From Flavonifractor sp. An10 (lineage in GTDB: Bacteria > Bacillota > Clostridia > Oscillospirales > Oscillospiraceae), in the NCBI RefSeq assembly GCF_002161215.1, contig NZ_NFMB01000002.1, positions 186,001 to 250,000 on the forward strand: DNA of 64,000 nucleotides, read 5' to 3'. A program made the translations under genes and the position numbers. Shown here piece after piece: positions 1 through 64,000 of the stretch (position 1 is its first letter; every line of letters starts with the position of its first letter). The notes below the pieces were generated by a model that worked only from the letters and a program-made list of their open reading frames with translations, ran no database searches and was not told the DNA's origin.

Positions 1-2
1 AG

Positions 3-41
3 CAGCTGGGAGAGGAGGAGCCGGAGGAGGACGACGGCTGA
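3..41 (+). CDS. C-terminal tail of an unidentified protein (partial)
   Basis: The first bases read as an open frame ending in a very acidic tail (QLGEEEPEEDDG, then stop TGA at 39-41). The gene lies mostly before the window, so its identity cannot be judged. GC-rich codons match the neighbouring backbone genes, and a strong hairpin follows 16 bases later, as expected for the end of a transcription unit. Confidence 0.45.
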   Translation, partial: QLGEEEPEEDDG

Positions 42-57
42 GCCGAGCCCGGAAAAC

Positions 58-96
58 AAGGAGGCCCCCCGATGTTTTACATCGGGGGGCCTCCTT
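58..96. terminator. Perfect 17-bp stem hairpin, probable terminator
   Basis: The arms 58-74 and 80-96 are perfectly complementary around a 5-base loop. The plus side lacks a long T run, while the minus side runs into TTGTTTT, so it may serve both directions between the upstream partial gene and potD. Confidence 0.6.
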
Positions 97-129
97 CAGC
101 CTGTCAAAAAACCGCCATGCAGTCTTTCT

Positions 130-156
130 CGAAAAAGCGGCGGAGCCGCTTTTTCG
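130..156 (-). terminator. Terminator of the pot operon
   Basis: A 12-bp perfect stem (130-141 with 145-156) with a 3-base loop and A/T-rich ends lies 10 bases past the potD stop on the minus strand. The hairpin with its built-in T run is a classic intrinsic terminator. Confidence 0.8.
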
Positions 157-165
157 ACACAGAAG

Positions 166-1209
166 TTACGCCTTGAGGCGCAGCCACTCGCTGGTGTACA
201 GATCCAGGATGTCCTGGGGCAGATTGGTGTAGGACTCGCACTGGGCCATGATCTCCGCGTCGGGATAGGCCATGGGGTCGCTGGACACCTCGGGATCCAG
301 CTCCTCCCGCACGCTCATCAGCGGGGTGGAGTACCAGATCTCCTCGCAGTTCTTCAGGCCGGCCTGGGTGGAGCACATGTAGTTGATGAAGGCCTCGGCG
401 TTCTCCTTGTTGGCCGCGCCCTTGGGGATGCACATGGCGTCCACGTAGATGTTGGTGCCCTCCTCGGGGAGATAGAAGGCCAGGTCGGAGTTGTTCTCCT
501 GCATGGTCAGGAAGTCGCCGTAGTAGTAGGTGCCGATGGCGGCGTTGGAGCCCTCCATCTTGCTGAAGATCTGATCCATGGCATAACCCTGGAGGACGGA
601 CTTCTGCTCGATGAGGGAGTCCACCGCCTCGGTGATCTGGTCAGGGTCGGTGGTGTTGTAGGAGTAGCCCAGGCGCTTGAGGGCGATGCCGATGGCGTCC
701 CGGGAGTTGTCAATCATCAGGATATCGTTGCTGTATTTCTCATTCCACAGCAGATCCCAGCTGCCGGTGTCCGCCTCGTCCACCATGGTGGTGTTGTAGA
801 TGACACCCATCAGGCCCCACATATAGGGGACGGAGTACAGGTTCTCCGGGTCGTACTCGGGATTCTTCAGCTCCGGGTCCACGTCGGAGAAGTTGGGAAT
901 GTTGTCGAAGTTCAGGGGCTCCAGCTTGTCCTCTTCGATGAGGCGGGAGATCATGTAGTCGGAGGGGATGATCACGTCGTAGTCGGCGCCGTCGCCGTCC
1001 AGCACGGCATACATGGCCTCGTTGCTCTCGAAGGTCTGGTAGTTGACCTTGATGCCGGTCTCTTTCTGAAAGTCCTCCAGGACGGACATGTCGATGTACT
1101 CGCCCCAGTTGTAGACGTTTACCTCGCCGGCAGAGCCGCCGCCTCCGCAGCCGCTCAGGCAGGCCGCCGCCACAGCGGCGCCCAGGGTCAATGCCACAAA
1201 TTTTTTCAA
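166..1209 (-). CDS. potD: Spermidine/putrescine ABC transporter substrate-binding lipoprotein
   Basis: A 347-residue extracellular polyamine-binding lipoprotein that hands substrate to the PotBC channel. The N-terminus is a lipoprotein signal peptide (MKKFVALTLG, hydrophobic core, lipobox LSGC at about residues 18-21) followed by a Gly-rich linker. The mature part has the PotD-type opening VNVYNWGEYID and the usual length of the family. It is the last gene of a minus-strand potA-potB-potC-potD operon, 89 bases after potC with a GC-rich stem-loop between them, which may adjust the amount of binding protein. Whether spermidine or putrescine is preferred cannot be read from the sequence. Confidence 0.93.
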   Translation of the reverse strand: MKKFVALTLGAAVAAACLSGCGGGGSAGEVNVYNWGEYIDMSVLEDFQKETGIKVNYQTFESNEAMYAVLDGDGADYDVIIPSDYMISRLIEEDKLEPLNFDNIPNFSDVDPELKNPEYDPENLYSVPYMWGLMGVIYNTTMVDEADTGSWDLLWNEKYSNDILMIDNSRDAIGIALKRLGYSYNTTDPDQITEAVDSLIEQKSVLQGYAMDQIFSKMEGSNAAIGTYYYGDFLTMQENNSDLAFYLPEEGTNIYVDAMCIPKGAANKENAEAFINYMCSTQAGLKNCEEIWYSTPLMSVREELDPEVSSDPMAYPDAEIMAQCESYTNLPQDILDLYTSEWLRLKA

Positions 1210-1254
1210 TTCTCTCTCGTGCTCCTTTCAGACACAAAATACATATTTTCCAAA

Positions 1255-1278
1255 CCCGCCGGGGCGTGCCCCGGCGGG
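1255..1278 (-). promoter_or_regulatory. Intercistronic stem-loop between potC and potD
   Basis: A perfect 11-bp GC-only stem (1255-1265 with 1268-1278) sits in the potC-potD gap. On the minus strand it is followed by TTTGG, too short for a confident terminator. It could be a partial terminator or an mRNA stabiliser that changes the PotD:channel ratio. Confidence 0.45.
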
Positions 1279-1298
1279 GCCGGAACAGGGAAGGGGGA

Positions 1299-2162
1299 TC
1301 AGGGCCGCACGCCGGCCCGCCGCTCGGCCCGGATGGCCGCCTGGGTGCGCCGATCCTGCCGGCTCTGCCGGACATTGATGAGGATCATGAGGGCGATGAC
1401 CACCACAAACATGAGGGTGGACAGGGCGTTGATCTCCGGGCTGATGCGCCGGCGCACCATGGAGTAGACCACCATGGACAGTGTGTTGGCCCCGGAGCCG
1501 GCGGTGAAGTAGCTGATCACAAAGTCGTCGATGCTCATGGTGAAGGCGATGAGGGCCCCGTTGAGCACGCCGGGCAGGATCTCGGGCAGGATCACCTTGC
1601 GGAAGGCGTACCACCCGGTGGCGCCCAGATCCTGGGCGGCCTCAAAGATGTTGGGATCCAGCTGCCGCAGCTTGGGCATGACGGACAGGATCACGTAGGG
1701 GATGTTGAAGGTGATGTGGGCGATGAGCAGGGTGCCGAAGCCCAGCCGGAGCCGCAGCCCCAGGCCGCCGAACAGGCCGTTGAGGGCCCCCAGGGCCAGC
1801 ACGAACAGCAGCATCATGGACACGCCGGTGATGATGTCCGCGTTGGTCAGGGGGATGTTGTTGATGGTCATGCAGACGGTGCGGGCTCTCCGCTTCATGT
1901 TGGCAAAGCCGATGGAGGCGGCGGTGCCCGCCACGGTGGCGATGGCCGCGGAGAGGATGGACACCAGCAGAGTGGTCTGGAGGGCCTCCAGCACATACCT
2001 GTCCTGGAACAGCTCCGCGTACCACTGGAGGGAGAAGCCGCCCCAGACCGCGCTGCTCTGGGAGGCGTTGAAGGAGAAGGCCACCAGCACCAGGATGGGG
2101 GCGTACAGGAAGATGAAGACCAGAATCAAAAAGAGCTTGCTGAAAATTCCGTTGCGTTTCAC
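1299..2162 (-). CDS. potC: Spermidine/putrescine ABC transporter permease
   Basis: A 287-residue inner-membrane permease, one half of the PotBC channel. It shows an N-terminal membrane helix (LILVFIFLYAPILVLVAFSF), several further hydrophobic segments and the EAA loop that docks on the ATPase ([20 protein letters not shown], about residues 175-195). The C-terminus is Arg-rich. Its start overlaps the potB stop by 4 bases, implying translational coupling. Length and order are those of canonical PotC. Confidence 0.92.
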   Translation of the reverse strand: MKRNGIFSKLFLILVFIFLYAPILVLVAFSFNASQSSAVWGGFSLQWYAELFQDRYVLEALQTTLLVSILSAAIATVAGTAASIGFANMKRRARTVCMTINNIPLTNADIITGVSMMLLFVLALGALNGLFGGLGLRLRLGFGTLLIAHITFNIPYVILSVMPKLRQLDPNIFEAAQDLGATGWYAFRKVILPEILPGVLNGALIAFTMSIDDFVISYFTAGSGANTLSMVVYSMVRRRISPEINALSTLMFVVVIALMILINVRQSRQDRRTQAAIRAERRAGVRP

Positions 2163-3061
2163 AGCAGCACCGCCTCCCCCTCACCCTCGCCGAAGCGGTT
2201 CATAATCCCCATGCATACCAGCACGATCACCATCATCACCAGGGAGATGGCCGAGCCCAGATGGGGGTTGTAGGCGTTGCCCAAAAACTGCATCTCAATG
2301 AGATCGCCCAGCAGGATCGTGGTGCCGCCGCCCAGCAGGCGGGAGATGACGAAGGTGGACACCGAGGGGATGAACACCATGGTCACGCCGGACAGCACGC
2401 CGGGCAGGCTCAGGGGAAAGATCACCTTGCGGAACACCTGCTGGCTGTTGGCGCCCAGATCCTGGGCCGCCTCGATCACCCGGGGGTCGATCTTCTCGAT
2501 GACAGAGAAGATGGGCAGGATCATGAAGGGCAGGAAGTTGTACACCATGCCCAGCACCACCGCGCCCTGGGTGCCCAGAAATTCGATGTAGGCCACGTCG
2601 GTGGGCAGGGCCAGGCCGAAGGCCCCGTTGAGGGCCCCGTTCAGGCCGTTGAGCAGGTTGAAAAAGCCCAGGGAGCCCAGGATGTTGTTGATAAACCCGT
2701 TGCGCTCCAGCAGGAACATCCAGGAGTAGGTGCGCAGCAGGAAGTTCATCCACATGGGCAGCATGATGAGCATGTTGGCCACCCGCCGGAAGCCTGGGGG
2801 CGTGCGGGTCAGCAGGTAGGCCGCCGGGTAGCCGATCAGGATGCAGATTACCGTGGCGATGGCGGCCAGCAGGAAAGAGCGGGCGAACACGGCGGCGTAC
2901 CCCGCCATGCCCGCGAAGTTCTCCAGGGTGGGAACCCAGGCGCCGCCTGCCAGCTCCTTGGTGAAGGCGTACACCACCACCACAATGAGGGGGATTACCA
3001 CAAACAGGGCCATCCACAGCACATAGGGCGCGGAGAGCCAGGAAAGCCGTCTATTCTTCAT
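2159..3061 (-). CDS. potB: Spermidine/putrescine ABC transporter permease
   Basis: A 300-residue permease subunit with about six membrane segments and an EAA docking loop ([20 protein letters not shown]). The start is taken at ATG 3061 (MKNRRLSW), which gives an 11-base overlap with the end of potA and the usual N-terminus; a longer reading from 3091 would run further into potA and adds only basic residues. The 3' end overlaps potC by 4 bases. Confidence 0.92.
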
Positions 3062-4184
3062 CGCCGTCCTCCGCCTCCAGCCGATCCTCATTGAGCTCGT
3101 CGTACTCGGAGGAATAGGAGCTGTAGTCGCCGAACATGCCGGAATAGGCGCTCTTCTTCATGATGTGGAAGCCGTCGGGGTCGATCTTCACCCCAATCCT
3201 GGCCCCTACAGGGGAGAAGTCGGTGGTCTGGATGAGCCACTTGAAGCCCTTGAAGTCCACGATGATGTCGTAGTGCATGCCCTTGAAGGTGACCTCGGTG
3301 ACGGTGCCGGTGAGCTGGCCCTGCTCCTCGGGGACGATGTCGATGTCCTCGGGCCGGATTACCACGTCCACCGGCTCGTTGGGGGCGAAGCCGCCGTCCA
3401 GGCAGGGGAACTTCTTGCCGTACATGCCCACCACCTTGTCCTCGTGCATGATGCCGTCGATGATGTTGGACTCGCCGATGAAGTCGGCCACGAAGGCGTT
3501 CTTGGGCTCGTTATAGATGTCCTCGGGTGTGCCGATCTGCTGGATTTTGCCGCCGTTCATCACCACCACCGTGTCGGACATGGTGAGGGCCTCCTCCTGG
3601 TCGTGGGTGACGTAGATGAAGGTGATGCCCACCTGCTGCTGGATGCGCTTGAGCTCGATCTGCATATCCTTGCGCAGCTTGAGATCCAGGGCGCCCAGGG
3701 GCTCGTCCAGCAGCAGCACCTGGGGCCGGTTGACGATGGCCCGGGCGATGGCTACCCGCTGCTGCTGCCCGCCGGAGAGGGAGTTCACCGACCGCTTGCC
3801 GTAGCCGGCCAGGTTCACCAGGGCCAGGGCCTCCTCCACCCGGGTTTTGAGCTCCGCCTCGGGCACCTTCTGAATCCGCAGGCCGAAGGCCACGTTCTCA
3901 AAGATGTTCATGTGGGTGAACAGGGCGTACTTCTGAAAGACGGTATTGACCTTCCGCTTATGGGGCGGAACGTCATTAATCCTCACGCCGTCGAAGAACA
4001 CATCGCCGGAGGTGGGCTTCTGAAAGCCGCCGATGATACGAAGTGTCGTGGTCTTGCCACACCCGGAGGGGCCAAGCAGCGTGAGGAATTCCTTGTCATT
4101 GATATAAAGGTTGATGTGGTCCAGAATGACGTCGTCGTCAAATTTCATGAAGCAATCCGACAGGCGGATCAGTTCCTTGGACAT
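3051..4184 (-). CDS. potA: Spermidine/putrescine ABC transporter ATP-binding protein
   Basis: A 377-residue ATPase that powers the PotBC importer. Visible in order: Walker [10 protein letters not shown] (about residue 38), the Q-loop region, signature [14 protein letters not shown] (about 134), Walker [12 protein letters not shown] and the switch His in YVTHDQEEA, then a C-terminal TOBE-like regulatory domain ending in an acidic, Tyr/Ser-rich tail. First gene of the operon, with SD GGGGGAGG and a consensus promoter about 80 bases upstream that reads through a 12-bp hairpin in the 5' leader. Confidence 0.95.
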
Positions 4185-4215
4185 GTATCCTCCCCCATTT
4201 CAAAATGGTAGTAAA

Positions 4216-4247
4216 GGGCGTACCCAAACCGGCGGTTGGGTACGCCC
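4216..4247 (-). promoter_or_regulatory. Hairpin in the potA leader (possible attenuator)
   Basis: A perfect 12-bp stem (4216-4227 with 4236-4247) lies between the potA promoter and potA. On the minus strand the stem is followed by TTTACTACC, a weak T tract. It may be a leader attenuator for the pot operon, or the terminator of the upstream pseudouridine synthase gene, or both. Confidence 0.5.
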
Positions 4248-4261
4248 TCATTGCGAAACAA

Positions 4262-4290
4262 ATCATATATGCTCCGGCGAAAAATGTCAA
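4262..4290 (-). promoter_or_regulatory. Sigma-A promoter of the potABCD operon
   Basis: On the minus strand TTGACA (4285-4290) is separated by exactly 17 bases from TATGAT (4262-4267). It is just downstream of the pseudouridine synthase gene and points at potA. Confidence 0.8.
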
Positions 4291-4317
4291 TAAGAAAATC
4301 GAAAATTTTCAGGGATT

Positions 4318-5301
4318 TTACGGGACGGGCCTCCCGGGGGCCCCGGAGGGGAAATATTCCTCGGCAAAGTCCACCTTTTCCACGGTGAACACCCTGCCCC
4401 GCAGGTACTCCAGCACACCGGCGTCGGTGGGGAAGGTAAACTCCAGCTTATAGGAGTAGAGGGCCTGGAAGGAGCGGCCGTACCTCTTGTTGTCCCGCTC
4501 CCGGCCGTACTTGCCGTCCCCCAGCAGGGGGTGGCCGGCGGCGGCGAACTGGGCGCGGATCTGGTGGGTGCGGCCGGTGAGCAGCTCACACTCCACCAGG
4601 GACAGCCCCCCGGCGGTGCGGAGGGTCTTATATAAGGTAGCGGCGCTCTTGCCGCCGGGCACGGGGCGGGAGTATACCTTCACCTGGGCCTTGTCCTCGT
4701 CCTTGAGCAGGAAGCCCTCCAGCTTCCCCTGGGGTGGGCTCATGCGGCCGTGGATGACGGCCAGGTAGTATTTGGCGATCTCCCGGTCGCGGATCTTCTG
4801 GTTGAGCACCCGCAGGGTCTCGGCGTTCTTGGCGGCCATGACGATGCCGCCGGTGTTCCGGTCGATGCGGTTGCACAGGGCGGGGGCGAAGGAGTGCTCG
4901 TCCCGGGGGTTCCACTCCTTCTTCTGATAGAGGTAGGCCTGGATGTGGGTGATCAGGGTGTTGACCTTCTCGTGCTCATCGGCGTGGCAGAGCAGGCCGG
5001 GCCGCTTGTCCAGCAGCATCAGGTTCTCGTCCTCGTAGACGATCTCCAGCCGGGGCCTGAACACCGAGAGGAAGGCGTTGTCCTCCCGGGGCTGGTCGAA
5101 GAACTCGTCGTTGATGTACAGCTGGAGCACATCCCCCTCCTTCAGCCGCACGTCCCGCTGGGAGCCCTTGCCGTTCACCTTCACCCGCTTGAGGCGGATA
5201 TACTTCTGGGCCAGGGGGCCGGGGAGCAGGGGGAGGGTCTTGGCCAGCCAGCGATCCAGCCGCTGCCCGGCGTCGTTTTTTCCGATGGTAAACTCTCTCA
5301 T
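4318..5301 (-). CDS. RluA-family 23S rRNA pseudouridine synthase
   Basis: A 327-residue enzyme that isomerises specific uridines of large-subunit rRNA. The first ~75 residues form an S4-like RNA-binding domain (QRLDRWLAKTLP ... YIRLKRVKVNG). The catalytic domain carries NRIDRNTGGIVMAAKN, where the Asp after RI is the catalytic residue (canonical RLDxxTSG), and the later ELLTGRTHQIRAQFAAAGHPLLGD motif typical of RluA/RluC/RluD. Which rRNA position is modified cannot be told. It ends in a Pro/Gly-rich tail close to the pot promoter. Confidence 0.88.
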   Translation of the reverse strand: MREFTIGKNDAGQRLDRWLAKTLPLLPGPLAQKYIRLKRVKVNGKGSQRDVRLKEGDVLQLYINDEFFDQPREDNAFLSVFRPRLEIVYEDENLMLLDKRPGLLCHADEHEKVNTLITHIQAYLYQKKEWNPRDEHSFAPALCNRIDRNTGGIVMAAKNAETLRVLNQKIRDREIAKYYLAVIHGRMSPPQGKLEGFLLKDEDKAQVKVYSRPVPGGKSAATLYKTLRTAGGLSLVECELLTGRTHQIRAQFAAAGHPLLGDGKYGRERDNKRYGRSFQALYSYKLEFTFPTDAGVLEYLRGRVFTVEKVDFAEEYFPSGAPGRPVP

Positions 5302-5584
5302 TGAGCCGCCTCACGTCGTAAGATAGATTGGATTTCAGTTCAGTATACCACAAGCGGGGGCGGCAGGGAAGGGGGGAAGCTCCAGGCTGTCGATAAACTC
5401 TCCAGCCAAAGGATTCGGAGGGAGGGATAGTGTGAAAGGCTGCCCCGCAGGGCGTTTCGGAGCGCAACCGCCGCAATGCGGCGGCGCTTGGCGCGGAGAT
5501 GAACCGTCAGGGTTCCCTTTCGCGTTGGATCAAACAACTTTTTGAAACTTTTTTGAAGTTTCAAAAAGTTCAGCAGCGTGTCGG
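5302..5584. repeat. Gene-free hairpin cluster left of the insertion sequence
   Basis: No plausible gene. Several inverted repeats are packed here, including a GC hairpin around 5470-5490 (CCGCCGCAATGCGGCGG), a perfect 15-bp AT-rich hairpin (5536-5550 with 5556-5570) and a third hairpin starting at about 5573 whose right arm lies in the duplicated target site of the neighbouring insertion sequence. These look like terminators or extragenic palindromes. Confidence 0.55.
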
Positions 5585-5610
5585 AAAGGCTTTTTCGACA
5601 CGCTGGGAAA
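5585..5610. repeat. 26-bp target-site duplication, left copy
   Basis: These 26 bases recur exactly at 6661-6686, on the other side of the insertion sequence. They begin AAAGGCTTTTTCG and end GCTGGGAAA. The duplicated stretch is half of a hairpin (CAGCGTGTCG...CGACACGCTG), so the element appears to have inserted at a terminator. Confidence 0.85.
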
Positions 5611-6660
5611 TGTAGGTTTGTCAAACATATTGGACAGTGAATTCGTTCGGAGAAAGCCAACTAAGCGGTCTCATGGGGAAGTTGTTGGAGCGGCGGTTGT
5701 GGACAGCGAGCTGTCTGGCGAAGTCATCCAGGGAGTAAAAACTGTGGCAGGAATAGAAGCGTTTCTGGTCCTCACGGTGGCTGCGCTCCACCTTGCCGTT
5801 GTGGCGAGGCGTATAAGGCCGGATGAGCTTGTGGCGGATACCCAGTTGGGCGGCGGCGGACTCAAACAGAGTAGGGAGATCCCGCTTGCTGTTGGAGAAA
5901 CGATTGGTAAATTCAAAGCCATTATCCGTCTGGACACATTCCACGCGGATTCCCCGGCGGGCGTACCATTTGGACAGCTTTTTCAGAAAGTCAGCGGAGG
6001 AAAAGGTGGACTGCTCCGGGTAGGCGGCCAGGAAGCGCAGGCGGGTGAACTCATCAATGGCGGTGTACTGAAACAGGCGGAGTTCCGAGTCGGTGATGCA
6101 GCGGCGGGGGACCACCTTCACATCTACCTGAACCCGCTGGCCGGGATAGGTCATCTGCTGGTAGGGCTTTGGCTTGTAGGCCGTTTTCTTCTCTTTAGGT
6201 GAGAACAGCCCCAGCTTTCTCATCACCCGGAACAGGCTCTCTGGGCGGCGGGTGTAGCCTCGCTGCCGCAGCCGGTGCCACAACTCCACCATACCCAGAT
6301 TCGGATTGCGGCGGCGCATATCCCGGATCAGTTTTAGTTCTGCTTCTGTGTGCTGGTTTGGATGGCTGTGGGGCCGCCGGGACTGGCAAACCAGGGATTC
6401 TGCTCTGCCGTCCCAGCGTTTCTTCCAAAAGTAGATATACGACCGGCTTTTGTTATACTTCCGGCTTGCCCGGCTGACGCCGTATTTCTCCGCGTACTTC
6501 ATCAGGGATTGCCGATATGCCATGTCCTGTGTTATACTCTTGCTCATGAAGGATATGGCCCCCTCTCGTCAAGTTGTTGTCTGCAACTCCAACTTTAACC
6601 GATGAGGCCTTATCCTTCATCCTTTTTCTTCACTTGTCCAAAATGTATTGTAATCCTACA
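5611..6660 (-). mobile_element. IS481-like insertion sequence, 1050 bp
   Basis: The element runs from TGTAGG at 5611 to CCTACA at 6660, with imperfect ~30-bp terminal inverted repeats (both ends TGTAGG ... TTGGAC-AGTG). It holds one transposase gene whose stop codon falls inside the left terminal repeat. Exact 26-bp direct repeats flank it. That duplication is much longer than for typical IS481 members and resembles the long duplications described for IS1202-type elements. Confidence 0.85.
5621..6547 (-). CDS. DDE transposase, IS481-like
   Basis: A 308-residue integrase-core transposase. The N-terminus has a helix-turn-helix (AYRQSLMKYAEKYGVSRASR...), then a second HTH-like part, then an RNase H-fold core with candidate DDE residues in VQVDVKV, VQTDNGFEF and HNGKVERSHRED (the E). 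The reading frame is intact from ATG 6547 (SD GAGGGGG) to a TGA inside the left terminal repeat, so the copy may be active. Confidence 0.88.
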   Translation of the reverse strand: MSKSITQDMAYRQSLMKYAEKYGVSRASRKYNKSRSYIYFWKKRWDGRAESLVCQSRRPHSHPNQHTEAELKLIRDMRRRNPNLGMVELWHRLRQRGYTRRPESLFRVMRKLGLFSPKEKKTAYKPKPYQQMTYPGQRVQVDVKVVPRRCITDSELRLFQYTAIDEFTRLRFLAAYPEQSTFSSADFLKKLSKWYARRGIRVECVQTDNGFEFTNRFSNSKRDLPTLFESAAAQLGIRHKLIRPYTPRHNGKVERSHREDQKRFYSCHSFYSLDDFARQLAVHNRRSNNFPMRPLSWLSPNEFTVQYV

Positions 6661-6686
6661 AAAGGCTTTTTCGACACGCTGGGAAA
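6661..6686. repeat. 26-bp target-site duplication, right copy
   Basis: Exact copy of 5585-5610, abutting the right terminal repeat of the insertion sequence. Confidence 0.85.
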
Positions 6687-6828
6687 GCACTTGCATGTTT
6701 CACCGGAATTATGCTATGATAACCTACAGGACTTTCTCCCATACACATGATGTTAGACAAAAAAGAGGCCCGTAAAGGAATACCGCCTGCTGGAGTTTGC
6801 AAAAATGCGGATTTTCAGAAAAAAGTAT

Positions 6829-6857
6829 TTGACATTGGGCCCCGGTTTCTGTATAAT
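6829..6857 (+). promoter_or_regulatory. Consensus sigma-A promoter of DUF177-rpmF
   Basis: TTGACA (6829-6834), a 17-base spacer and TATAAT (6852-6857): a perfect match to the vegetative consensus, about 30 bases before the DUF177 start. A second weaker TTGCAT-18-TATGAT pair lies near 6690-6720. Confidence 0.88.
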
Positions 6858-6886
6858 GTCTGCTGTGCCATTATGTGAGGTGTACC

Positions 6887-7390
6887 ATGCGACTGGATCT
6901 GCGACCCATCCTTCATGTTCCCGGCGCGTCCCTGCCCTTTGACTTCACCCTGGATCTGTCCGGGCTGGATTTCTATGGGGAGCGCCCCTTTGCCCACCCT
7001 GTCCGGATCACCGGCGCGGTGCGCAATATGGCGGACGCCCTGCTTTTGGAGGGGAGTGCGGAGACCACGTTGGAGCTGGTGTGTGACCGCTGTCTCAAGC
7101 CCTTCCGGCAGGAGATGCATCTGCCGGTGTCCACCCTGCTGGCCGAGACCCTGGAGGACGAGGAGAACGACGAGATCGTCCTGCTGGACAACGGCGAGGT
7201 GGATCTGGACGAGGTGTTCACCACCGCGGCGGTGCTGAACATGGACGCCAAGCATGTGTGCTCCGAGGACTGTAAGGGGCTGTGCCCCACCTGCGGCGCG
7301 GATCTCAACGAGGGATCCTGCGGCTGCAAGCCTGAACGTGATCCACGTTTCGCTGCCCTTGCGCAGCTGTTGGATAAAGAGAATGAGTAA
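6887..7390 (+). CDS. DUF177 / YceD-family protein
   Basis: A 167-residue protein of the DUF177 family, found in most bacteria just before rpmF; linked in the literature to 23S rRNA accumulation or processing. The start is ATG 6887 with SD GAGGTG; a GTG 12 bases upstream overlaps the SD. A zinc-ribbon-like Cys set is visible: C-x2-C in CDRCLKPF (middle) and VCSEDC ... CPTCGADL near the C-terminus. It is 41 bases upstream of rpmF, as is usual, and shares its promoter. Confidence 0.9.
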
Positions 7391-7431
7391 GTTTTGCCCG
7401 GCCAGGGCATGAACCTAAGGAGGTGTCATAC

Positions 7432-7629
7432 ATGGCAGTCCCTAAGAGTAAAGTGTCCAAGCAGCGCCGGAATAAGCGCCGCAGCTCCGTGTGGAAGCTG
7501 GAGACTCCTGGCGTTACCACCTGCCCCAAGTGCGGTGCGTTCCGTCTGCCCCACCGGATGTGCAAGAACTGCATGACCTACAACGGCCACGAGTTCGGCA
7601 AGGTGGAGGCCCCCGCCGAGGCGAAGTAA
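7432..7629 (+). CDS. rpmF: 50S ribosomal protein L32
   Basis: A 65-residue L32 with the family opening [18 protein letters not shown] and a four-Cys zinc site ([17 protein letters not shown]). The start ATG 7432 has SD AAGGAGG. It ends in an acidic/Ala tail and is followed by an intrinsic terminator. Confidence 0.96.
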
Positions 7630-7642
7630 ATAGGCGAAAAGA

Positions 7643-7670
7643 AGAGGGGACTTTGCCCCTCTTTCTTTTT
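7643..7670 (+). terminator. Terminator after rpmF
   Basis: Stem AGAGGGG / CCCCTCT with a six-base loop followed by TTCTTTTT, 14 bases past the rpmF stop. Confidence 0.85.
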
Positions 7671-7889
7671 GCCCGGAAATAGGGTACAATAAGAAGCGCG
7701 GAGGCGCCCGGGAGCAGGACGACAGCGAACCACGCAGACCGAAAAACAGGCCGGCCAAAGGCCGGCGGCATTTTCGGCGGAGTGGTGAGCAGTTGTCCGT
7801 GGCGGAGGGCGCGCAGCGTGACAGCAAGAAACGCGGAGAGCGCCGCAGGGGCGGATTTCATCCGCGCGCGGAAGAAGGAGGCCGGGGCC

Positions 7890-9263
7890 ATGAGCCTGAC
7901 CAAAATTCAATCGGTGGATCCCCACAGTCCGGCCCGCCGGGCGGGCGTGCGGCCGGGGGAGATCCTGACCCACATCAACGGCCGCCCCATCGCGGATGTG
8001 CTGGACTATAAATTCTACTCCTACGATCCCCGGCTGGAGCTGACTCTGGCGGGGGAGGACGGCCGCACCCGCACCGTGCGGGTGCGCAAGGACGAGGGGG
8101 AGGAGCTGGGCCTCAACTTCGAGACCTATCTCATGGATAGGGCCCGCTCCTGCGCCAACCGGTGCATCTTCTGCTTTGTGGATCAGATGCCCCCCGGCAT
8201 GCGGGAGACCCTCTATTTTAAGGACGACGACGCCCGGCTGTCCTTCCTCATGGGCAACTATATCACCCTGACCAACCTGTCCCGCCGGGAGATCGACCGC
8301 ATCTGCGAGCTGCGCATCTCCCCCATCAACATCTCGGTTCACGCCACCGACCCGGCCCTGCGGGAGGCCATGCTGAAGCACCGCCGGGCGGGGGAGTGCC
8401 TGGACATCATGGGGCGCTTCGCCGCCGCGGGCATTGAGATGAACTGCCAGATCGTCTCCTGTCCCGGCGTCAACGACGGCCCCGCCCTGGCGCGCACCCT
8501 GGCGGATCTGGGAGAGCTGTACCCGGCGGTGGAGAGCGTGGCGGTGGTGCCGGTGGGCCTGACCAAATACCGGGAGGGGCTGTGCCATATCGAGCCCTAC
8601 ACCCCGGCCCAGGCGGCCGCCCTGATCGACCAGGTGGAGGCCTTCGCCGCCGCCTTCCTGGAGAAGCACGGCACCAGCCTGGCCTGGTGCTCCGACGAGT
8701 TCTATCTCATCGCCGGCCGGGAACTGCCGGAGAAGGCGTACTACGAGGACATGAATCAGCTGGAGAACGGCGTGGGCATGCTGCGCCTGCTCCAGAGCCA
8801 GGCGGAGCTGGCGGCGGACGACGAGGAGCTGGCCGCCCTGGCGCCGCCCCCCTTCTCCATCGCCACCGGCGTGTCCGCTGCGCCGTTTTTGCAGAAAATT
8901 GTTGACACCTGCCGGGAAACATGTGCTAATATAAACGGATCGGTCTACCCCATTGTCAACCGCTTCTTCGGGGAGACCATCACTGTCTCCGGCCTGATCA
9001 CCGGGCGGGATCTGATCGACCAGCTCCGGGGAAAGGAGCTGGGGGAGCGGCTGCTCATCCCCTCCAACATGCTGCGGGCGGGGGAGCGGGTGTTCCTGGA
9101 CGACGTGACCGTGGAGCAGGTGGAGGAGGCCCTGGGCGTCCCCGTCTGCCCGGTGGACGCCGAGAGCGGCTTCGACCTGGTGGACGCCATGTTCGGGCGG
9201 AGCCCGGAGCCGCCGGAATATACCCTGCCGCCGGAGGCGGAATATTATCGTTACAATCCGTGA
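7890..9263 (+). CDS. PDZ/radical SAM DUF512-family protein
   Basis: A 457-residue protein of the DUF512 family. Residues about 5-75 form a PDZ-like domain (HSPARRAGVRPGEILTHING). A radical SAM-type Cys triad follows (CANRCIFCF, C-x3-C-x2-C, about residues 90-97), then a TIM-barrel-like part and the DUF512 C-terminus. ATG 7890 is preferred (SD GAAGGAGG) over longer frames that would run into the upstream gap. It sits 22 bases before der; a DUF512-der-plsY-gpsA run is a recurring order in Clostridia. The substrate is unknown to me. Confidence 0.88.
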   Translation: MSLTKIQSVDPHSPARRAGVRPGEILTHINGRPIADVLDYKFYSYDPRLELTLAGEDGRTRTVRVRKDEGEELGLNFETYLMDRARSCANRCIFCFVDQMPPGMRETLYFKDDDARLSFLMGNYITLTNLSRREIDRICELRISPINISVHATDPALREAMLKHRRAGECLDIMGRFAAAGIEMNCQIVSCPGVNDGPALARTLADLGELYPAVESVAVVPVGLTKYREGLCHIEPYTPAQAAALIDQVEAFAAAFLEKHGTSLAWCSDEFYLIAGRELPEKAYYEDMNQLENGVGMLRLLQSQAELAADDEELAALAPPPFSIATGVSAAPFLQKIVDTCRETCANINGSVYPIVNRFFGETITVSGLITGRDLIDQLRGKELGERLLIPSNMLRAGERVFLDDVTVEQVEEALGVPVCPVDAESGFDLVDAMFGRSPEPPEYTLPPEAEYYRYNP

Positions 9264-9285
9264 CAGAGAGGGAGCGTGATAGGAC

Positions 9286-10611
9286 ATGAAGCCCTTAGTT
9301 GCCATCGTGGGCCGCCCCAACGTGGGCAAGTCCATGCTGTTCAATAAGCTGGTGGGCCAGCGGCTGTCCATCGTGGAGGACACCCCCGGCGTCACCCGTG
9401 ACCGGCTGTACGCCGAGGCGGAGTGGCGGAACCGGAAGTTCGATCTGGTGGACACCGGCGGCATTGAGCCTTCCGCCGACAGCGAGATCCTGGCCTTCAT
9501 GCGCCAGCAGGCGGAGATCGCCATCGACCACGCCACGGTGATCGTGTTCCTGTGCGACATCAAGACCGGCCTGACCGCCTCCGACCAGGAGGTGGCTAAC
9601 ATGCTGCTGCGCTCCGGCAAGCCGGTGGTGCTGGCGGTGAACAAGATGGATCAGGTGGGCATGACCAACCCGGACATCTATGAGTTCTACAACCTGGGCC
9701 TGGGCGATCCCATCGCCGTCTCCGCCGTCCACGGCCACGGCACCGGCGATCTGCTGGACGAGTGCTTCCGGTACTTCCCCCCCGAGGACGAGGAGGAAGA
9801 GGAGGATGACGTGATCAAGGTGGCGGTGATCGGCAAGCCCAACGTGGGCAAGTCCTCCCTGGTCAACCGGATTCTGGGGGAGGAGCGGGTGATCGTCAGC
9901 GACATGGCGGGCACCACCCGGGACGCGGTGGACAGCTATTTCGAGAACGCCAAGGGCAAGTACCTGTTCATCGACACCGCCGGCATGCGCAAGAAGGCCA
10001 AGGTGGACGACCGCATTGAGAAGTTCTCCGTCCTCCGGGCCACCATGGCCATCGAGCGGTGCGACGTGTGCCTCATCATGATCGACGCCAACGAGGGGGT
10101 CACCGAGCAGGACACCAAGGTGGCGGGCCTGGCCCACGAGGCGGGCAAGGCCTGCATCATCGTGGTCAACAAGTGGGACGCCATCGAGAAGGACGACAAG
10201 ACCATGGATCGGATGCGCCAGGATGTGCGGCGGGATCTGGCCTACATGACCTACGCCCCCATCGTGTTCATCTCCGCCCTGACGGGCCAGCGGGTGGATC
10301 GGCTCTTTGATCTGATCAACTACGTCTCCGATCAGGCGGCCATGCGCATCACCACCGGTATGCTCAACACCGTGCTGGCCGACGCCACCGCACGGGTGCA
10401 GCCCCCCACCGACAAGGGCCGCCGGCTGAAGATCTACTATATGACCCAGATCGGCGTCAAGCCCCCCCACTTTGTCTGCTTCTGCAACGACGCCAAGCTG
10501 TTCCACTTCTCCTATCAGCGGTATCTGGAGAACCAGATCCGCGCCACCTTCGGCCTGGAGGGCACGCCCATCAAGCTGACCATCCGGCAGAAGAGCGATA
10601 AGGAGGGATAG
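9286..10611 (+). CDS. der: Ribosome-assembly GTPase Der (EngA)
   Basis: A 441-residue essential GTPase of 50S assembly. Two tandem G domains are seen: the first with GRPNVGKSMLFNK (about residue 8) and the second with GKPNVGKSSLVNR (about 183), each followed by DTPG/DTAG and NKxD motifs (NKMD, NKWD). A highly acidic linker (EDEEEEEDD) separates them and a KH-like domain ends the protein. Length and order match the family. Confidence 0.97.
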   Translation: MKPLVAIVGRPNVGKSMLFNKLVGQRLSIVEDTPGVTRDRLYAEAEWRNRKFDLVDTGGIEPSADSEILAFMRQQAEIAIDHATVIVFLCDIKTGLTASDQEVANMLLRSGKPVVLAVNKMDQVGMTNPDIYEFYNLGLGDPIAVSAVHGHGTGDLLDECFRYFPPEDEEEEEDDVIKVAVIGKPNVGKSSLVNRILGEERVIVSDMAGTTRDAVDSYFENAKGKYLFIDTAGMRKKAKVDDRIEKFSVLRATMAIERCDVCLIMIDANEGVTEQDTKVAGLAHEAGKACIIVVNKWDAIEKDDKTMDRMRQDVRRDLAYMTYAPIVFISALTGQRVDRLFDLINYVSDQAAMRITTGMLNTVLADATARVQPPTDKGRRLKIYYMTQIGVKPPHFVCFCNDAKLFHFSYQRYLENQIRATFGLEGTPIKLTIRQKSDKEG

Positions 10612-10613
10612 AT

Positions 10614-11324
10614 ATGCCCGGTATGACATGGGCGGATCTGGCGCCGTGGATGCTGTCTGATCTGCTCCTGCCCTTGGTGATCGTGGCGGTGGCAGCCTAC
10701 TTCTGCGGCTGCTTCAACGGCGCGGTGATCGTGTCCAAGTATATCCTGCGGGACGACGTGCGCACCCACGGCAGCGGCAATGCCGGCCTGACCAACTTTT
10801 ACCGCACCTTCGGCGGCCCGCTGACCTTTGCGGTCATTCTCACCGATGTGCTCAAGGCCGTCGTGGCCGTGTGGGTGGGTATCCTGGTGGCGCGGTACTG
10901 GGACGGCGGCTTTTGGAACCAGGAGGCCATTGCGGTGGTATACGGCAAGTACTGGGCAGGCACCTTCTGCCTGCTGGGCCACATGTTCCCCTGCATGTTC
11001 CATTTCAAGGGGGGCAAGGGCATCCTGTCCGGCGGCACCATCGCCATCATGATCGACTGGCGCATCGCCCTGGTGGTGTGGGGCGGCTTCCTGATCCTGG
11101 CGGTGCTCACCCGCTGGGTGTCCCTGGGCTCCATCTGGGCCGGGGCCTCCTTCCCCTTCGCCACCTGGTTCGTATATCACGACTGGATTCTGCTGCTCCT
11201 GGGTATTTTCATCGGCGGGCTGATCGTCTGGAAGCACCGGGGCAATTTGAAGCGGATTCTCAGCGGCACCGAGTCCAGGTTCAGCCTGCACCATAAAACT
11301 GACGAGGGGGCGTCCAAGACATGA
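10614..11324 (+). CDS. plsY: Acyl-phosphate:glycerol-3-phosphate acyltransferase
   Basis: A 236-residue membrane enzyme that makes lysophosphatidic acid from acyl-phosphate and glycerol 3-phosphate. Visible PlsY motifs are the early THGSGNAGLTNFYRT-type loop (SGNxGxTN) and the later GHMFPCMFHFKGGKG loop. Five or more hydrophobic segments fit the family. It starts 2 bases after der and overlaps gpsA by 4 bases, so the two enzymes that make and use glycerol 3-phosphate are translationally coupled. Confidence 0.93.
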   Translation: MPGMTWADLAPWMLSDLLLPLVIVAVAAYFCGCFNGAVIVSKYILRDDVRTHGSGNAGLTNFYRTFGGPLTFAVILTDVLKAVVAVWVGILVARYWDGGFWNQEAIAVVYGKYWAGTFCLLGHMFPCMFHFKGGKGILSGGTIAIMIDWRIALVVWGGFLILAVLTRWVSLGSIWAGASFPFATWFVYHDWILLLLGIFIGGLIVWKHRGNLKRILSGTESRFSLHHKTDEGASKT

Positions 11325-12322
11325 AGATCGCGGTGATGGGCAGCGGCGGCTGGGGCACGGCCCTGGCCCTGGTGCTGCTGGAGAACGGGCACGATGTGAC
11401 CCTGTGGTCTTATACGGAGGCGGAGTCCGCCGTCCTGCGGGAGCGGCGGGAGAACCCCATGCTCAAGGGGGTGTCCCTGCCCGAGGGGCTGAAGCTGACC
11501 TCCGATCCCGCCTGCGCATCGGGCTGCGGGGTGGTGGTGCTGGCCACCCCGTCCTTTGCCGTGCGCACCACGGCCCGCACTCTGGCCCCCCTGCTGGAGC
11601 CGGGCGCGGTGCTGGTGTCGGTGTCCAAGGGCATTGAGAAGGACACCTCCCTCACCCTCACCGAGTCCATCGCCCAGGAGGTGGGGGAGGGCCATCCCAT
11701 CGTGGCCCTGTCCGGCCCCTCCCACGCCGAGGAGGTGGGCCGGGGCGTGCCCACGGTGGTGGTGTCCGCCTCCAAGGACAAGACGGCCGCCGAGCTGGTG
11801 CAGGATCTGTTCATGAACGAGCGCTTCCGCGTGTACGCCTCCGACGACGTGGTGGGGGTGGAGCTGGGAGCGGCCCTGAAGAACGTCATCGCCCTGTGTG
11901 CCGGCATCTGCGACGGCATGGGCTTCGGCGACAACACCAAGGCGGCCCTCATGACCCGGGGCCTCACCGAGATCGCCCGGCTGGGCGTGGCCCTGGGCGG
12001 CCGGCGGGAGACCTTCGCCGGCCTGTCCGGCGTGGGGGATCTGATCGTCACCTGCACCTCCATGCACTCCCGCAACCGCCGCTGCGGCATCCTGATCGGC
12101 CAGGGCACGCCGGTGGACGAGGCGGTGAAGGAGATCGGCGCGGTGGTGGAGGGCTACTATGCCGCCGCCACGGCCAAGGCATTGGCCGACAAGACCGGGG
12201 TGGAGATGCCCATCACCGAGGCGGCCTACCAGGTGCTCTATCAGGACAAGAAGCCCAGGGCCGTCATCAAGGAGCTGATGACCCGGGCGCGTAAGCACGA
12301 GCTGGAGGACAGCTGGGTCTGA
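11321..12322 (+). CDS. gpsA: Glycerol-3-phosphate dehydrogenase [NAD(P)+]
   Basis: A 333-residue cytosolic enzyme that reduces dihydroxyacetone phosphate to glycerol 3-phosphate. The Rossmann motif GSGGWGTALA is at residues 7-16 and the catalytic Lys region is ELGAALKNVIALCAGICDG (about 190); the GVGDLIVTCTS segment is typical. It overlaps plsY by ATGA and closes the operon. Confidence 0.96.
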   Translation: MKIAVMGSGGWGTALALVLLENGHDVTLWSYTEAESAVLRERRENPMLKGVSLPEGLKLTSDPACASGCGVVVLATPSFAVRTTARTLAPLLEPGAVLVSVSKGIEKDTSLTLTESIAQEVGEGHPIVALSGPSHAEEVGRGVPTVVVSASKDKTAAELVQDLFMNERFRVYASDDVVGVELGAALKNVIALCAGICDGMGFGDNTKAALMTRGLTEIARLGVALGGRRETFAGLSGVGDLIVTCTSMHSRNRRCGILIGQGTPVDEAVKEIGAVVEGYYAAATAKALADKTGVEMPITEAAYQVLYQDKKPRAVIKELMTRARKHELEDSWV

Positions 12323-12359
12323 GCCCCAGAAAAAAAGAAAGAAAAATTGAAAAAAAGGC

Positions 12360-12388
12360 TTGCATCTCGCCGCGGAATGTGGTAATAT
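12360..12388 (+). promoter_or_regulatory. Promoter of tRNA-Pro
   Basis: TTGCAT (12360-12365), 17-base spacer, TAATAT (12383-12388; an overlapping TATAAT ends at 12391). It lies about 30 bases upstream of the tRNA. Confidence 0.65.
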
Positions 12389-12418
12389 AATCAAGCCGTC
12401 TGAAACGGGCGGCTGTTT

Positions 12419-12495
12419 CCGGGTGTGGCGAAGTTTGGTATCGCGCTTGAATGGGGTTCAAGAGGCCGCTGGTTCGAATCCAGTCACTCGGACCA
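12419..12495 (+). tRNA. tRNA-Pro (anticodon GGG)
   Basis: The cloverleaf closes fully: acceptor stem CCGGGTG/CACTCGG (one G-T), D stem GCGA/TCGC, anticodon stem CTTGA/TCAAG with a 7-base loop carrying GGG, T stem GCTGG/CCAGT with TTCGAAT, discriminator A and encoded CCA. It stands alone with its own promoter and terminator. Confidence 0.95.
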
Positions 12496-12504
12496 ACTCA
12501 TGAG

Positions 12505-12550
12505 GATCCGAATTACATTATCCAGATGGATAGTGTAATTCGGATTTTTC
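12505..12550 (+). terminator. Terminator of tRNA-Pro
   Basis: ATCCGAATTACA and its complement TGTAATTCGGAT form the stem, followed by TTTTTC, 10 bases after the tRNA. Confidence 0.88.
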
Positions 12551-12834
12551 ATTTCTATTGAGAATGTGATTTGACGGACAAGGGCAGGGGAATATAACCT
12601 TGCCCTTGTTTATTCTTATTTAATATGTTATTTGTGACAACTTTAGCAAACAGGGGATGCGGCATTTATTTATGCCTGATGGCAAGGGCTTTATTGATTT
12701 TCCCCCTGTGTTTTATGCTGTTGTTGTTTCGATTACTTTTTGGGGATTGCAAAGTTTTATATATTTTAACATATCACATTACAATTCGGATAATGGTTCA
12801 TCTGTCGCCGTTCTCCTAACTGTACGCCATTGTA
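12551..12834. other. Gene-free stretch with one terminator-like hairpin
   Basis: AT-rich sequence between tRNA-Pro and the IS3-type transposase gene. One hairpin (12578-12586 with 12601-12609, then TTATTCTT) looks like a second terminator. No convincing gene is seen; the sequence may be the left part of the insertion element. Confidence 0.4.
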
Positions 12835-12892
12835 AATTTGATTTTCTCCTGTACAATAGCATTCTACAGCATTGCATAGGAGGAATCAAATT
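12835..12892 (+). promoter_or_regulatory. Hairpin that hides the transposase ribosome-binding site
   Basis: AATTTGATTTTCTCCT (12835-12850) pairs with AGGAGGAATCAAATT (12878-12892), covering the whole SD AGGAGG and reaching the ATG at 12893. Such a structure would keep read-through transcripts from making transposase, as known for some insertion sequences. Confidence 0.6.
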
Positions 12893-14032
12893 ATGCGCAT
12901 CAGCACAGAAGAAAAGGGATCTCTGGTTGTCCGCTACCAGGCCGGTGAATCCGTCGCCGAGATTTGTGCCGACACCGGCGTGCCCAGGAGTACGTTCTAC
13001 ACATGGATCAAGCCGTACACTGTGACCATGACAGACTCCGGTCATGCTGTCAGCCAGCAGGCGTTTATCAAAATGAAACAGAAACTTCAAAAGTTGGAGC
13101 AGAAGATTGAGATTTTACAAAAGGTCAACTGCACGGTTTCAGCGCCGCTTCAGGAAAAGTTGCAGGAGCTTGCCAAACTGCACGGTCAGTACAGTGTCCA
13201 TGCCTTGTGCGAGGCTCTTTGTGTATCCCGCGGTACCTTCTACAACCATATCTTCCGGCGGAAAGAAGTAACGGCCTATGATAAACGAAGGGTCGAGATG
13301 AAAGAGCATATCCAGGCAGCTTTCGATGAGAGCCAGCAAAGGTTTGGCGCAAATAAAATCGCTGCTGTGTTGGCAGAGCGAGGCGTTCGGACTTCGCCCA
13401 AGTATGTGGCTGAACTAATGAGAGAAATGGGATTACAAAGTGTATCCATCTACTCCAAACGCGATTATCAGAAAAGTGAGCGGCTGGCAAAAAAGCAAAA
13501 CATGTTACAGTGGCAGTTCAAAGTGGATGACCCGAACCGCGTTTGGGTCAGCGACATCACTTGCTTTAAGGTTAATGGCAAGTATCTCTATGTCTGCGTA
13601 ATACTCGACCTTTTCTCACGTAAAGTAGTAGCCCACAGAGTATCACCAAAGAATAGTACCTATCTGGTTACCTCTACCTTTCGTCAGGCATATCAGAATA
13701 GAAATAAGCCCCAGCAGCTGATGTTTCACAGCGACCAAGGCCCGCAATATACATCCAACACATTCCGGAAACTACTTCGCATGAACAAGGTTGTCCAATC
13801 TTTCTCGAAGTCCGGCCGTCCTCATGACAATGCTGTAGCCGAGTCCTTCTTTGCCTCCATGAAGCGAGAGGAGATTTATCGGACCCAATATCACTCCGAG
13901 CACCAGTTCATGAGAAGTGTTGATACCTACATAGAATTTTACAACACTAAGCGCCCTCACAGCACGCTCAACTACAAGACGCCGGATGGGTTCGAATTGC
14001 TCCATGCGCAAAAGAGAGAGCGGACAGGCTGA
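12893..14032 (+). CDS. IS3-family transposase, OrfA and OrfB in one frame
   Basis: A 379-residue transposase. The N-terminal OrfA part has an HTH (SVAEICADTGVPRSTFYTWI) and a leucine-zipper-like coil (MKQKLQKLEQKIEILQKVN); the OrfB part has the HTH_21-like segment and the rve core with DDE candidates in WVSDITCF, FHSDQGPQYTS and NAVAESFFASMKREE. Most IS3 members split OrfA and OrfB by a -1 frameshift; here they are one continuous frame. The start is ATG 12893 behind a sequestered SD. I could not find matching terminal inverted repeats, so the element ends are not assigned. Confidence 0.88.
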   Translation: MRISTEEKGSLVVRYQAGESVAEICADTGVPRSTFYTWIKPYTVTMTDSGHAVSQQAFIKMKQKLQKLEQKIEILQKVNCTVSAPLQEKLQELAKLHGQYSVHALCEALCVSRGTFYNHIFRRKEVTAYDKRRVEMKEHIQAAFDESQQRFGANKIAAVLAERGVRTSPKYVAELMREMGLQSVSIYSKRDYQKSERLAKKQNMLQWQFKVDDPNRVWVSDITCFKVNGKYLYVCVILDLFSRKVVAHRVSPKNSTYLVTSTFRQAYQNRNKPQQLMFHSDQGPQYTSNTFRKLLRMNKVVQSFSKSGRPHDNAVAESFFASMKREEIYRTQYHSEHQFMRSVDTYIEFYNTKRPHSTLNYKTPDGFELLHAQKRERTG

Positions 14033-14171
14033 TCTGGGCAAAGGGTTCAAAATTAGGTATTTTTCGTTTTTTCAACCATCAAGCTTGCGACTTTCATCTT
14101 TGCGATAAAGTAGGCGGGCCACACATGAGAAAAGAGAAAGCCTGAAATAACAAGACTTTCTCCCATAAAAC

Positions 14172-14223
14172 GAGGGTAGGAGTATTAGACAGTCTAAGAA
14201 AACTGTTCAATACTCCTACCCTC
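14172..14223 (-). terminator. Terminator of tmRNA
   Basis: A perfect 15-bp stem (14172-14186 with 14209-14223) lies 8 bases past the 3' end of tmRNA on the minus strand and is followed by GTTTTATGG. Inner bases can extend the helix with one mismatch. Confidence 0.75.
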
Positions 14224-14230
14224 ATCCAGT

Positions 14231-14578
14231 TGGTGGAGGCGGGGGGAGTCGAACCCCCGTCCGAAAACGCTTCCTCGGGAACTTCTCCGGGCGCAGACGG
14301 TCATTTACATTCCCTTGCCCTGGCGTAGGCCGTCAAACTACAGGGCTTGGTAGCTTCATTGTTCATGGTGCGCTCAAAGCTTTGCGCACACACGGGCACC
14401 ACTCAACGACGCCCCATCCCGGCTCGTGGTCCTTCCGGGCGGGACGGTCACGGCTTAAGCCGCGACAAGCTCAACGTTATCGTTGTTCTTTAATTTATAA
14501 GTTGCCCATTTTAAGGATGCTGGGCGCATCCGCCCGCTATTCCCGCCTCTACGTCCCCGTCGAAACCAGTACGCCCCC
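14231..14578 (-). ncRNA. ssrA: tmRNA (trans-translation RNA)
   Basis: A 348-nt tmRNA that rescues stalled ribosomes with SmpB. On the minus strand the 5' end GGGGGCGTACTGGTTTCGAC pairs with the 3' end CGCCTCCACCA (acceptor stem GGGGGCG/CGCCTCC, encoded CCA), with the T arm GGGGGTTCGACTCCCCC. The tag frame ends ...NNDNVELVAA then TAA, with the usual hydrophobic AA degradation signal; the resume codon is probably GCA a few codons upstream. The gene for its partner SmpB is 0.8 kb away on the same strand. Confidence 0.95.
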
Positions 14579-14589
14579 ATGTCGTCGCA

Positions 14590-14812
14590 AAGTACATTTC
14601 ACTCGGAACACCCTTTCGGGTATTCCTCGCTTCATTTCCTTGCTCCTCCATTTCCAGACGAACCCGCTTGCGCTGGGCTTCGCCTGGAGGCCTGACTCTG
14701 CAAAGTCCATTCTGTTCGGGACGCCCTTTCGGGCATCCCTCACTTCATTCCCTTGCTCCTCGCCTTCCCGGCGAACCCGCTTGCGCTGGGCTTCGCCGGG
14801 AGAGGGGAGGTC
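14590..14812. repeat. Two degenerate tandem ~112-bp repeats
   Basis: The block 14590-14699 is repeated imperfectly at 14700-14812. Both units contain CCCTTTCGGG, TTGCTCCTC/G and the segment GAACCCGCTTGCGCTGGGCT followed by TCGCC. The last segment also occurs inverted near 29647-29672 and degenerate near 33525-33545, so it belongs to a dispersed repeat family of this genome. It fills the gap between tmRNA and ppiB. Confidence 0.65.
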
Positions 14813-14854
14813 ACAGAACATATCCGCGTGAATTTAGTTTGTTGAGCTTCGAAA

Positions 14855-15376
14855 TCAGCACTTCTCCGGCGCGGGGTAATCCACGCCGAAGGTCTCCACG
14901 GTGACGGACTTCATCCGCTGATCCTGATGGGGCTTATCCATCCGATCCCGGTCGGCGCTGACGATGGCATCGGCCACCTCCATGCCCTCGATGACCTTGC
15001 CGAAGGCGGCGTACTCGCCGTCCAGGTGGGGGGCCTTCTCCACCATGATGAAGAACTGGCTGCCGGCGGAGTTGGGGTGCATGGCCCGGGCCATGGAGAG
15101 CACGCCCCGGTCGTGCTTGAGATCGTTTTTCACACCGTTGTGGGTGAACTCGCCCTTGATGGAGTAGCCGGGGCCGCCCATGCCGTTGCCGTTGGGGCAG
15201 CCGCCCTGGATCATGAAGCCGGGGATTACCCGGTGGAAGATCAGGCCGTTGTAGAAGCCGGACTGCACCAGGCTGATGAAGTTGTTCACCGTGTTGGGAG
15301 CCACCTCGGGGTAGAGCTCGGCGACCATCTTGCCGCCGTTCTCCATCTCAATGGTGACAATGGGGTTCTGAGCCAT
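14855..15376 (-). CDS. ppiB: Cyclophilin-type peptidyl-prolyl isomerase
   Basis: A 173-residue cytosolic cyclophilin that speeds proline cis/trans isomerisation. Visible family motifs: NFISLVQSGFYNGLIFHRVIPGF (first half; FHRV), IQGGCPNGNGMGGPGY and SMARAMHPNSAGSQFFIM with the active-site SQFFI. It carries no signal peptide. It is 40 bases from smpB on the same strand and probably co-transcribed. Confidence 0.94.
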   Translation of the reverse strand: MAQNPIVTIEMENGGKMVAELYPEVAPNTVNNFISLVQSGFYNGLIFHRVIPGFMIQGGCPNGNGMGGPGYSIKGEFTHNGVKNDLKHDRGVLSMARAMHPNSAGSQFFIMVEKAPHLDGEYAAFGKVIEGMEVADAIVSADRDRMDKPHQDQRMKSVTVETFGVDYPAPEKC

Positions 15377-15416
15377 GTCATTTCATCCTTTCCCGGGGCC
15401 GGGCCCCGCTGTTTTC

Positions 15417-15890
15417 TCAGTAGTCGCGGCGGCCGCGGGTCTTCATGGCGCGGTCCATCTCCCGCTTGGCGTCCTTGGCCGCGGCGGAGGCCCGCTTGTC
15501 ATAGAGCTTCTTGCCCTTGGCCAGGCCGATCTCCAGCTTCACCCGCGGCCCACGGAAGTACACCGACAGAGGCACCAGGGCGTACCCGTCCTGCTTCACC
15601 TTGGCGAAGAGCCGCAGGATCTCCCGCTTGTGCATCAGCAGCCGGCGGGCGCGCAGCGGATCCTTGTTGAAGATGTTGCCCTTCTCATAGGGGCTGATGT
15701 GCATGCCGTGGACGTGCATCTGCCCGTCCTTGACGATGCAGAAGGAGTCCTTCAGGTTGACATGGCCCTGGCGGATGGACTTGACCTCGGTGCCCGCCAG
15801 CTCGATGCCCGCCTCGTACTTATCCTCGATGAAGTAGTCGTGGTAGGCCTTGCTGTTCTTGGCGATCACCTTGATCCCCTTGCCGTCCAT
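15417..15890 (-). CDS. smpB: SsrA-binding protein SmpB
   Basis: A 157-residue protein that binds tmRNA and fills the decoding centre. It has the family body (NSKAYHDYFIEDKYEAGIEL, GTEVKSIRQG, CIVKDGQMHVHGMHISPYE) and a basic C-terminal tail ending MKTRGRRDY, as required for ribosome engagement. The tmRNA gene lies nearby on the same strand. Confidence 0.97.
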   Translation of the reverse strand: MDGKGIKVIAKNSKAYHDYFIEDKYEAGIELAGTEVKSIRQGHVNLKDSFCIVKDGQMHVHGMHISPYEKGNIFNKDPLRARRLLMHKREILRLFAKVKQDGYALVPLSVYFRGPRVKLEIGLAKGKKLYDKRASAAAKDAKREMDRAMKTRGRRDY

Positions 15891-15954
15891 GTCCTCACCT
15901 CCTGGATGCCGCCCTGCACGCTTAGGTATCTATTATAACACGGCTGTCAAGTGG

Positions 15955-16449
15955 TCAGACGGGAAAGTATGTAAGCAGGGCGTTCAGGGCGTCCCGGCGC
16001 CACACCGGGCGGCCGTGCTCGGCCAGGCTGGCCTCCAGGTGGGGGCGGGAGGACTCTGCCCGGCCGAACTCGGACAGGCGGGCGGCGGCCCCCGCCGCGC
16101 CGGCCTCCAGGGAGAGCCACCAGCGGTCGTCCCACCAGAGCAGGGCGGCGTCCGGCCGGGGCTCCGGCAGGGCCCGGGCGGCGGCGGCCAGGCTCTCCAG
16201 GCCGCCGAAGGAGAACCAGACCCGCGACCGCGGGCGCACCCGGGCGAACACCAGCACGCCGCAGGTGCCGGGATAGGCCTCGATCTCCACCGGCCCCGCC
16301 AGCTCGATGCCCGCCTCACGGAAGGCGTCCCGGGCCAGGGAGAGGGCCCTCTCCAGGGTGAGGGCCGCGGGGGTGAGGCCGTGCTCCTTCAGATCGGCGG
16401 GGGTGATGTACAGCGCCACGCTGGCGTCGGAGATGGGCTGGATGGTCAT
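15955..16449 (-). CDS. MecA-like adaptor protein
   Basis: A 164-residue protein with the layout of MecA/NegA adaptors, which deliver substrates to ClpC. The N-terminal half has the family pattern (ISDASVALYITPADLKEHGL) and the C-terminal half has FSFGGLESLAAAARAL, a W-rich strand pair and a final LxEHG...LLTYF segment. Overall identity to textbook MecA is modest and the protein is short and Ala-rich, so the assignment rests on the pattern and spacing. SD AAAAGGAGG precedes ATG 16449. Confidence 0.7.
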   Translation of the reverse strand: MTIQPISDASVALYITPADLKEHGLTPAALTLERALSLARDAFREAGIELAGPVEIEAYPGTCGVLVFARVRPRSRVWFSFGGLESLAAAARALPEPRPDAALLWWDDRWWLSLEAGAAGAAARLSEFGRAESSRPHLEASLAEHGRPVWRRDALNALLTYFPV

Positions 16450-16635
16450 GGCGGGGCCTCCTTTTCATGAACTGGGATATCTGAGCGGTATTATACCGGA
16501 TAGGCCGCAGGTTTGGATAGCTGTAATGATTGGGGGGATTGGCAAAGGAGAGGGTGGCGCGGGGCGGAAAACTATGCTATAATATTGCTTAACTACTCAA
16601 GGATACGCCGCGCGGCGGCAAAGGAGATGGGCCGG

Positions 16636-17172
16636 ATGGAACTGATGGAAAAGACGGTGGAGAGCCAGGTGCTCTTCTCCGGGAAGATCATTACCGTGCG
16701 CCTGGACAGGGCACAGCTGCCCAATGGCCGGATTGCCTCCCGGGAGGTGGTGGAGCACCCCGGCGGGGTGGCAATCCTGCCGCTGTTTGACGACGGGACG
16801 GTGCCCCTGGTGCGGCAGTTCCGCTACCCCTTCGGCGCGGTGGTGGAGGAGCTCCCCGCCGGCAAGCTGGAGAAGGGGGAGGATCACCGCCTGGCCGCCC
16901 TGCGGGAGCTGGAGGAGGAGGTGGGCGCCCGCTGCGGGAAGCTGACCTATCTGGGCTGCCTGTATGCCTCTCCCGGGTTTTCCAGCGAGGTGCTGCACAT
17001 GTATCTGGCCCAGGAGCTGACCCAGGGGGAGTGCCACCCCGACGAGGACGAGTTCCTGGAGGTGGAGCGGGTACCCTTCGCCCGGCTGGCGGAGCGGGTG
17101 ATGGCCGGGGAGATCACCGACGCCAAGACGGTGGCCCTGGTGCTGAAGGCCAAGTTGCTGCTGGGCCTGTAA
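16636..17172 (+). CDS. NUDIX hydrolase, ADP-ribose pyrophosphatase-like
   Basis: A 178-residue NUDIX enzyme of the ADP-sugar pyrophosphatase group. The Nudix box is visible as GKLEKGEDHRLAALRELEEE (REL-x-EE core), after the GGVAILPLFDDGTVPLVRQFRYP strand typical of NudF-like proteins. The start is ATG 16636 with SD AAGGAG at nine bases; ATG 16627 is too close to the SD. An extended -10 (TGCTATAAT, 16575-16583) lies upstream. It is 20 bases from the response regulator gene. Confidence 0.88.
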   Translation: MELMEKTVESQVLFSGKIITVRLDRAQLPNGRIASREVVEHPGGVAILPLFDDGTVPLVRQFRYPFGAVVEELPAGKLEKGEDHRLAALRELEEEVGARCGKLTYLGCLYASPGFSSEVLHMYLAQELTQGECHPDEDEFLEVERVPFARLAERVMAGEITDAKTVALVLKAKLLLGL

Positions 17173-17192
17173 ACGGGAAAGGGGAGCATACG

Positions 17193-17903
17193 ATGAGCAA
17201 GCGTATTCTGATTGTGGAAGACGAAAAGAACATTGTGGATATTCTCACCTTCAACCTCAACCGGGAGGGCTATGAGACCCTGGAGGCCTATGACGGCGCC
17301 GCCGGGCTCCAGCTGGCCCTGGAGCAGAACCCGGATCTGATCCTGCTGGATCTGATGCTGCCCAAGATGAACGGCTTCGACGTGTGCCGCAACCTCCGCA
17401 AGGAGAACCGGAGCACGCCGGTGATCATGCTCACCGCCCGGGAGGAGGAGACCGACAAGGTTCTGGGCCTGGAGCTGGGGGCCGACGACTACATCACCAA
17501 GCCCTTCTCCATGCGGGAGCTGCTGGCCCGGGTGAAGGCCAACATCCGCCGCAATGAGATGGTATCCGCCGCCGCGGGGGCCGCCCAGACCGGCGGCGGA
17601 GAGCGCATTGAGCACGGCCGCATCGCCATTGATCCGGATCTGATGGTGGCCTACAAGGACAACCAGCCCCTGGAGCTGACCCAGCGGGAGTACGAGCTGC
17701 TCAAGTTCCTGGCCTCCCAGCCGGGGAAGGTGTTCTCCCGGGAGGCCCTGATGGAGCACGTGTGGAACTACGAGGGCTACGTGGGCGACGTGCGGGCCGT
17801 GGACGTGGCAGTCCGCCGCCTGCGGGAAAAAGTGGAGGACGACCCGGCCTCTCCCCAGTTTGTGGTGACCCGCAGAGGCCTGGGCTACTACTTTAACGCC
17901 TGA
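17193..17903 (+). CDS. OmpR-family response regulator, WalR/PhoP-like
   Basis: A 236-residue regulator. The receiver domain has the acidic pair VEDEKN, the phospho-acceptor Asp in LILLDLMLPKMNG (about residue 53), Thr in MLTAREEE and Lys in DDYITKPFS; a winged-helix domain follows (REYELLKFLASQPGKVFSREAL ... VRRLREKVEDD). Gene order with a PAS-type kinase and YycH/YycI-like genes points to the WalR (YycF) system that controls cell-wall turnover. The last 63 coding bases are repeated downstream at 18086-18148. Confidence 0.9.
   Translation: MSKRILIVEDEKNIVDILTFNLNREGYETLEAYDGAAGLQLALEQNPDLILLDLMLPKMNGFDVCRNLRKENRSTPVIMLTAREEETDKVLGLELGADDYITKPFSMRELLARVKANIRRNEMVSAAAGAAQTGGGERIEHGRIAIDPDLMVAYKDNQPLELTQREYELLKFLASQPGKVFSREALMEHVWNYEGYVGDVRAVDVAVRRLREKVEDDPASPQFVVTRRGLGYYFNA
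17841..17903 (+). repeat. Direct repeat, copy 1 (end of the response regulator gene)
   Basis: These 63 bases, including the stop codon, recur at 18086-18148 with one silent difference (TTTAAC versus TTCAAC). Confidence 0.9.
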
Positions 17904-18085
17904 ACATATGCCAAGGGTGGACGCCGGGGCGTCCTCCACGGGGCCCCGCAGAGCGGGGACGGCGCTCAGCGCCGTCCAAGTGTTTTGCCCCAAGGGCAAA
18001 ATCTTGATGCCGGCGGAATTCAGTTCCGCCGAGCAGATAGAATCTGAACTGGGGTTCCCGCACGGCCTGCCGCGCGGGGCGCAAT
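17904..18085. repeat. 182-bp insert carrying four consecutive hairpins
   Basis: Between the two 63-bp repeats lie GGACGCC-GG-GGCGTCC, GGACGGCGC-TCA-GCGCCGTCC, TTTTGCCC-CAA-GGGCAAAA and GGCGGAA-TTCAG-TTCCGCC in a row. No gene is seen. The block looks like an inserted palindromic element or a product of a duplication event. Confidence 0.7.
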
Positions 18086-18148
18086 GACCCGGCCTCTCCC
18101 CAGTTTGTGGTGACCCGCAGAGGCCTGGGCTACTACTTCAACGCCTGA
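18086..18148 (+). repeat. Direct repeat, copy 2 (orphan tail of the response regulator gene)
   Basis: A second copy of the last 20 codons and stop of the response regulator gene, placed just before the kinase gene. It probably marks the original position of the regulator's 3' end. Confidence 0.9.
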
Positions 18149-18199
18149 GCGGGGGCCTGCAGCCGCTCAGAATATCCACACTCAGGAGGGGGGCTCCCC

Positions 18200-19987
18200 G
18201 TGTTTCGCAGCCTGCACATGAAGCTGATGCTGATCATGACGCTGCTCATCGTGTCTCTGATGACCGTGGTGGGGGCGTTCCTGATCAACTCGGTGGCCAA
18301 CTACTACACCCAGGACTTCTATACCCAGATGTCCGAGGCCTTCGGCGACCCGGACTTCCTGACGGATCTGGGGACGCCCATTGAGGGGGAGGAGGACGGT
18401 GCCTCCAGCATCGCCTATATTCTCAATGCCAACAGCGCCCTGGGCATTGACAACCGGAACCGGAAATACTACGTGCTGGACGGCACCGACGGCCACTGGC
18501 TGGCCGGCTCCGACGAGGAGAGCGCCGGACAGGATCTGCCCGACGACTCCCGCAACCTGATGCGGGTGCTGGCGGGGGAGCAGGTCAGCAGCGACAGCAC
18601 CCCCACCGCCTCCTACATGGACGTGGCGGTGGCGGTGGAGCGGGGGGGCAGCCGGTATATCGTCTACGTGCTGGACAACGGTGCCAACGCCACCGCCCTG
18701 AACAGCGAGCTTATCACCCTGATTGTGGAGGCGCTGATCTTCGGCCTGATCATCTCGGTGCTGCTGTCCTTCCTGCTGTCCAAGACCCTGACCACCCCCA
18801 TCGAGCGGCTTACCGAGGGCGCCGAGCGGGTGGCCGACGGGGACTTCTCCCACAAGATCGAGGTGGCCTCCCGGGACGAGATCGGCGTGCTCACCGGCAC
18901 GTTCAACGACATGGCGCAGCAGCTCAAGCGCACCCTGGAGGAAGTGGAGAACGAGCGCACCAAGCTGGGCACCCTCTTCCTCCACATGACCGACGGCGTG
19001 GTGGCCTTCTCCCGGGACGGGACGGTGATCCAGTCCAACCCCGCCGCCGAGCGGATGCTGGGCCGGGCCATCCCCATCGGGGGCGGCGAGAGCTATGACA
19101 CCCTGTTCTCCGACGTGGCCCCCCTCCAGGGGGTGCTGGCGGTGGAGCAGCCCGGCTATCTGGACGGGGAGCGGGAGGTGGACGGCCGCAGTCTGGAGCT
19201 GCTGCTCACCCCCTTCGACCAGGAGCGGCTGGGCGGCGTGCTGGTGGTGATCCACGACGTGACCGAGCAGCGCAAGACCGAGGAGATGCGCCGGGAGTTC
19301 GTGGCCAACGTGTCCCACGAGCTGCGCACCCCGCTGACCAACATCCGCTCCTACGCCGAGACCCTGGCGGACAACGCCGGGGATATCCCGCCGGAGACGG
19401 AGAAGAACTTCCTGGGGGTCATCCTCAACGAGTCCGACCGCATGACCCACATCGTGCAGGATCTGCTCACCCTGTCCCGGTTCGACTCCGGCCGGTCGGA
19501 GCTGAACCTGGCCCCCTTCGACTTTGGGGAGGCGGTGCGGGACGTATATCAGGCCAACCGGCTGGAGGCCCAGCGCCACGGCCACACCATGGAGCTGGAG
19601 CTGCCCGGCAGCCTGCCGGAGATCGTGGGCGACCGGGAGCGGATCCTCCAGGTCATGATGAACGTGGTGTCCAACTCCATCAAGTACACCCCCGACGGGG
19701 GGCGCATCCGCCTGTCCGCCGGGGTGCAGGGCAAGCGGGTGTGGATGGAGGTGGCCGACAACGGCATCGGCATCCCCAAGGAGGACAGGGGGCGCATCTT
19801 TGAGCGGTTCTACCGGGTGGACAAGGCCCGCTCCCGGGAGTCCGGCGGCACGGGCCTGGGACTGTCCATCGCCAAGGAGATCATTGACCGCCACCAGGGC
19901 ACCATCGAGCTGGTAGACCGCCCCGGCCCGGGCCTGACGGTGCGCATCACGCTGCTGGTGGAGGGGCCTGGCCATGGCTGGAAATAA
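18200..19987 (+). CDS. Sensor histidine kinase, WalK-like
   Basis: A 595-residue membrane kinase. In order: N-terminal membrane helix (LMLIMTLLIVSLMTVVGAFL), an extracellular domain of about 140 residues, a second helix (LIVEALIFGLIISVLLSFLL), HAMP (TTPIERLTEGAERVADGDFS), a PAS-like domain (VVAFSRDGTVIQSNPAAERM), HisKA with the phosphorylated His in FVANVSHELRTPLT, and HATPase with N box NSIKY, DNGIGI and GTGLGLS. The start GTG 18200 has SD AGGAGG. It overlaps the YycH-like gene by 14 bases. The layout is that of WalK. Confidence 0.9.
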   Translation: MFRSLHMKLMLIMTLLIVSLMTVVGAFLINSVANYYTQDFYTQMSEAFGDPDFLTDLGTPIEGEEDGASSIAYILNANSALGIDNRNRKYYVLDGTDGHWLAGSDEESAGQDLPDDSRNLMRVLAGEQVSSDSTPTASYMDVAVAVERGGSRYIVYVLDNGANATALNSELITLIVEALIFGLIISVLLSFLLSKTLTTPIERLTEGAERVADGDFSHKIEVASRDEIGVLTGTFNDMAQQLKRTLEEVENERTKLGTLFLHMTDGVVAFSRDGTVIQSNPAAERMLGRAIPIGGGESYDTLFSDVAPLQGVLAVEQPGYLDGEREVDGRSLELLLTPFDQERLGGVLVVIHDVTEQRKTEEMRREFVANVSHELRTPLTNIRSYAETLADNAGDIPPETEKNFLGVILNESDRMTHIVQDLLTLSRFDSGRSELNLAPFDFGEAVRDVYQANRLEAQRHGHTMELELPGSLPEIVGDRERILQVMMNVVSNSIKYTPDGGRIRLSAGVQGKRVWMEVADNGIGIPKEDRGRIFERFYRVDKARSRESGGTGLGLSIAKEIIDRHQGTIELVDRPGPGLTVRITLLVEGPGHGWK

Positions 19988-21335
19988 GCATCCCCGCCGC
20001 CGCAGGCACAGCGGGCTGGAGCGGCTCAAGAGCCTGCTCATCGTCCTGCTCACCCTGTCCGCCCTGGCCCTCACCCTCCGGGTGCTCCTGTTCAACGAGC
20101 TGGCCGGGCAGGGCCCCCGGGGCTGGCTGGACAACCTGACCTCCCTGTTCCGGCAGGAGCAGACCGCCTCCACCGGCGATCCGGGCGGCTCCATCCAGTC
20201 CTCCGCCGCGGCCCAGCCGGTGCGGCTCTCCGTCTCCGACGGCTCGGAGCGGTTTGCCGTCCAGTACGACACGGCTCAGACCGACCAGATGTTCTCCTCC
20301 CTGGGCATCCTGCTCAGCGAGGCCCTCTCCAGCGCCGCCGCCCCGTCTGAGGTGACGGAGCAGGCGTGGCGGGACGCCCTGTGCGCCCCGGGCGTCTGGT
20401 TCGACTTCCTGGGGGACATCCCCCTGGAGGCCCTGTGCGCCTGGATGGTGGAGGGGGGGAGCAATCCCAACCTCACCGCCGCCGCCCGGCAGGTGGCCGT
20501 GGCCCGGGACGATGGCGGCGGGGTCTCCCTGTACTATCATAATGTGGAAGACGGCCTGTATTATGCCTGCCGGACGGCGGTGGCCTACGAGGGCCACATG
20601 GACGAGCTGGTCACCGGCTACGGCGGCAACGGCGTCTCCTTTGTCTTTGAGCTGGAGGAGGGCGGCGGCTATGACGGGCTGGATCCCTATGTGCTCCTCT
20701 CCGCCGCCACCCCCAGCCCGGCGGTGTTCCGCGCTTCCACCCCCCTGTCCGGAACCGACACCAACGCCGTTTCAGCCCTTCAGGAGTCCCTCTCCTTCCA
20801 GGTGTCCAGCGACGCCATCTACGCCATCCCCGGAGGCCTGCGGCTGCGCCTGGGCCGGGAGACCCTGGAGATCGGCGGGGACGGCACCGTGACCTACCAC
20901 ACCTCGGAGGAGCTTCCCACCCGCTACCCGGTGGGGGAGGACGGTTACACCGTCACCGAGCTGGTGGAGACCACCCGCCGGCTGGCAGCGGACACGGTGG
21001 GCCGCACCTGCGGCGCGGCCAGGCTCTATCTGGCCGGCGTGGAGACGGGCGGGGACGGGGCCGTGACGGTCAGCTTCGGGTACAGCCTCAACGGCGCGGC
21101 CGTTCTGCTGCCCGAGGACGGCTGTGCCGCCCGCTTCACCGTGCAGGACGGGCAGATTACCGACTATACCCTGCGCTTCCGGGAGTACGAGGAGACTGCG
21201 GAGCACAGCCTTCTGCTCCCGGAGCGGCAGGCCGCCGCCGCCCTGGACGCCCTGTCCCCCGAGGGGCGGGAGCTGCTCCTGTGCTATACGGACAACGGCG
21301 GCGACACAGTCCAGGCCGGCTGGGTCGCCAGATAG
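19974..21335 (+). CDS. YycH-like two-component accessory protein
   Basis: A 453-residue protein with a basic N-terminus and one membrane helix (SLLIVLLTLSALALTLRVLL), the rest presumably extracytoplasmic. Position directly after the kinase, single-helix topology and size fit YycH, which modulates WalK; primary sequence resemblance is weak, so context carries the call. Ser/Gln-rich linker after the helix. It is 9 bases before the YycI-like gene. Confidence 0.65.
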   Translation: MAGNKHPRRRRHSGLERLKSLLIVLLTLSALALTLRVLLFNELAGQGPRGWLDNLTSLFRQEQTASTGDPGGSIQSSAAAQPVRLSVSDGSERFAVQYDTAQTDQMFSSLGILLSEALSSAAAPSEVTEQAWRDALCAPGVWFDFLGDIPLEALCAWMVEGGSNPNLTAAARQVAVARDDGGGVSLYYHNVEDGLYYACRTAVAYEGHMDELVTGYGGNGVSFVFELEEGGGYDGLDPYVLLSAATPSPAVFRASTPLSGTDTNAVSALQESLSFQVSSDAIYAIPGGLRLRLGRETLEIGGDGTVTYHTSEELPTRYPVGEDGYTVTELVETTRRLAADTVGRTCGAARLYLAGVETGGDGAVTVSFGYSLNGAAVLLPEDGCAARFTVQDGQITDYTLRFREYEETAEHSLLLPERQAAAALDALSPEGRELLLCYTDNGGDTVQAGWVAR

Positions 21336-21344
21336 GAGTGCGCC

Positions 21345-22181
21345 ATGGAATGGCCCAAGCTGAAAAACATCATTCTGCTCCTGCTGGTGTGCGTCAATGT
21401 GTGCCTCCTGCTCCTGGCCGGGCTCCAGGGGAGCCGCAGCGCACGCTATGAGGAGGAGACCCGCCAGGCCGCCATCGACGTGCTCGAGCAGAACGGCATC
21501 ACCTTCGGCCCGGAGCGGCTGCCGGCAGACACCCAGCTGCGCCCGCTCACCGTCACCCGTGACCGGGAGAGCGAGGCCCAGGTGGCCCAGACCCTGCTGG
21601 GAAGCGCGGAGCGCCAGGGGGAGAACGAGGTGCGCCAGCTCTACGTGGGAGAGGGGGGGATGGCGGAGTTCTCCATGAACGGCACCTTCTCCGTCTCCCT
21701 CCAGCCGGGAGCTTGGGTGAAGGAGCACGACCGCTCCCACGTCGACGCATCCCAGGCCTGTCTGGAGCGCATCGGCTTCCAAGGTGCGCTGGAGACGGAG
21801 GAGCGGGACGAGGCCTCGGGCCAGGTGCGCCTGACCTTCCACCAGGAGTGGGAGGATGCTCCGGTGTTCTCCTGCCGCGTTGTCCTGACGTGGGAGGGGG
21901 ACGAGCTGGTACATCTGGAGGGCAGCCGCCTCTCCGGCACCTCCACCCAGGCCTCTGCCCGGGGGGAGCCCCTGTCCGCCGCCTCCATCCTGGTTCGCTT
22001 CCTCAGCGGCATCAACGAGGGGGGCTATGTCTGCGGCCGGGTGGACGGCATGACGGCGGGCTACCTCCTCAGCGGGGCCGCCCGGCCGGTGGAGCTCACC
22101 CCGGTGTGGCGCATCGACACCGACAGCGGCTCCTACTATGTGGACGCCTATACCGGGGTTCTGACCCCGGATCAGACCTGA
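21345..22181 (+). CDS. YycI-like two-component accessory protein
   Basis: A 278-residue protein opening MEWPKLKNIILLLLVCVNVC, a short cytoplasmic start and single membrane helix exactly like YycI relatives (MxWxKxKxI...LN). The outside part has two repeats of the YycI/PepSY-like fold type (ETRQAAIDVLEQNGI). It ends the operon; strong hairpins follow. Confidence 0.75.
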   Translation: MEWPKLKNIILLLLVCVNVCLLLLAGLQGSRSARYEEETRQAAIDVLEQNGITFGPERLPADTQLRPLTVTRDRESEAQVAQTLLGSAERQGENEVRQLYVGEGGMAEFSMNGTFSVSLQPGAWVKEHDRSHVDASQACLERIGFQGALETEERDEASGQVRLTFHQEWEDAPVFSCRVVLTWEGDELVHLEGSRLSGTSTQASARGEPLSAASILVRFLSGINEGGYVCGRVDGMTAGYLLSGAARPVELTPVWRIDTDSGSYYVDAYTGVLTPDQT

Positions 22182-22198
22182 ATCGGAGCCCAAAAAGG

Positions 22199-22232
22199 AA
22201 CCGCCCCGCCGGCACAGCCGGCGGGGCGGTTT
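22199..22232 (+). terminator. Terminator of the walRK-like operon
   Basis: A perfect 15-bp GC-rich stem (22199-22213 with 22217-22231) ending in GGTTTC, 17 bases after the last gene. Confidence 0.8.
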
Positions 22233-22240
22233 CTGCGAGT

Positions 22241-22268
22241 CAAAAAAGTGGCTGGAGCCACTTTTTTG
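22241..22268. terminator. Second bidirectional terminator hairpin
   Basis: CAAAAAAGTGGC-TGGA-GCCACTTTTTTG: a perfect stem with A/T ends that serves either strand, between the convergent yycI-like and PBP genes. Confidence 0.7.
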
Positions 22269-22280
22269 AGGAAGCTGCAT

Positions 22281-22368
22281 GGCGGAAGGGGTTCGGTTTC
22301 TTCCCAAAAAGTCACCCCTTCCGCCATGAGAAGTGTCATTTCCGACGCACATGTCGCCGGAAATGACA
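22281..22368 (-). repeat. Two further inverted repeats before the PBP gene end
   Basis: GGCGGAAGGGG (22281-22291) pairs with 22315-22325, and TGTCATTTCCG (22334-22344) pairs with 22358-22368. Together with the two hairpins to the left they form a stack of four in a 260-bp convergent gap that holds no gene. Confidence 0.6.
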
Positions 22369-22440
22369 GATTTTGATTTTATTCCGTCCTCTGCGGAGAA
22401 CGGAACTCTGCGAGGCTTTCTCCCTGGGCGGTTTTGCCTG

Positions 22441-25152
22441 CTATTGGGAGGCCGGAATGAAGGGCTCGCTGCCCGGCGTCTCCGCCGGAGTGGGAGACGG
22501 GGCAGGCGTGGTGTCCGGCGTGGTGGTCTCCCCGGTGCCCGGGGTTTCGGTGCCGGGAGTCTCCTCCGGCTCCGGCGTGGGCCAGGTGGCCGGGTTCTCC
22601 GGATCGAAGTTCTCATACCGGGGGTCGTTCACCGGCGGCCAGGTGGAGGGATCCGTGATGTCGAAGCTGTTGGGATCGTAGCCCGCCGGCTCCACAGGCT
22701 CCGGAGCGGTGGTGTGGACGTCGCAGGTGCCCTGGGCGTCCAGGAAACTCTTGAAGTAGTTGCCGTCGGGGGAGCTCACGCCGCCCACCAGCTCCCGGGT
22801 GTAGTCCAGGATGCCGATGGTCTGGACGGTGCCCTCGGTGATGCCCAGGCTCTCGTCCGCCTCCCGGGGGCAGAACTCCCCGGCCAGGTGGTACAGACCC
22901 TCGATGGCGGTGCCGCTGCTGTCCAGCACCGGGCTGTCGGTGCAGACCTCCACCGACACGTGCATGGCGCAGGTCTCCGCCGGCACGTCGTCGGCGAACA
23001 GGGTCATGCTCTGCACCCGGCTGCCCCTGGGGTCGTTGAGGCAGGCCTCGCTGGCCCGCAGGCCGCTGTCCCGGCAGATCTGCACCGTGACCAGCCCGTC
23101 CGGCTGGGTGAAGTCCTTGTTCTCCAGGCCCTCGTGCACCTGGCTCATGACCTTCTCCCACATGGTGACGGCCGGGTTGCCGCTGGCGTAGATGCGCTCC
23201 GGCGTGTCATAGCCCACCCAAACCGCGGCGGTGTAGTAGGGGGTGTAGCCCACGAACCACCGGTCGGTGTTGGAGTTGGTGGAGCCGGTCTTGCCGGCCA
23301 CGGTCATGCCGGAGATCTGGGCGGCGGTGCCGGTGGCGCCGTTGCCGCCGGTGACCACGTCCTTGAGCATGTCGTTGATATAGTAGGTGGTCTCGCTGGA
23401 GAGCACCGCCTCCGGTTCCCGGTTGGTATTGTCCAGGATCACCTCTTCGGTGCCGTCCTCCGCGATGCGGGTCACCTGGGTATAGGTGCGGGACTCGATA
23501 TACAGGCCGTCCCGGGGGAAGACCGAGTAGGCCGCAGCCATGTCGATGACCCGCACGCCGTTGGTCAGGCCGCCCAGGGCCAGCTGGCTGGAGCCCAGGT
23601 CGTTCTTGATCTCGCCGTTGACCTCCAGCCCCTCCTCCAGATCGATGTGGAAATTGTCCTGCATGAAGTTGAAGGAGTTCTCAAAGCCCAGCATCTGCAG
23701 CACCCGCACCGCCGCGGGGTTGGAGGACACCCGCAGGGCGTCGGCCACTGTCACCAGCCCCCGGTAGGTCTGGGGGTTGTTCAGGGGCCAGGCGCTGCCG
23801 CCCAGCACCTGGACGGGGTAGTCGTCAAAGACGGAGGCGGGGGTGATGAGCCCGGCCTCCAGGGCGGGGGCATAGACGCTCAGAGGCTTGATGGAGGAGC
23901 CGGGCTGCCGCCGGGAGCGGCTGGCGTAGTTCCAGCCCCGGTTGGTGGTCTTGTCCCCCAGGGCGCCCGCCAAACCCACGATGTTGCCCTCGGGATCCAC
24001 AATCACGATGGCGGACTGGATCTCCTGGCCGGAGTTGCTGGTGAGCTCCAGGTTGCTCCGGTCGGAGTACACCGACTCCACAATGCTCTGAACATTCTGA
24101 TCCACGCAGGCGTAGATGCGCAGGCCGCCGGAATACACCATGTCGGAGGCCACCAGCTCGGAGTAGCCGTACTGCTCCATCAGATCGTTCATCACGTCGG
24201 TGATGACCTGCTCATCGTACCAGCTGTAGATGGTGGCGGGCTCCTCCTCGTCCACGTCAGAGACAAAGACCAGCTCCTCCGCCACGGCGGCCTGGTACTC
24301 CTCCTCGGTGATGATCCCCTGGTCCCACATGGTCCAGAGCACCAGCTCCTGGCGCTGTTTGTTGCGCTCCCGCCCGGTGGTCACCTCGCCGTCCTCGTTG
24401 GTCATGCGCACGTTGGAGTTGGGGCCGTAGATGGTGGGGTTGTTGGTGATGGAGATGATGCTGGCGCACTCAGCCAGGGACAGCTCCGACAGATCCTTGC
24501 CGAAGTAGTGCTCCGCAGCCGTGGCCACGCCGCTGCAGGTGTCGCCCAGATAGATGTAATTGAGGTACCACTCCAGAATCTGCTCCTTGGAGTAGTTTTT
24601 CTCAAAATCCAGGGCGGTGAAGATCTCCTGGATCTTCCGCTTCACCGTCACGTCGTCATAGCCGGTGAAGTTCTTGATGAGCTGCTGGGTGATGGTGGAG
24701 CCGCCCTGAATGTCCTGGCCGGTGAACATGAGGATCACGCCGTAGAGGGTGCGGCGCCAGTTGACGCCGTGGTGCTCCCAGAAGGTTCGATCCTCGATGG
24801 CCACTGTGGCCTTGATCATGTCCTCCGGGATGTCCTCATAGTCCACCAGGATGCGGTTCTCATCGCCGTGGAGGGAGAGATGCTCCACATACTCCCCGGT
24901 GTTGGGATCCTCATAGTAGATGATGCTGGTCTGATCCATGACGAAGTTGGCCTCGATGTGGGCCTGGGGGATGATCACCGTCTGGATGTACCTGGCGGCA
25001 AAGCAGATCAGAATCACTGCGGTGATGATCCCGATGAGCAGCAGGGTGCCGACCACCTTGCCTATGGTGACGGCCACCGTCGCCGCGGTGGAGCGCTGCC
25101 TGCGCGGCCGCTTCCGTCCGGGCTGCGGGGCCTGATTGGATGTTGTAGCCAA
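22441..25152 (-). CDS. Class A penicillin-binding protein (glycosyltransferase/transpeptidase)
   Basis: A 903-residue bifunctional peptidoglycan synthase anchored by one N-terminal helix (VVGTLLLIGIITAVILICFA) after a basic cytoplasmic start. The GT51 domain has the catalytic Glu in VAIEDRTFWEHHGVNW and GGSTITQQL. The transpeptidase domain has SxxK in GSSIKPL, the SSN motif in RVSSNPAAV and the KTGS motif in VAGKTGSTN. The C-terminus is a Pro/Thr/Glu-rich tail (PEETPGTETPGTGETTTPD...), common in PBP1a of Firmicutes. It stands alone with its own promoter. Confidence 0.95.
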   Translation of the reverse strand: MATTSNQAPQPGRKRPRRQRSTAATVAVTIGKVVGTLLLIGIITAVILICFAARYIQTVIIPQAHIEANFVMDQTSIIYYEDPNTGEYVEHLSLHGDENRILVDYEDIPEDMIKATVAIEDRTFWEHHGVNWRRTLYGVILMFTGQDIQGGSTITQQLIKNFTGYDDVTVKRKIQEIFTALDFEKNYSKEQILEWYLNYIYLGDTCSGVATAAEHYFGKDLSELSLAECASIISITNNPTIYGPNSNVRMTNEDGEVTTGRERNKQRQELVLWTMWDQGIITEEEYQAAVAEELVFVSDVDEEEPATIYSWYDEQVITDVMNDLMEQYGYSELVASDMVYSGGLRIYACVDQNVQSIVESVYSDRSNLELTSNSGQEIQSAIVIVDPEGNIVGLAGALGDKTTNRGWNYASRSRRQPGSSIKPLSVYAPALEAGLITPASVFDDYPVQVLGGSAWPLNNPQTYRGLVTVADALRVSSNPAAVRVLQMLGFENSFNFMQDNFHIDLEEGLEVNGEIKNDLGSSQLALGGLTNGVRVIDMAAAYSVFPRDGLYIESRTYTQVTRIAEDGTEEVILDNTNREPEAVLSSETTYYINDMLKDVVTGGNGATGTAAQISGMTVAGKTGSTNSNTDRWFVGYTPYYTAAVWVGYDTPERIYASGNPAVTMWEKVMSQVHEGLENKDFTQPDGLVTVQICRDSGLRASEACLNDPRGSRVQSMTLFADDVPAETCAMHVSVEVCTDSPVLDSSGTAIEGLYHLAGEFCPREADESLGITEGTVQTIGILDYTRELVGGVSSPDGNYFKSFLDAQGTCDVHTTAPEPVEPAGYDPNSFDITDPSTWPPVNDPRYENFDPENPATWPTPEPEETPGTETPGTGETTTPDTTPAPSPTPAETPGSEPFIPASQ

Positions 25153-25200
25153 AAGAACACCTCCGTAAATCGGTGAGCGCGGGTGGATGGGTGCAAGTCC

Positions 25201-25221
25201 GGCGCCGCATGGTACGGCGCC
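25201..25221 (-). promoter_or_regulatory. Hairpin in the PBP 5' leader
   Basis: GGCGCCG-CATGGTA-CGGCGCC lies between the PBP promoter and start. Its role is unknown. Confidence 0.35.
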
Positions 25222-25229
25222 TTGCGCCT

Positions 25230-25257
25230 ATTATACCATGATCTGCCCGCTTGTCCA
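25230..25257 (-). promoter_or_regulatory. Promoter of the PBP gene
   Basis: On the minus strand TGGACA (25252-25257), a 16-base spacer and TATAAT (25230-25235), about 80 bases before the start codon. Confidence 0.65.
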
Positions 25258-25395
25258 CCCTAATCATACCCTGCTTTAGAATAATTTTATGATTTATCTG
25301 CGAAAAATCCGGGGATTTTCCCCGTTGATTTCATGTTTTTTCAGTCGTTTCGAGGGCCAAATGCCCCCGGATGAAAAATTTGGCTGTCCACACTC

Positions 25396-25424
25396 TTGCA
25401 TTTTGGGCCGGGACGGGATACAAT
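25396..25424 (+). promoter_or_regulatory. Promoter of the DUF1292 gene
   Basis: TTGCAT (25396-25401), 17-base spacer, TACAAT (25419-25424), 33 bases before ATG 25458. Confidence 0.7.
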
Positions 25425-25457
25425 AGAGCAGGAAGAAACGGAAGGCAGGTAGCCGAT

Positions 25458-25766
25458 ATGAGTGAAGAATTTGGCCCGGATTTCATCACCGTCACCGACG
25501 AGGACGGCAATGAATTTGAGCTGGAGCATCTGGACACCCTGGAGTACAACGGCCAGACCTACATGGCCTTTTTCCCCGCCGTGGCCGCCGGACAGGACGG
25601 CGAGCCCGCCGACGGGGAGGAGGAGGACTACGGCCTCATCATCCTCAAGACCGTGCTGGTAAACGGGGAGGAGCAGCTCTCCACCCTGGACAGCGACGAG
25701 GAGCTGGAGGCGGTCTACCAGCAGTTTATGGAGTCCCTCTTTGCCGACGAGGACGAAGGGGACTGA
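25458..25766 (+). CDS. DUF1292-family small acidic protein
   Basis: A 102-residue acidic protein with the DUF1292 pattern (FITVTDEDGNEFELEHLDTL ... NGQTYMAFFPA). Members are common single-copy proteins of Firmicutes with unknown role. The start ATG 25458 has a weak SD (GGCAGGTAG). It ends in an Asp/Glu tail. Confidence 0.85.
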   Translation: MSEEFGPDFITVTDEDGNEFELEHLDTLEYNGQTYMAFFPAVAAGQDGEPADGEEEDYGLIILKTVLVNGEEQLSTLDSDEELEAVYQQFMESLFADEDEGD

Positions 25767-25785
25767 CAAGGACACAAATTTTCCT

Positions 25786-25972
25786 GCTCGGTGCGTGACG
25801 GGCTCTATTTAAACCCACATCTCTCAAACGGGATGCCAGAACTCACGGCGTGAACCGCAGGCCTCCCGGCCCCCCTCCGAGGTGCGGCTGGAAGTTGGAA
25901 GCGACGAAGCGCCGTGGAGGCAACCCACCTGCCATTTTGTGCAGGTTTTAAGTGGGCTCGCACGGCCAGAGC
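25786..25972 (+). ncRNA. Structured RNA, 6S RNA (ssrS) candidate
   Basis: The 187-nt stretch folds into one long rod by hand: GCTC/GAGC and GTGCG/CGCAC and CCCAC/GTGGG close the ends; an open middle has AATCTCTC-like single strand on the 5' side and a small hairpin (ACCTGC-GCAGGT) on the 3' side; then GGGATGCC/GGCAACCC, CACGGCG/CGCCGTG and CCGCA/TGCGG form the apical arm. Closing stem, central bubble with a 3' hairpin, and apical arm are the 6S RNA architecture. An intrinsic terminator follows at once. I see no protein gene in it. Sequence-level identity to known 6S was not checked. Confidence 0.5.
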
Positions 25973-25976
25973 GGGG

Positions 25977-26010
25977 CCCCCACGAAGCGGAAGCTTCGTG
26001 GGGCTTTTTC
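25977..26010 (+). terminator. Terminator of the structured RNA
   Basis: CCCCACGAAG-CGGAAG-CTTCGTGGGG followed by CTTTTTCTTTTT. Confidence 0.9.
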
Positions 26011-26052
26011 TTTTTCCTCTGTTTGAATAAACTGTAAAACCTGCTTTTCCTC

Positions 26053-26081
26053 TTGCGCAGGCGGGGTTTTTCCTGTATAAT
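26053..26081 (+). promoter_or_regulatory. Promoter of the PrsA-like gene
   Basis: TTGCGC (26053-26058), 17-base spacer, TATAAT (26076-26081), followed by a small leader hairpin (CCCCGC-CTCT-GCGGGG). Confidence 0.75.
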
Positions 26082-26144
26082 ATTTGAACGTCTACGGAAA
26101 CCCCGCCTCTGCGGGGGAGATTACTGAGAGGACTGAAGCTACAA

Positions 26145-27740
26145 ATGAGCGCATCCAGAGAAAAGAAAACGCGCCAGAGCGACCCCAACAAGGGGCTCAC
26201 CCAGACCCAGCGGAAGGAGCTCCAGGAGCAGAAGGCCGCCAAGCGCAAGGCGGTTCTGTATACGGTCATCGGTGTGATCGTCGCCGTCCTGGTGGTGATC
26301 CTGCTGGTGTGGCACTCCGGCATCTTCCAGCGCCGGGAGGCGGCCGTCAGCGTGGGCGGCCGGGACTACAGCGTCACCGATGTGATGTACTACTACGACA
26401 GCGCCGTGCAGACGGAGTATCAGTACAGCCTGTACGGCGCGTCCAGCTTTGACGCCAGCGTGGATCCCGCCGAGCAGTACCGGGATGAGGCCCAGACCCA
26501 GACCTACCACGACTACTTCCTGGATCAGGCCGTGACCGCCCTGACCAGCCAGACCGCCCTGCTCAACGCTGCCGACGAGGCCGGCTATACCATGACCGAG
26601 GAGGACCAGGCCACCGTTGACGAGGCGATCGAGTCCATGCGCCAGACCGCCGAGCAGTACGGCCGCAACCTGGCCGGCTATCTGAAGGTCCGCTTCGGCC
26701 GGTATATGACCCCCTCCGCCTACCGCGCCTGCCTGGAGCGGGCCCAGTTGGCCTACGGCTACTCCAACAGCGTGTACGACGGCCTGACCTATACCGACGA
26801 GGAGATCCAGACCTACTACGAGGAGAACGCCGACACCCTGGATACCTTCCAGTACTACTATGCCTTTATCGACGGCACCGCCGAGTCCACCACCGACGAG
26901 GAGGGCAACACTGTGGAGCCCACCGAGGAGGAGAGCACCGCCGCCATGGAGGAGGCCAAGGCCCAGGCCGACGCCTTTGCCGCCGCCCTGAATGAGGCCG
27001 ACGACAAGGCCGCCGCCTTCGGCGAGCTGCTGGCCGACTATGTGGGCGAGGACAGCGTGGACACCTACAGCCCCCTGCGCACCACCGTGGGCAGCGGCCT
27101 GGCCTCCAGCTACTCGGAGTGGATGCAGGATGCCGGCCGCACCGCCGGCGACGTGACCGTGGCGGAGAGCACCACCTCCAGCAGCACCGGCTACTATGTG
27201 GTGCTGTTCATGGATCGCTATCGTGACGAGACGCCCACCGTGGACATCCGCCACATCCTGATCCAGGCCGAGCTGACCCAGGAGGACGACGAGTCCACCG
27301 AGGACGTGGACGAGAGCCAGATCCCCACCCAGGAGGCCCTGGACGCCGCCAAGGCGGAGGCCGAGGATCTGCTGGCCCAGTGGGAGGCCGGCGACAAGAC
27401 CGCCGAGTCCTTCGGCGAGCTGGCCAATGAGTACTCCGACGACACCGGCTCCAACACCAACGGCGGCCTGTACGAGCAGGTCTATGAGGGCCAGATGTTT
27501 GAGGCCTTCAACGACTGGATCTTTGACGAGGCCCGCCAGGAGGGCGACACCACCGTGCTGGAGAACCCCCAGGACGGCCAGCAGGGCTGGCACGTGATCT
27601 ATTTCCAGAGCTGGGACGACCCGGTGTGGAAGAACACGGCGGACAGCTCCCTGCGGGGAACCGACTATAACGAGTGGCTCACCGAGATCCAGGACGGCCT
27701 GGAGGCCACCGAGGGCAGCGGCATCAACTACGTGGGCTGA
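26145..27740 (+). CDS. PrsA/SurA-like membrane-anchored foldase
   Basis: A 531-residue extracytoplasmic folding factor. A basic cytoplasmic start is followed by one helix (VLYTVIGVIVAVLVVILLVW, about 37-56) instead of a lipobox, then a long SurA_N-like helical region and a parvulin-type PPIase region (VDIRHILIQAEL ... AEDLLAQWEAGDKTAESFGELANEYSDD ... GGLYEQVYEGQMFEAFNDW). Acidic insertions (TQEDDESTEDVDES) interrupt the parvulin domain. It probably helps secreted proteins and PBPs fold; the helix anchor rather than lipid anchor is the unusual part. Confidence 0.85.
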   Translation: MSASREKKTRQSDPNKGLTQTQRKELQEQKAAKRKAVLYTVIGVIVAVLVVILLVWHSGIFQRREAAVSVGGRDYSVTDVMYYYDSAVQTEYQYSLYGASSFDASVDPAEQYRDEAQTQTYHDYFLDQAVTALTSQTALLNAADEAGYTMTEEDQATVDEAIESMRQTAEQYGRNLAGYLKVRFGRYMTPSAYRACLERAQLAYGYSNSVYDGLTYTDEEIQTYYEENADTLDTFQYYYAFIDGTAESTTDEEGNTVEPTEEESTAAMEEAKAQADAFAAALNEADDKAAAFGELLADYVGEDSVDTYSPLRTTVGSGLASSYSEWMQDAGRTAGDVTVAESTTSSSTGYYVVLFMDRYRDETPTVDIRHILIQAELTQEDDESTEDVDESQIPTQEALDAAKAEAEDLLAQWEAGDKTAESFGELANEYSDDTGSNTNGGLYEQVYEGQMFEAFNDWIFDEARQEGDTTVLENPQDGQQGWHVIYFQSWDDPVWKNTADSSLRGTDYNEWLTEIQDGLEATEGSGINYVG

Positions 27741-27757
27741 GCTGCGGAACAAGCATG

Positions 27758-27794
27758 AAAAAAGCGGACGGGGCCACGCTCCGTCCGCTTTTTT
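27758..27794 (+). terminator. Terminator after the PrsA-like gene
   Basis: AAAAAAGCGGACGG and its complement CCGTCCGCTTTTTT form the stem with a T6 tail, 18 bases past the stop and immediately before tcdA. Confidence 0.9.
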
Positions 27795-27809
27795 GAAAGG
27801 AAGCTGTAT

Positions 27810-28526
27810 ATGGACGAGCGATTTCTGCGGACAGAGATGCTGCTGGGGCCGGAGGCCATGGAGAGGCTGGCCGCCGCCCACGTGGCGGTGTTCGGCCTGG
27901 GGGGCGTAGGCAGCTGGTGCGCCGAGGCCCTGGCCCGCTCCGGCGTGGGCGCCCTCACCCTGGTGGATCACGACGACGTGGGCCTCACCAACCTGAACCG
28001 GCAGGCGGAGGCCCTGGAGTCCACCCTGGGCCAGCCCAAGGCCGCCGCCATGGCGGAGCGCATCTCCCAGATCAACCCGGCCTGCCGCCTTACCGTGCTG
28101 GCGGAGAAGTACGAGGCCGCCAGCCGGGAGAAATTCTTTGCCGTCCCCTACGACTACATCGTGGACTGCATCGATCTGGTGTCCTGCAAGCTGGATCTGA
28201 TCGAGACCGCCCTGGGGCGGGAGATCCCCATCATCTCCTCCCTGGGCACCGGCAACAAGCTGGATCCCACCCAGTTCCGCATCTCCGACCTGTCCAAAAC
28301 CGAGGGCTGTCCCCTGGCCCGGGTGGTGCGCAAGGAGCTGCGGGCCCGGGGCATCGTCCACCACCGGGTGCTCTGGTCGCCGGAGGAGCCCCGGGCGCCC
28401 ATCCAGACCGAGGCCCCGCCCCCCGGCCGCCGCTCCGTCCCCGGCAGCGTGGCCTGGGTGCCCCCGGCGGCCGGCCTCATGCTGGCCGGCGACGTGGTGA
28501 TGGCCCTGGCCGGCCTGCGCGCATAA
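27810..28526 (+). CDS. tcdA: tRNA threonylcarbamoyladenosine dehydratase
   Basis: A 238-residue E1-like (ThiF/MoeB) enzyme that cyclises t6A to ct6A in tRNA. The nucleotide-binding motif is VFGLGGVGSWCAEALARSGV (about residues 29-48), followed by DHDDVGLTNLNRQ and DCIDLVSCKLDLI. The C-terminal GSVAWVPPAAGLMLAGDVV segment is typical of the family. SD GAAAGGAAG precedes ATG 27810. Confidence 0.9.
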   Translation: MDERFLRTEMLLGPEAMERLAAAHVAVFGLGGVGSWCAEALARSGVGALTLVDHDDVGLTNLNRQAEALESTLGQPKAAAMAERISQINPACRLTVLAEKYEAASREKFFAVPYDYIVDCIDLVSCKLDLIETALGREIPIISSLGTGNKLDPTQFRISDLSKTEGCPLARVVRKELRARGIVHHRVLWSPEEPRAPIQTEAPPPGRRSVPGSVAWVPPAAGLMLAGDVVMALAGLRA

Positions 28527-28555
28527 AAGCATCCCTCCCCTGGCAGACTATGGCC

Positions 28556-28719
28556 AGGGCTTGTTTGAAACATGTCAACATGCCCAATCGACGGGTCTTT
28601 TGCCCGCTGGACGGCGCAATTTTTCCTTGAAATCCGTCAGGATTCCCGCAAAAAAATTGCTTGCCAGCGGCCCCAAATTCCTCGCCGCTGGACACATCGC
28701 CAATTTTCAAACAAGCCCT
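28556..28719 (+). mobile_element. MITE, copy 1 (164 bp)
   Basis: A short non-coding element with perfect 15-bp terminal inverted repeats (AGGGCTTGTTTGAAA at both ends) and a nested inner inverted repeat (CAATTTTT/AAAAATTG). A nearly identical copy is at 35944-36108. It fills the gap between tcdA and the first TauE/SafE half gene and stops two bases before the SD of the latter. No clear target duplication is visible. Confidence 0.85.
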
Positions 28720-28735
28720 AAGGGAGGGATGCTTT

Positions 28736-29104
28736 TTGCAGAAAAAGTCCGGTTCAAAATTCCGCAGCGCCGTAGCCGGCGGGGCCGCCGGATTGGCCAA
28801 CGGCTTCTTCGGCGGGGGCGGCGGTATGCTCCTGGTGCCCCTGCTCACCCGGTGGTGCGGCCTGGATCAGCGGCAGGCCTTTGCCACCTCCATCGCCGTC
28901 ATCCTGCCCCTGTGCGTCCTGTCCTCCGCCATCTACTGGTTCCGGGGCGGGCTGGACTTCCTGCTGGCCCTGCCCTACCTGGTGGGCGGGCTGATCGGGG
29001 GCTTCCTGGGCGGTCGGATGTTCAAGAAATTGAATATGGTGTGGCTCCGCCGGGCCTTCGCCCTGCTCATCCTCTACGGCGGCGTCAAGGCCCTGTTCTT
29101 CTGA
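28736..29104 (+). CDS. TauE/SafE-family half-size permease, N-type half
   Basis: A 122-residue membrane protein with the TauE/SafE motif AGGAAGLANGFFGGGGGMLLVPLLT and about four hydrophobic segments. The only in-frame start fitting an SD (AGGGAGGG) is TTG 28736; the nearby ATG 28729 is out of frame. It overlaps the next gene by TGATG. Together the two halves make a full-size exporter of the sulfite/organosulfonate family, probably as a heterodimer. Confidence 0.8.
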   Translation: MQKKSGSKFRSAVAGGAAGLANGFFGGGGGMLLVPLLTRWCGLDQRQAFATSIAVILPLCVLSSAIYWFRGGLDFLLALPYLVGGLIGGFLGGRMFKKLNMVWLRRAFALLILYGGVKALFF

Positions 29105-29460
29105 TGGGCTGGCTGCTCCCCCTCCTGGCCGGAACCGCCACCGGCATCCTCTCCGGCTTCGGCGTCGGCGGCGGCACCCTGCTGCTCATCTATATGACCA
29201 CCTTCGCCGGCGTGCCCCAGAACCTGGCCCAGGGGGTCAACCTGCTCTACTTCCTGCCCGCCGCCGCCACCGCCCTGCCAGCCCACATCAAGAACGGGTA
29301 TATCGACGGCAAGACCGTCTGGCCCGCCGCCCTGGCCGGGCTGGCGGGCACCGCCCTGGCCGCCTGGCTGGCCACCGGGCTGGACGTGGAGCTGCTCCGC
29401 CGCTGCTTCGGCGGCTTCCTCCTCGTGGTGGGCCTGCGGGAACTGTTCGCCAAAACCTGA
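29104..29460 (+). CDS. TauE/SafE-family half-size permease, second half
   Basis: A 118-residue membrane protein with the paired family motif LLAGTATGILSGFGVGGGTL and about four hydrophobic segments, ending RELFAKT. Its start overlaps the stop of the first half by one base. Substrate unknown. Confidence 0.8.
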   Translation: MGWLLPLLAGTATGILSGFGVGGGTLLLIYMTTFAGVPQNLAQGVNLLYFLPAAATALPAHIKNGYIDGKTVWPAALAGLAGTALAAWLATGLDVELLRRCFGGFLLVVGLRELFAKT

Positions 29461-30140
29461 CGGCAAAGGGTACGGAAAACTTCCCCGGCCGCAGCGGGAG
29501 ACCGGGCCTCCGCATCCGCTCCAGCCCCCCGGCGGCCCGGCGGGCGCACCCGGTACAGCGCTGCGGCCATCGGGGCTTGCAGGGTAATCCCGATGCGTGC
29601 CGCCCGGGGCGCGGCAGCGCCTGTAGCGATGATCATTACGGGGCCCCGCCGAAGCCCAGCGAAGCGGGTTCGGTGGGGAGAGGAGGCACAGTGGAGGGAA
29701 CGAGCTTTGCCGCTTGCGGTGAAGCGAATGATCTGGAACTTGTGCCGACGAAGCGGGCGACAATGCGCGGTTGGTTTTTGCCCTGTCCGTACAGCCCACC
29801 GCCGCCATGAGCCCCCGTTTTGGGGGGATCCAAGGGGCGGAGCCCCTGACCCTTCTTTCCCCCATTTCTTTGGGAAGAAATGGGGGCGCCCGCCGCGTCG
29901 GGGGTGCCGGGGGCGCTTCCGATAAAAATCCAGCGAAGCCACCTTCAAAAAAGCGGCGCGTCCCCGGGGATTCCCCAGCAAATGACGGGCGACCACAGGT
30001 CGCCCCTACGGACGGCGCGCCGAGTCGTCGCGCCCCACGGGGCCAGCGGTGGCGGGGGCAAGCGGGCGGATGATATCCGCCCCTGCGGGCCTGGCAGTTG
30101 TCATACCGCCCCGCGGGCGGCGCGTCAGGGATGCCGCGCC
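29461..30140. repeat. 680-bp gene-free block of palindromic repeats
   Basis: No protein gene is credible here. The block holds a copy of the dispersed element inverted relative to 14.6-14.8 kb (29647-29672), a hairpin around CCCCCATTTCTT/AAGAAATGGGGG (29859-29886), and a run of short palindromes each ending in CGCCCCTAC- or CGCCCTACG-like sequence: GGGCGACCACAGGTCGCCC, CGGCGCGCCGAGTCGTCGCG, GGGCGGATGATATCCGCCC and others near 30130. It resembles a REP/RIB-like cluster. Confidence 0.6.
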
Positions 30141-30566
30141 CTACGCCTGTCCCCGCGCCCGCCTGAAGGTGAGGTATCCCTCCAGAATCAGCGTCGCCGC
30201 CACCGCGTCCACGGTTTTTTTGTGGTTTTTCATCCGCTTGCCCGAGGCGTGGAGGATGCTGTGGGCCTCCACGGTGGTGCGCCGCTCGTCCCACAGCACC
30301 GGCTTGAGGCCGCAGGCGGCCTCCACCTGCTCCGCAAAGGCGCGGTACAGCTCGGCCCGGGGGCCCTCGGTGCCGTCCATGTTACGGGGGAAGCCCATGA
30401 CCAGCTCCTCCACCCGGTGCTCCCGCACCAGCCGGGCCAGCTCCGCCGCCACCGCCTCCGGCTTCCGGCTGTGGATCACCGTGGTAAACCCGGCCAGCAG
30501 GCCGGTGGGATCGGAGATGGCCACCCCGGTTCGGGCGTCTCCGTAGTCAATCGCCATGATGCGCAA
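30141..30566 (-). CDS. ruvX: Putative pre-16S rRNA nuclease / Holliday junction resolvase-like RuvX (YqgF)
   Basis: A 141-residue RNase H-fold protein with MRIMAIDYGDARTGVAISD at the start, a middle VEELVMGFPRNMDGTEGPRA and a late PVLWDERRTTVEAHSIL, the standard YqgF landmarks and length. The start is TTG 30566, eight bases after SD AAGGAG; ATG 30557 is a shorter option. The family acts in 16S rRNA 5' maturation. Confidence 0.9.
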   Translation of the reverse strand: MRIMAIDYGDARTGVAISDPTGLLAGFTTVIHSRKPEAVAAELARLVREHRVEELVMGFPRNMDGTEGPRAELYRAFAEQVEAACGLKPVLWDERRTTVEAHSILHASGKRMKNHKKTVDAVAATLILEGYLTFRRARGQA

Positions 30567-30628
30567 TCCAATCACTCCTTTTCTCCCCCAATATACCCGA
30601 GAACCGGGAAAAAAACAAGGAAAAATCC

Positions 30629-30657
30629 TTGACTTCCGGGAGAAGCTGTGATAGACT
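30629..30657 (+). promoter_or_regulatory. Promoter of the rpmG-secE-nusG operon
   Basis: TTGACT (30629-30634), 17-base spacer, TAGACT (30652-30657). Transcription would start about 225 bases before rpmG, leaving a long structured leader. Confidence 0.6.
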
Positions 30658-30755
30658 CTATTCACCTATGAAAAAGGGCTCTTTTTTTGTGCGCATTTTT
30701 ACGGTGTGATGACGTACAAACCCTTCCCTCGTCTGGAGGACATAGGGAGGCAAGC

Positions 30756-30869
30756 ATGCCGAATCCGCACCGTGACGAACTTGACCGGCCGTTTTTCTGC
30801 CGGTGGTGCGTTGCTGGATTCGGCCCGCGGCCGGGTTCAGCTTTTTTGCTGTCCGCGGCCAATCATTGA
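30756..30869 (+). CDS. Candidate 37-residue leader peptide upstream of rpmG
   Basis: ATG 30756 has a good SD (GGGAGG, six bases before) and opens a frame that spans the whole leader hairpin system and stops (TGA 30867-30869) one base before the rpmG SD. The product would be Phe/Cys/Trp-bearing ([12 protein letters not shown] near residue 12-23). Its position over the antiterminator and terminator suggests a translated leader that controls read-through, or simple coupling. No homologue known to me. Confidence 0.45.
30758..30847 (+). promoter_or_regulatory. Terminator/antiterminator attenuator before rpmG
   Basis: A terminator (GCTGGATTCGGCC 30813-30825 with 30829-30841, then T6) stands before rpmG. 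Upstream, GCCGAATCC (30758-30766) is perfectly complementary to GGATTCGGC (30816-30824), the left arm of that terminator, and inner GCACC/GGTGC and CCGGC/GCCGG pairs strengthen this alternative fold. The two folds exclude each other, the mark of transcription attenuation. Confidence 0.7.
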
Positions 30870-30883
30870 AGGAGGTGCCGAAC

Positions 30884-31048
30884 ATGGCGAAAGCCGGCAA
30901 CCGGGTGAAGATCACCCTGCGCTGCTCCGAGTGCAAGCAGCGGAACTATAACACCAACAAGAACAAGAAGAACACTCCCGACCGTCTGGAACTCAACAAG
31001 TACTGCCCCTTCTGCAGGAAGCACACGGTTCACAACGAGACCAAGTAA
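30884..31048 (+). CDS. rpmG: 50S ribosomal protein L33
   Basis: A 54-residue L33 with two CxxC zinc pairs (CSEC and CPFC), the zinc-binding (C+) form. ATG 30884 has SD AAGGAGG. It heads secE-nusG-rplK-rplA, the common Firmicutes order. Confidence 0.96.
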
Positions 31049-31092
31049 TGCGTGCTCTGATTATGGCGCAGAAGAAAGAAGGGTGAAACGGA

Positions 31093-31398
31093 ATGTCTGA
31101 AAACGAGAAGCTGGAACAGGCCGCCGACAAGGCCGCCGACAAGCCCGCGAAGGCCGAGAAGAAGAAGGACGCGAAGCCCGCTGACAAGAAGCCCGGCGTC
31201 TTCGCCCGCATCGGCAAGTGGTTCAAGGATATGAAGGGCGAGCTGAAAAAGGTTCAGTGGCCCACTCGCAAGCAGACCATCAACAACACCGTGATCGTGA
31301 TCGTCTGCTGCATCATCGTGGGCATCTGCATCTGGGTGTTTGATGCCCTGGCCGGCGCCGTGATCACCGCCCTGCTGGATCTCTTCGGTAAGGGTTAA
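31093..31398 (+). CDS. secE: Preprotein translocase subunit SecE
   Basis: A 101-residue SecE with a long Lys/Ala/Asp-rich N-terminal extension, the amphipathic segment WFKDMKGELKKVQWPTRKQT and one membrane helix (TVIVIVCCIIVGICIWVFD). It forms the SecYEG channel. SD AAGAAGGG. It is 8 bases before nusG. Confidence 0.95.
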   Translation: MSENEKLEQAADKAADKPAKAEKKKDAKPADKKPGVFARIGKWFKDMKGELKKVQWPTRKQTINNTVIVIVCCIIVGICIWVFDALAGAVITALLDLFGKG

Positions 31399-31406
31399 GG
31401 TGCGGC

Positions 31407-31928
31407 ATGGCTGACAACGCGAAGTGGTATGTGGTGCATACCTATTCCGGCTATGAGAACACCGTGGCCGCCAGCATCGAGAAGGCCGTGGAGAACCGCG
31501 GTCTGCGCGACCTGATCCAGGAGGTCAGCATCCCCCTGGAGACGGTTACCGAGATCACGGACAACGGCCCCAAGACCGTGGAGCGCAAGGTCTTTCCCGG
31601 CTATGTGCTGGTGAAGATGGTGATGACCGACGACACCTGGCATCTGGTGCGCAATATCCGCGGCGCCACCGGCTTTGTTGGCTCCGGCAACAAGGCCATC
31701 CCCCTGACAGACGAAGAGATTGCCGCCCTGGGCGTGGAAAAGCGCGAGGTGGTGGTCGGCTATCAGGTGGGCGACAACGTGAAGATTACCGACGGCGCTC
31801 TGGAGTCCTTCCTGGGCACCGTGGAGGAGATCGACCTGGATCGCAGCAAGGTACGGGTGGTGGTCTCCATGTTCGGCCGCGAAACCCCCGTAGAGCTGGA
31901 GCTGGATCAGGTCGAGCCGGTCGAATGA
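31407..31928 (+). CDS. nusG: Transcription termination/antitermination protein NusG
   Basis: A 173-residue NusG. The NGN domain opens KWYVVHTYSGYENTVAASIE and contains RKVFPGYVLVKMVMTDDTWH and VRNIRGATGFVG; the KOW domain is GDNVKITDGALESFLGTVEE. Length is standard. Confidence 0.97.
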   Translation: MADNAKWYVVHTYSGYENTVAASIEKAVENRGLRDLIQEVSIPLETVTEITDNGPKTVERKVFPGYVLVKMVMTDDTWHLVRNIRGATGFVGSGNKAIPLTDEEIAALGVEKREVVVGYQVGDNVKITDGALESFLGTVEEIDLDRSKVRVVVSMFGRETPVELELDQVEPVE

Positions 31929-32005
31929 CATCCCGGGCCCTGCGGCCCGATTCCCCGCACGTGGGAGGGACTGCCCTGCAGTTCCGCTTCCAACCACATT
32001 TATCG
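31929..32005 (+). promoter_or_regulatory. Structured leader before rplK (possible L1 operator)
   Basis: The nusG-rplK gap holds GGGCC-CTGC-GGCCC and a longer bent hairpin (GTGG...CCAC enclosing ACTG...TGCAGT). The rplKA mRNA leader is where L1 represses its own operon in known cases; the match here is by position and general shape only. Confidence 0.35.
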
Positions 32006-32023
32006 TAGGAGGTGCTGTTTCAA

Positions 32024-32449
<426 letters not shown>

Positions 32450-32469
32450 GGCGAAGGAGGGAATGGAAT

Positions 32470-33162
32470 ATGTTTAGAGGCAAGAAATATCAGGAGAGCG
32501 CCAAGCTCATCGACAAGGGCGCTCTGTACGATACCGCTGAGGCCATGGAGCTGGTGGTCAAGACCGCTCCCGCCAAGTTTGACGAGACCGTGGAGCTCCA
32601 CGTGAAGCTGGGCGTTGACTCCCGCCACGCTGACCAGCAGGTTCGCGGCGCCATCGTCCTGCCCCACGGCACCGGCAAGACCCAGCGCGTGCTGGTCTTC
32701 GCCAAGGGCGACAAGGCCGAGGCCGCCAAGGCCGCCGGCGCCGACTTCGTGGGCGAGATGGATCTGGTGGAGAAGATCCAGAAGGAGAACTGGTTCGACT
32801 ACGACGTGGTGGTGGCCAGCCCCGACATGATGGGCGTCGTGGGCCGTCTGGGTAAGGTTCTGGGCCCCAAGGGCCTGATGCCCTCCCCCAAGGCCGGCAC
32901 CGTCACCCCCGACGTGGCCAAGGCCGTCACCGAGATCAAGGCCGGTAAGGTGGAGTACCGTCTGGACAAGACCAACATCATCCACTGCCCCATCGGCAAG
33001 GTCTCCTTCGGCGCTGAGAAGCTCGCCGAGAACTTCAACGCCCTCATGGGCGCCATCGTCAAGGCCAAGCCCTCCGCCGCCAAGGGTCAGTACATCCGCT
33101 CCTGCGTGTGTGCTTCCACCATGGGCCCCGGCGTGAAGATCAACGCGGCCAAGCTGATGTAA
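32470..33162 (+). CDS. rplA: 50S ribosomal protein L1
   Basis: A 230-residue L1, covering the L7/L12-side stalk base and acting as translational repressor of its own operon. Family segments [40 protein letters not shown] and [19 protein letters not shown] are present. It is followed by a terminator, not by rplJ-rplL. Confidence 0.97.
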
Positions 33163-33202
33163 TGCTCTCCGGGAGAGGACTCCTTTCCCGGCTGTCCGGC
33201 CA

Positions 33203-33246
33203 GCGGCCGTGCCGACCAGTCAGGTCGGCGCGGCCGCTGCGCTTTT
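33203..33246 (+). terminator. Terminator after rplA
   Basis: A long GC stem (33203-33217 with 33223-33237, one wobble) followed by TGCGCTTTT, 40 bases after rplA. Confidence 0.7.
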
Positions 33247-33310
33247 ACCTCCGCCTTCGCCCAGGGACGGGCTTCGACAAAACTTTCTCCGCCGCCGGCA
33301 CAAAAACCTC

Positions 33311-33339
33311 TTGCCAAGCCGCGGCAGATATGCTATAAT
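33311..33339 (+). promoter_or_regulatory. Promoter of tRNA-Gly
   Basis: TTGCCA (33311-33316), 17-base spacer, TATAAT (33334-33339), 18 bases before the tRNA. Confidence 0.8.
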
Positions 33340-33357
33340 TTTTTAGTCAATTGAATT

Positions 33358-33431
33358 GCAGGTATAGTTCAGTGGTAGAACGTCAGCTTCCCAAGCTGAA
33401 TATGAGGGTTCGATTCCCTTTACCTGCTCCA
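33358..33431 (+). tRNA. tRNA-Gly (anticodon CCC)
   Basis: Acceptor GCAGGTA/TACCTGC, D stem GTTC/GAAC, anticodon stem TCAGC/GCTGA with loop TTCCCAA giving CCC, T arm AGGGT/... with TTCGATT, discriminator T, encoded CCA. Confidence 0.94.
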
Positions 33432-33467
33432 CGTCGGAGCAAAGTCTGCTTTGCTCCGACGTCTTTT
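33432..33467 (+). terminator. Terminator of tRNA-Gly
   Basis: Perfect 13-bp stem (33432-33444 with 33449-33461) followed by TCTTTTT. Confidence 0.92.
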
Positions 33468-33934
33468 TATGACTGAGGCAAAAAAGACGTCATCCGCCCG
33501 CTCTCTTACTCCTTCCTTTCCAACTGCGACCCGCTGCGCTGGGCGCGCACTTGGTAGGCCGCCCTGCGGGCGGCATTTTTCTCCATTAAGAAATATCGAT
33601 TTTAACCTGCTCTTCCAAGAAGAAAGGCATGGCCTGTTGGTCATGTCTTTCTTCTTGGTGTTCGCCATTCAGGGGCGGCTCCACTCTGTCTAGACTGCTG
33701 CTGTCTATTTGTTACAATGGTTATTGTAACAGGGGCATGTCGGAATACAAAGTATTTTGTGGGAAGGCGTATGCAAACCGATATCAAGGTTTCATCTGAG
33801 ACAACAAATCGGAGTATAATGCATACGCAGATAAACTCCCTTGTCCAACAAATTGTTGTGATCCAAGGGCGTGGTTTGGCGACGAAAAGAAGCCCGTATT
33901 CAATCAGATTAATTTAGATGAAGGAGCAAATAGA
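33468..33934. repeat. Gene-free stretch with repeats, right of tRNA-Gly
   Basis: Contains a degenerate copy of the dispersed CGACCCGCTGCGCTGGGC-type repeat (about 33525-33545), a CCGCCCTGCGGGCGG hairpin (33559-33573), a long hairpin CCAAGAAGAAAG.../...CTTTCTTCTTGG (about 33615-33660) and TTACAATGGTTATTGTAA (33714-33731). Base composition becomes AT-rich toward the next gene. No gene seen. Confidence 0.5.
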
Positions 33935-35857
33935 ATGAAGCCTAAAATGAGCTTTCAAGACTGGTGCCTCCAAAACCGCTCATATCTGCTGCTTCATTTT
34001 TATCAGGAAGGGAACAATCCGCTCTCTCCTGATAAAATCGGATTTTCCTCCGGAAAGCGTGTTTGGTTCCGCTGTCATGTCTGTGGGCTTTCATGGCAAC
34101 GCACATTAAATCATGTCACAAGGAACCCGGCGGTCCAAACCTGCCCATTCTGCGAACACCGAAAACCCAGCCCGTTTTATAATCTGGCGACGGAGTATCC
34201 GGAATTGAAGGATGAATGGGACAGCGAAAGAAATCCATTTCCGCCGGAAAGCTGTTTGCCCCATTCAAAACAAAACGTTTATTGGCGCTGTACAAAAAAC
34301 CATCGATGGAGGGCCATAATCTGTGATCGCGCTGAAACAGCAGAGAAAGCGCGGAAATCAGGAGCCCCGGTATGCCCCTATTGCTCCGGAGAGCGTGTGT
34401 CCACAGCCTATAATCTGGCTGAAAAATATCCGGAAGTTGCCGGGGAGTGGGACTATGTATTAAACAACGGACAAAAGCCAGAAGATTTCCCGCCGCACAG
34501 CAACCACAAAGCCTGGTGGAAATGCACGTACAATCCCTCACACAAATGGCTGGCAAAAATATCCAATCGGACATCGCTGGGACGAGGCTGCCCCCAATGT
34601 GCAAAGGATTTTAAAATGTCCTATCCCGCGCGCGCATTATTCTATTATTTGCGGCAGGCTTGCCCAAGCTGTACCTGTGAGGAACCATTCCGAAAATATA
34701 AAATGGATATTTTTCTGCCTGAACGCAAATTGGTGCTGGAACATGATGGGTATTATTACCACAGCAGTTTGGCGGCCAGAAAGAGGGCGGAACAGAAAGA
34801 CCGCGCCCTGCGGGAGGCGGGGTATCAGGTGCTTCGCATCTGTGACAGCAGGGAGCTGGCTGAGCCGGTTGTATTTCAAAAATCGAAAATTCTATACAGA
34901 TTTGACGAGCGGGACCGGTATCTTGACCAAATGATCGCTGCTGTATTTTCCTATCTTGATTTGCCGCCGCTCGATTTTTACCACTGGCGGGATCGATATG
35001 CAATCAACCGAATGTATTTTCACGAGCGAAAGAAACGCACCCTGGCGGTAGAATATCCTGAGATTGCACGGGAGTGGAGCACCCGCAACACTGACAATCC
35101 TGATACTGTATTCAGCGGTTCATCTCGAAAAGTTTGGTGGCACTGTCCGAAATGTCAGCAGGAGTATCAAGCAACAATTGCCAACAGAACCAAGAACCGC
35201 TCAAACTGTCCGTTCTGTGACAATCTTCGGGCGTATGAGAAAAACTGCCTGGCAGTGCTCCGATCGGAAATTGCCGCTCAATGGCATCCTGAGTTGAATT
35301 TCCCCCTGACACCCTATGATGTAGTTCCCGGCTCTGAAAAAGAAGTATATTGGGCATGTTCGGAAGGACATGTTTGGAAGGCAGCCATCTGTTCCCGCAC
35401 TAAGCCCCGAGAAAGCAGATGTCCCATCTGTTATCCGAGAACCGTGACGCGATGCGGCCCAGTGCGGCCGATGGATCCTGCGCTTGTTCAGATCTGGCAT
35501 CCCACAAAAAATTTGCCGCTCATACCCAGTGAGATAGCGAATCAATCCAATAAAAAATTTTGGTGGCAATGTGAAAAAGGTCATGAGTGGCAATCTGATC
35601 CCAGCCATCTCAACAGACTGGCGCCTTCAAAGCGCTGCCCCTATTGCAATGACCGGGCTGTTTGCGGGGACAATTCCCTGCTTGCGCTGTATCCGGAGCT
35701 GGCTCGGGAGTGGGACAGCGAACTCAATTTTCCGCTGACGCCGGATCAAGTGCTCTATTGCTCTGGCAAAAAGTATTGGTGGCGGCGCGGGGAGTTCGTG
35801 TGGCAGGCGAGCATCAAAGATCGCCAGCGGAAAGGGGAGGGGATCCCCCGCAGTTAA
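33935..35857 (+). pseudogene. Multi-zinc-ribbon protein with a Vsr-like nuclease domain, 5' part (broken)
   Basis: A 640-residue frame. About nine tandem ~65-residue treble-clef/zinc-ribbon repeats of the DUF4379 type (KVWWRCxxGHxW ... CPxC ... ExxxEWDxxxN) surround a central nuclease-like domain with MDIFLPERKLVLEHDGYYYH and KDRALREAGYQVLRICDS, the Vsr/DUF559 PD-(D/E)XK pattern. In-frame stop TAA 35855-35857 cuts a repeat; the same frame continues past it with LSVSHPELAAQWDISKNAPL until a MITE at 35944, and the gene resumes at 36110. Such proteins are often carried by mobile or defence loci. Lower GC than its neighbours suggests transfer. Confidence 0.75.
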
Positions 35858-35943
35858 TACCTCAACTGCTTCCCGCACCTGCGCCTGTCTGTGTCCCATC
35901 CGGAGCTCGCTGCCCAGTGGGACATCTCAAAAAACGCGCCGCT

Positions 35944-36108
35944 AGGGCTTGTTTGAAACATGTCAACATGCCCAATCGGCGGGCCTTTTGCCCCCCTGGA
36001 CGGCGCAATTTTTCCTTGAAATCCGTCAGGATTCCTGCGAAAAAATTGCTTGCCAGCGGCCCAAAATCCCTCGCCGCTGGACACATCGCCAATTTTCAAA
36101 CAAGCCCT
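35944..36108 (+). mobile_element. MITE, copy 2 (165 bp), inserted in the zinc-ribbon gene
   Basis: Same element as at 28556-28719 with only a few differences and the same 15-bp terminal inverted repeats. It separates the upstream repeat (…SKNAPL) from the downstream one (SEQVSAQSGRKVWWRC), which would otherwise join as one standard zinc-ribbon unit. Confidence 0.9.
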
Positions 36109-36109
36109 A

Positions 36110-36472
36110 GCATCGGAACAAGTTTCTGCACAGTCCGGGAGAAAGGTTTGGTGGCGATGTGAAAAGGGGCATGAATGGAAAGCTCCTGTCTCAAATCGAA
36201 GCCGGAGAGGACATAAGTGCCCCTATTGTGCAAATCGTTCCAAGAGGTTGGGCAGCGTTGCAGAGGAACGTCCCAATTTGCTTGAGGAATGGGATTATGA
36301 GAAGAACGAAAATGCACCACAAAATTGTTCTGCGCGTTCCAACAAAAAAGTGTGGTGGAAATGCAGTGTCTGTGGCCATGAGCGGCAAACATCCCCCGAC
36401 AATAGGTTTTGCGGAAGTGGCTGCCCAGTTTGCGCGCGAAAACAGCGTCGCATCTCTTTTGTCAACACATGA
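36110..36472 (+). pseudogene. Multi-zinc-ribbon protein, 3' remnant after the MITE
   Basis: About 120 residues with two more zinc-ribbon units (KVWWRCEKGHEW ... CPYC and KVWWKCSVCGHEW-like ... CPVC) and the natural stop at 36470-36472. It has no start of its own; it is the C-terminus of the broken gene upstream. Confidence 0.8.
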
Positions 36473-36531
36473 CAGCCTGTCGAGAAACCCGGCCTGCGCA
36501 TAATCCGCAGACCGGGTTTCTCGACAGGCTG
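36473..36531. repeat. Perfect 20-bp inverted repeat
   Basis: CAGCCTGTCGAGAAACCCGG and its exact complement flank a 19-base loop directly after the zinc-ribbon remnant. It may be a terminator or an element end. Confidence 0.75.
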
Positions 36532-36532
36532 A

Positions 36533-36566
36533 GGCGGCGGGCCTCAAATGGGCCCGCCGCCTTTTT
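36533..36566 (+). terminator. Terminator between the zinc-ribbon remnant and cat
   Basis: GGCGGCGGGCC / GGGCCCGCCGCC followed by TTTTTCC on the plus strand. It lies between converging genes. Confidence 0.8.
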
Positions 36567-36602
36567 CCTTGGCTAATGGGGTGTGTGATGGAGACCGTCT
36601 GT

Positions 36603-37244
36603 TCAGCGCAGCCCGTCCGTCAGCTCCTGCACCTCCCGGAAAAACCGGGACAGGTGGAAGCCGTCGGCCACGGCGTGGTGGATGTTCATGGTCAGCGGCA
36701 TGATCAGCCGCCCCCGCTCCTCCTCATACCGGCCCCAGGTGACCACCGGGGCCAGGAACGTCCCCTGGTCAAAGACGTGGACGTCAAAGTGCCGGTAGCG
36801 CACCCACGGCAGGCAGGACACGTCGAAGAAGTTGGGCGGCTGGTGCCCAACCACGCCCCGGAGCTCCCCGTACCGCTCCCGATCCCGCAGGAAGCGGGCG
36901 TGGAAGACGGACAGCTCCCCGGCATACTCCGTCACCAGCTTGGTGAAGTTCTCATCCTCTCGGTGGAAGTGGGCATAGCTGGGGGAGACAAAGTCCCACC
37001 GGATCAGGTTCCCCGATGTGTCCCAGCCGTACTTGAACTCGTCGTGGGCGTTGATCACCCGGGACACCGCCCAGATCATGGCCGGGTAGAACTTCAGGCC
37101 GCGCCCCTTGACATACCGCACCAGCGGCGTCACGTCCATGTCCACGGTGAGGCTCATCACCACCCGCATGTGATCCAGATAGAACTGAAAAAGCCCACTC
37201 CGGCTCCATGCGCTCCGGTCAACAATATGGTAAGTTGGATTCAT
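36603..37244 (-). CDS. cat: Chloramphenicol O-acetyltransferase (type A-like)
   Basis: A 213-residue enzyme that acetylates chloramphenicol with acetyl-CoA and so inactivates it. The catalytic HHAVADGFH motif (family HHxxxDG, about residue 187-195) and the N-terminal HFxFY-like FQFYLDHMRVVMSLTVDMDVT pattern are present; length is typical. The start is ATG 37244 with SD AAAGGGG. GC content equals the backbone, so it is not a recent low-GC import. An upstream 12-codon leader frame and hairpin may control expression. Activity is inferred, not shown. Confidence 0.88.
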   Translation of the reverse strand: MNPTYHIVDRSAWSRSGLFQFYLDHMRVVMSLTVDMDVTPLVRYVKGRGLKFYPAMIWAVSRVINAHDEFKYGWDTSGNLIRWDFVSPSYAHFHREDENFTKLVTEYAGELSVFHARFLRDRERYGELRGVVGHQPPNFFDVSCLPWVRYRHFDVHVFDQGTFLAPVVTWGRYEEERGRLIMPLTMNIHHAVADGFHLSRFFREVQELTDGLR

Positions 37245-37306
37245 GTGGATTTCCCCTTTGCATATTTGTCTGTTTGTCAAACATGCAGGGCCGCGGGGAT
37301 CACGGC

Positions 37307-37355
37307 GCTTGCTCCATGCAGGCCGGCCCGGTCAGGCCCCGCATGGAGCGGAAGC
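37307..37355 (-). promoter_or_regulatory. Hairpin overlapping the cat leader frame
   Basis: GCTCCATGC (37311-37319) pairs with GCATGGAGC (37341-37349), with GCTT/AAGC pairs outside. It overlaps the 3' half of the short leader frame, so translation of the leader would melt it. Confidence 0.55.
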
Positions 37356-37370
37356 AAGGCCGCGCTTCAT
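37332..37370 (-). CDS. Candidate 12-residue leader peptide of cat
   Basis: MKRGLASAPCGA, starting at ATG 37370 seven bases after a perfect AGGAGG (37378-37383), is the best ribosome-binding site of this gap. Inducible cat genes of Gram-positive bacteria are known to use short leader peptides with a drug-stalled ribosome. Here the paired hairpin does not directly cover the cat SD, so the mechanism, if any, would differ in detail. Confidence 0.45.
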   Translation of the reverse strand: MKRGLASAPCGA

Positions 37371-37415
37371 GTGCCCACCTCCTGAGGTTTTTTATCTTGC
37401 CGCGGCTGCAGACAG

Positions 37416-38045
37416 TCAGGGATGCCGCGCGTAGAAGTCCTTCAGCAGCTCCGCCAGGGCCTGGGGATTTTCTTCATTGACCACATGGCCGGTATGTGCG
37501 ATGATCTGCAGCTCCGCGCCCGGGATGTTCTGAGCCAGGAACCGGGCGGATGGGAGATTCGCCCGATCCTTTTCCCCGCAGAGGATCAGGGCGGGGCAGC
37601 GGATGCCGCCCGCCCGTGCGCTGAAGTCCAGGTTTTTCATGGAGCTCCCCAGGGCAAAGGTATTCCTCTTGTCAAAGGCCATGGACGTGAAGACGGACTT
37701 GGGCAGGAACCGGAACACCGCATTTTGGAGGGCGAAAGACGCCCCGGGAACCTTGTGCGGCGTGCCGATCAGCACCAGCGTCCTCACCTGCTCCGGGTGC
37801 TCCAGCGTGTAGTGCAGGGCCAGGATCCCGCCCAGTGAGAGGCCGCAAAGATGGAAGGGCTCTCCCACCTGCGCGCAATAATCCGCAAAGGAGGCGCAGA
37901 GATTGGGGTAGCTGGCCTCCTTCCCCCCGAGGATGCCGGAGAGCTCAGGGCAAAGGACGTCCTCACGGCCGCCCAGACAGGAAACCGTCTTCTCCCAGCT
38001 TGCCGCCCTGTGCCCGGAGCCGTGAACCAGAATGATCTTCGCCAT
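37416..38045 (-). CDS. Alpha/beta hydrolase
   Basis: A 209-residue alpha/beta-fold hydrolase without signal peptide. Nucleophile elbow GLSLGG (Ser about residue 70), oxyanion HGSG near the N-terminus (LVHGSGHRAASW), acid in CGEKDRANL and catalytic His in AHTGHVVNEE. It resembles small salicylate-esterase-like hydrolases. Substrate unknown; it lies upstream of cat on the same strand. Confidence 0.85.
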   Translation of the reverse strand: MAKIILVHGSGHRAASWEKTVSCLGGREDVLCPELSGILGGKEASYPNLCASFADYCAQVGEPFHLCGLSLGGILALHYTLEHPEQVRTLVLIGTPHKVPGASFALQNAVFRFLPKSVFTSMAFDKRNTFALGSSMKNLDFSARAGGIRCPALILCGEKDRANLPSARFLAQNIPGAELQIIAHTGHVVNEENPQALAELLKDFYARHP

Positions 38046-38074
38046 AAGCGCCCTCCTAGGTCAGGTATTTTGGC

Positions 38075-39580
38075 TTATTCTACCACATCCCCGGCCGGAA
38101 TTCCAGCGCCGCCAGCGGGGCCGAACCGCACCGCGGCCCGCACCCCCTCCTCCGTGTTTTGGATGGCGCAGGACGCGCCGTGGCGCTCCAGAATCATGCG
38201 CACCAGGTAGAGGCCCAGGCCGCTGCCGCCGGTGCTCCGGCTGCGGGAGCCCTCCTCCCGGTAGAAGGCATCAAAGAGATGGGGCAGGGCGCCGTCGGAG
38301 ATGTGGACGCCGGTGTTTTCCACCTCCAGAACGGGGACACCCCCCTCCGCCCGGACGGTGACGCGCACCTCGGCCCCCTCCGGGGAGTAGCGGGCGGCGT
38401 TGGAGAGCAGGTTGTCCACCGCCCGGCCCAGCAGGGCGGCGTCCCCCTCCACATACACGCCGGGGGTAAGGCGCAGCTCCAGGGTCATGCCCCGCTGCTC
38501 CAGCAGCTCGGCGTAGGCGTCCAGCCGGGCGGATACCAGGGCCGACAGCTCCAGCCGCTCCCGCTTCTCCGCCTCCGCCCCCGACTCCATGCGGGAGACC
38601 GAGAGGATCTCCCCCACCAGGGCCTCCATGCGGTTCGCCGTCCGGAGGGCGCGGGCCAGGTATCTGTCCCGATCCCGGTACACCCCCACCCCGTCCAGCA
38701 TGCCGCCCAGCTGGCCCTTCAGGATGGTCACCGGGGTCTTCAACTCATGGGAGGCGGCGGCAAAGAAGGCCAGCCGGCGGCGCTCCTCCGCCCGGGCCCG
38801 CTCCATGTCGTCCCGCAGGGCGGCGTTGGCGGTTTTCAGCTCCGCCAGGGCGGCGGAGAGGCGCCCGGCCATCTCGTCCAGGCTGCGGCCCAGCAGGCCG
38901 ATCTCGTCGGGGCGGCTCTCCCCGCACTTCCACTGGAAGTCCAGCTCCGCCATCTTCCCGGCGATGGCGCTGATGCGGACGATGGGCTTTGCCAGATAGC
39001 GGGAGTACCCCACCGCGCACAGCAGGGAGAAGGCCAGCAGGGCCAGGGCCAGCCAGGGGGCCACCCGGCCCAGGGCCTCCACCGCCTGGTTGGCCAGGCG
39101 GAACGGCGGGGTGACCAGCAGCTGGTAGGTCTCCGGCCGGTCGGCAAAGGTCACGTCGGCGGCCAGGGCCCCGGCCATGGTGGTGGTCACCACTCCCTTT
39201 GCGCGATCCAGCTGCACCTGGTAGTCGCTGCTCTCATAGGCGGCCACCGAATCGGACTGCTCCACGGCGGTAGTGACGGACACATAGAGGGAGCCCGTGT
39301 CCGCCGATGCACCGTCGGGGCTGGCCAGGGACACCGACGCCCCGCTGTCCCGGATAAACTCGTCCAGAATGGGGCCGGCGTCGGCCAGGTTGGTCTGGGC
39401 CAGCCGGGCGACCAGCCCGTCCACCTGGGTCTGGAGGCGCTCACTGACCACGGCGGTATAGGTGATGGGGGCGGCCCAGGCGATGAAGGCGAAGGTGAGC
39501 ACCCCCGCCCCCAGCAGCAGGACAAAGGTGAGCAGAAAAATCCGGGCCGCCAGATGCTCACGGATGCTCTTTCGGAACAC
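38075..39580 (-). CDS. Sensor histidine kinase (OmpR-partner type)
   Basis: A 501-residue kinase: N-terminal helix (IFLLTFVLLLGAGVLTFAFI), about 140 extracellular residues, a second helix (WLALALLAFSLLCAVGYSRY), HAMP, HisKA with AAASHELKTPVTILKGQLGG and HATPase with NLLSNAARYSPEG, EVENTGVHI and GSGLGLYLV. The start GTG 39580 overlaps the regulator gene by 23 bases; longer readings lie inside that gene. The DHp sequence resembles VanS/VncS-like kinases. The signal is unknown. Confidence 0.88.
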   Translation of the reverse strand: MFRKSIREHLAARIFLLTFVLLLGAGVLTFAFIAWAAPITYTAVVSERLQTQVDGLVARLAQTNLADAGPILDEFIRDSGASVSLASPDGASADTGSLYVSVTTAVEQSDSVAAYESSDYQVQLDRAKGVVTTTMAGALAADVTFADRPETYQLLVTPPFRLANQAVEALGRVAPWLALALLAFSLLCAVGYSRYLAKPIVRISAIAGKMAELDFQWKCGESRPDEIGLLGRSLDEMAGRLSAALAELKTANAALRDDMERARAEERRRLAFFAAASHELKTPVTILKGQLGGMLDGVGVYRDRDRYLARALRTANRMEALVGEILSVSRMESGAEAEKRERLELSALVSARLDAYAELLEQRGMTLELRLTPGVYVEGDAALLGRAVDNLLSNAARYSPEGAEVRVTVRAEGGVPVLEVENTGVHISDGALPHLFDAFYREEGSRSRSTGGSGLGLYLVRMILERHGASCAIQNTEEGVRAAVRFGPAGGAGIPAGDVVE

Positions 39581-40235
39581 GATAGCCCACCCCCCGTACC
39601 GTCTCGATGCAGTCCACCCCCAGCTTTTTGCGGAGGTTCTTGATGTGGCTGTCCACCACCCGCTCGTCCCCGAAGAAGTCGTAGCCCCACAGCCTGGCCA
39701 GCAGCATTTCCCGGGTGAACACCCGGCCGGGGCGGGCCAGCAGCTCCCGCAGCAGCTCAAACTCCCGCAGGGTGAGTTTCTCCGGCAGGGGCTCCCCGCC
39801 CAGGCGCACCTCCAGGGCGTCCAGATCCAGGGTCAGCTCCCCATAGCGCAGCAGCTCGGCCCCGCCGGCCGACCCCGACACGCGGCGGAGCACCGCCCCG
39901 ATCTTCCGCAGCAGCACCGGCATGGAGAAGGGCTTGGTCACATAGTCGTCAATCTCCAGATCAAAGCCCCGCAGCTGCTCCGCCTCCCCGTCCAGGGCGG
40001 TGAGCAGGATGATGGGCACCCGGGACTGGCGGCGGATGAGCTCGCACACCCCAAAGCCGTCCAGCTTGGGCAGCATCACGTCCAGCAGCACCAGATCAAA
40101 GTCCCCCCGCTGGATGAGATCCACCGCCTCAATGCCGTCCCCGGCCAGGGCGGTGTCGTACCCCGCGTCCCGGAGGTAGGCATCCAGCAGCTCCTGGATG
40201 TCCGCCTCGTCCTCCACAATCAGAATCCGTGTCAT
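39558..40235 (-). CDS. OmpR-family response regulator
   Basis: A 225-residue regulator: receiver domain with VEDEADI, Asp in LVLLDVMLPKLDG and Lys in DDYVTKPFS, then a winged helix ending VRGVGYRVPKEHP. The start is ATG 40235 (SD AGGAGT). It is translationally coupled to the kinase. No obvious target gene is adjacent except possibly the hydrolase and cat. Confidence 0.9.
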   Translation of the reverse strand: MTRILIVEDEADIQELLDAYLRDAGYDTALAGDGIEAVDLIQRGDFDLVLLDVMLPKLDGFGVCELIRRQSRVPIILLTALDGEAEQLRGFDLEIDDYVTKPFSMPVLLRKIGAVLRRVSGSAGGAELLRYGELTLDLDALEVRLGGEPLPEKLTLREFELLRELLARPGRVFTREMLLARLWGYDFFGDERVVDSHIKNLRKKLGVDCIETVRGVGYRVPKEHP

Positions 40236-40368
40236 GCCATCAACTCCTGTGCCCACATCCTAACACACAATTGTGAATTTTGTGTGGAGAACCTCCCCCT
40301 TCCGGCGGGGAAGCGCAAAAACAGGCGGGGCGGCCCGCATGGGCCGCCCCGCCGCGCTGTTTCGGCTC

Positions 40369-41133
40369 CTACAGACGCCGCAGCCCCTCCCAGCAGGCCA
40401 TGATGAAGCAGTGGGGGAGGAACTTGCTGGCTGCCCGCTGCACCAGGGCGGGCAGGCCGCAGGTGGTCACCGCCATCCAGCGGCTGTCCCGCAGGGCCCG
40501 CCGGGCCACGGTCTCCGGCCGGAGGGCAAAGGGAAAGCAGCGCACCGTGCGTCCGTTTTTGGTGTCCCGGGCCACGTCCATGAACTCGGTGCGGATCCAC
40601 CCCGGGCACACCGCCGTTACCCGGATGCCCCGGGGGGCCGCCTCCCACCGGAGTGCCCGGCTGTACCGGAGCAGGAAGGCCTTGGTGGCGGCGTAGACGT
40701 TGAAGCCGGGCAGGGGCTGGAAGGAGGCGGAGGAACAGATCTCCAGCACCCGCCCGCCTCTCCCCATATGGGGCAGGACGGCGGCGGTAAGGGCCACGGC
40801 GGCCTTGCAGTTCAGATCCACCATGTCCGCCGTCTCCTGGAGGGTCATGTCGGCGTAGGTGCCGAACTTGCCGAAGCCGGCGGAGTTGATGAGCACCCGC
40901 ACGTCCGGCCGCTCCCGCTCCAGCAGGGCGCGGAGGGCCTCCACGCTCTCCATTTTGGTCAGATCCAGGGCGATGGAGCGCATGGGGGTGCGCAGCTCCG
41001 ATGCCAGGGCCTCCATCCGCCCCTCCCGGCGGGCCACCCCCCAGATCTCGTCCAGGCCGCCCAGCTGATCCAGGCGGCGGATGAAGGCCGCCCCCAGGCC
41101 GGAGGACGCCCCGGTTACCAGTGCGATATTCAC
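40369..41133 (-). CDS. Short-chain dehydrogenase/reductase
   Basis: A 254-residue SDR: cofactor motif TGASSGLGAAF (about residues 7-17), NSAG at about 85, catalytic YxxxK as YAATK with upstream Ser in ICSSASF. The start is GTG 41133 with SD AGGGAGG. Substrate unknown. It is the last GC-rich backbone gene before the accessory region. Confidence 0.87.
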   Translation of the reverse strand: MNIALVTGASSGLGAAFIRRLDQLGGLDEIWGVARREGRMEALASELRTPMRSIALDLTKMESVEALRALLERERPDVRVLINSAGFGKFGTYADMTLQETADMVDLNCKAAVALTAAVLPHMGRGGRVLEICSSASFQPLPGFNVYAATKAFLLRYSRALRWEAAPRGIRVTAVCPGWIRTEFMDVARDTKNGRTVRCFPFALRPETVARRALRDSRWMAVTTCGLPALVQRAASKFLPHCFIMACWEGLRRL

Positions 41134-41664
41134 GCCAATGCCTCCCTGCCGCGTTGTTTCCTCTATTTTACCCCCAAAAGGACGGCCCATGCAAGCCCGC
41201 CGGAGCGCAGAACAGGGAGTCCGGATCCTCTCCGGACTCCCTGTATCCTGTTCTACGGGCCTGTATTCAGGCGGCCGGAGCTCATGTTATCGTCTCATTC
41301 AAAACGCACCTAATATCTCGCTCATTTTGTCCCTCTCGCCCCTCATTCTGGTCAACAGCCATTTGATCCAATTCATCACGTTTTTCTCGTCTTTTCCTCA
41401 TAAACTCCATCGACCAATCCCCAAAAGTGGGCAAAAAAGAAGGGAGCCTAAGGGTAAAACCTTAGACTCCCGTGCCATTTTCAGCGGGATGTTATGTCTG
41501 TTTTGGACGAGACACTGTCATGGAGTCTAAAGATATTTATCATTATATCATCACCGTCGGTCAGACGCAACCTATTTGATATGCGGGTTATCCAGAACCT
41601 CCCATGATATCTCCGATGCAAAGTGTATATCGTAAGATATCTATATTGCAAAGGAGTATCGTAT
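41134..41664. other. Junction between GC-rich backbone and AT-rich accessory DNA
   Basis: A 531-bp gap without a credible gene. It holds a 13-bp hairpin (41213-41225 with 41231-41243) and a second, GGGAG-CTAAGG.../...CCTTAG-CTCCC (about 41440-41471). Composition changes from GC-rich before about 41.28 kb to AT-rich after. No tRNA or clear attachment repeat is seen. Confidence 0.5.
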
Positions 41665-42591
41665 ATGACAACTATTCAGACATATGTACCATCGCCTCCA
41701 ACGCCAGGCTTGGCCACAATTTACATTGTTCGTGTTCAAGAAACCGATGACTCTATTCTGCTGTATTACGACATTGCGCTTGGTCCATCAGCAGGCTATG
41801 CGTATTGTCTCTATCAAGTCACTGGTTTTTGGCCGTTGTGCTGGCGGATCACGAAAAAATCTGCTGGCGAATTTGTCCGGTGCTGTGCATTGAAAGCCAT
41901 TCAGCGCAACCGCAGAAATGTAAAAGACCTGCTTGAGAGCGCTGATTCCTCGTTGGTTGTCTATTTAGATTGTGCAGATGATTCTAACAGTGATAGCATC
42001 CATATTTGTAGATCCTATCCCTTGGATATCAGCAAAATAAATCCTGATGACATTCGGATTAACGGTACAGTGTCTTGGGCCGAAGGATCACCAGAGAACA
42101 TTCGAGCAAACTTGATGGCGGCTTACAATCCGAACTTGCCTTTGTTATTGATTAGCAAGGAGGAGAAGGCATCCCCCATGATAGATTGGGCGGCTAAACA
42201 CCACGTCATTCTCTTGCCCAGCAAAATGGATTCCGGAGATTATCAGATGTTAGATGGAAAGTACATTGTAGACCGAAAATCTGACTTACTGGAACTTTTT
42301 AATGATTTTTGTATGCCAGATAATCGCCGTCGCTATGAAAACGCCGCTGTCAGGGCAAAAGGCCAGAGGAAGAAGTTAGTATATGTTGTTGGCACAAACG
42401 ATGTCACCGATATCGATTCGCTGGAAGGTTGGTCTGCTCCAATTCCCGGGAAAAATAAGATCGCAGATGGAAATTCATTGGCTGCACACTTGCGGCGCTA
42501 TCAGATGACTTTCCCACATATATCATTTGTCTTCTGTCCTTCGGATACTCTCTGTAAAACGATTTTTGAACAAGCCAACGGAAAAGCGTAG
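41665..42591 (+). CDS. Protein with a C-terminal ERCC4-type nuclease domain
   Basis: A 308-residue protein. From about residue 180 it carries the ERCC4 nuclease signature: SGDYQMLDGKYIVDRKS, i.e. GDY followed by V-D-R-K in place of V-E-R-K, then L..F and RYENAAVRAKGQRKKLVYVV. The N-terminal ~180 residues are not recognised. ERCC4 domains cut branched DNA and are frequent in phages and plasmids. The start ATG 41665 has SD AAAGGAG. It opens the AT-rich region and precedes a primase-helicase gene, which suits a replication or recombination role. Confidence 0.6.
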   Translation: MTTIQTYVPSPPTPGLATIYIVRVQETDDSILLYYDIALGPSAGYAYCLYQVTGFWPLCWRITKKSAGEFVRCCALKAIQRNRRNVKDLLESADSSLVVYLDCADDSNSDSIHICRSYPLDISKINPDDIRINGTVSWAEGSPENIRANLMAAYNPNLPLLLISKEEKASPMIDWAAKHHVILLPSKMDSGDYQMLDGKYIVDRKSDLLELFNDFCMPDNRRRYENAAVRAKGQRKKLVYVVGTNDVTDIDSLEGWSAPIPGKNKIADGNSLAAHLRRYQMTFPHISFVFCPSDTLCKTIFEQANGKA

Positions 42592-42699
42592 CAGGGCAAC
42601 TCCTTCTTTGCTTCTCTGGAATAATAGTAGTATATTTCCACTATATAGCGAAAGAAGGTGAAAAATCAAAGATAAAATCACCCAATGCATAAAATTAAC

Positions 42700-42741
42700 A
42701 AGTGGGAAGTACCCCTGATGGGTACCTCCCACTTTTGTTTT
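42700..42741 (+). terminator. Terminator after the ERCC4-type gene
   Basis: AAGTGGGA-GTACCC and complement form a 15-bp stem with one mismatch (42700-42714 with 42720-42734), followed by TTGTTTTG. Confidence 0.8.
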
Positions 42742-42855
42742 GCAAGGAACAGCCTTCTTCAATAACGTTTCCATCTGATAACCATTTGCTTGTTCTCTGA
42801 TAAGGTGTCATGAGTTTGCGTAATGTAAGCAAATTGCAATGCAAGGAGCTTACAT

Positions 42856-45800
42856 ATGCAAAACTTTATGCCGCACTACAAAAAACAATCCTATGCAATC
42901 ACCGCTGATGGCCTACAATTCCTGAAAGACTTTGGGAAAGTTTCGAATTACAATGGATATATTCAGATTGCTTTAAAAGATGATACAAAATTTAAAACTA
43001 TCTGCTCTGTTTACCTACAGGATCTCGCTGACTATGTTTCGAAAATGGAACTGTATCCCTCAAAGAATTATTATCTAACAGCGACGTCCTTCACCAAGAT
43101 TGAGCGGTCATATGAAACTATGTTTTCTTACAACGCCATCGTTATCGACATTGACTGCCATGTGAACTCAATTACAATGCAGGAGAGGGAGCGTTTAATT
43201 GATAACTTTATTTGGCGCTTCAACAATGACTGTGTACAATGCAAGGACTTAGACTCTCCTAACTATGTCGTGCTGACTGGACGCGGCGTACAACTTTGGT
43301 GGTTTCTTATCCCTGTATATGCGCCTCAGTTCAAGAATTGTATTTTAGATATTTCTGCCCATTTTACCGGTATTATTCAGAACTTGCTGGATGAATTCCA
43401 AACGGAACTGAGCGGCTTGGAAGTTGATGTAGCCGCCTCCAAAAATCCGATCGGCTTCTTTCGTATGCCGGGAAGCACGAATCCGATTGTGGGGAAAGAA
43501 GTATGTGTCCAGCATTTAAGTGATAAGCGCTTGGATCCCAAATCGTATCGAGATGAACATCTGCCGTTTACCTCCGAAGCGAAACAGACGGTCAGTAAAA
43601 AGAAGTATGTCGCCACAGCTCAGGATCAGAGTGAGTGGTTCGAACACCTTGTGGAGGCAGTCAAAAAAATTCGAGATCTCCGCGCCGCACCGATTGGGAG
43701 TGAACAACGGAATAACTTTATCTATCTTTTCTTTTGCCTCACAAAATCTATCTATCCTGTTGATGTGGCAATGAGCCTGACAGAGGAGTTTAATTTGGGC
43801 TTTCAGGTTCCGCTCAGACCGCAGGAACTGAAAAGCACGCTATCATCTGCAGTTCGGAAACACTATGTAATCGGGCCTAAAAAAATCATTGACCTTCTGA
43901 ACGTCACCGACGAAGAAGCAAACCTGGTTAGTCTTATGTCTCCAAGCACCCATACCCATATCAGCAAATTGGAAGAAACAGGAAAAGTGAATCGCGATGC
44001 AAAAATTCTTAAAATGTACCTTGAGGGAGCCAAGCAAAAAGATATAGCAGCTGCCATCGGTGTTACGCGCCAGACAGTCAGTGCGGTGCTCAAGACTCAA
44101 AATGCCGAAGCCCTTCTTGTCGCCAAAACAAAACTTTTGTCTGACTCTGGCGTAAAAGCCAAAGAAATCGCCCAAAAACTGTGTTGCTCACTGCGAACAG
44201 TCACTTACCGTCTTTCCGCCGCCAAGGCCATGGATGAGTGCGATTTCGCCAAATGTGCAAAAATGTTAAAAAGTTGCCCCTATAATGGTTTAACTTTATC
44301 TCCCGCTCCCAGACAGGGGAAAACGACGGAGGCTGCACAGGCGGTAGTAGTTCACTTGGAAAGGTTTGTCCTGAAGTATCTGAAACGGGCCTCTCAGTCC
44401 GAAGGAAGTCTATGTCTGCCGGAGTCTGTGCTGGTTGAGCGAGTTATCGAATCTCGTAAACGGGCCAAGCCCGATGAAATCGTTATTACCTGCAAATCTA
44501 TGGCTCAAAAGGGTATCATTAAATATGTGACAGATATAGGCAACACCAATTATCTTTATCTTCCGCAAAACTATGAACTGGAAGCAAACACTGCAAAAGG
44601 AATTTTAGCAGTGATTGGAGCAGAAAAGAAAACTGCCATTTCGACAGATGAAATCGTTCGCCTTCTTTTCTCTTATGAGTCCGAAAAGCAGATAATGCTC
44701 TCCATTGAGCAAAAGTCTGCAGTGGTTACTGCCCTTACCTCTCCTATGTGTATAATCACTGGCGGTCCAGGGACCGGAAAAACAGCTGTAACGGATGCGA
44801 TTTGCTCACTGATTTTGAAACACAATCCGGGTTCTAAAATAAAGCTCTGTGCCCCAACGGGCAAAGCCGCAGTTCATCTTGCTGAGTCTACAGGACACCC
44901 TGCAACCACAATACATAGTTTGATACCTGCCCACTCTATAAAATGCGATTATCTCATCGTGGACGAAATGTCGATGGTCAGCACGGAACTTTTTAGCGCT
45001 CTAATCGAAAAAACTGCCTCAAGTGTACGAATTGTACTGATTGGAGATCCAGATCAGTTGCCCTGTATTGGGCTTGGGAATATTCTGCGTGACCTGATTG
45101 CATCAAAATGTATGCCAACGGTTACGTTAAAGACCCGCTTCCGTCAAAATGGCAACAGTGGTATAACCGAATTTACAGAGAATATAAGTGGACAAGCAGA
45201 TTTCCGCATAGCATTATCCACCATTAGCGATTCCTTATCGTCCGATATCTCTTTCCGGTGTGCAGGCGGTTCCGTTGTATCAACCGTTTCTGATATTGTG
45301 ACTGATTTAATAACACAGTATGGCGTAAGCACCAGTGAAATTCAGGTACTCACCCCGACAAAGAAGTGCGCCAATGAACTTAATATTCAACTGAGAAATA
45401 TTCTCAATCATTCTGTATATGGACAAGCTCCAGCAGACCCGGAACTCCTCATGCCTGGTGATCGGGTAATCTTCTGCAAAAATGACTATAGCCGCAACCT
45501 TTTTAACGGTACAGAAGGTATCGTTAAAGAATCTAATCCTCAATATGTCACTATTGAATATGCCAATCATCATATTGTAAGACATACCATTGCAGAAATA
45601 CAGAAGCGAAACCTCATTCTCTCATATGCGCTGACGATCCACAAAGCACAGGGCAGCGAGTATTCCACCGTCATTGTCCCCCTCGATGATTCAATGGACA
45701 GTATCCTTACTCGAAACTTAGTATATACTGCTGTCAGTCGGGCAAAAAAGAGATGCGTTTTGGTTAGTTCGAAAGCCACGTGGGAACGGGCTCTCCAGCG

Positions 45801-45861
45801 CACTCTGGAAGGAACCCATCGTTCGAGACTGTCGGTTCTGCTCAAGCAAAATCCAAACTAA
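42856..45861 (+). CDS. Primase-like / RecD-like helicase fusion protein
   Basis: A 1001-residue protein. The N-terminal ~230 residues look like an archaeo-eukaryotic-type primase/replication domain (IVIDIDCH about 95, LTGRGVQLWWFL about 138, FRMPGSTNP about 200). Two HTH segments follow (KQKDIAAAIGVTRQTVSAVL, AKEIAQKLCCSLRTVTYRL, about 400-460). The C-terminal third is an SF1B helicase like RecD2: Walker A GGPGTGKT (about 636), Walker B VDEMSM (about 701), GDPDQLP, a RFRQ motif, and the UvrD-C2 end TIHKAQGSE ... LVYTAVSRAKKR. It is probably the replication protein of a mobile element. ATG 42856 has SD AAGGAG. Confidence 0.75.
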   Translation: MQNFMPHYKKQSYAITADGLQFLKDFGKVSNYNGYIQIALKDDTKFKTICSVYLQDLADYVSKMELYPSKNYYLTATSFTKIERSYETMFSYNAIVIDIDCHVNSITMQERERLIDNFIWRFNNDCVQCKDLDSPNYVVLTGRGVQLWWFLIPVYAPQFKNCILDISAHFTGIIQNLLDEFQTELSGLEVDVAASKNPIGFFRMPGSTNPIVGKEVCVQHLSDKRLDPKSYRDEHLPFTSEAKQTVSKKKYVATAQDQSEWFEHLVEAVKKIRDLRAAPIGSEQRNNFIYLFFCLTKSIYPVDVAMSLTEEFNLGFQVPLRPQELKSTLSSAVRKHYVIGPKKIIDLLNVTDEEANLVSLMSPSTHTHISKLEETGKVNRDAKILKMYLEGAKQKDIAAAIGVTRQTVSAVLKTQNAEALLVAKTKLLSDSGVKAKEIAQKLCCSLRTVTYRLSAAKAMDECDFAKCAKMLKSCPYNGLTLSPAPRQGKTTEAAQAVVVHLERFVLKYLKRASQSEGSLCLPESVLVERVIESRKRAKPDEIVITCKSMAQKGIIKYVTDIGNTNYLYLPQNYELEANTAKGILAVIGAEKKTAISTDEIVRLLFSYESEKQIMLSIEQKSAVVTALTSPMCIITGGPGTGKTAVTDAICSLILKHNPGSKIKLCAPTGKAAVHLAESTGHPATTIHSLIPAHSIKCDYLIVDEMSMVSTELFSALIEKTASSVRIVLIGDPDQLPCIGLGNILRDLIASKCMPTVTLKTRFRQNGNSGITEFTENISGQADFRIALSTISDSLSSDISFRCAGGSVVSTVSDIVTDLITQYGVSTSEIQVLTPTKKCANELNIQLRNILNHSVYGQAPADPELLMPGDRVIFCKNDYSRNLFNGTEGIVKESNPQYVTIEYANHHIVRHTIAEIQKRNLILSYALTIHKAQGSEYSTVIVPLDDSMDSILTRNLVYTAVSRAKKRCVLVSSKATWERALQRTLEGTHRSRLSVLLKQNPN

Positions 45862-46073
45862 AGAATTGAGTGTTTTCTCGTCAATATACAAAGCAATTAT
45901 AGCTTTCAAGTTTTAAACCGCAACTCCGCTACTATTGCCTTGGCCTTTCACATTTTTTCAATGTAATTCACCAGGAAAGTATCTTTGCTCTGATATGTAA
46001 CGCAAAATATGTATAGAATAAAAATGAGTTCACAATTCCAAAAGAGGCGGTAATTTTTGCAAAAGGGGTGGAA

Positions 46074-46472
46074 ATGATGCTACCGGGTGAGGAAAGAATT
46101 CGTGACTGTGCCGCTACATATTACGCGGCCATAGAAAAGTATAATGCGGCAAGGCAAGAGATCAATCTACTCAAAAACAATCTTTATAATCTGGATTTTA
46201 GTGCCCGCATTCAAAATCTCGAGGATACTCTCCATGTGTTGGAAGACAGTATAAAACAACACTTTTCTATATTATCCCATGCCATTGCAACCATTCCCAA
46301 TAAGAAGCACCAAGAAGTTATGGAAGATTTTCTTCTCTATAAAATGCCCAAGGCAAAAATAGCAGCAAATGTGGGATATAGTTACCGACACATATGTAGC
46401 TTGATTTCCCAATTTTGCTATCGCCATGTGAGTTCATTTGAAGGAGCGCAGGATGATGGGACAGGTTTCTAA
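46074..46472 (+). CDS. Sigma-like/phage-type HTH regulator
   Basis: A 132-residue protein with an N-terminal coiled-coil-like half and a C-terminal HTH (LLYKMPKAKIAANVGYSYRH) like sigma-70 region 4 or phage late regulators of the ArpU/DUF1492 kind. ATG 46074 has SD AAAGGGG. It overlaps the next gene by 20 bases. Confidence 0.6.
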   Translation: MMLPGEERIRDCAATYYAAIEKYNAARQEINLLKNNLYNLDFSARIQNLEDTLHVLEDSIKQHFSILSHAIATIPNKKHQEVMEDFLLYKMPKAKIAANVGYSYRHICSLISQFCYRHVSSFEGAQDDGTGF

Positions 46473-46797
46473 ACAAAAAGGAAAGCGCGGCGAACTTGAC
46501 CTTGCACATGAGCTACGGAAACTCGGCGTTCCTAATGCTCGCCGGTCCCAGCAATTCTGTGGGACAGAGTCGAGCGCCGATATCGTTGGAGTCCCCATGG
46601 TACACATTGAGTGTAAAAGATCAGAAAGGTTATCCCTTTATGACGCATATAACCAGGCGGCAAAGAACACTGGGGATTCAGGGAATCTGCCGGTTTTGGT
46701 ACATCGCCGCAGCCGTCTGCCGTGGCTTACAATTATGTCCCTGGACGATTGGATTAAATTATACAGGGCCTATATTATTCATTGCACGGATTTGTAG
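46453..46797 (+). CDS. Phage-type PD-(D/E)XK nuclease, Holliday-resolvase-like
   Basis: A 114-residue protein with KGKRGELDLAHELRKLGV, SADIVGVPMVHIECKRSE (D...ExK core) and LPVLVHRRSRLPWLTIM, the layout of small phage VRR-NUC/Holliday-junction resolvase-like proteins. ATG 46453 has SD GAAGGAG. Likely part of the same mobile-element module. Confidence 0.7.
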   Translation: MMGQVSKQKGKRGELDLAHELRKLGVPNARRSQQFCGTESSADIVGVPMVHIECKRSERLSLYDAYNQAAKNTGDSGNLPVLVHRRSRLPWLTIMSLDDWIKLYRAYIIHCTDL

Positions 46798-46856
46798 GCG
46801 AAAAAGTTGCCTGCGACAGCATAATTTTAACAAATTGTAAAGTAGCTTTGTGTAAG

Positions 46857-47150
46857 CTATTTTCGACAAACAAGAATATCACGTGTATGCTGTGTATCAT
46901 AGCCGATAATGTCTACCGTTTCCTTCTGCGAACCTATGCTCAACTTGTAAGAATGGAAGCCATCGTCCTGTCGGACTTGGAACTCATATGTTTCACCTGC
47001 ATCCAAATTGACGGTAGCACTTTCGCTGTAGCTATCCATGATGTTATTGTCGAGCTTATCCCACATCATCATACGGAAGCCGACACCACTCTTATACTCA
47101 GACAAATCGAAATGGTAGCGACCGGGAACAGGGGCGGTATCCCAATCCAT
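46857..47150 (-). pseudogene. Fragment of a surface-protein beta domain
   Basis: An open minus-strand frame of 97 residues with a coherent beta-rich pattern (PGRYHFDLSEYKSGVGFRMM ... VNLDAGETYEFQVRQDDGFH) like a pre-peptidase-C-type domain of secreted proteins. It has no signal peptide or partner domains and its start abuts an unrelated helicase remnant on the other strand, so it is taken as a fragment left by a deletion. Confidence 0.4.
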
Positions 47151-47321
47151 GACACAATGGGCAGTATGTTGGTTCGTAACCTCGTCTATACCGCTGTGAC
47201 TCGAACTAAGAAAAAATGTATTCTCATTGGCTCTCAGACCGCTTTAATTCGTGCCTTGAGTTATAGCGTTGATGGTCATCGCTCCATGCTGGCTACTCGG
47301 CGTCAAGGTATGAAGCAGTAA
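47151..47321 (+). pseudogene. Remnant of a RecD-like helicase C-terminus
   Basis: About 56 residues (MGSMLVRNLVYTAVTRTKKK ... RALSYSVDGHRSMLATRRQG) closely parallel the end of the 1001-residue helicase (MDSILTRNLVYTAVSRAKKR). The rest of the gene is absent. It shows that a second related element once lay here. Confidence 0.7.
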
Positions 47322-47439
47322 AATCAAGGTGTATGACCCAATCACGTTGTTAAACTCGGAAAATCAAGGACTCAAGAGTTCTTGCTGTGGGGCGTCTACA
47401 TTTAATTTTGCTCTACATATTGAAATTTACAAGCAATTA

Positions 47440-47468
47440 TTGCATTTTGGGATAAAATGTGATATAAT
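47440..47468 (+). promoter_or_regulatory. Promoter upstream of the signal peptidase gene
   Basis: TTGCAT (47440-47445), 17-base spacer, TATAAT (47463-47468). Confidence 0.75.
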
Positions 47469-47474
47469 ACATTC

Positions 47475-47519
47475 AACAGTTGGGTGATCGCAACGGCGAG
47501 GCCCAACTGTTTTTATTTT
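47475..47519 (+). terminator. Terminator-like hairpin at the transcript start before lepB
   Basis: AACAGTTGGG (47475-47484) pairs with CCCAACTGTT (47502-47511), followed by TTTATTTT. It starts at about +1 of the promoter just upstream, so transcripts would begin with a terminator; read-through is needed for lepB. Confidence 0.65.
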
Positions 47520-47547
47520 ACAAGGAGGATTTACCGTTACAAAGAAG

Positions 47548-48021
47548 ATGAATTTACAAATGATGACCAAGGCGAGCGCTTGGGACAAAATATTCTGCGG
47601 TCTGTGCTTTTCTGCAGTTGTATGGCTCATAATCTGTTTTTTTTTCGGTATCATGCCTGCTATTGTTCAGCAAAATAGTATGGCCCCAACATATTGTGAT
47701 GGCGACCTGATTCTGATGCACCGGCTGGATGAGGCCGAGCTCCCCAATCGAGGTGACGTAGTTACTTTTTTTGCCGAGCCTGGTAACAGTACGCTGTATG
47801 TGAAGAGAGTCATCGGGTTACCTGGCGACCAAATCCGAGCAGATGACGATGTATTAACAGTTAACGGTCGATTTTTTGATAACATTCCAGGAACCGGAAG
47901 TTGGATTGTCAATGTGCCAGATAAGCATATTTTTCGCTTGGGAGACAATCGAGCTTCCTCATATGATTGCCGCTACATGGGGTGTATACCTGTTGAGCAA
48001 CTCTGTGCTAAAATTTTGTGA
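47548..48021 (+). CDS. lepB: Signal peptidase I
   Basis: A 157-residue S26 peptidase that removes signal peptides outside the membrane. One N-terminal helix (CGLCFSAVVWLIICFFFGIM), catalytic Ser in QNSMAPTY (about residue 51), catalytic Lys in LYVKRVIGLPGD (about 90) and GDNRASSYDCRYMG near the end. The clear AGGAGG is 18 bases before ATG 47548, so the exact start is unsure. Low GC, in the accessory region: a horizontally acquired extra copy. Confidence 0.87.
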   Translation: MNLQMMTKASAWDKIFCGLCFSAVVWLIICFFFGIMPAIVQQNSMAPTYCDGDLILMHRLDEAELPNRGDVVTFFAEPGNSTLYVKRVIGLPGDQIRADDDVLTVNGRFFDNIPGTGSWIVNVPDKHIFRLGDNRASSYDCRYMGCIPVEQLCAKIL

Positions 48022-48170
48022 TTCACCGCAAAAATCGTGATATTCCAAGTGGTATTCGTATATCATAAATCAACTTCACATGGAAGGTCGACGCCAGGTG
48101 AAAATCTTAAGAAAGGATGATCAACACAAGGGCCCACCAAGTACAGGACAACTCAATACATCTGATCACA

Positions 48171-48210
48171 AATAAGAAAGGCGACCTGGAAACAGGCCGC
48201 TTTTCTTATT
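48171..48210 (+). terminator. Terminator after lepB
   Basis: AATAAGAAAGGCGACCTG pairs (two wobbles or mismatches) with CAGGCCGCTTTTCTTATT around GAAA. Confidence 0.75.
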
Positions 48211-48239
48211 AAAAATTTTCCACAATATCACAATACTTC

Positions 48240-48267
48240 TTGTAAAAAAAAACATTTATAATATAAT
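48240..48267 (+). promoter_or_regulatory. AT-rich promoter
   Basis: TTGTAA (48240-48245), 16-base spacer, TATAAT (48262-48267), upstream of a very short frame and broken genes. Confidence 0.5.
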
Positions 48268-48306
48268 CGTAGTTAGTAGAAAGGCATTTTGATGGAGGAA
48301 CCAGAA

Positions 48307-48342
48307 ATGAACTTCTCTTATTGGGATTGGAATTTGCCCTAA
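48307..48342 (+). CDS. Possible 11-residue aromatic peptide frame
   Basis: MNFSYWDWNLP then TAA, eight bases after GGAGG (48294-48298) and 40 bases after a promoter. It may be a leader or small peptide, or simply the decayed start of a lost gene. Weak. Confidence 0.25.
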   Translation: MNFSYWDWNLP

Positions 48343-48398
48343 AACGTATGGAAATTGAGAAGCCTTAAATTATAAGACAGTATAGAGGGGGAAACCGT

Positions 48399-48530
48399 AT
48401 GTCTATCATCAAATTTAAAATGTACGGCGGGGACCTGGAGATCACCGAGGGGGTAACTGTGGCCGAGTGCGAATACTGTGGCACCAAGCAGACGGTTCCC
48501 CGACAGAAACAGCCTCGAAACAAAGTTTAC
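48399..48530 (+). pseudogene. Truncated zinc-ribbon protein start
   Basis: The first ~35 residues (IIKFKMYGGDLEITEGVTVA then CEYCGTKQTVP) match the N-terminal zinc ribbon of a common clostridial TPR-type protein, but one CxxC is degenerate (KMYGG for KCxxCGG) and the frame dissolves after about residue 44. SD AGGGGG is kept. Confidence 0.6.
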
Positions 48531-49068
48531 CTCCATCTAAGCAGATGCGAGATTATGCAAGCGGATGTGTTTCGCAGTTAACAGCTGAGCAAAAAGAGGC
48601 TATTCATGATTATACAAAGGGGATTCCTCCTTATTATAGAAATATAAATAGCGTTCTCATGGGCACTCAAAGTAACTATGATCTTGTTAACGAAGAACGA
48701 TGTGAGTTTACATACAACGCTGAAAGAGACAAGAACGCCATGCGATATCACAGTGTGTCGTGGCTGCAGTGCCAGTGTATTAGGCGATTTGGTTCTGGCC
48801 TCTGATGATAATCTTCTTGGTGCGCTCTTCGCAGATAAAGGGTTCGCGAGCATGAGTATGTCTCGAGGATTAGCTTTCAAATAATGACATGCTTCTAGAG
48901 ATTCATCTCCCAGCCGGTAGCTACGCAGCGAACATTGAAACGCTTAGCGCTGCGGGTAGATATGAAAAAGAAGTTTTGATTGATAGAGGTCAGTTATTCC
49001 AGGTTGCTGGTGTGCATAGGGACGAAAATGGCAGAAGAGTTCTTGAGGTCAATGCTATTAGGAGGTAA
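48531..49068 (+). pseudogene. Decayed ADP-ribosyltransferase (VIP2/ART-type) gene
   Basis: Three frames each hold part of one ART fold: SQLTAEQKEAIHDYTKG ... RNINSVLMG (frame of 48467), then VCRGCSASVLGDLVL ... GALFADKGFASMSMSRG (from about 48700), then MLLEIHLPAGSYAANIETLS ... EKEVLIDRGQLFQVAGV ending at TAA 49068. The catalytic EKE (ExE) motif is in the last part. At least two frameshifts separate them. ART domains of this kind are toxins, often from phage or polymorphic-toxin loci. Confidence 0.7.
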
Positions 49069-49069
49069 T

Positions 49070-50176
49070 ATGAGTAACGAACGATTTAACAATAATAAAG
49101 GCGATATAGAGTTCAAGCGATGCCAATGTGAATTTTGCAGATATAATTGCAAGGATGAAAACGGAATTGATAAGAAAACGTGTCCAAAATATCCGGATGG
49201 CAAGCCAGATGAAGTTCTGCAAACAAAAGTAAAGTGTCCCTTCTTGGACTTTCAAGCGATGTTACAGCGAAATGCACAAATCTTTCGAGGGATTCCTGGT
49301 TACAGAAAGTTTGATACTGTTCGTCGTTTACGAGGATTGTCTTCGGAAGAAAAATACTATATTAAAACTAAAGAGCAGCAAGAGTTCTTGCTGAAGGTCA
49401 GCAATATCCCTAACGCTCGAAAGATGGATGAAGAGCGGCTGTGGTTAAACTACCTTGAATCTAATGGAATATTAACAAATCGTGTTTTAGATTACGGTAG
49501 TTTCCATAGGCATCGGAGTGCCTATACGCTATTGTCTTGGATTCCTGGAATGTCTGTATCTGATGTTTTGAATGACGCAAACAACGACGTTTGCCTTCAA
49601 TTAGGGTACAAGGCGGGGACGCTCTTGAGGCAGATTCATAAAATTAAGCCTCCCCAGCGCCTGTTACCGCAAGCGATGTCTCGTGTAATTGATGAATGTA
49701 TTTTTAAGTTTTCCTGTGATGATGTATCCCTTGAGAAGTATCCATCAATGAATGTTTTTTTAGATTACCTAAAAAAACACAAGCATATCGATTTGCACGA
49801 AGAAACATACAGTATATTGCACGGCGATTTTCACACCGGAAATTTGATCTTTTATGACAATCGCATTTGTGCGATTGACTGGATACGTGGCGCATGCGGG
49901 AATCCGATTGACGATTTTGTTCGCAATATTGTAAACGGCTCTGAAAATCCTGCTTTCGCCTCCGCTCAAATTGATGCGTATTTTGACGGAAATGTTCCAG
50001 AATCATTTTGGCTTGAACTGGCTATTCTTACAGCGATACACGAATTAAAGATTACCGAATTTCAATTTCCAGACGCCAAAAATGGAGAAGCATTTGTGAG
50101 TTATCAGCACGGTCTTGTTGTGGACCAATATAATTCAATGCAGTTACTTATACCAAAATATTATTCCCATACATAG
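49070..50176 (+). CDS. APH-type (aminoglycoside phosphotransferase fold) kinase with a Cys-rich N-terminus
   Basis: A 368-residue protein. The kinase core shows LHGDFHTGNLIF (Brenner motif, catalytic Asp, about residue 275) and AIDWIRGACGNPIDDF (metal Asp). The first ~65 residues carry six or more Cys (CQCEFCRYNC ... CPKY ... CPFL), possibly a metal site. APH-fold kinases act on antibiotics, choline, amino sugars or peptides; the substrate here is unknown. ATG 49070 follows SD AGGAGG. First gene of a tight plus-strand operon ending with an MFS exporter. Confidence 0.75.
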   Translation: MSNERFNNNKGDIEFKRCQCEFCRYNCKDENGIDKKTCPKYPDGKPDEVLQTKVKCPFLDFQAMLQRNAQIFRGIPGYRKFDTVRRLRGLSSEEKYYIKTKEQQEFLLKVSNIPNARKMDEERLWLNYLESNGILTNRVLDYGSFHRHRSAYTLLSWIPGMSVSDVLNDANNDVCLQLGYKAGTLLRQIHKIKPPQRLLPQAMSRVIDECIFKFSCDDVSLEKYPSMNVFLDYLKKHKHIDLHEETYSILHGDFHTGNLIFYDNRICAIDWIRGACGNPIDDFVRNIVNGSENPAFASAQIDAYFDGNVPESFWLELAILTAIHELKITEFQFPDAKNGEAFVSYQHGLVVDQYNSMQLLIPKYYSHT

Positions 50177-50189
50177 AGGAGAGAAAATC

Positions 50190-50999
50190 ATGAGTATAGA
50201 AGATGAAATCAGAGCTAAAAAAGAGAAAATGCAAGCAGACATAAGAAAAGCTGAAGTAGAAAAGAGAGAAGCAGAGCGTGTTCAAGCTGCATTTAATAGT
50301 GCTGGAATGAATCACTCCTCTCCGGTATTGATTGTACCAGCAACAGAGTTGCAGGCAGTTATCTCAGAGGCGATTCCTAGTATGCGATTCAATTCTCCCA
50401 AAATTGTTCGCACCATTACTATGACAGATGGGCAACGCACCTTTGTACGTTTCGCAAGGACGGGGCAAAATAGTGAGCGTGCGGACATGTATTCGTTTGA
50501 TGTAACCTTATATTCTAGCGGTTCAGGCAAGGGCTCGTATACTTATAACATGTGGGTGTTTAAAAACGGAGCAATTTCTTTTAACAAGAGTGGCACCTCA
50601 AACATGACCTGGGCTGAAATAAAATCAACTGGAATAACTGCAGCAACTGTTCGTTCTAAAATTATTGAGGCAATTGCACTGCAATCTATTAAAAGAGAGT
50701 CTTCGTATTCGCAATCTTCTTCAAAATCTTCCAGCTCTGGTGGTTGCTATATCGCAACAGCCGTATATGGTTCTTATGATTGCCCTGAGGTGTGTGTGCT
50801 GCGTCGATATAGAGATAATAGATTGCAGAAAAATACTCTCGGAAGATTGTTTGTCAAAGTGTATTACGCAATCAGTCCTACTTTGGTGAAATGGTTTGGC
50901 AAAAAAGCATGGTTTACCTCTTTGTGGCGTGGTTATTTGGATAATAAGGTATCTTCATTAAAGAAAAGTGGATATAGCGATGAAAAATATAACGACTAA
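50190..50999 (+). CDS. CFI-box-CTERM domain protein
   Basis: A 269-residue protein: N-terminal coiled coil (EIRAKKEKMQADIRKAEVEK), a middle domain of unknown type, a Ser linker (SSYSQSSSKSSSSGG) and the C-terminal CFI-box domain (CYIATAVYGSYDCPEVCVLR ... GRLFVKVYYAISPTLVKWFG). The CFI-box domain occurs at the ends of many unrelated proteins; its role is unclear. SD GAGGAG before ATG 50190. It overlaps the QueC-like gene by 20 bases. Confidence 0.65.
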   Translation: MSIEDEIRAKKEKMQADIRKAEVEKREAERVQAAFNSAGMNHSSPVLIVPATELQAVISEAIPSMRFNSPKIVRTITMTDGQRTFVRFARTGQNSERADMYSFDVTLYSSGSGKGSYTYNMWVFKNGAISFNKSGTSNMTWAEIKSTGITAATVRSKIIEAIALQSIKRESSYSQSSSKSSSSGGCYIATAVYGSYDCPEVCVLRRYRDNRLQKNTLGRLFVKVYYAISPTLVKWFGKKAWFTSLWRGYLDNKVSSLKKSGYSDEKYND

Positions 51000-52026
51000 A
51001 CTCCGTTCTTCCGGTTTGTTATTAAAAGCCCCTATTTATAATGCTGAAAATATCCATGCTAAAAACCGTAAGAATGCCATAGTGATGTTCTCTGGTGGGA
51101 TGGATTCTACTGTGTCATTATGGTGGGCTCTTGATAACTATGAAAATGTTGAAATCCTTATAGTGGACTATAATCAGCCTCACAGTATCGAGATTGACAA
51201 AGCTATTAAGATTGCTAAGATGGTCGGCGCAAAATATCAAAAGATTAAAGTTGATTTTCCAACTTCGTTTTGGGGCATTGAGAATCACCTGACCAGAGGG
51301 CAGGCTTGTCTTATGACCTCTTTGGCAGCGCTCAATATAAGTCATGATGGTGCTGATATAGTAATGGGAATCCTGTCTACAGATAACTATGGTGATTGCG
51401 ACAGAGATTTTTTAGACCACATAGCAAGTGTATTATTTCATCCAAATGATTGGTCAGATATTGGTATTGCAACGCCGTTGCGCGCAGTAAAGAATAAATC
51501 AGATGTGATTGCATTAGGTTATCAATATGGAGCTCCATTAAGCCTTAGTTGGACTTGCCGGGATCCGATAAATGATAAACCGTGCCATAATTGTATGCAA
51601 TGTAGACAGCGGGACGAAGCTTTGGTTTCTTTTTATCGAGAATATGGCATATCAAAGGACCAATATGATAAGTGGAGTCTTGTTTGTGCTTCCCCCTATC
51701 ACCCGTATTTTCGGGATGTTTCGTATGATATCCATATTGTTGTAGAGGCGTTTCTACAAGCTGGTGGCTTCAAACACGGCAAAAGGTGTTACGTATACAC
51801 TTCCCCCGATGGAAAACAGCGTGTTTCTACACATATTTCGTCAATTGAATCACTTGAAGAGGCAGGTACGGGGTCATTTATGGATTTAATTCACATACAT
51901 GGGTATCTGCATAATAATTATCGGTGGGAGTTGTGCGTTTCCCCAAATGGGGCTATTGCAGCAACTGATGTATTACCCAATGTGAGTGTTATTGAAGAAG
52001 AGCTTATCAAGAAAGCTGAGTTTTAA
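50980..52026 (+). CDS. QueC-like PP-loop enzyme with a C-terminal extension
   Basis: A 348-residue protein. The PP-loop ATP-pyrophosphatase motif is FSGGMDSTVSLWWAL (about residues 36-50); QueC landmarks follow: VDYNQPH, GDCDRDF, TPL...K, SWTCRDP...KPCHNCMQCRQRDEA (zinc Cys set). QueC makes 7-cyano-7-deazaguanine from carboxydeazaguanine, but the usual VPxRN-type segment reads LTRGQA here and ~110 extra C-terminal residues of unknown fold follow, so another amidation/nitrile-type substrate is possible. It is coupled to its neighbours on both sides. Confidence 0.75.
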   Translation: MKNITTKLRSSGLLLKAPIYNAENIHAKNRKNAIVMFSGGMDSTVSLWWALDNYENVEILIVDYNQPHSIEIDKAIKIAKMVGAKYQKIKVDFPTSFWGIENHLTRGQACLMTSLAALNISHDGADIVMGILSTDNYGDCDRDFLDHIASVLFHPNDWSDIGIATPLRAVKNKSDVIALGYQYGAPLSLSWTCRDPINDKPCHNCMQCRQRDEALVSFYREYGISKDQYDKWSLVCASPYHPYFRDVSYDIHIVVEAFLQAGGFKHGKRCYVYTSPDGKQRVSTHISSIESLEEAGTGSFMDLIHIHGYLHNNYRWELCVSPNGAIAATDVLPNVSVIEEELIKKAEF

Positions 52027-52027
52027 T

Positions 52028-52549
52028 GTGGAAACAGTAAATAAAATTGTAGTAATAGCAGGTCATTCTGGTTCAGGTAAGAGCACCCTAACAAAAAGGT
52101 TGTCCGAGTCTTTTTTGTGTGAATCATTAAATTTTAGCTATATAGGACAAGCCTTAGCTGCCGAAGAACGAGGTAGTGTTGTTTTTGATGGGCTTAACGA
52201 TTATATATATCAATGTATTTTGTCAACTGCTCGAAAAAACCTGCTTACATTTGTTGATGGTCTTGCCTCAGATGATATTATTCAACGCCTCTCTGCCGAA
52301 GGTTTTTCCATATTGGTTCTTTTTCTGGATACACCATACGATATGCGTATAAAACGTATGATGAACAGAGAAAATTGCTCTTTGTTTGAAACGGAAAATA
52401 TTGAACGTGCAAAAGCCTATGGGAAGGAAAAATCCGGATTATCTAATGTAATTGCAATGGCGGATCATAGGATTGACGGCACTAAAGCGATTGATGAAAT
52501 ACTGGCGGATGCGATATTATACCTAAAGGAGAAATTGCGACTTGAGTAG
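52028..52549 (+). CDS. P-loop nucleotide/small-molecule kinase
   Basis: A 173-residue kinase with Walker A AGHSGSGKSTLTKRL (about residues 10-24), FVDGLAS (DG) and an R-rich lid (DMRIKRMMNRE). It resembles cytidylate/dephospho-CoA-like kinases. The start is GTG 52028, one base after the QueC-like stop. Substrate unknown. Confidence 0.65.
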   Translation: METVNKIVVIAGHSGSGKSTLTKRLSESFLCESLNFSYIGQALAAEERGSVVFDGLNDYIYQCILSTARKNLLTFVDGLASDDIIQRLSAEGFSILVLFLDTPYDMRIKRMMNRENCSLFETENIERAKAYGKEKSGLSNVIAMADHRIDGTKAIDEILADAILYLKEKLRLE

Positions 52550-53717
52550 TAGTATTACAGACAAAAAATCGAACTTATTATGGAGCAAGTCGTTTATAAT
52601 TATTGCGCTAGTAAATGCACTGACGTTCCTAGGATTTAATATGGCTACGGCTGGGTTTCCGGTATACTTGTCTTCTCTTGATATGGACGAATCTGTAGTT
52701 GGCTTTTCTACCTCGCTTGCTGCCGTCGGTTCTCTTTTCATGCGCCCCTTTGCCGGATACCTGGGCGCAAAGATTTCATGTAAAAGATTCTCTTTTATGG
52801 GATTAGCATTAATGGCTGTACCATGTGCAATTTCTATGGTAGCTGTTAATACCAAGGTTCTTCTTCTTATGCGCTTTTTGCAAGGTATTGGTTGGGGGAT
52901 ATCCTCCACCTGTTGCGCAACTATTATCGCTCAATGTGTTCCGTCAACACGGTTGTCAGAGGGAGTTGGATATGCGGGTGCTATTTCATCAGTTACAACA
53001 GCCTTTGCTTCCAGCCTCGCAATATTCATCCTCCAAAGCATGAATGTTATCTCCATGATAATCTCTATTGGATTGGTTATTGCGCTTGCAATATTACTTT
53101 TGTTGTTGATGAGGCCCACCGAAATAGCGACTTCAAATCAGGTGCGTAAAAATCCTATCGTGATCTGTCCTCCTAATGCGATAGTCCCTGCGGTAATGAT
53201 TTTTTTTATTACTTTTGGATATTCTCCAATAATTACTTTCGTGACACGCTTTGCATCAGAGAGCGGATTCGCAGGTGTATCTTTATTTTTTTTGATTTAT
53301 GCCATTGCAACAATAGTGATAAGACCATTAACGGGTATTTTCGCAGATAAATATGGGTGTGTTTTGCCCACAATGTTTGCTATGACCACATCTGTGTTAA
53401 GCCTTGTTTTTTTGCTTGTTGCCCATAATAGTATGATATTCTATTTTGCAGGAGCACTTTCTGGCATTAGTACTGGGATGGGAATGAATGCTTTGCAAAC
53501 GATGGCGTTAAAAGGTGCAACTACTCAGACCCGTGCTGCCACTATGTCTACATTTCTTTTTGGTTTTGATTTTGGCATGGCTATTGGCGCTGGTATATCT
53601 GGATTACTCGTTAAAACATATACATATAATGCAATGTATGGAATTGTTGCAATTGCCCCATGCGTGGGACTATTATTCTTCATTTTGATTTCCGCGGTAA
53701 AAAGAAAAAGGGCGTGA
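52542..53717 (+). CDS. MFS exporter
   Basis: A 391-residue transporter with 12 hydrophobic segments and the MFS motif A-like loop GYLGAKISCKRF and PLTGIFADKYG between helices 8 and 9. The start is TTG 52542 with SD AAAGGAG, overlapping the kinase gene by 8 bases. As the last gene of the operon it is a good candidate to export the pathway product or give resistance. Confidence 0.85.
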   Translation: MSSSITDKKSNLLWSKSFIIIALVNALTFLGFNMATAGFPVYLSSLDMDESVVGFSTSLAAVGSLFMRPFAGYLGAKISCKRFSFMGLALMAVPCAISMVAVNTKVLLLMRFLQGIGWGISSTCCATIIAQCVPSTRLSEGVGYAGAISSVTTAFASSLAIFILQSMNVISMIISIGLVIALAILLLLLMRPTEIATSNQVRKNPIVICPPNAIVPAVMIFFITFGYSPIITFVTRFASESGFAGVSLFFLIYAIATIVIRPLTGIFADKYGCVLPTMFAMTTSVLSLVFLLVAHNSMIFYFAGALSGISTGMGMNALQTMALKGATTQTRAATMSTFLFGFDFGMAIGAGISGLLVKTYTYNAMYGIVAIAPCVGLLFFILISAVKRKRA

Positions 53718-54200
53718 TAAAGTTGCGTGCGTTTAGGAACGCTGGACCCGCCAAATGGATTGCAAGAAATTGGTCTTTACGCATTACTAGGCTATGGGTA
53801 ATTTGAAGGGACTCATTCTGAAGGATTTTGCCGTTGCTACAATCGCGACTTTGGCAACGGTATGGCAACAAAAAATCAGATGGCCTCTACCGCATACGGC
53901 GATGGCCAGCGGCCACGGTTGCGGAGCTTAGCGACCGCTGTGCGGCCTAACGGCCACCCCAATATAAACAGCTAATTGAAGCAGTCCAAAACTTCTCCAT
54001 AATGATGGTATCCGCAACAGCGGAAATCTACATTTATGGAGGGTAGTGTTGGAGTTTTGGGGGTGGATTTTGTCAACACGCCCAATCCTTGACACTACCG
54101 TGAACAGTATTACAAAGTCATTTGGGAGCAGTAATATCTACTCATAATAGTAAAGCCTCCGCCAAATTGAGAATTGGCGGAACTGGCTTCTGCAAAGTAA
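53718..54200. other. Gene-free, repeat-bearing stretch
   Basis: About 480 bp without a gene. Small inverted repeats are seen: GCCGTTGC.../...GGCAACGG (about 53830-53860), GGTAGTGT.../...ACACTACC (about 54043-54102) and TCCGCCAAAT-TGAG-AATTGGCGGA (54157-54181). It looks like degraded mobile DNA. Confidence 0.4.
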
Positions 54201-54356
54201 GCGGTGTATGTACTCAACACCAACACGATGACGTTACACCGCCCCTCCTGCTCCAGTGCGGACAACATCAAGCCGTCAAACCGTCAGGACTACCACGGTT
54301 CCAAGGAGGATCTCAATGCTCAGAGGTACACTCCTTGCAAACGTCGTTTTCCATAG
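54201..54356 (+). pseudogene. Remnant of an Ada-type zinc-binding C-terminal domain
   Basis: The frame AVYVLNTNTMTLHRPSCSS ... RQDYHGSKEDL ... RYTPCKRRF matches the C-terminal Cys motif (YVLNTNxxxFHxPSCSS...YxPCxxC) shared by many Firmicutes nucleases and MBL-fold proteins. The last Cys is changed to Arg and the body of the gene is missing. Confidence 0.6.
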
Positions 54357-54476
54357 GAAGGGATACCGCTTTCTCAATAATTATGAATCTCTTTAATCAC
54401 ATCTAAACATCTGTACTGAAAATTGGCAGAGTTAGGTTCTATCTCGGCAATATACTCACTTGTACCCAAATGGAGT

Positions 54477-55040
54477 TTACACAGAGTTTGGCATTGACCC
54501 AGAAGAATCTTCCATTTTTTGCTTTAGCGTATTAACCCTTTTATAGATATTAAAATAACAGCACTCAGAGCAATCTTCCTGTACGGTTTTTTCATAAGAC
54601 ATCCCACACTTTTTAATTACACCAACAGCACGTTTATTCCGTACATCGCATGCCGCGATAATCTTTTCCAGTTTTAGTGTATTAAAGCCATATCGAAATA
54701 ATTCATCAAGTGCCTCTCGCATCAGTCCACTGCCCCAATATTCTTTTCCAATCCCAAAACACACCTCACCAGACAGGCTTTGTTTATTAAAATATAGTGC
54801 GATGATGCCAATGACTTCGTGATTTGAGTTGTTCTCAATTGCCCAGCGCGCTTCGCCGCCCCTCTTCTGTCGGATTTCCCAATATTCGATTAAGTATCTA
54901 ATTTTTGCAAGAGTATAAACCGGAGCGGCGTAGTATTTATGATTACTCTCATCCGCTGCATAATTCCGGTGGAACGATTCAGCATCATTCAAACTGAATG
55001 GGCGTATAGTCAATCTTTTTGTTGTAAAAGTCGGTATCAT
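54477..55040 (-). CDS. GNAT-family N-acetyltransferase (RimJ-like)
   Basis: A 187-residue acetyltransferase opening TKRLTIRPFSLNDAESFHRN, with CFGIGKEYWGSGLMREALDE (acetyl-CoA loop, Gln/Arg-x2-G-x-G/A variant) and CDVRNKRAVGVIKKCGM. RimJ/RimL-like enzymes acetylate N-termini or antibiotics. It starts one base after the peptidase gene and is the last gene of the minus-strand cluster, so it could acetylate the cluster's peptide or confer self-protection. Confidence 0.83.
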   Translation of the reverse strand: MIPTFTTKRLTIRPFSLNDAESFHRNYAADESNHKYYAAPVYTLAKIRYLIEYWEIRQKRGGEARWAIENNSNHEVIGIIALYFNKQSLSGEVCFGIGKEYWGSGLMREALDELFRYGFNTLKLEKIIAACDVRNKRAVGVIKKCGMSYEKTVQEDCSECCYFNIYKRVNTLKQKMEDSSGSMPNSV

Positions 55041-55041
55041 C

Positions 55042-55836
55042 TTATCCTTCGGTCTGCTTCAAAAATGTTTCGATATGATTGTAGCACTGAAAATAATAAT
55101 AGACAAATGTGACAATCTCCAATCCAAGCTGGATCAAAAATTCATTGCTCACTTCCAACATAGTTGATTGATTCAGTTCTTTTTCCAAAATATTCTGCAT
55201 CTTACTCATTACTGCAATAAGTTTTTTTGTGGCTCCTGTCTCGTCCTTTATTCCCACAGCTTCAGCAACTTGAATAGAAGAAGTGGCCGTTATCTTGCAT
55301 TTAATAAAGAAAAAGCCAAGTCGCTCCGGATAAAATGAGAGATTGTACAACAGCGATTTAAACTCTCTCTCTATGGAACTTTGGCTCCAATTTTCTTCTA
55401 AAAGAAAAATCTTCGTTACCAAGTATTCAGCTGTATATTCCTTCCACATTCGTTCACCAATTTGAAATAGAAATCGCATCACCTCATCATTTGGTGGCAT
55501 ATTCTTAGACATGCTGTCACAATATGCGTGTGCTAATTCGTGCAGAACGATTCGTAGGGATTCATCCGATGGCTCTAATAGCGATTCCCTTATGATAATG
55601 ATAGCTTTTTTTGATGTTTTAAGCAACTCCGCTCTGAGTTGAACTGCATACTGTTCTAGTTGGACAGTGGTAGATTTTACCTCGAGCCGCAAAATCCTTG
55701 CTGCATTTTGGTAGACTGAACTGTATGCGCCTTCTGGCGCTTCCCATAACATAATATCATTCAATTGATATGGAAAATCGGGGTACTCCTTGACGAACAG
55801 CCTATAGGCTTCTTCTAGCAGTGTGTTTTTACACAT
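55042..55836 (-). CDS. HExxH zinc metallopeptidase-like protein
   Basis: A 264-residue protein with a zinc-peptidase motif LRIVLHELAHAYCDS (HExxH, about residues 98-102) and a downstream Glu in YTAEYLV (HExxH...E arrangement), then a helical C-terminal half. No signal peptide is seen, so it acts inside the cell. Lying right after the small peptide gene, it is a candidate to cut a leader from the modified peptide. Confidence 0.7.
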   Translation of the reverse strand: MCKNTLLEEAYRLFVKEYPDFPYQLNDIMLWEAPEGAYSSVYQNAARILRLEVKSTTVQLEQYAVQLRAELLKTSKKAIIIIRESLLEPSDESLRIVLHELAHAYCDSMSKNMPPNDEVMRFLFQIGERMWKEYTAEYLVTKIFLLEENWSQSSIEREFKSLLYNLSFYPERLGFFFIKCKITATSSIQVAEAVGIKDETGATKKLIAVMSKMQNILEKELNQSTMLEVSNEFLIQLGLEIVTFVYYYFQCYNHIETFLKQTEG

Positions 55837-55909
55837 ATTACATTCCCCACCTCCGGCAACAAGAAAATATGCTGTTGCAAAATATATCTTGAAAATTAAG
55901 GTAAAGAAA

Positions 55910-55951
55910 AAGTTGCTGAGAATTCCCGAAGCGACGGGTTCTCAACAACTT
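55910..55951 (-). terminator. Terminator between the small peptide gene and the peptidase gene
   Basis: AAGTTGCTGAGAATTCCCG (55910-55928) pairs with 55935-55951; on the minus strand it is followed by TTTTTCTTT. The plus side also has TTTTTT, so it works both ways. As a partial terminator it would keep peptide mRNA more abundant than the downstream enzymes. Confidence 0.8.
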
Positions 55952-56016
55952 TTTTCGTGTTAAATTTCCTGCTTGGGTCTGAAAACTGCATTTTGCAACT
56001 GGCCCTTTCGAGAGGA

Positions 56017-56193
56017 TTAGAACATAATACCGTACCGCTCAGAATACTTATCGTGCCTCTCGTAATAAGCTTCGTGAAGGCCCTCTTCTGTTATTACGGT
56101 GTTGATATGCATCAGACGATCGAATACCTTTCCCGCCTTGGCATCTTCGGGAATGTCAAACTTGCTGCTGTCGAGTTTAATATCCTGACTCAT
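56017..56193 (-). CDS. Small Tyr-rich peptide, candidate RiPP precursor
   Basis: A 58-residue peptide starting at ATG 56193 with SD AAGGGGG eight bases upstream. The N-terminal part is acidic/basic and leader-like (KFDIPEDAKAGKVFDRL at 11-27); the C-terminal part, HEAYYERHDKYSERYGIMF, holds all four Tyr and a repeated Y-x2-R/K spacing. It has its own consensus promoter and is followed by a terminator, and it sits among YcaO, three radical SAM and peptidase genes. It has no Cys, so Tyr, His, Lys, Asp/Glu or Arg side chains or backbone amides would be the modified sites. I know no named family for it. Confidence 0.7.
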   Translation of the reverse strand: MSQDIKLDSSKFDIPEDAKAGKVFDRLMHINTVITEEGLHEAYYERHDKYSERYGIMF

Positions 56194-56245
56194 TTTTATA
56201 CCCCCTTAGTCATTTCACAGCGAGATTAAAAATATCTACATTTTG

Positions 56246-56274
56246 ATTATAAGCGATGAATCCCTGATTGTCAA
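56246..56274 (-). promoter_or_regulatory. Consensus promoter of the small peptide gene
   Basis: On the minus strand TTGACA (56269-56274), 17-base spacer, TATAAT (56246-56251): a perfect vegetative promoter in otherwise weakly promoted DNA. The start of transcription would be about 45 bases before the peptide ATG. Confidence 0.88.
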
Positions 56275-56353
56275 TGCAAAAAACGCCATCTGTGACGCTT
56301 TGTTGCTATTATAGTAACCGGCAAGGCTGTCCAGTGACATAATGAAGAAGTCA

Positions 56354-57151
56354 TCATATACTTCTGATAACAACTTCATAATCACACCCGATGTAATCCA
56401 GTATTTGTTTAGATAACACCTCCATCTGCTTATATATCTTGACCATGCCATTCACGCCAGATAGATTATTCTTTTTGCAATATGGCGAGAGACTCATCCA
56501 TTTAGTGAAGCCAGCACCCCAAGAATTTGGTTCCATACCACGCTCTTGAATCGTAATCGTGATTAACTTCTCGATGTCATCAGGCAAGAGTAAATACGTT
56601 CTGCAAGACAATGGGCGAATGATACTGGCTAATGTATTGAAATAGGTCAGGATCTCCTCCACACTGATATCGTAAAATCCAAGAATATCCAGCAGCTGGT
56701 TATGCAAAATTGCTCCTTCTGCAATATAGACCCTGTGAGTTAATCCATAAGTTTGTACAAATGATTCCCAAAGGAGAAAATGATGTTCCTTGTAGATATC
56801 AAATGACACTCTTCCGTCTCCAATATCATACTTGCACAACTGAGGGAGGACTGTTTGAAGCTCTAATGTTTTGTACATCACCTTCGTATATGCCACTATT
56901 ACATTTTCATAGAGCAAATACGAATTAGCCTTCATCGACTGTGCTGTTTTAATGGAAACCTTCATCAATAGTTCTTCAAATACCCGTTGTGGGATAATCG
57001 CCTGCCTAAACAAATCTACCGGTTGACTGGTCTCCTCCTTATAATATACAACATCATCGTTTGCCTCTAATAATTGCTTTTGTAAAGAATACGCAAAAGT
57101 TGATTTCCCTGAGCCTGGGAGCCCTTCCACAAAGCACAGTCTGGCAGGCAT
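56354..57151 (-). CDS. P-loop kinase-like protein B of the peptide cluster
   Basis: A 265-residue protein with Walker A GLPGSGKSTFA (about residues 9-19), GDGRVSFDIYKEHHFLLW in the middle and YIAEGAILHNQLLDILGFYD later. It is a paralogue of the next gene upstream; both resemble thymidylate-kinase-like P-loop enzymes only in the fold motif. ATG 57151 has SD AGGAGG and starts 2 bases after its paralogue's stop. Substrate unknown; phosphorylation of the peptide or of a small precursor is possible. Confidence 0.7.
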   Translation of the reverse strand: MPARLCFVEGLPGSGKSTFAYSLQKQLLEANDDVVYYKEETSQPVDLFRQAIIPQRVFEELLMKVSIKTAQSMKANSYLLYENVIVAYTKVMYKTLELQTVLPQLCKYDIGDGRVSFDIYKEHHFLLWESFVQTYGLTHRVYIAEGAILHNQLLDILGFYDISVEEILTYFNTLASIIRPLSCRTYLLLPDDIEKLITITIQERGMEPNSWGAGFTKWMSLSPYCKKNNLSGVNGMVKIYKQMEVLSKQILDYIGCDYEVVIRSI

Positions 57152-57153
57152 AA

Positions 57154-57987
57154 TCACACCTCCTTTGCATCAAGTTTACGAAAGATAATGCTCTTTTTTA
57201 TTTTGACTTGATCAAGAATCTTTTGTTCTATGCGTTTTCTATCCATACAGAATTGTACTGCACCAGAAAAGCCAGACATCCCATGCTTTTTTCCATAATT
57301 ACAAGTCGTTACTAGCTTAATAAATCCATCAATCCAGCGATATCCTTGATCATTCCTCATCTTTGCAGTTTGTAAAAGCAACTGTTCTATCTGGTCTGTC
57401 GATACATAAACCAACTCTGTCGATATTTCGCATATAGTTTCTAGTAGAGCATTCACAAATTGAAGAATGGTGCTATCATCTGCTTCATAATACCCCAGCA
57501 GTTCTGTAATAGGGTGCTGCAACAGTGCGCCTTCAAATAGGTACACAGTGTTATCTGAAATCGTTTTAGCAAAGGTTTTCCATCTGCTGCGGGTTATTTC
57601 TTTGTATCGTTCATAGCCTGCCCTTCCATCACACAATTCGTGGGCAAGTGCATATGAAGTGAGATTCTTATCCCGCAGATGATACTTAGACAAAAACTCA
57701 AGCCAATTCACATAATAATAGTTGCCTTCAATGGATGAGAATTGTCTCACCTGATCTTCAATCGTACTCTTAAACTCAGAGTGAAGTGAGATAATCATAT
57801 GAAGAAATGCCGTGAATTCTTCTTCCGAAAAAATGGCCAGTCGGCAAATATCGAGTGGGCAGGGTTTCTCAGACCGCATCACAATATGCACATTCGGGTA
57901 AGTATGTCGTACTTCCTCCGCCTTTATTTTTGCAAGCGTTGATTTTCCAGAACCGTGAATACCCTCAAAAAAGAATACTTTATTCAT
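57154..57987 (-). CDS. P-loop kinase-like protein A of the peptide cluster
   Basis: A 277-residue protein with Walker A GIHGSGKSTLA (about residues 8-18), CDGRAGYERYKEITRSRWKT in the middle and YLFEGALLQHPITELLGYYE later, each matching a block in its neighbour. The start is ATG 57987, two bases after the YcaO stop (a TTG six bases upstream is possible). The duplication suggests two related steps or a heterodimer. Confidence 0.7.
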   Translation of the reverse strand: MNKVFFFEGIHGSGKSTLAKIKAEEVRHTYPNVHIVMRSEKPCPLDICRLAIFSEEEFTAFLHMIISLHSEFKSTIEDQVRQFSSIEGNYYYVNWLEFLSKYHLRDKNLTSYALAHELCDGRAGYERYKEITRSRWKTFAKTISDNTVYLFEGALLQHPITELLGYYEADDSTILQFVNALLETICEISTELVYVSTDQIEQLLLQTAKMRNDQGYRWIDGFIKLVTTCNYGKKHGMSGFSGAVQFCMDRKRIEQKILDQVKIKKSIIFRKLDAKEV

Positions 57988-57989
57988 AA

Positions 57990-59759
57990 TCAAACATATC
58001 CGAAACTTGAAAGTAAATTCGATATGCGGTTTTGATCAATCGCCGTTCTTTTTGAAGCATCCTTAATTTTTTGATATAATTTGTCTCTAAATAACCCTGC
58101 TTTTTTAGTGTTTTCATCACGATTTTTCAGCAAACCAGAATTTTGACAATGCTCCTGAAGCAGAGCAAATGCATTGCCTTTTTCAATTTGCTTTAGCCAA
58201 GTTGCAGCTTTGTCCCCATAAAATACCCTAAGCAAAGCAACTATTTCATTCAGAGCCACCCCGGATAAGGTCATTTCTATATATCGTTTTAGGAAGGTAG
58301 CACAGTCAATCCTAGTATCTTTAAGTACTAACAAAGCTTTCTCAGGCTCACAAATATCAAACAGCAAGGAAGCATGTAAGAAATCAAAGATATCACGATC
58401 CCAGTTGTGTAGTAGCATTCTCAGCAGAAATGCATCCTTACTAAAAGCACATCGGCAGGCGTCTCGCTTTTTATCCAAAGGAAACTCGTTAGACAAGTAC
58501 TCAATAAAATGATTTGCGATAACAGTCTCCTCGGCCAACCTGTTGTCAAAAATGATGTGCGACAATGATAGAAATGGGATATACACCTTATAAACCGGGA
58601 AATTTAAGATGCTGTTGTCACGAATAAAAACATCACAGCCATTATCTTTGAGAAGGCGCAATTGATGTATTACACCGATTCTATTATTATATGTGTCAAA
58701 AATCTGCCACGGAACAAATTCCCAAGATGCTTTATCAAGAAACACACTATTCGGGACGCTTCCAATATCATCTCGTAACAGAGAAACCCAGTTGCTCAAG
58801 CATGTTGAATCTTCGTCAGCATGAGCAATCCAATCTGTCATATCTGCTCGGTCTATCAAACAAGAGACACATTCATGATCCTGAAACAACTCGGTCAGGC
58901 ATCTCTCTAAAGCGATTTCAAAGCATGGATGTGCTCCAAAATTAGTAAGGTAACGTTGTGTCTGGTTATCAATAACCAGAATACAGATAACAGAAAAACC
59001 TTTTCCCAAAGAAGCATCCTTTACAATAATGTTGAATCGTCCTTGAGCTTCAATCTGCCTTATGACCTCGTACAATTCTGGGCACCGTTTACGAACATAT
59101 TCCTGCGGAATTGTTGGAGGTGTCAAGTTGTTGAATACAATTTTGTATTTAACATATCGTTCAATTGCCTCGTCCAGCGCATGCCCTATGGCTTCCTCCG
59201 GTGTATTGCCACTTCCTCCGCCGTTGGAACCACACATTTTTGATAGAATGGCATCTGGGAGCAGTTCGGTTTTTCCAGATGAAATGTTATAGTACGGTAC
59301 AAATGGGGTTTGATCACTTTGAAGGAGTTGCTTCCAAATCTCTATGATTTCTGCTTTTTCAACTCTGTCGGATCCGCAACAGTTCTGCATATCCCGAAAC
59401 ACTATTGGGGAAACGTCTTCAATCGCTTCAATGGGTAATAGAATCTCATCATAATAGCGGAGAAAACCTCCGTATGCTTTCGCATGCTCTGAAGTTTTGC
59501 TGATATCAAACGCAAAATGATTACACAAGTGCTCCATAGACTCTCCAAATGCACTTGCAAGGCAAAAAGATTCAGTAGTTCCTTTTCCAGCAACATTCCA
59601 CTGCCCGTCTACATCATATAAATATGCAGAATAAACGCTATCTACATGCTTTTCAATTGTGTATTCCATATTCAATTGTAATAAGGTATAACAAGCTTTT
59701 ATTGTTTTGACTGTCTGCAATGGTTCGGCATCTTTATGCTTACTATACAGAATTATCAC
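57990..59759 (-). CDS. YcaO-domain protein (E. coli YcaO-like)
   Basis: A 589-residue YcaO enzyme. The N-terminus carries GKGTTESFCLASAFGESMEH, matching the E. coli YcaO opening (GKGxxxxxxLASALGE-x2-E), and the ATP-binding region is GSNGGGSGNTPEEAIGHALDEAIERY (first residues of S-G-x2-G-x4-EA-x3-A-x2-E-x2-ER). About 250 residues follow; the C-terminus (NLLSSFGYV) lacks the PxPxP end of azoline-forming YcaOs. YcaO enzymes activate peptide backbone amides with ATP to form azolines, thioamides or amidines; no E1-like or TfuA partner is seen nearby. Start GTG 59759 is uncertain. Confidence 0.85.
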   Translation of the reverse strand: MIILYSKHKDAEPLQTVKTIKACYTLLQLNMEYTIEKHVDSVYSAYLYDVDGQWNVAGKGTTESFCLASAFGESMEHLCNHFAFDISKTSEHAKAYGGFLRYYDEILLPIEAIEDVSPIVFRDMQNCCGSDRVEKAEIIEIWKQLLQSDQTPFVPYYNISSGKTELLPDAILSKMCGSNGGGSGNTPEEAIGHALDEAIERYVKYKIVFNNLTPPTIPQEYVRKRCPELYEVIRQIEAQGRFNIIVKDASLGKGFSVICILVIDNQTQRYLTNFGAHPCFEIALERCLTELFQDHECVSCLIDRADMTDWIAHADEDSTCLSNWVSLLRDDIGSVPNSVFLDKASWEFVPWQIFDTYNNRIGVIHQLRLLKDNGCDVFIRDNSILNFPVYKVYIPFLSLSHIIFDNRLAEETVIANHFIEYLSNEFPLDKKRDACRCAFSKDAFLLRMLLHNWDRDIFDFLHASLLFDICEPEKALLVLKDTRIDCATFLKRYIEMTLSGVALNEIVALLRVFYGDKAATWLKQIEKGNAFALLQEHCQNSGLLKNRDENTKKAGLFRDKLYQKIKDASKRTAIDQNRISNLLSSFGYV

Positions 59760-59773
59760 ACCCTTCTATCGAC

Positions 59774-61639
59774 TTATGATTCTGATACGTAGACTCTTTT
59801 AGGGTACAAAAGTAACTCATTCACTTTATCAAGGTCGATCATAATTGGTTTCTCTTCCAACACGGCCTCCTCACCCACAGCAATGCGGTCAAAGAAACTG
59901 ACAAAATCATATCTGAATTCTTCTTGGCTATTTATAGTATCCTCCCTATAAATTGACCGGAACACGTATTCTTGGAAGCGTAAAAGATCAGCCTCACACG
60001 GCGACCGGTCATCCAGATACTGAATGAGAAACGGTCGGAGCTCATAATATAGCGTATCTATATTTTCTATTACTCGCAAAAAAGTTGCTTCTTCTGGCGG
60101 AACCCGAACTCCATCGTAGTATTCTATGGCAGGGTTGTCAATCTGATTTCCGATAGATATTTCGGTATACCACATTTTCAAATCCGAATATACTTGAAAC
60201 GCTTTTTGTCCCATCATCCATGTGTATAAGTGATTATAGAATTCCTTATAGTCCACCTTGCTCTTTTGGTGCAGATATGAGGCTACAAAAAGAAGAATAC
60301 CAAATGAGTGAAATCCTTTGACAATAGACGTAAACATCCTACAGTTTACCCACGCTTCTCTTGGCATTGTTGACGTCTCAACCACAATATCCGCAAACTC
60401 TTGGATTAACCTCAGATTGTAATCGGGTCTGCAGTAATACACCTTCAATGGCATCTTTACCGTCTTGATTCCATATTTATCTGCAGTTGTCGGAATGCCA
60501 ATTTCTGAATTCACAAGTAAAGCAAAGTCATATACATTAATATAGCGATATTGGCCATCGGCAATCAGTTCGCATATTCCTGCAGTAAATGTGTCATAAG
60601 ATTCCCCCGGAAGCCCTAAAATAAGTTCCGAATATGTAGGAATGTTTTCTTTGTTATATTGAGCAATTAACTTTTTGAAATGTGCTACAGGAAGATTGCG
60701 CCGACCAATCAGTTCTAATGTTTTCGGATTTAGCGATTGGAAAGAGATTGTTACGCCGGCAAGAACACCGCACACGTTTAGGATTCTTGAAATCTCCAAA
60801 ACTCTTTCATCGCTCTGTTTACTAAAAGAAACAGAAAACTTGTATGGGAAACCATACCTTCTTCTCGTTTCTGCGATTTTCTTCGCGATAGTTAGATCTC
60901 TTGAGAACATGCCGAAGTTGGAATCTGCGCCGTTGCAGACCACGATTTGATGTTGGCCCATCCATTCTATTTCAGCAAGTATTCGGTCGAGATCCATCAT
61001 CCTGAGACGGGATTGGTTGAGTCCCCAGTCACAGTAGGCACAGTGAAATGGGCATCCACGGTTAGTTTCTATGGTCGCGCTGTAACGGGCATCTGGGTCA
61101 TCAAACATTTTGTCAAACACTCCGGTCAGATATGGTGACGGATAGTCCTCAACAATGCAGTCAGAATGATAGTTATATGAGATCTTATCATCCAAGCGAT
61201 AGGAAATGTTATTCACACACTCTCTGTCCAAACAACCTATCTGATATAAAAGTAATTCTTGAAATGGGATTTCTCCCTCCCCGTGGATTAAGTAATCCAC
61301 ATACGGGAGTTCTTGGAGCAACTTGCTTTGGCCAATTGGTATGCTGTGTCCACCGAAAATGATAACGCATTCAGGATAAGCTTCCTTGATTTGTTTTGCT
61401 AATTGCTTACTATACTCAAAATTCCAGATGTAACAGGAAAACGCAAACACATCCGGCTTCTCAAGGATACAGAGATAACGTTCAGGATCCAATTTTTCTA
61501 CGAACAGGCCACACAACCGGTAGTTTGCTCTAATCACATCATCCTGAAATGCATATGCGTACAGTATCCCGATTGAATACGGAAGAGAGATGATACCGTC
61601 CGGCTTATCGCACGCCTGCATCATATACAAATTTTTCAT
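59774..61639 (-). CDS. B12-binding radical SAM enzyme
   Basis: A 621-residue enzyme. The N-terminal ~170 residues form a cobalamin-binding Rossmann-type domain (DVFAFSCYIWNFEYSKQLAK, IIFGGHSIPIG, VDYLIHGEGE). The radical SAM core has the CxxxCxxC cluster motif in NRGCPFHCAYCDWG (about residue 200) and ELILGLPGESYDTF. Such enzymes often methylate unactivated carbons of peptides. The start ATG 61639 comes 2 bases after the upstream stop, with GGGAG as SD. Part of the peptide-modification cluster. Confidence 0.88.
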   Translation of the reverse strand: MKNLYMMQACDKPDGIISLPYSIGILYAYAFQDDVIRANYRLCGLFVEKLDPERYLCILEKPDVFAFSCYIWNFEYSKQLAKQIKEAYPECVIIFGGHSIPIGQSKLLQELPYVDYLIHGEGEIPFQELLLYQIGCLDRECVNNISYRLDDKISYNYHSDCIVEDYPSPYLTGVFDKMFDDPDARYSATIETNRGCPFHCAYCDWGLNQSRLRMMDLDRILAEIEWMGQHQIVVCNGADSNFGMFSRDLTIAKKIAETRRRYGFPYKFSVSFSKQSDERVLEISRILNVCGVLAGVTISFQSLNPKTLELIGRRNLPVAHFKKLIAQYNKENIPTYSELILGLPGESYDTFTAGICELIADGQYRYINVYDFALLVNSEIGIPTTADKYGIKTVKMPLKVYYCRPDYNLRLIQEFADIVVETSTMPREAWVNCRMFTSIVKGFHSFGILLFVASYLHQKSKVDYKEFYNHLYTWMMGQKAFQVYSDLKMWYTEISIGNQIDNPAIEYYDGVRVPPEEATFLRVIENIDTLYYELRPFLIQYLDDRSPCEADLLRFQEYVFRSIYREDTINSQEEFRYDFVSFFDRIAVGEEAVLEEKPIMIDLDKVNELLLYPKRVYVSES

Positions 61640-61641
61640 GA

Positions 61642-62640
61642 CTACACTCCCAGTGTCAATGCGCTCAAATAGTCGTTTGCCTGCTGTTGACATAAATGCC
61701 TAATCACTGCGTCTTTCAGTGAACCCTTCATCCTAATCACTGTCCCCGTTGAGCTGTAATCTACAGCCGTTTCTGAGAACCGGCGAAACTCCAACAGGCT
61801 GTCAAATCGTTTGTTCTTTCCGTGAGCAGCAAAACCAAATGTCTTCCCCGGAATGCAAAAGACCGATACATACGGTGACACATGCGGGTTATAGCAATAA
61901 CTCGAACCGTCCCACTTAAGATCGTGTATGCATCTGTCAAAACATGGAATTTTGATACCGCAATGCTCCGAATCCGTTGGACGGTAAAGATCAAACAGCA
62001 TAGAAAGAAATGTCTGATATGTTTGTTCTGAGATACCGCCCTGCATACCAAGAACAGGAAAGCACCTATTGACGGAAAAGTCCATGCCCAAACAGGAAAA
62101 GAAGGTAAAAATATCTTTTGCCCGGCTGGACGACAATTCTGTCACAGTAGCAAGCGCAGACACATCGACACGGTTATTACGGAGGAGGTCAATTGCACGC
62201 ATCACCATACTATATGTACCAAATCCGCCTGCGTTTTTCCGATATTCGTCGTGAAGACTCTTCGGACCATCCAAACTGACGACAATCCCAACATCGTATT
62301 GATGAAACAACTCGGCTGTTCTTTGTGTAATCAATGTGCCGTTGGTCTGGATTTGTATCGCAGGATTGCCATTTTTGCGGATCAGTTCAAACAGTTTTTC
62401 AAGATTATCCGGCGCAATCAGTAGTGGTTCTCCACCGTGCAGTATGAACTGCACTGACCGTCTGTTCCTTCTTGCAAGTTCGGATAGGCAAGAAATATAC
62501 TCTTCACACGCATCGAGATTTTCCGCAAAAGCGTTGTTAACTACAATCTTGGAGGTCCTAGTGCGGTATGTATCTGAATGTTCGTAACAATACCGACAGG
62601 AAAGGTTGCATTCAAACGTAGAAATAATAACTCCTATCAT
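61642..62640 (-). CDS. Radical SAM enzyme with reduced SPASM-like domain
   Basis: A 332-residue radical SAM protein with FECNLSCRYCYEH (CxxxCxxC near the N-terminus), FILHGGEPLLI and VSLDGPKSLHDEYR, all typical of the anSME/SPASM group. The C-terminal third has only a few Cys (CFDRCIHD, SYCYNP, VFCIPG) and no full 7-Cys SPASM pattern, unlike its neighbour. ATG 62640 is preferred (SD AAGGAAAG); TTG 62649 overlaps the upstream stop. Confidence 0.85.
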   Translation of the reverse strand: MIGVIISTFECNLSCRYCYEHSDTYRTRTSKIVVNNAFAENLDACEEYISCLSELARRNRRSVQFILHGGEPLLIAPDNLEKLFELIRKNGNPAIQIQTNGTLITQRTAELFHQYDVGIVVSLDGPKSLHDEYRKNAGGFGTYSMVMRAIDLLRNNRVDVSALATVTELSSSRAKDIFTFFSCLGMDFSVNRCFPVLGMQGGISEQTYQTFLSMLFDLYRPTDSEHCGIKIPCFDRCIHDLKWDGSSYCYNPHVSPYVSVFCIPGKTFGFAAHGKNKRFDSLLEFRRFSETAVDYSSTGTVIRMKGSLKDAVIRHLCQQQANDYLSALTLGV

Positions 62641-62645
62641 TGGGA

Positions 62646-63755
62646 TCAACTTTCCTTGTAAAATGATTTGTAATAATCATAAATATAATGGACAATATCC
62701 TTTTGGCAGGCACAAGTGTTCGGCCTGGAGAAGATAGTGTGATTAATTGCTTCTGCAACATATGGGCATCCGCCATTACAGTACAATTGGATATCACAAT
62801 CCTTACATTCGGTCTGGAACAACTGATCGCAGCGGCTACCAAACGCTTTATCTCCAAGGGCGATATTCAGGTTATCGGTCAGGATATTCCCAATCCTATT
62901 CTCACTATCCATGCAATAATGTAGGCACCGGAAAAAGTCTCCGTTTGGTTTAATTGCAACTGTTGTACGACTGCAATCTCTGATAAACGAACAGACTTCC
63001 ATATATATTTCACTCTTAATACACATGGCGCTGATGATACGCTCGAAGCATGTAATGGAAATATTACTTTCTTTGTCGTTAATCCAGAGATTGAACATCT
63101 CTCTCGCAAATTTAATGTATGCTTTTTCGTCTAGTGGAGTATAGGATTTTGGAAGACTCGGATCTGTAAAGCACGGATTGAATGAAAAATCGAGATTGTT
63201 TTCCTTGAAGAAATTGTAGAAATCTTCAGGAGATTGAATAGTAACGTCTGTAACAGTGGCCAATGCACCGACCGAAACTCCCGCCTCCTTCATCTTCATG
63301 ATGTTCCGATAGACCTGATCGAATGATCCGTCACCTGCCGCATTAATCCGATAAGCATCATGCATATATTTGGGACCATCGATACTGGTGCCAATCTGGA
63401 TGTTGTACTTCAAGAACAGTTCAATAAAAGTATCGTCCACCAGCGAGGAGTTTGTTTGCATTCCAATCGTAGTATTCGGGTAACTTTTAATGATCTCACA
63501 CCCCTTTTGGAGCAAATCATGTCCAATCAACAGCGGTTCCCCACCATGGAATGTAATATCGGTTTCTTTCCGTCCGAGGGACTTGTTAATTGCAATGAGT
63601 TCTTCAATGAACTTCCTAAAATAGCGATCCAGAAAAGTTGCAAATGCCTCGCGTATCTCATTGATTGGTATCATCTTTTCGCAGTGCATTGTTTCTTCAA
63701 AGCAATACTTACACCTTAGGTTACATTCGGGTGTACATAAAAGTAATCCATTCAT
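62646..63755 (-). CDS. Radical SAM/SPASM peptide-modifying enzyme
   Basis: A 369-residue enzyme with CTPECNLRCKYCFEE (CxxxCxxC), ITFHGGEPLLIG and TSIDGPKYMHDAYR in the core, and a complete SPASM domain at the end (AIKPNGDFFRCLHYC ... CKDCDIQLYCNGGCPY ... CAC), which holds two auxiliary Fe-S clusters. SPASM enzymes make thioether, C-C or C-O links on peptides or oxidise residues. ATG 63755 has SD GAGGGAG. First complete gene of the minus-strand cluster in the window. Confidence 0.9.
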   Translation of the reverse strand: MNGLLLCTPECNLRCKYCFEETMHCEKMIPINEIREAFATFLDRYFRKFIEELIAINKSLGRKETDITFHGGEPLLIGHDLLQKGCEIIKSYPNTTIGMQTNSSLVDDTFIELFLKYNIQIGTSIDGPKYMHDAYRINAAGDGSFDQVYRNIMKMKEAGVSVGALATVTDVTIQSPEDFYNFFKENNLDFSFNPCFTDPSLPKSYTPLDEKAYIKFAREMFNLWINDKESNISITCFERIISAMCIKSEIYMEVCSFIRDCSRTTVAIKPNGDFFRCLHYCMDSENRIGNILTDNLNIALGDKAFGSRCDQLFQTECKDCDIQLYCNGGCPYVAEAINHTIFSRPNTCACQKDIVHYIYDYYKSFYKES

Positions 63756-63777
63756 ATGTTTCTCCCTCAATTATCAC

Positions 63778-63969
63778 TTAGTTATACTCTGATTTGCTTT
63801 CAGCCTCATTAAATTCCATTTTCTCATTATTTATGCGATATATATCGCAATCTTGGACAGGATTGGCTTCAATCAGATAATTTGTGCTTTGCTCCAAACC
63901 TGATTTCAGGATAATAGCATGATAAACCCATAAAACAAGTTTTGGGATCAGACGGAAAAACCATGTTCT
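63778..63969 (-). other. Open frame ending upstream of the radical SAM genes (fragment or small gene)
   Basis: A minus-strand frame of 63 codons (RTWFFRLIPKLVLWVYHAII ... NNEKMEFNEAESKSEYN) ends with TAA at 63778-63780, 22 bases before the radical SAM start. It has a stop at 63970-63972 and no clear ATG, so it may be a frameshifted C-terminus of a gene beyond the window, or nothing. Confidence 0.25.
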
Positions 63970-64000
63970 CTAGGTATTCCTTCCGGGAACTGGATTGTTC

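Follow-up and report, generated by a model that had tools for sequence, protein, structure and literature searches.

A putative RiPP operon with YcaO, several radical SAM proteins and a separately promoted 58-residue peptide gene on a repeat-flanked island of Flavonifractor sp. An10

RiPP clusters combining YcaO and radical SAM (rSAM) enzymes are already known (PMC10352776, PMC11002830). The itf cluster of Bacteroides thetaiotaomicron (ItfA, B, D, E, F) uses a YcaO and a SPASM rSAM on one short peptide (PMC10352776). YcaO is also used on peptides in the bottromycin, thioamitide and LAP pathways. Bottromycin clusters also contain cobalamin-dependent (B12) rSAM methylases. Two further systems resemble individual enzymes of the locus described here: the B12-rSAM methylases TokK, KedN5 and CysS, and the oxygen-independent hydroxylase pair UbiU-UbiV. 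Among the clusters described in the open-licence literature, none was found that combines a TokK-type B12-rSAM with two P-loop kinases and a protein of U32/UbiU-like type. We analyzed such an operon in a 64,000-nt stretch of DNA (the window); coordinates called extended continue the same numbering past 64000. We favour, with moderate confidence, the interpretation that the operon encodes a RiPP pathway.

Gene content and extent of the operon

The original prediction described nine same-strand, mostly tightly spaced genes. An ORF scan recovered all nine on the minus strand, overlapping or close together with the exception of gaps of 180 and 160 bases flanking the 58-aa ORF. This extent was incomplete, as the operon continues past the window end with at least three further genes (U32/UbiU-like protein, Cys-rich protein and third rSAM). 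The long frames with family matches place the gene set beyond chance expectation. The features are as follows.

41283..41520, plus strand: left copy of a 238-bp direct repeat (right copy 79950-80187 extended)
48980..53717, plus strand: convergent neighbours, namely APH-like protein, CFI-box protein, QueC-like protein, P-loop kinase and MFS transporter
54477..55040, minus strand: GNAT acetyltransferase, last operon gene (PF13302, 94 bits)
55042..55836, minus strand: putative metallopeptidase with a HELAH motif (HExxH at residue 99; weakly SprT-like, 18 bits against a cut-off of 25.6)
56017..56193, minus strand: 58-aa peptide, candidate precursor with C-terminus ...YGIMF (codon score; no family match)
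56246..56274, minus strand: sigma-70 consensus promoter TTGACA-17-TATAAT upstream of the peptide gene (12/12 exact)
56354..57157, likely start 57151, minus strand: P-loop kinase-like protein B (PRK06761-like; NF005250, 128 bits)
57154..57993, minus strand: P-loop kinase-like protein A (PRK06761-like; NF005250, 160 bits)
57990..59759, minus strand: YcaO, E. coli YcaO-like (PF02624, 148 bits; PDB 4q84)
59774..61693, likely start 61639, minus strand: B12-rSAM, TokK/KedN5 type (PF02310 and PF04055)
61642..62649, minus strand: rSAM protein without SPASM cysteines (PF04055; motif scan)
62646..63770, likely start 63755, minus strand: rSAM/SPASM protein, sulfatase-maturase-like (TIGR03942, 197 bits; SPASM motifs)
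63869..64000, on to about 64849, longest frame from 65023, minus strand: U32/UbiU-like protein, C-terminal end in the window (PF01136)
64863-65705 extended (L003:1863-2705): 280-aa Cys-rich protein, upstream in the operon (no family)
65816-66871 extended (L003:2816-3871), likely start 66844: third rSAM protein, upstream in the operon (PF04055, 53 bits)

The family matches bear out the predicted YcaO, B12-binding rSAM and GNAT proteins. Other assignments held in part. Both P-loop proteins, which are paralogues (26% identity), match the PRK06761 model and both lie below its cut-off of 270, and the predicted metallopeptidase has its HELAH motif together with a SprT-like score under the cut-off. 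Of the two enzymes assigned to the SPASM group, 62646-63770 carries the motifs C-x10-G-x4-C and CxxCx5CxxxC, with a TIGR03942 score under the cut-off of 349, and 61642-62649 lacks them; the two are 37% identical over 246 aligned positions. The third rSAM has a C-terminal Cys cluster. An HExxH protein of another locus (L043) was rejected as a relative of the peptidase, with which it has only the motif in common. The convergent genes at 48980..53717 could be part of the pathway or independent of it.

The 58-residue peptide and the YcaO protein

The small peptide ORF of the original prediction has the appearance of a genuine gene with a promoter of its own. Its codon score (0.158) ranks first among the region's 43 ORFs of 45-90 aa (next, 0.103) and exceeds those of all 11 training genes. 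The exact promoter begins 81 bases ahead of its ATG, which is preceded by AAGGGGG. It is the one such promoter found in the 38.4-kb island, against a mean of 0.04 in 100 Markov resamples, and the same pattern gave 0 hits on an adjacent stretch lacking the site. Promoter-like sites are generally common in the region (44 observed, 28.8 expected); terminator-like sites occur at chance level (7 against 7.3 expected), and Rfam gave no match on 20 kb. The peptide gene is single-copy with no relative in the genome. The peptide matched no family or precursor model, and a motif scan found neither a GG leader nor Cys.

Together with the YcaO and SPASM rSAM, a candidate precursor ending I-x-F recalls the itf cluster; the likeness is one of layout alone. 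The operon differs in having no C39 peptidase/ABC transporter or TonB-type match and in its additional B12-rSAM, two more rSAMs, U32 protein and kinases. The idea that a C-terminal Phe generally marks YcaO precursors was rejected, as 4 of 28 GG-leader peptides and 39 of 680 long ORFs end in F and the candidate peptides of loci L100, L151 and L153 do not.

The YcaO aligns with PDB 4q84 (E 1e-31) and keeps the invariant columns of a five-row alignment, which are of ATP-site type and which we take to be the ATP site. The operon had originally been set apart from the thioamitides and azole peptides, and this distinction stood. TfuA was absent from the listed matches, and no E1-like, ocin-ThiF or dehydrogenase partner was matched in the proteins scanned, so the operon differs in these respects from the bottromycin, thioamitide and LAP systems.

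A tree was built from 70 YcaO frames of 67 loci, together with 4 taken from other genomes and the YcaO of the window; rows below 380 aa were left out, and rows were trimmed to 430 residues. In this quick tree, where L038, L078 and L100 have long branches, the window YcaO groups with L038 (SH-aLRT 99) and then with L051, L078 and L100 (91). All four of these loci have rSAM matches in the fetched stretch, compared to 13 of 67 overall (hypergeometric p ~0.0009, by hand). By sequence, the window YcaO thus falls in an rSAM-associated YcaO group.

The nearest YcaO is that of an uncharacterised cluster of Butyrivibrio sp. Su6 (L038), with 30% identity over 570 alignment positions. This cluster likewise has three rSAMs, one B12-rSAM and one PP-loop protein. 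It differs in carrying ABC transporters and a Nif11-like peptide, one of two small peptides (22.8 bits against the Nif11 leader model, whose cut-off is 32.3; the second has no match), and its B12-rSAM is ApyD-like (320 of 750 bits) whereas that of the window is KedN5-like. It also holds a HlyD-like protein (named, like the ABC transporters, from translations), and no U32-protein or kinase match was found in it. Its Dph6-like PP-loop protein was rejected as a counterpart of QueC, BLAST showing no relation. At the L051 locus, a YcaO occurs with an rSAM, a subtilase and two peptides that end in DILF, and a B12-domain match falls slightly short of the cut-off. Relatives of the L051 and L038 YcaO proteins were matched in 6 of 393 and 4 of 299 further genomes, those two included; in seven stretches from such genomes, read by eye, the gene set of the window was not copied.

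The resemblance to E. coli YcaO, together with U32 relatives that act on tRNA or quinones, would also fit enzymes that modify a ribosomal protein or tRNA, as do YcaO/RimO of E. coli and, among U32 proteins, TrhP or UbiU (the latter on quinones). We regard this as highly improbable, because the YcaO scores far below the S12 methylthiolation accessory equivalog cut-off (NF040716, 184.6 of 700 bits), is rare (own genome and 3 others among 394 of the order) and is encoded in an operon on a mobile island.

Radical SAM and U32 enzymes and the proposed pathway

TokK and CysS are the nearest solved structures to the B12-rSAM (TokK, E 2.7e-90, residues 37-601). Of the best 25 NCBIfam families listed, KedN5 is the nearest, at a score well outside the family (NF033712, 238 bits against 700, model positions 15-400). 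The best relatives of the B12-rSAM on plasmids occur on the Streptomyces cattleyicolor megaplasmid, in a Streptomyces cluster that includes adenylation domains (H23) and beside sugar genes (H25). The company of these relatives is of small-molecule type, not RiPP. The operon itself differs from the TokK, KedN5 and CysS systems in matching no carbapenem or NRPS genes. The 8 stretches fetched around matches within the same order look housekeeping-like by eye, and BLAST finds no other gene of the cluster in them. PADLOC matched the protein to the candidate PDC-M51A (6e-27), which we do not read as defence because the remaining matches were mostly weak or generic.

A non-ribosomal small-molecule pathway, in which the B12-rSAM methylates an amino-acid or nucleotide scaffold, the QueC-like protein and kinases act on the same molecule and the peptide is a regulator or accessory, would account for these relatives and for the nearby QueC-like, APH-like, kinase and MFS genes. 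It would also suit the lack of an RRE/PqqD domain, common though not universal in RiPPs, among the listed Pfam and NCBIfam matches (NCBIfam being the best 25 families for the B12-rSAM, the three other rSAMs and the 160-aa ATPase). We consider it unlikely: the proteins scanned show neither a carrier-protein nor an adenylation, PKS/NRPS or CoA-ligase domain, the YcaO group is rSAM-linked, and SPASM proteins act mostly on peptides or proteins. The promoted precursor-like gene and the rSAM-linked YcaO strengthen the original prediction of a RiPP pathway, and the TokK/KedN5-type enzyme and the missing RRE-type domain weaken it.

The U32 protein belongs to its family (PF01136, 104 bits, cut-off 22.4), and its alignment to UbiU of E. 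coli scores z 18.5. Of the four UbiU iron-sulfur cysteines (C169, C176, C193, C232), three align and the fourth does not; two cysteines lie about ten residues on. The pair differs in its second member, as the upstream neighbour is unlike UbiV by sequence (z -0.9). This Cys-rich protein ("U32b"), hinted at as a UbiV homologue by its cysteine spacing, was set aside as unproven on that alignment, with a short motif by eye as the only likeness. It matched no family and no plasmid, and was found in its own genome and once, weakly, in 291 genomes of the class.

From gene content, motifs and YcaO kinship we infer the following substrate, chemistry and order of steps for a RiPP pathway. The 58-aa peptide would be made from its own strong promoter as the substrate. 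The SPASM and other rSAMs would form C-C or C-heteroatom bonds in its tyrosine-rich C-terminal part (HEAYYERHDKYSERYGIMF), and the YcaO, with ATP, would activate a backbone amide (amidine, thioamide or ring); the specific predictions are an amidine at Met57-Phe58 and a link at Tyr54-Ile56. The B12-rSAM would methylate an unactivated carbon, and the UbiU-like protein may hydroxylate independently of oxygen. The HELAH protein would then cleave off the leader, the P-loop kinases and GNAT would modify or protect the product, and the convergent MFS protein may export it.

The peptide gene with its own promoter, beside a small-molecule-type enzyme, might also encode a scaffold: amino acids would be added or rebuilt at its C-terminal end and later cut off to give small molecules, the kinases and GNAT acting on the released product. 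PEARL/ammosamide-type pathways are reported to be a precedent (PMC12715798). The operon has no PEARL (lanthipeptide-dehydratase-like) match, and we judge this scheme very unlikely.

Within the RiPP reading, a tentative and rather doubtful proposal is that of a new RiPP class spread through a mobile island, in which a multi-rSAM cross-linked 58-aa peptide would receive a C-terminal backbone change by YcaO, TokK-type methylation (by an enzyme type of carbapenem pathways, here transferred to a peptide) and O2-free U32 hydroxylation. If the product is a peptide, the operon would join small-molecule methylation and oxygen-free hydroxylation to ribosomal peptides. With one promoted 58-aa peptide, the RiPP reading is directly testable.

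The mobile island and its distribution

Searches of genomes of the class and order and of plasmids brought up no further copy of the cluster. The YcaO matched 23 plasmid records, all below 60% identity (best ~30%) and E. coli-YcaO-like where annotated; kinase A matched no plasmid. Single-protein scans of viral contigs gave no match, and the YcaO alignment found two distant loci there.

The operon lies on an island of ~38.7 kb with the perfect 238-bp direct repeat at each end; inverted terminal repeats of a transposon were not found. One genome of the same genus does not carry the island at that place. The best explanation is a RiPP-type pathway that was acquired horizontally on a mobile island. 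The source is a gut-type bacterium, and the product is probably a heavily modified ribosomal peptide of an undescribed kind.

Operon content and the short peptide gene

All nine ORFs of the original prediction were found on the minus strand between 54477 and 63770. The operon is cut by the end of the window and carries on into L003, the contig segment that follows (L003 coordinates plus 63000 give window coordinates). Start codons were examined for ribosome-binding sites, and products were assigned with Pfam and NCBIfam models.

Products encoded by the operon
54477-63770 (within), minus: GNAT protein
54477-63770 (within), minus: HELAH protein, weakly SprT-like
54477-63770 (within), minus: two P-loop proteins, PRK06761 model, below the model cut-off
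54477-63770 (within), minus: YcaO
56017-56193, minus: 58-aa ORF, candidate precursor
59774-61693, minus: B12-binding radical SAM protein
61642-62649 and 62646-63770, minus: two radical SAM proteins
L003, continuation: U32-family protein, by family match
L003, continuation: Cys-rich protein of 280 aa, no known family
L003, continuation: third radical SAM protein, by family match

The radical SAM proteins 61642-62649 and 62646-63770 are paralogues (37% identity) and had both been placed in the SPASM group; in a motif scan this held for the 62646-63770 protein, which carries the SPASM cysteines, but not for its paralogue, in which none was found. A 73-bp direct repeat (85%) is present at both operon ends (window 54385-54457 and 67246-67318), the right copy falling inside a 157-aa ORF. 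The gene cluster is real and unusual, and literature searches covering open-licence papers turned up no described system with this gene set. A RiPP-type pathway, all of whose chemical steps we infer, appears on balance the most likely reading.

The 58-aa ORF has no family match and occurs once in the genome. When codon use is scored with eleven operon genes as the training set, it ranks first among the 43 ORFs of 45-90 aa within 54400-66900 (0.158, the next being 0.103), and each of the training genes scores lower. Its ATG is preceded by AAGGGGG, and the 160-base gap ahead of it holds, on the same strand, a sigma-70 promoter (56274-56246) with 12 of 12 consensus bases and a 17-base spacer. Sites of this quality are expected at a mean of 0.04 from island resamples and three were present in the 120 kb examined, this one included; weaker promoter-like sites are frequent in the region (44 found vs 28.8 expected). 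A short gene with its own promoter amid modifying enzymes looks like a RiPP precursor, short of proof.

The peptide ends in Tyr-Gly-Ile-Met-Phe. It was likened to the itf type, a YcaO and SPASM radical SAM cluster of Bacteroides thetaiotaomicron, from published descriptions (PMC11002830 and PMC10352776). Through this likeness of layout, the C-terminal end weakly suggests concrete modification sites. The GG-leader peptides of the YcaO scan show no clear enrichment of Phe at the C-terminus (4 of 28, compared to 39 of 680 long ORFs).

The cobalamin radical SAM and U32 proteins

Residues 37-601 of the B12-binding radical SAM protein align with TokK (E 2.7e-90), and the protein also aligns with CysS. 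Among plasmid sequences, its best relatives are on the megaplasmid of S. cattleyicolor, a species that makes thienamycin (33% over 92%, in a record that carries no annotation there), in a Streptomyces gene cluster that encodes adenylation domains, and in an Azospirillum sugar region. This kinship, as read from alignments, is the strongest argument against a plain RiPP pathway, to which a non-ribosomal pathway and a scaffold pathway are both serious rivals. The same protein matches the PADLOC phage-defence candidate PDC-M51A (6e-27), and a third P-loop kinase of the window (51986-52549) gives a weak match to PDC-M51B (1e-5).

By sequence the U32 protein is a UbiU homologue: the comparison gave a z of 18.5, and of the four cysteines that bind the iron-sulfur cluster in UbiU, three have an aligned counterpart. 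The cysteine positions were taken from PMC6747719, which describes UbiU and UbiV as oxygen-independent hydroxylases. The adjoining Cys-rich protein was considered as UbiV-like, and direct alignment showed no such likeness at the sequence level.

Relatives of the YcaO

The window-type YcaO is rare: it was found in its own genome and three others among 394 sampled genomes of the order, and in its own genome plus one weak match among 398 of the phylum sample. A five-row YcaO alignment was run against a collection of species genomes, described as comprising 84,980 of them, and picked out 67 loci. The best of these reached 30-35% identity, and BLAST with 19 proteins of the region found the same gene set in none of the 67. 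In a quick tree of 75 rows, the window YcaO adjoins that of Butyrivibrio sp. Su6 (L038; SH-aLRT 99), and the two group with L051, L078 and L100 (support 91), the branches of L038, L078 and L100 being long. Radical SAM matches were present in the fetched stretches of all four loci, compared to 13 of the 67 overall (p about 0.0009, calculated by hand), these labels being lower bounds because the BLAST queries were the window's own radical SAM proteins and many loci are short.

The Butyrivibrio locus is a RiPP-like cluster: it encodes two small peptides (one matching the Nif11 model below cut-off), three radical SAM proteins, a Dph6-like protein, YcaO, an ApyD-like B12 radical SAM protein and export genes. 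L051, from a Bacteroidales MAG, carries YcaO, a radical SAM protein, a subtilase, two peptides ending in DILF, and carrier-like and B12-domain matches each just below cut-off. These two peptides (L051:12596-12733 and 13367-13591) are alike, both end in DDILF and lie between the YcaO and radical SAM genes. Further loci have paired YcaOs with Nif11-type GG leaders. In a Clostridiaceae MAG (L085:11898-17207), one YcaO has twelve Nif11-type GG-leader peptides next to it. An 8-kb contig of a Paceibacterota MAG (L104) holds an apparent YcaO C-terminal end, a B12 radical SAM gene, five consecutive radical SAM-like genes (three of the five tested against Pfam) and a second YcaO start.

The surrounding island

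The GC content of the operon stretch is about 0.38-0.44, that of the transposition genes at the island's right end 0.49-0.60, and that of the surrounding chromosome mostly 0.6-0.7. A perfect 238-bp direct repeat, found at these two genome sites only, brackets an island of about 38.7 kb (window 41283-41520 and 79950-80187; contig 227283-227520 and 265950-266187). In one genome of the same genus (G019) the island is missing from this site: the two flanks, matching at 90% and 91% identity, are separated by about 120 bp, and the gene to the right is nrdR-like, as judged from its translation; the other four relatives fetched keep the left gene, and the right flank was not found within the stretch taken. 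The island encodes TniB- and TniQ-matching proteins, a Mu-type transposase and a serine resolvase (L003:9234-15512, window 72234-78512). Combined, the GC contrast, the bracketing repeat, the island-free genome and the transposition genes indicate that the pathway is probably mobile cargo.

Beside the start of the Mu-type transposase, a 20-base motif is repeated at 22-base spacing. A 357-aa protein (L003:5260-6333, window 68260-69333) has no Pfam match; over one segment of 67 residues it matches Gram-positive PolC with 61 bits. Convergent genes at window 48980-53717 encode an APH-like protein with a Cys-rich N-terminus, a CFI-box protein, a QueC-like protein with an additional C-terminal part, a P-loop kinase and an MFS transporter.
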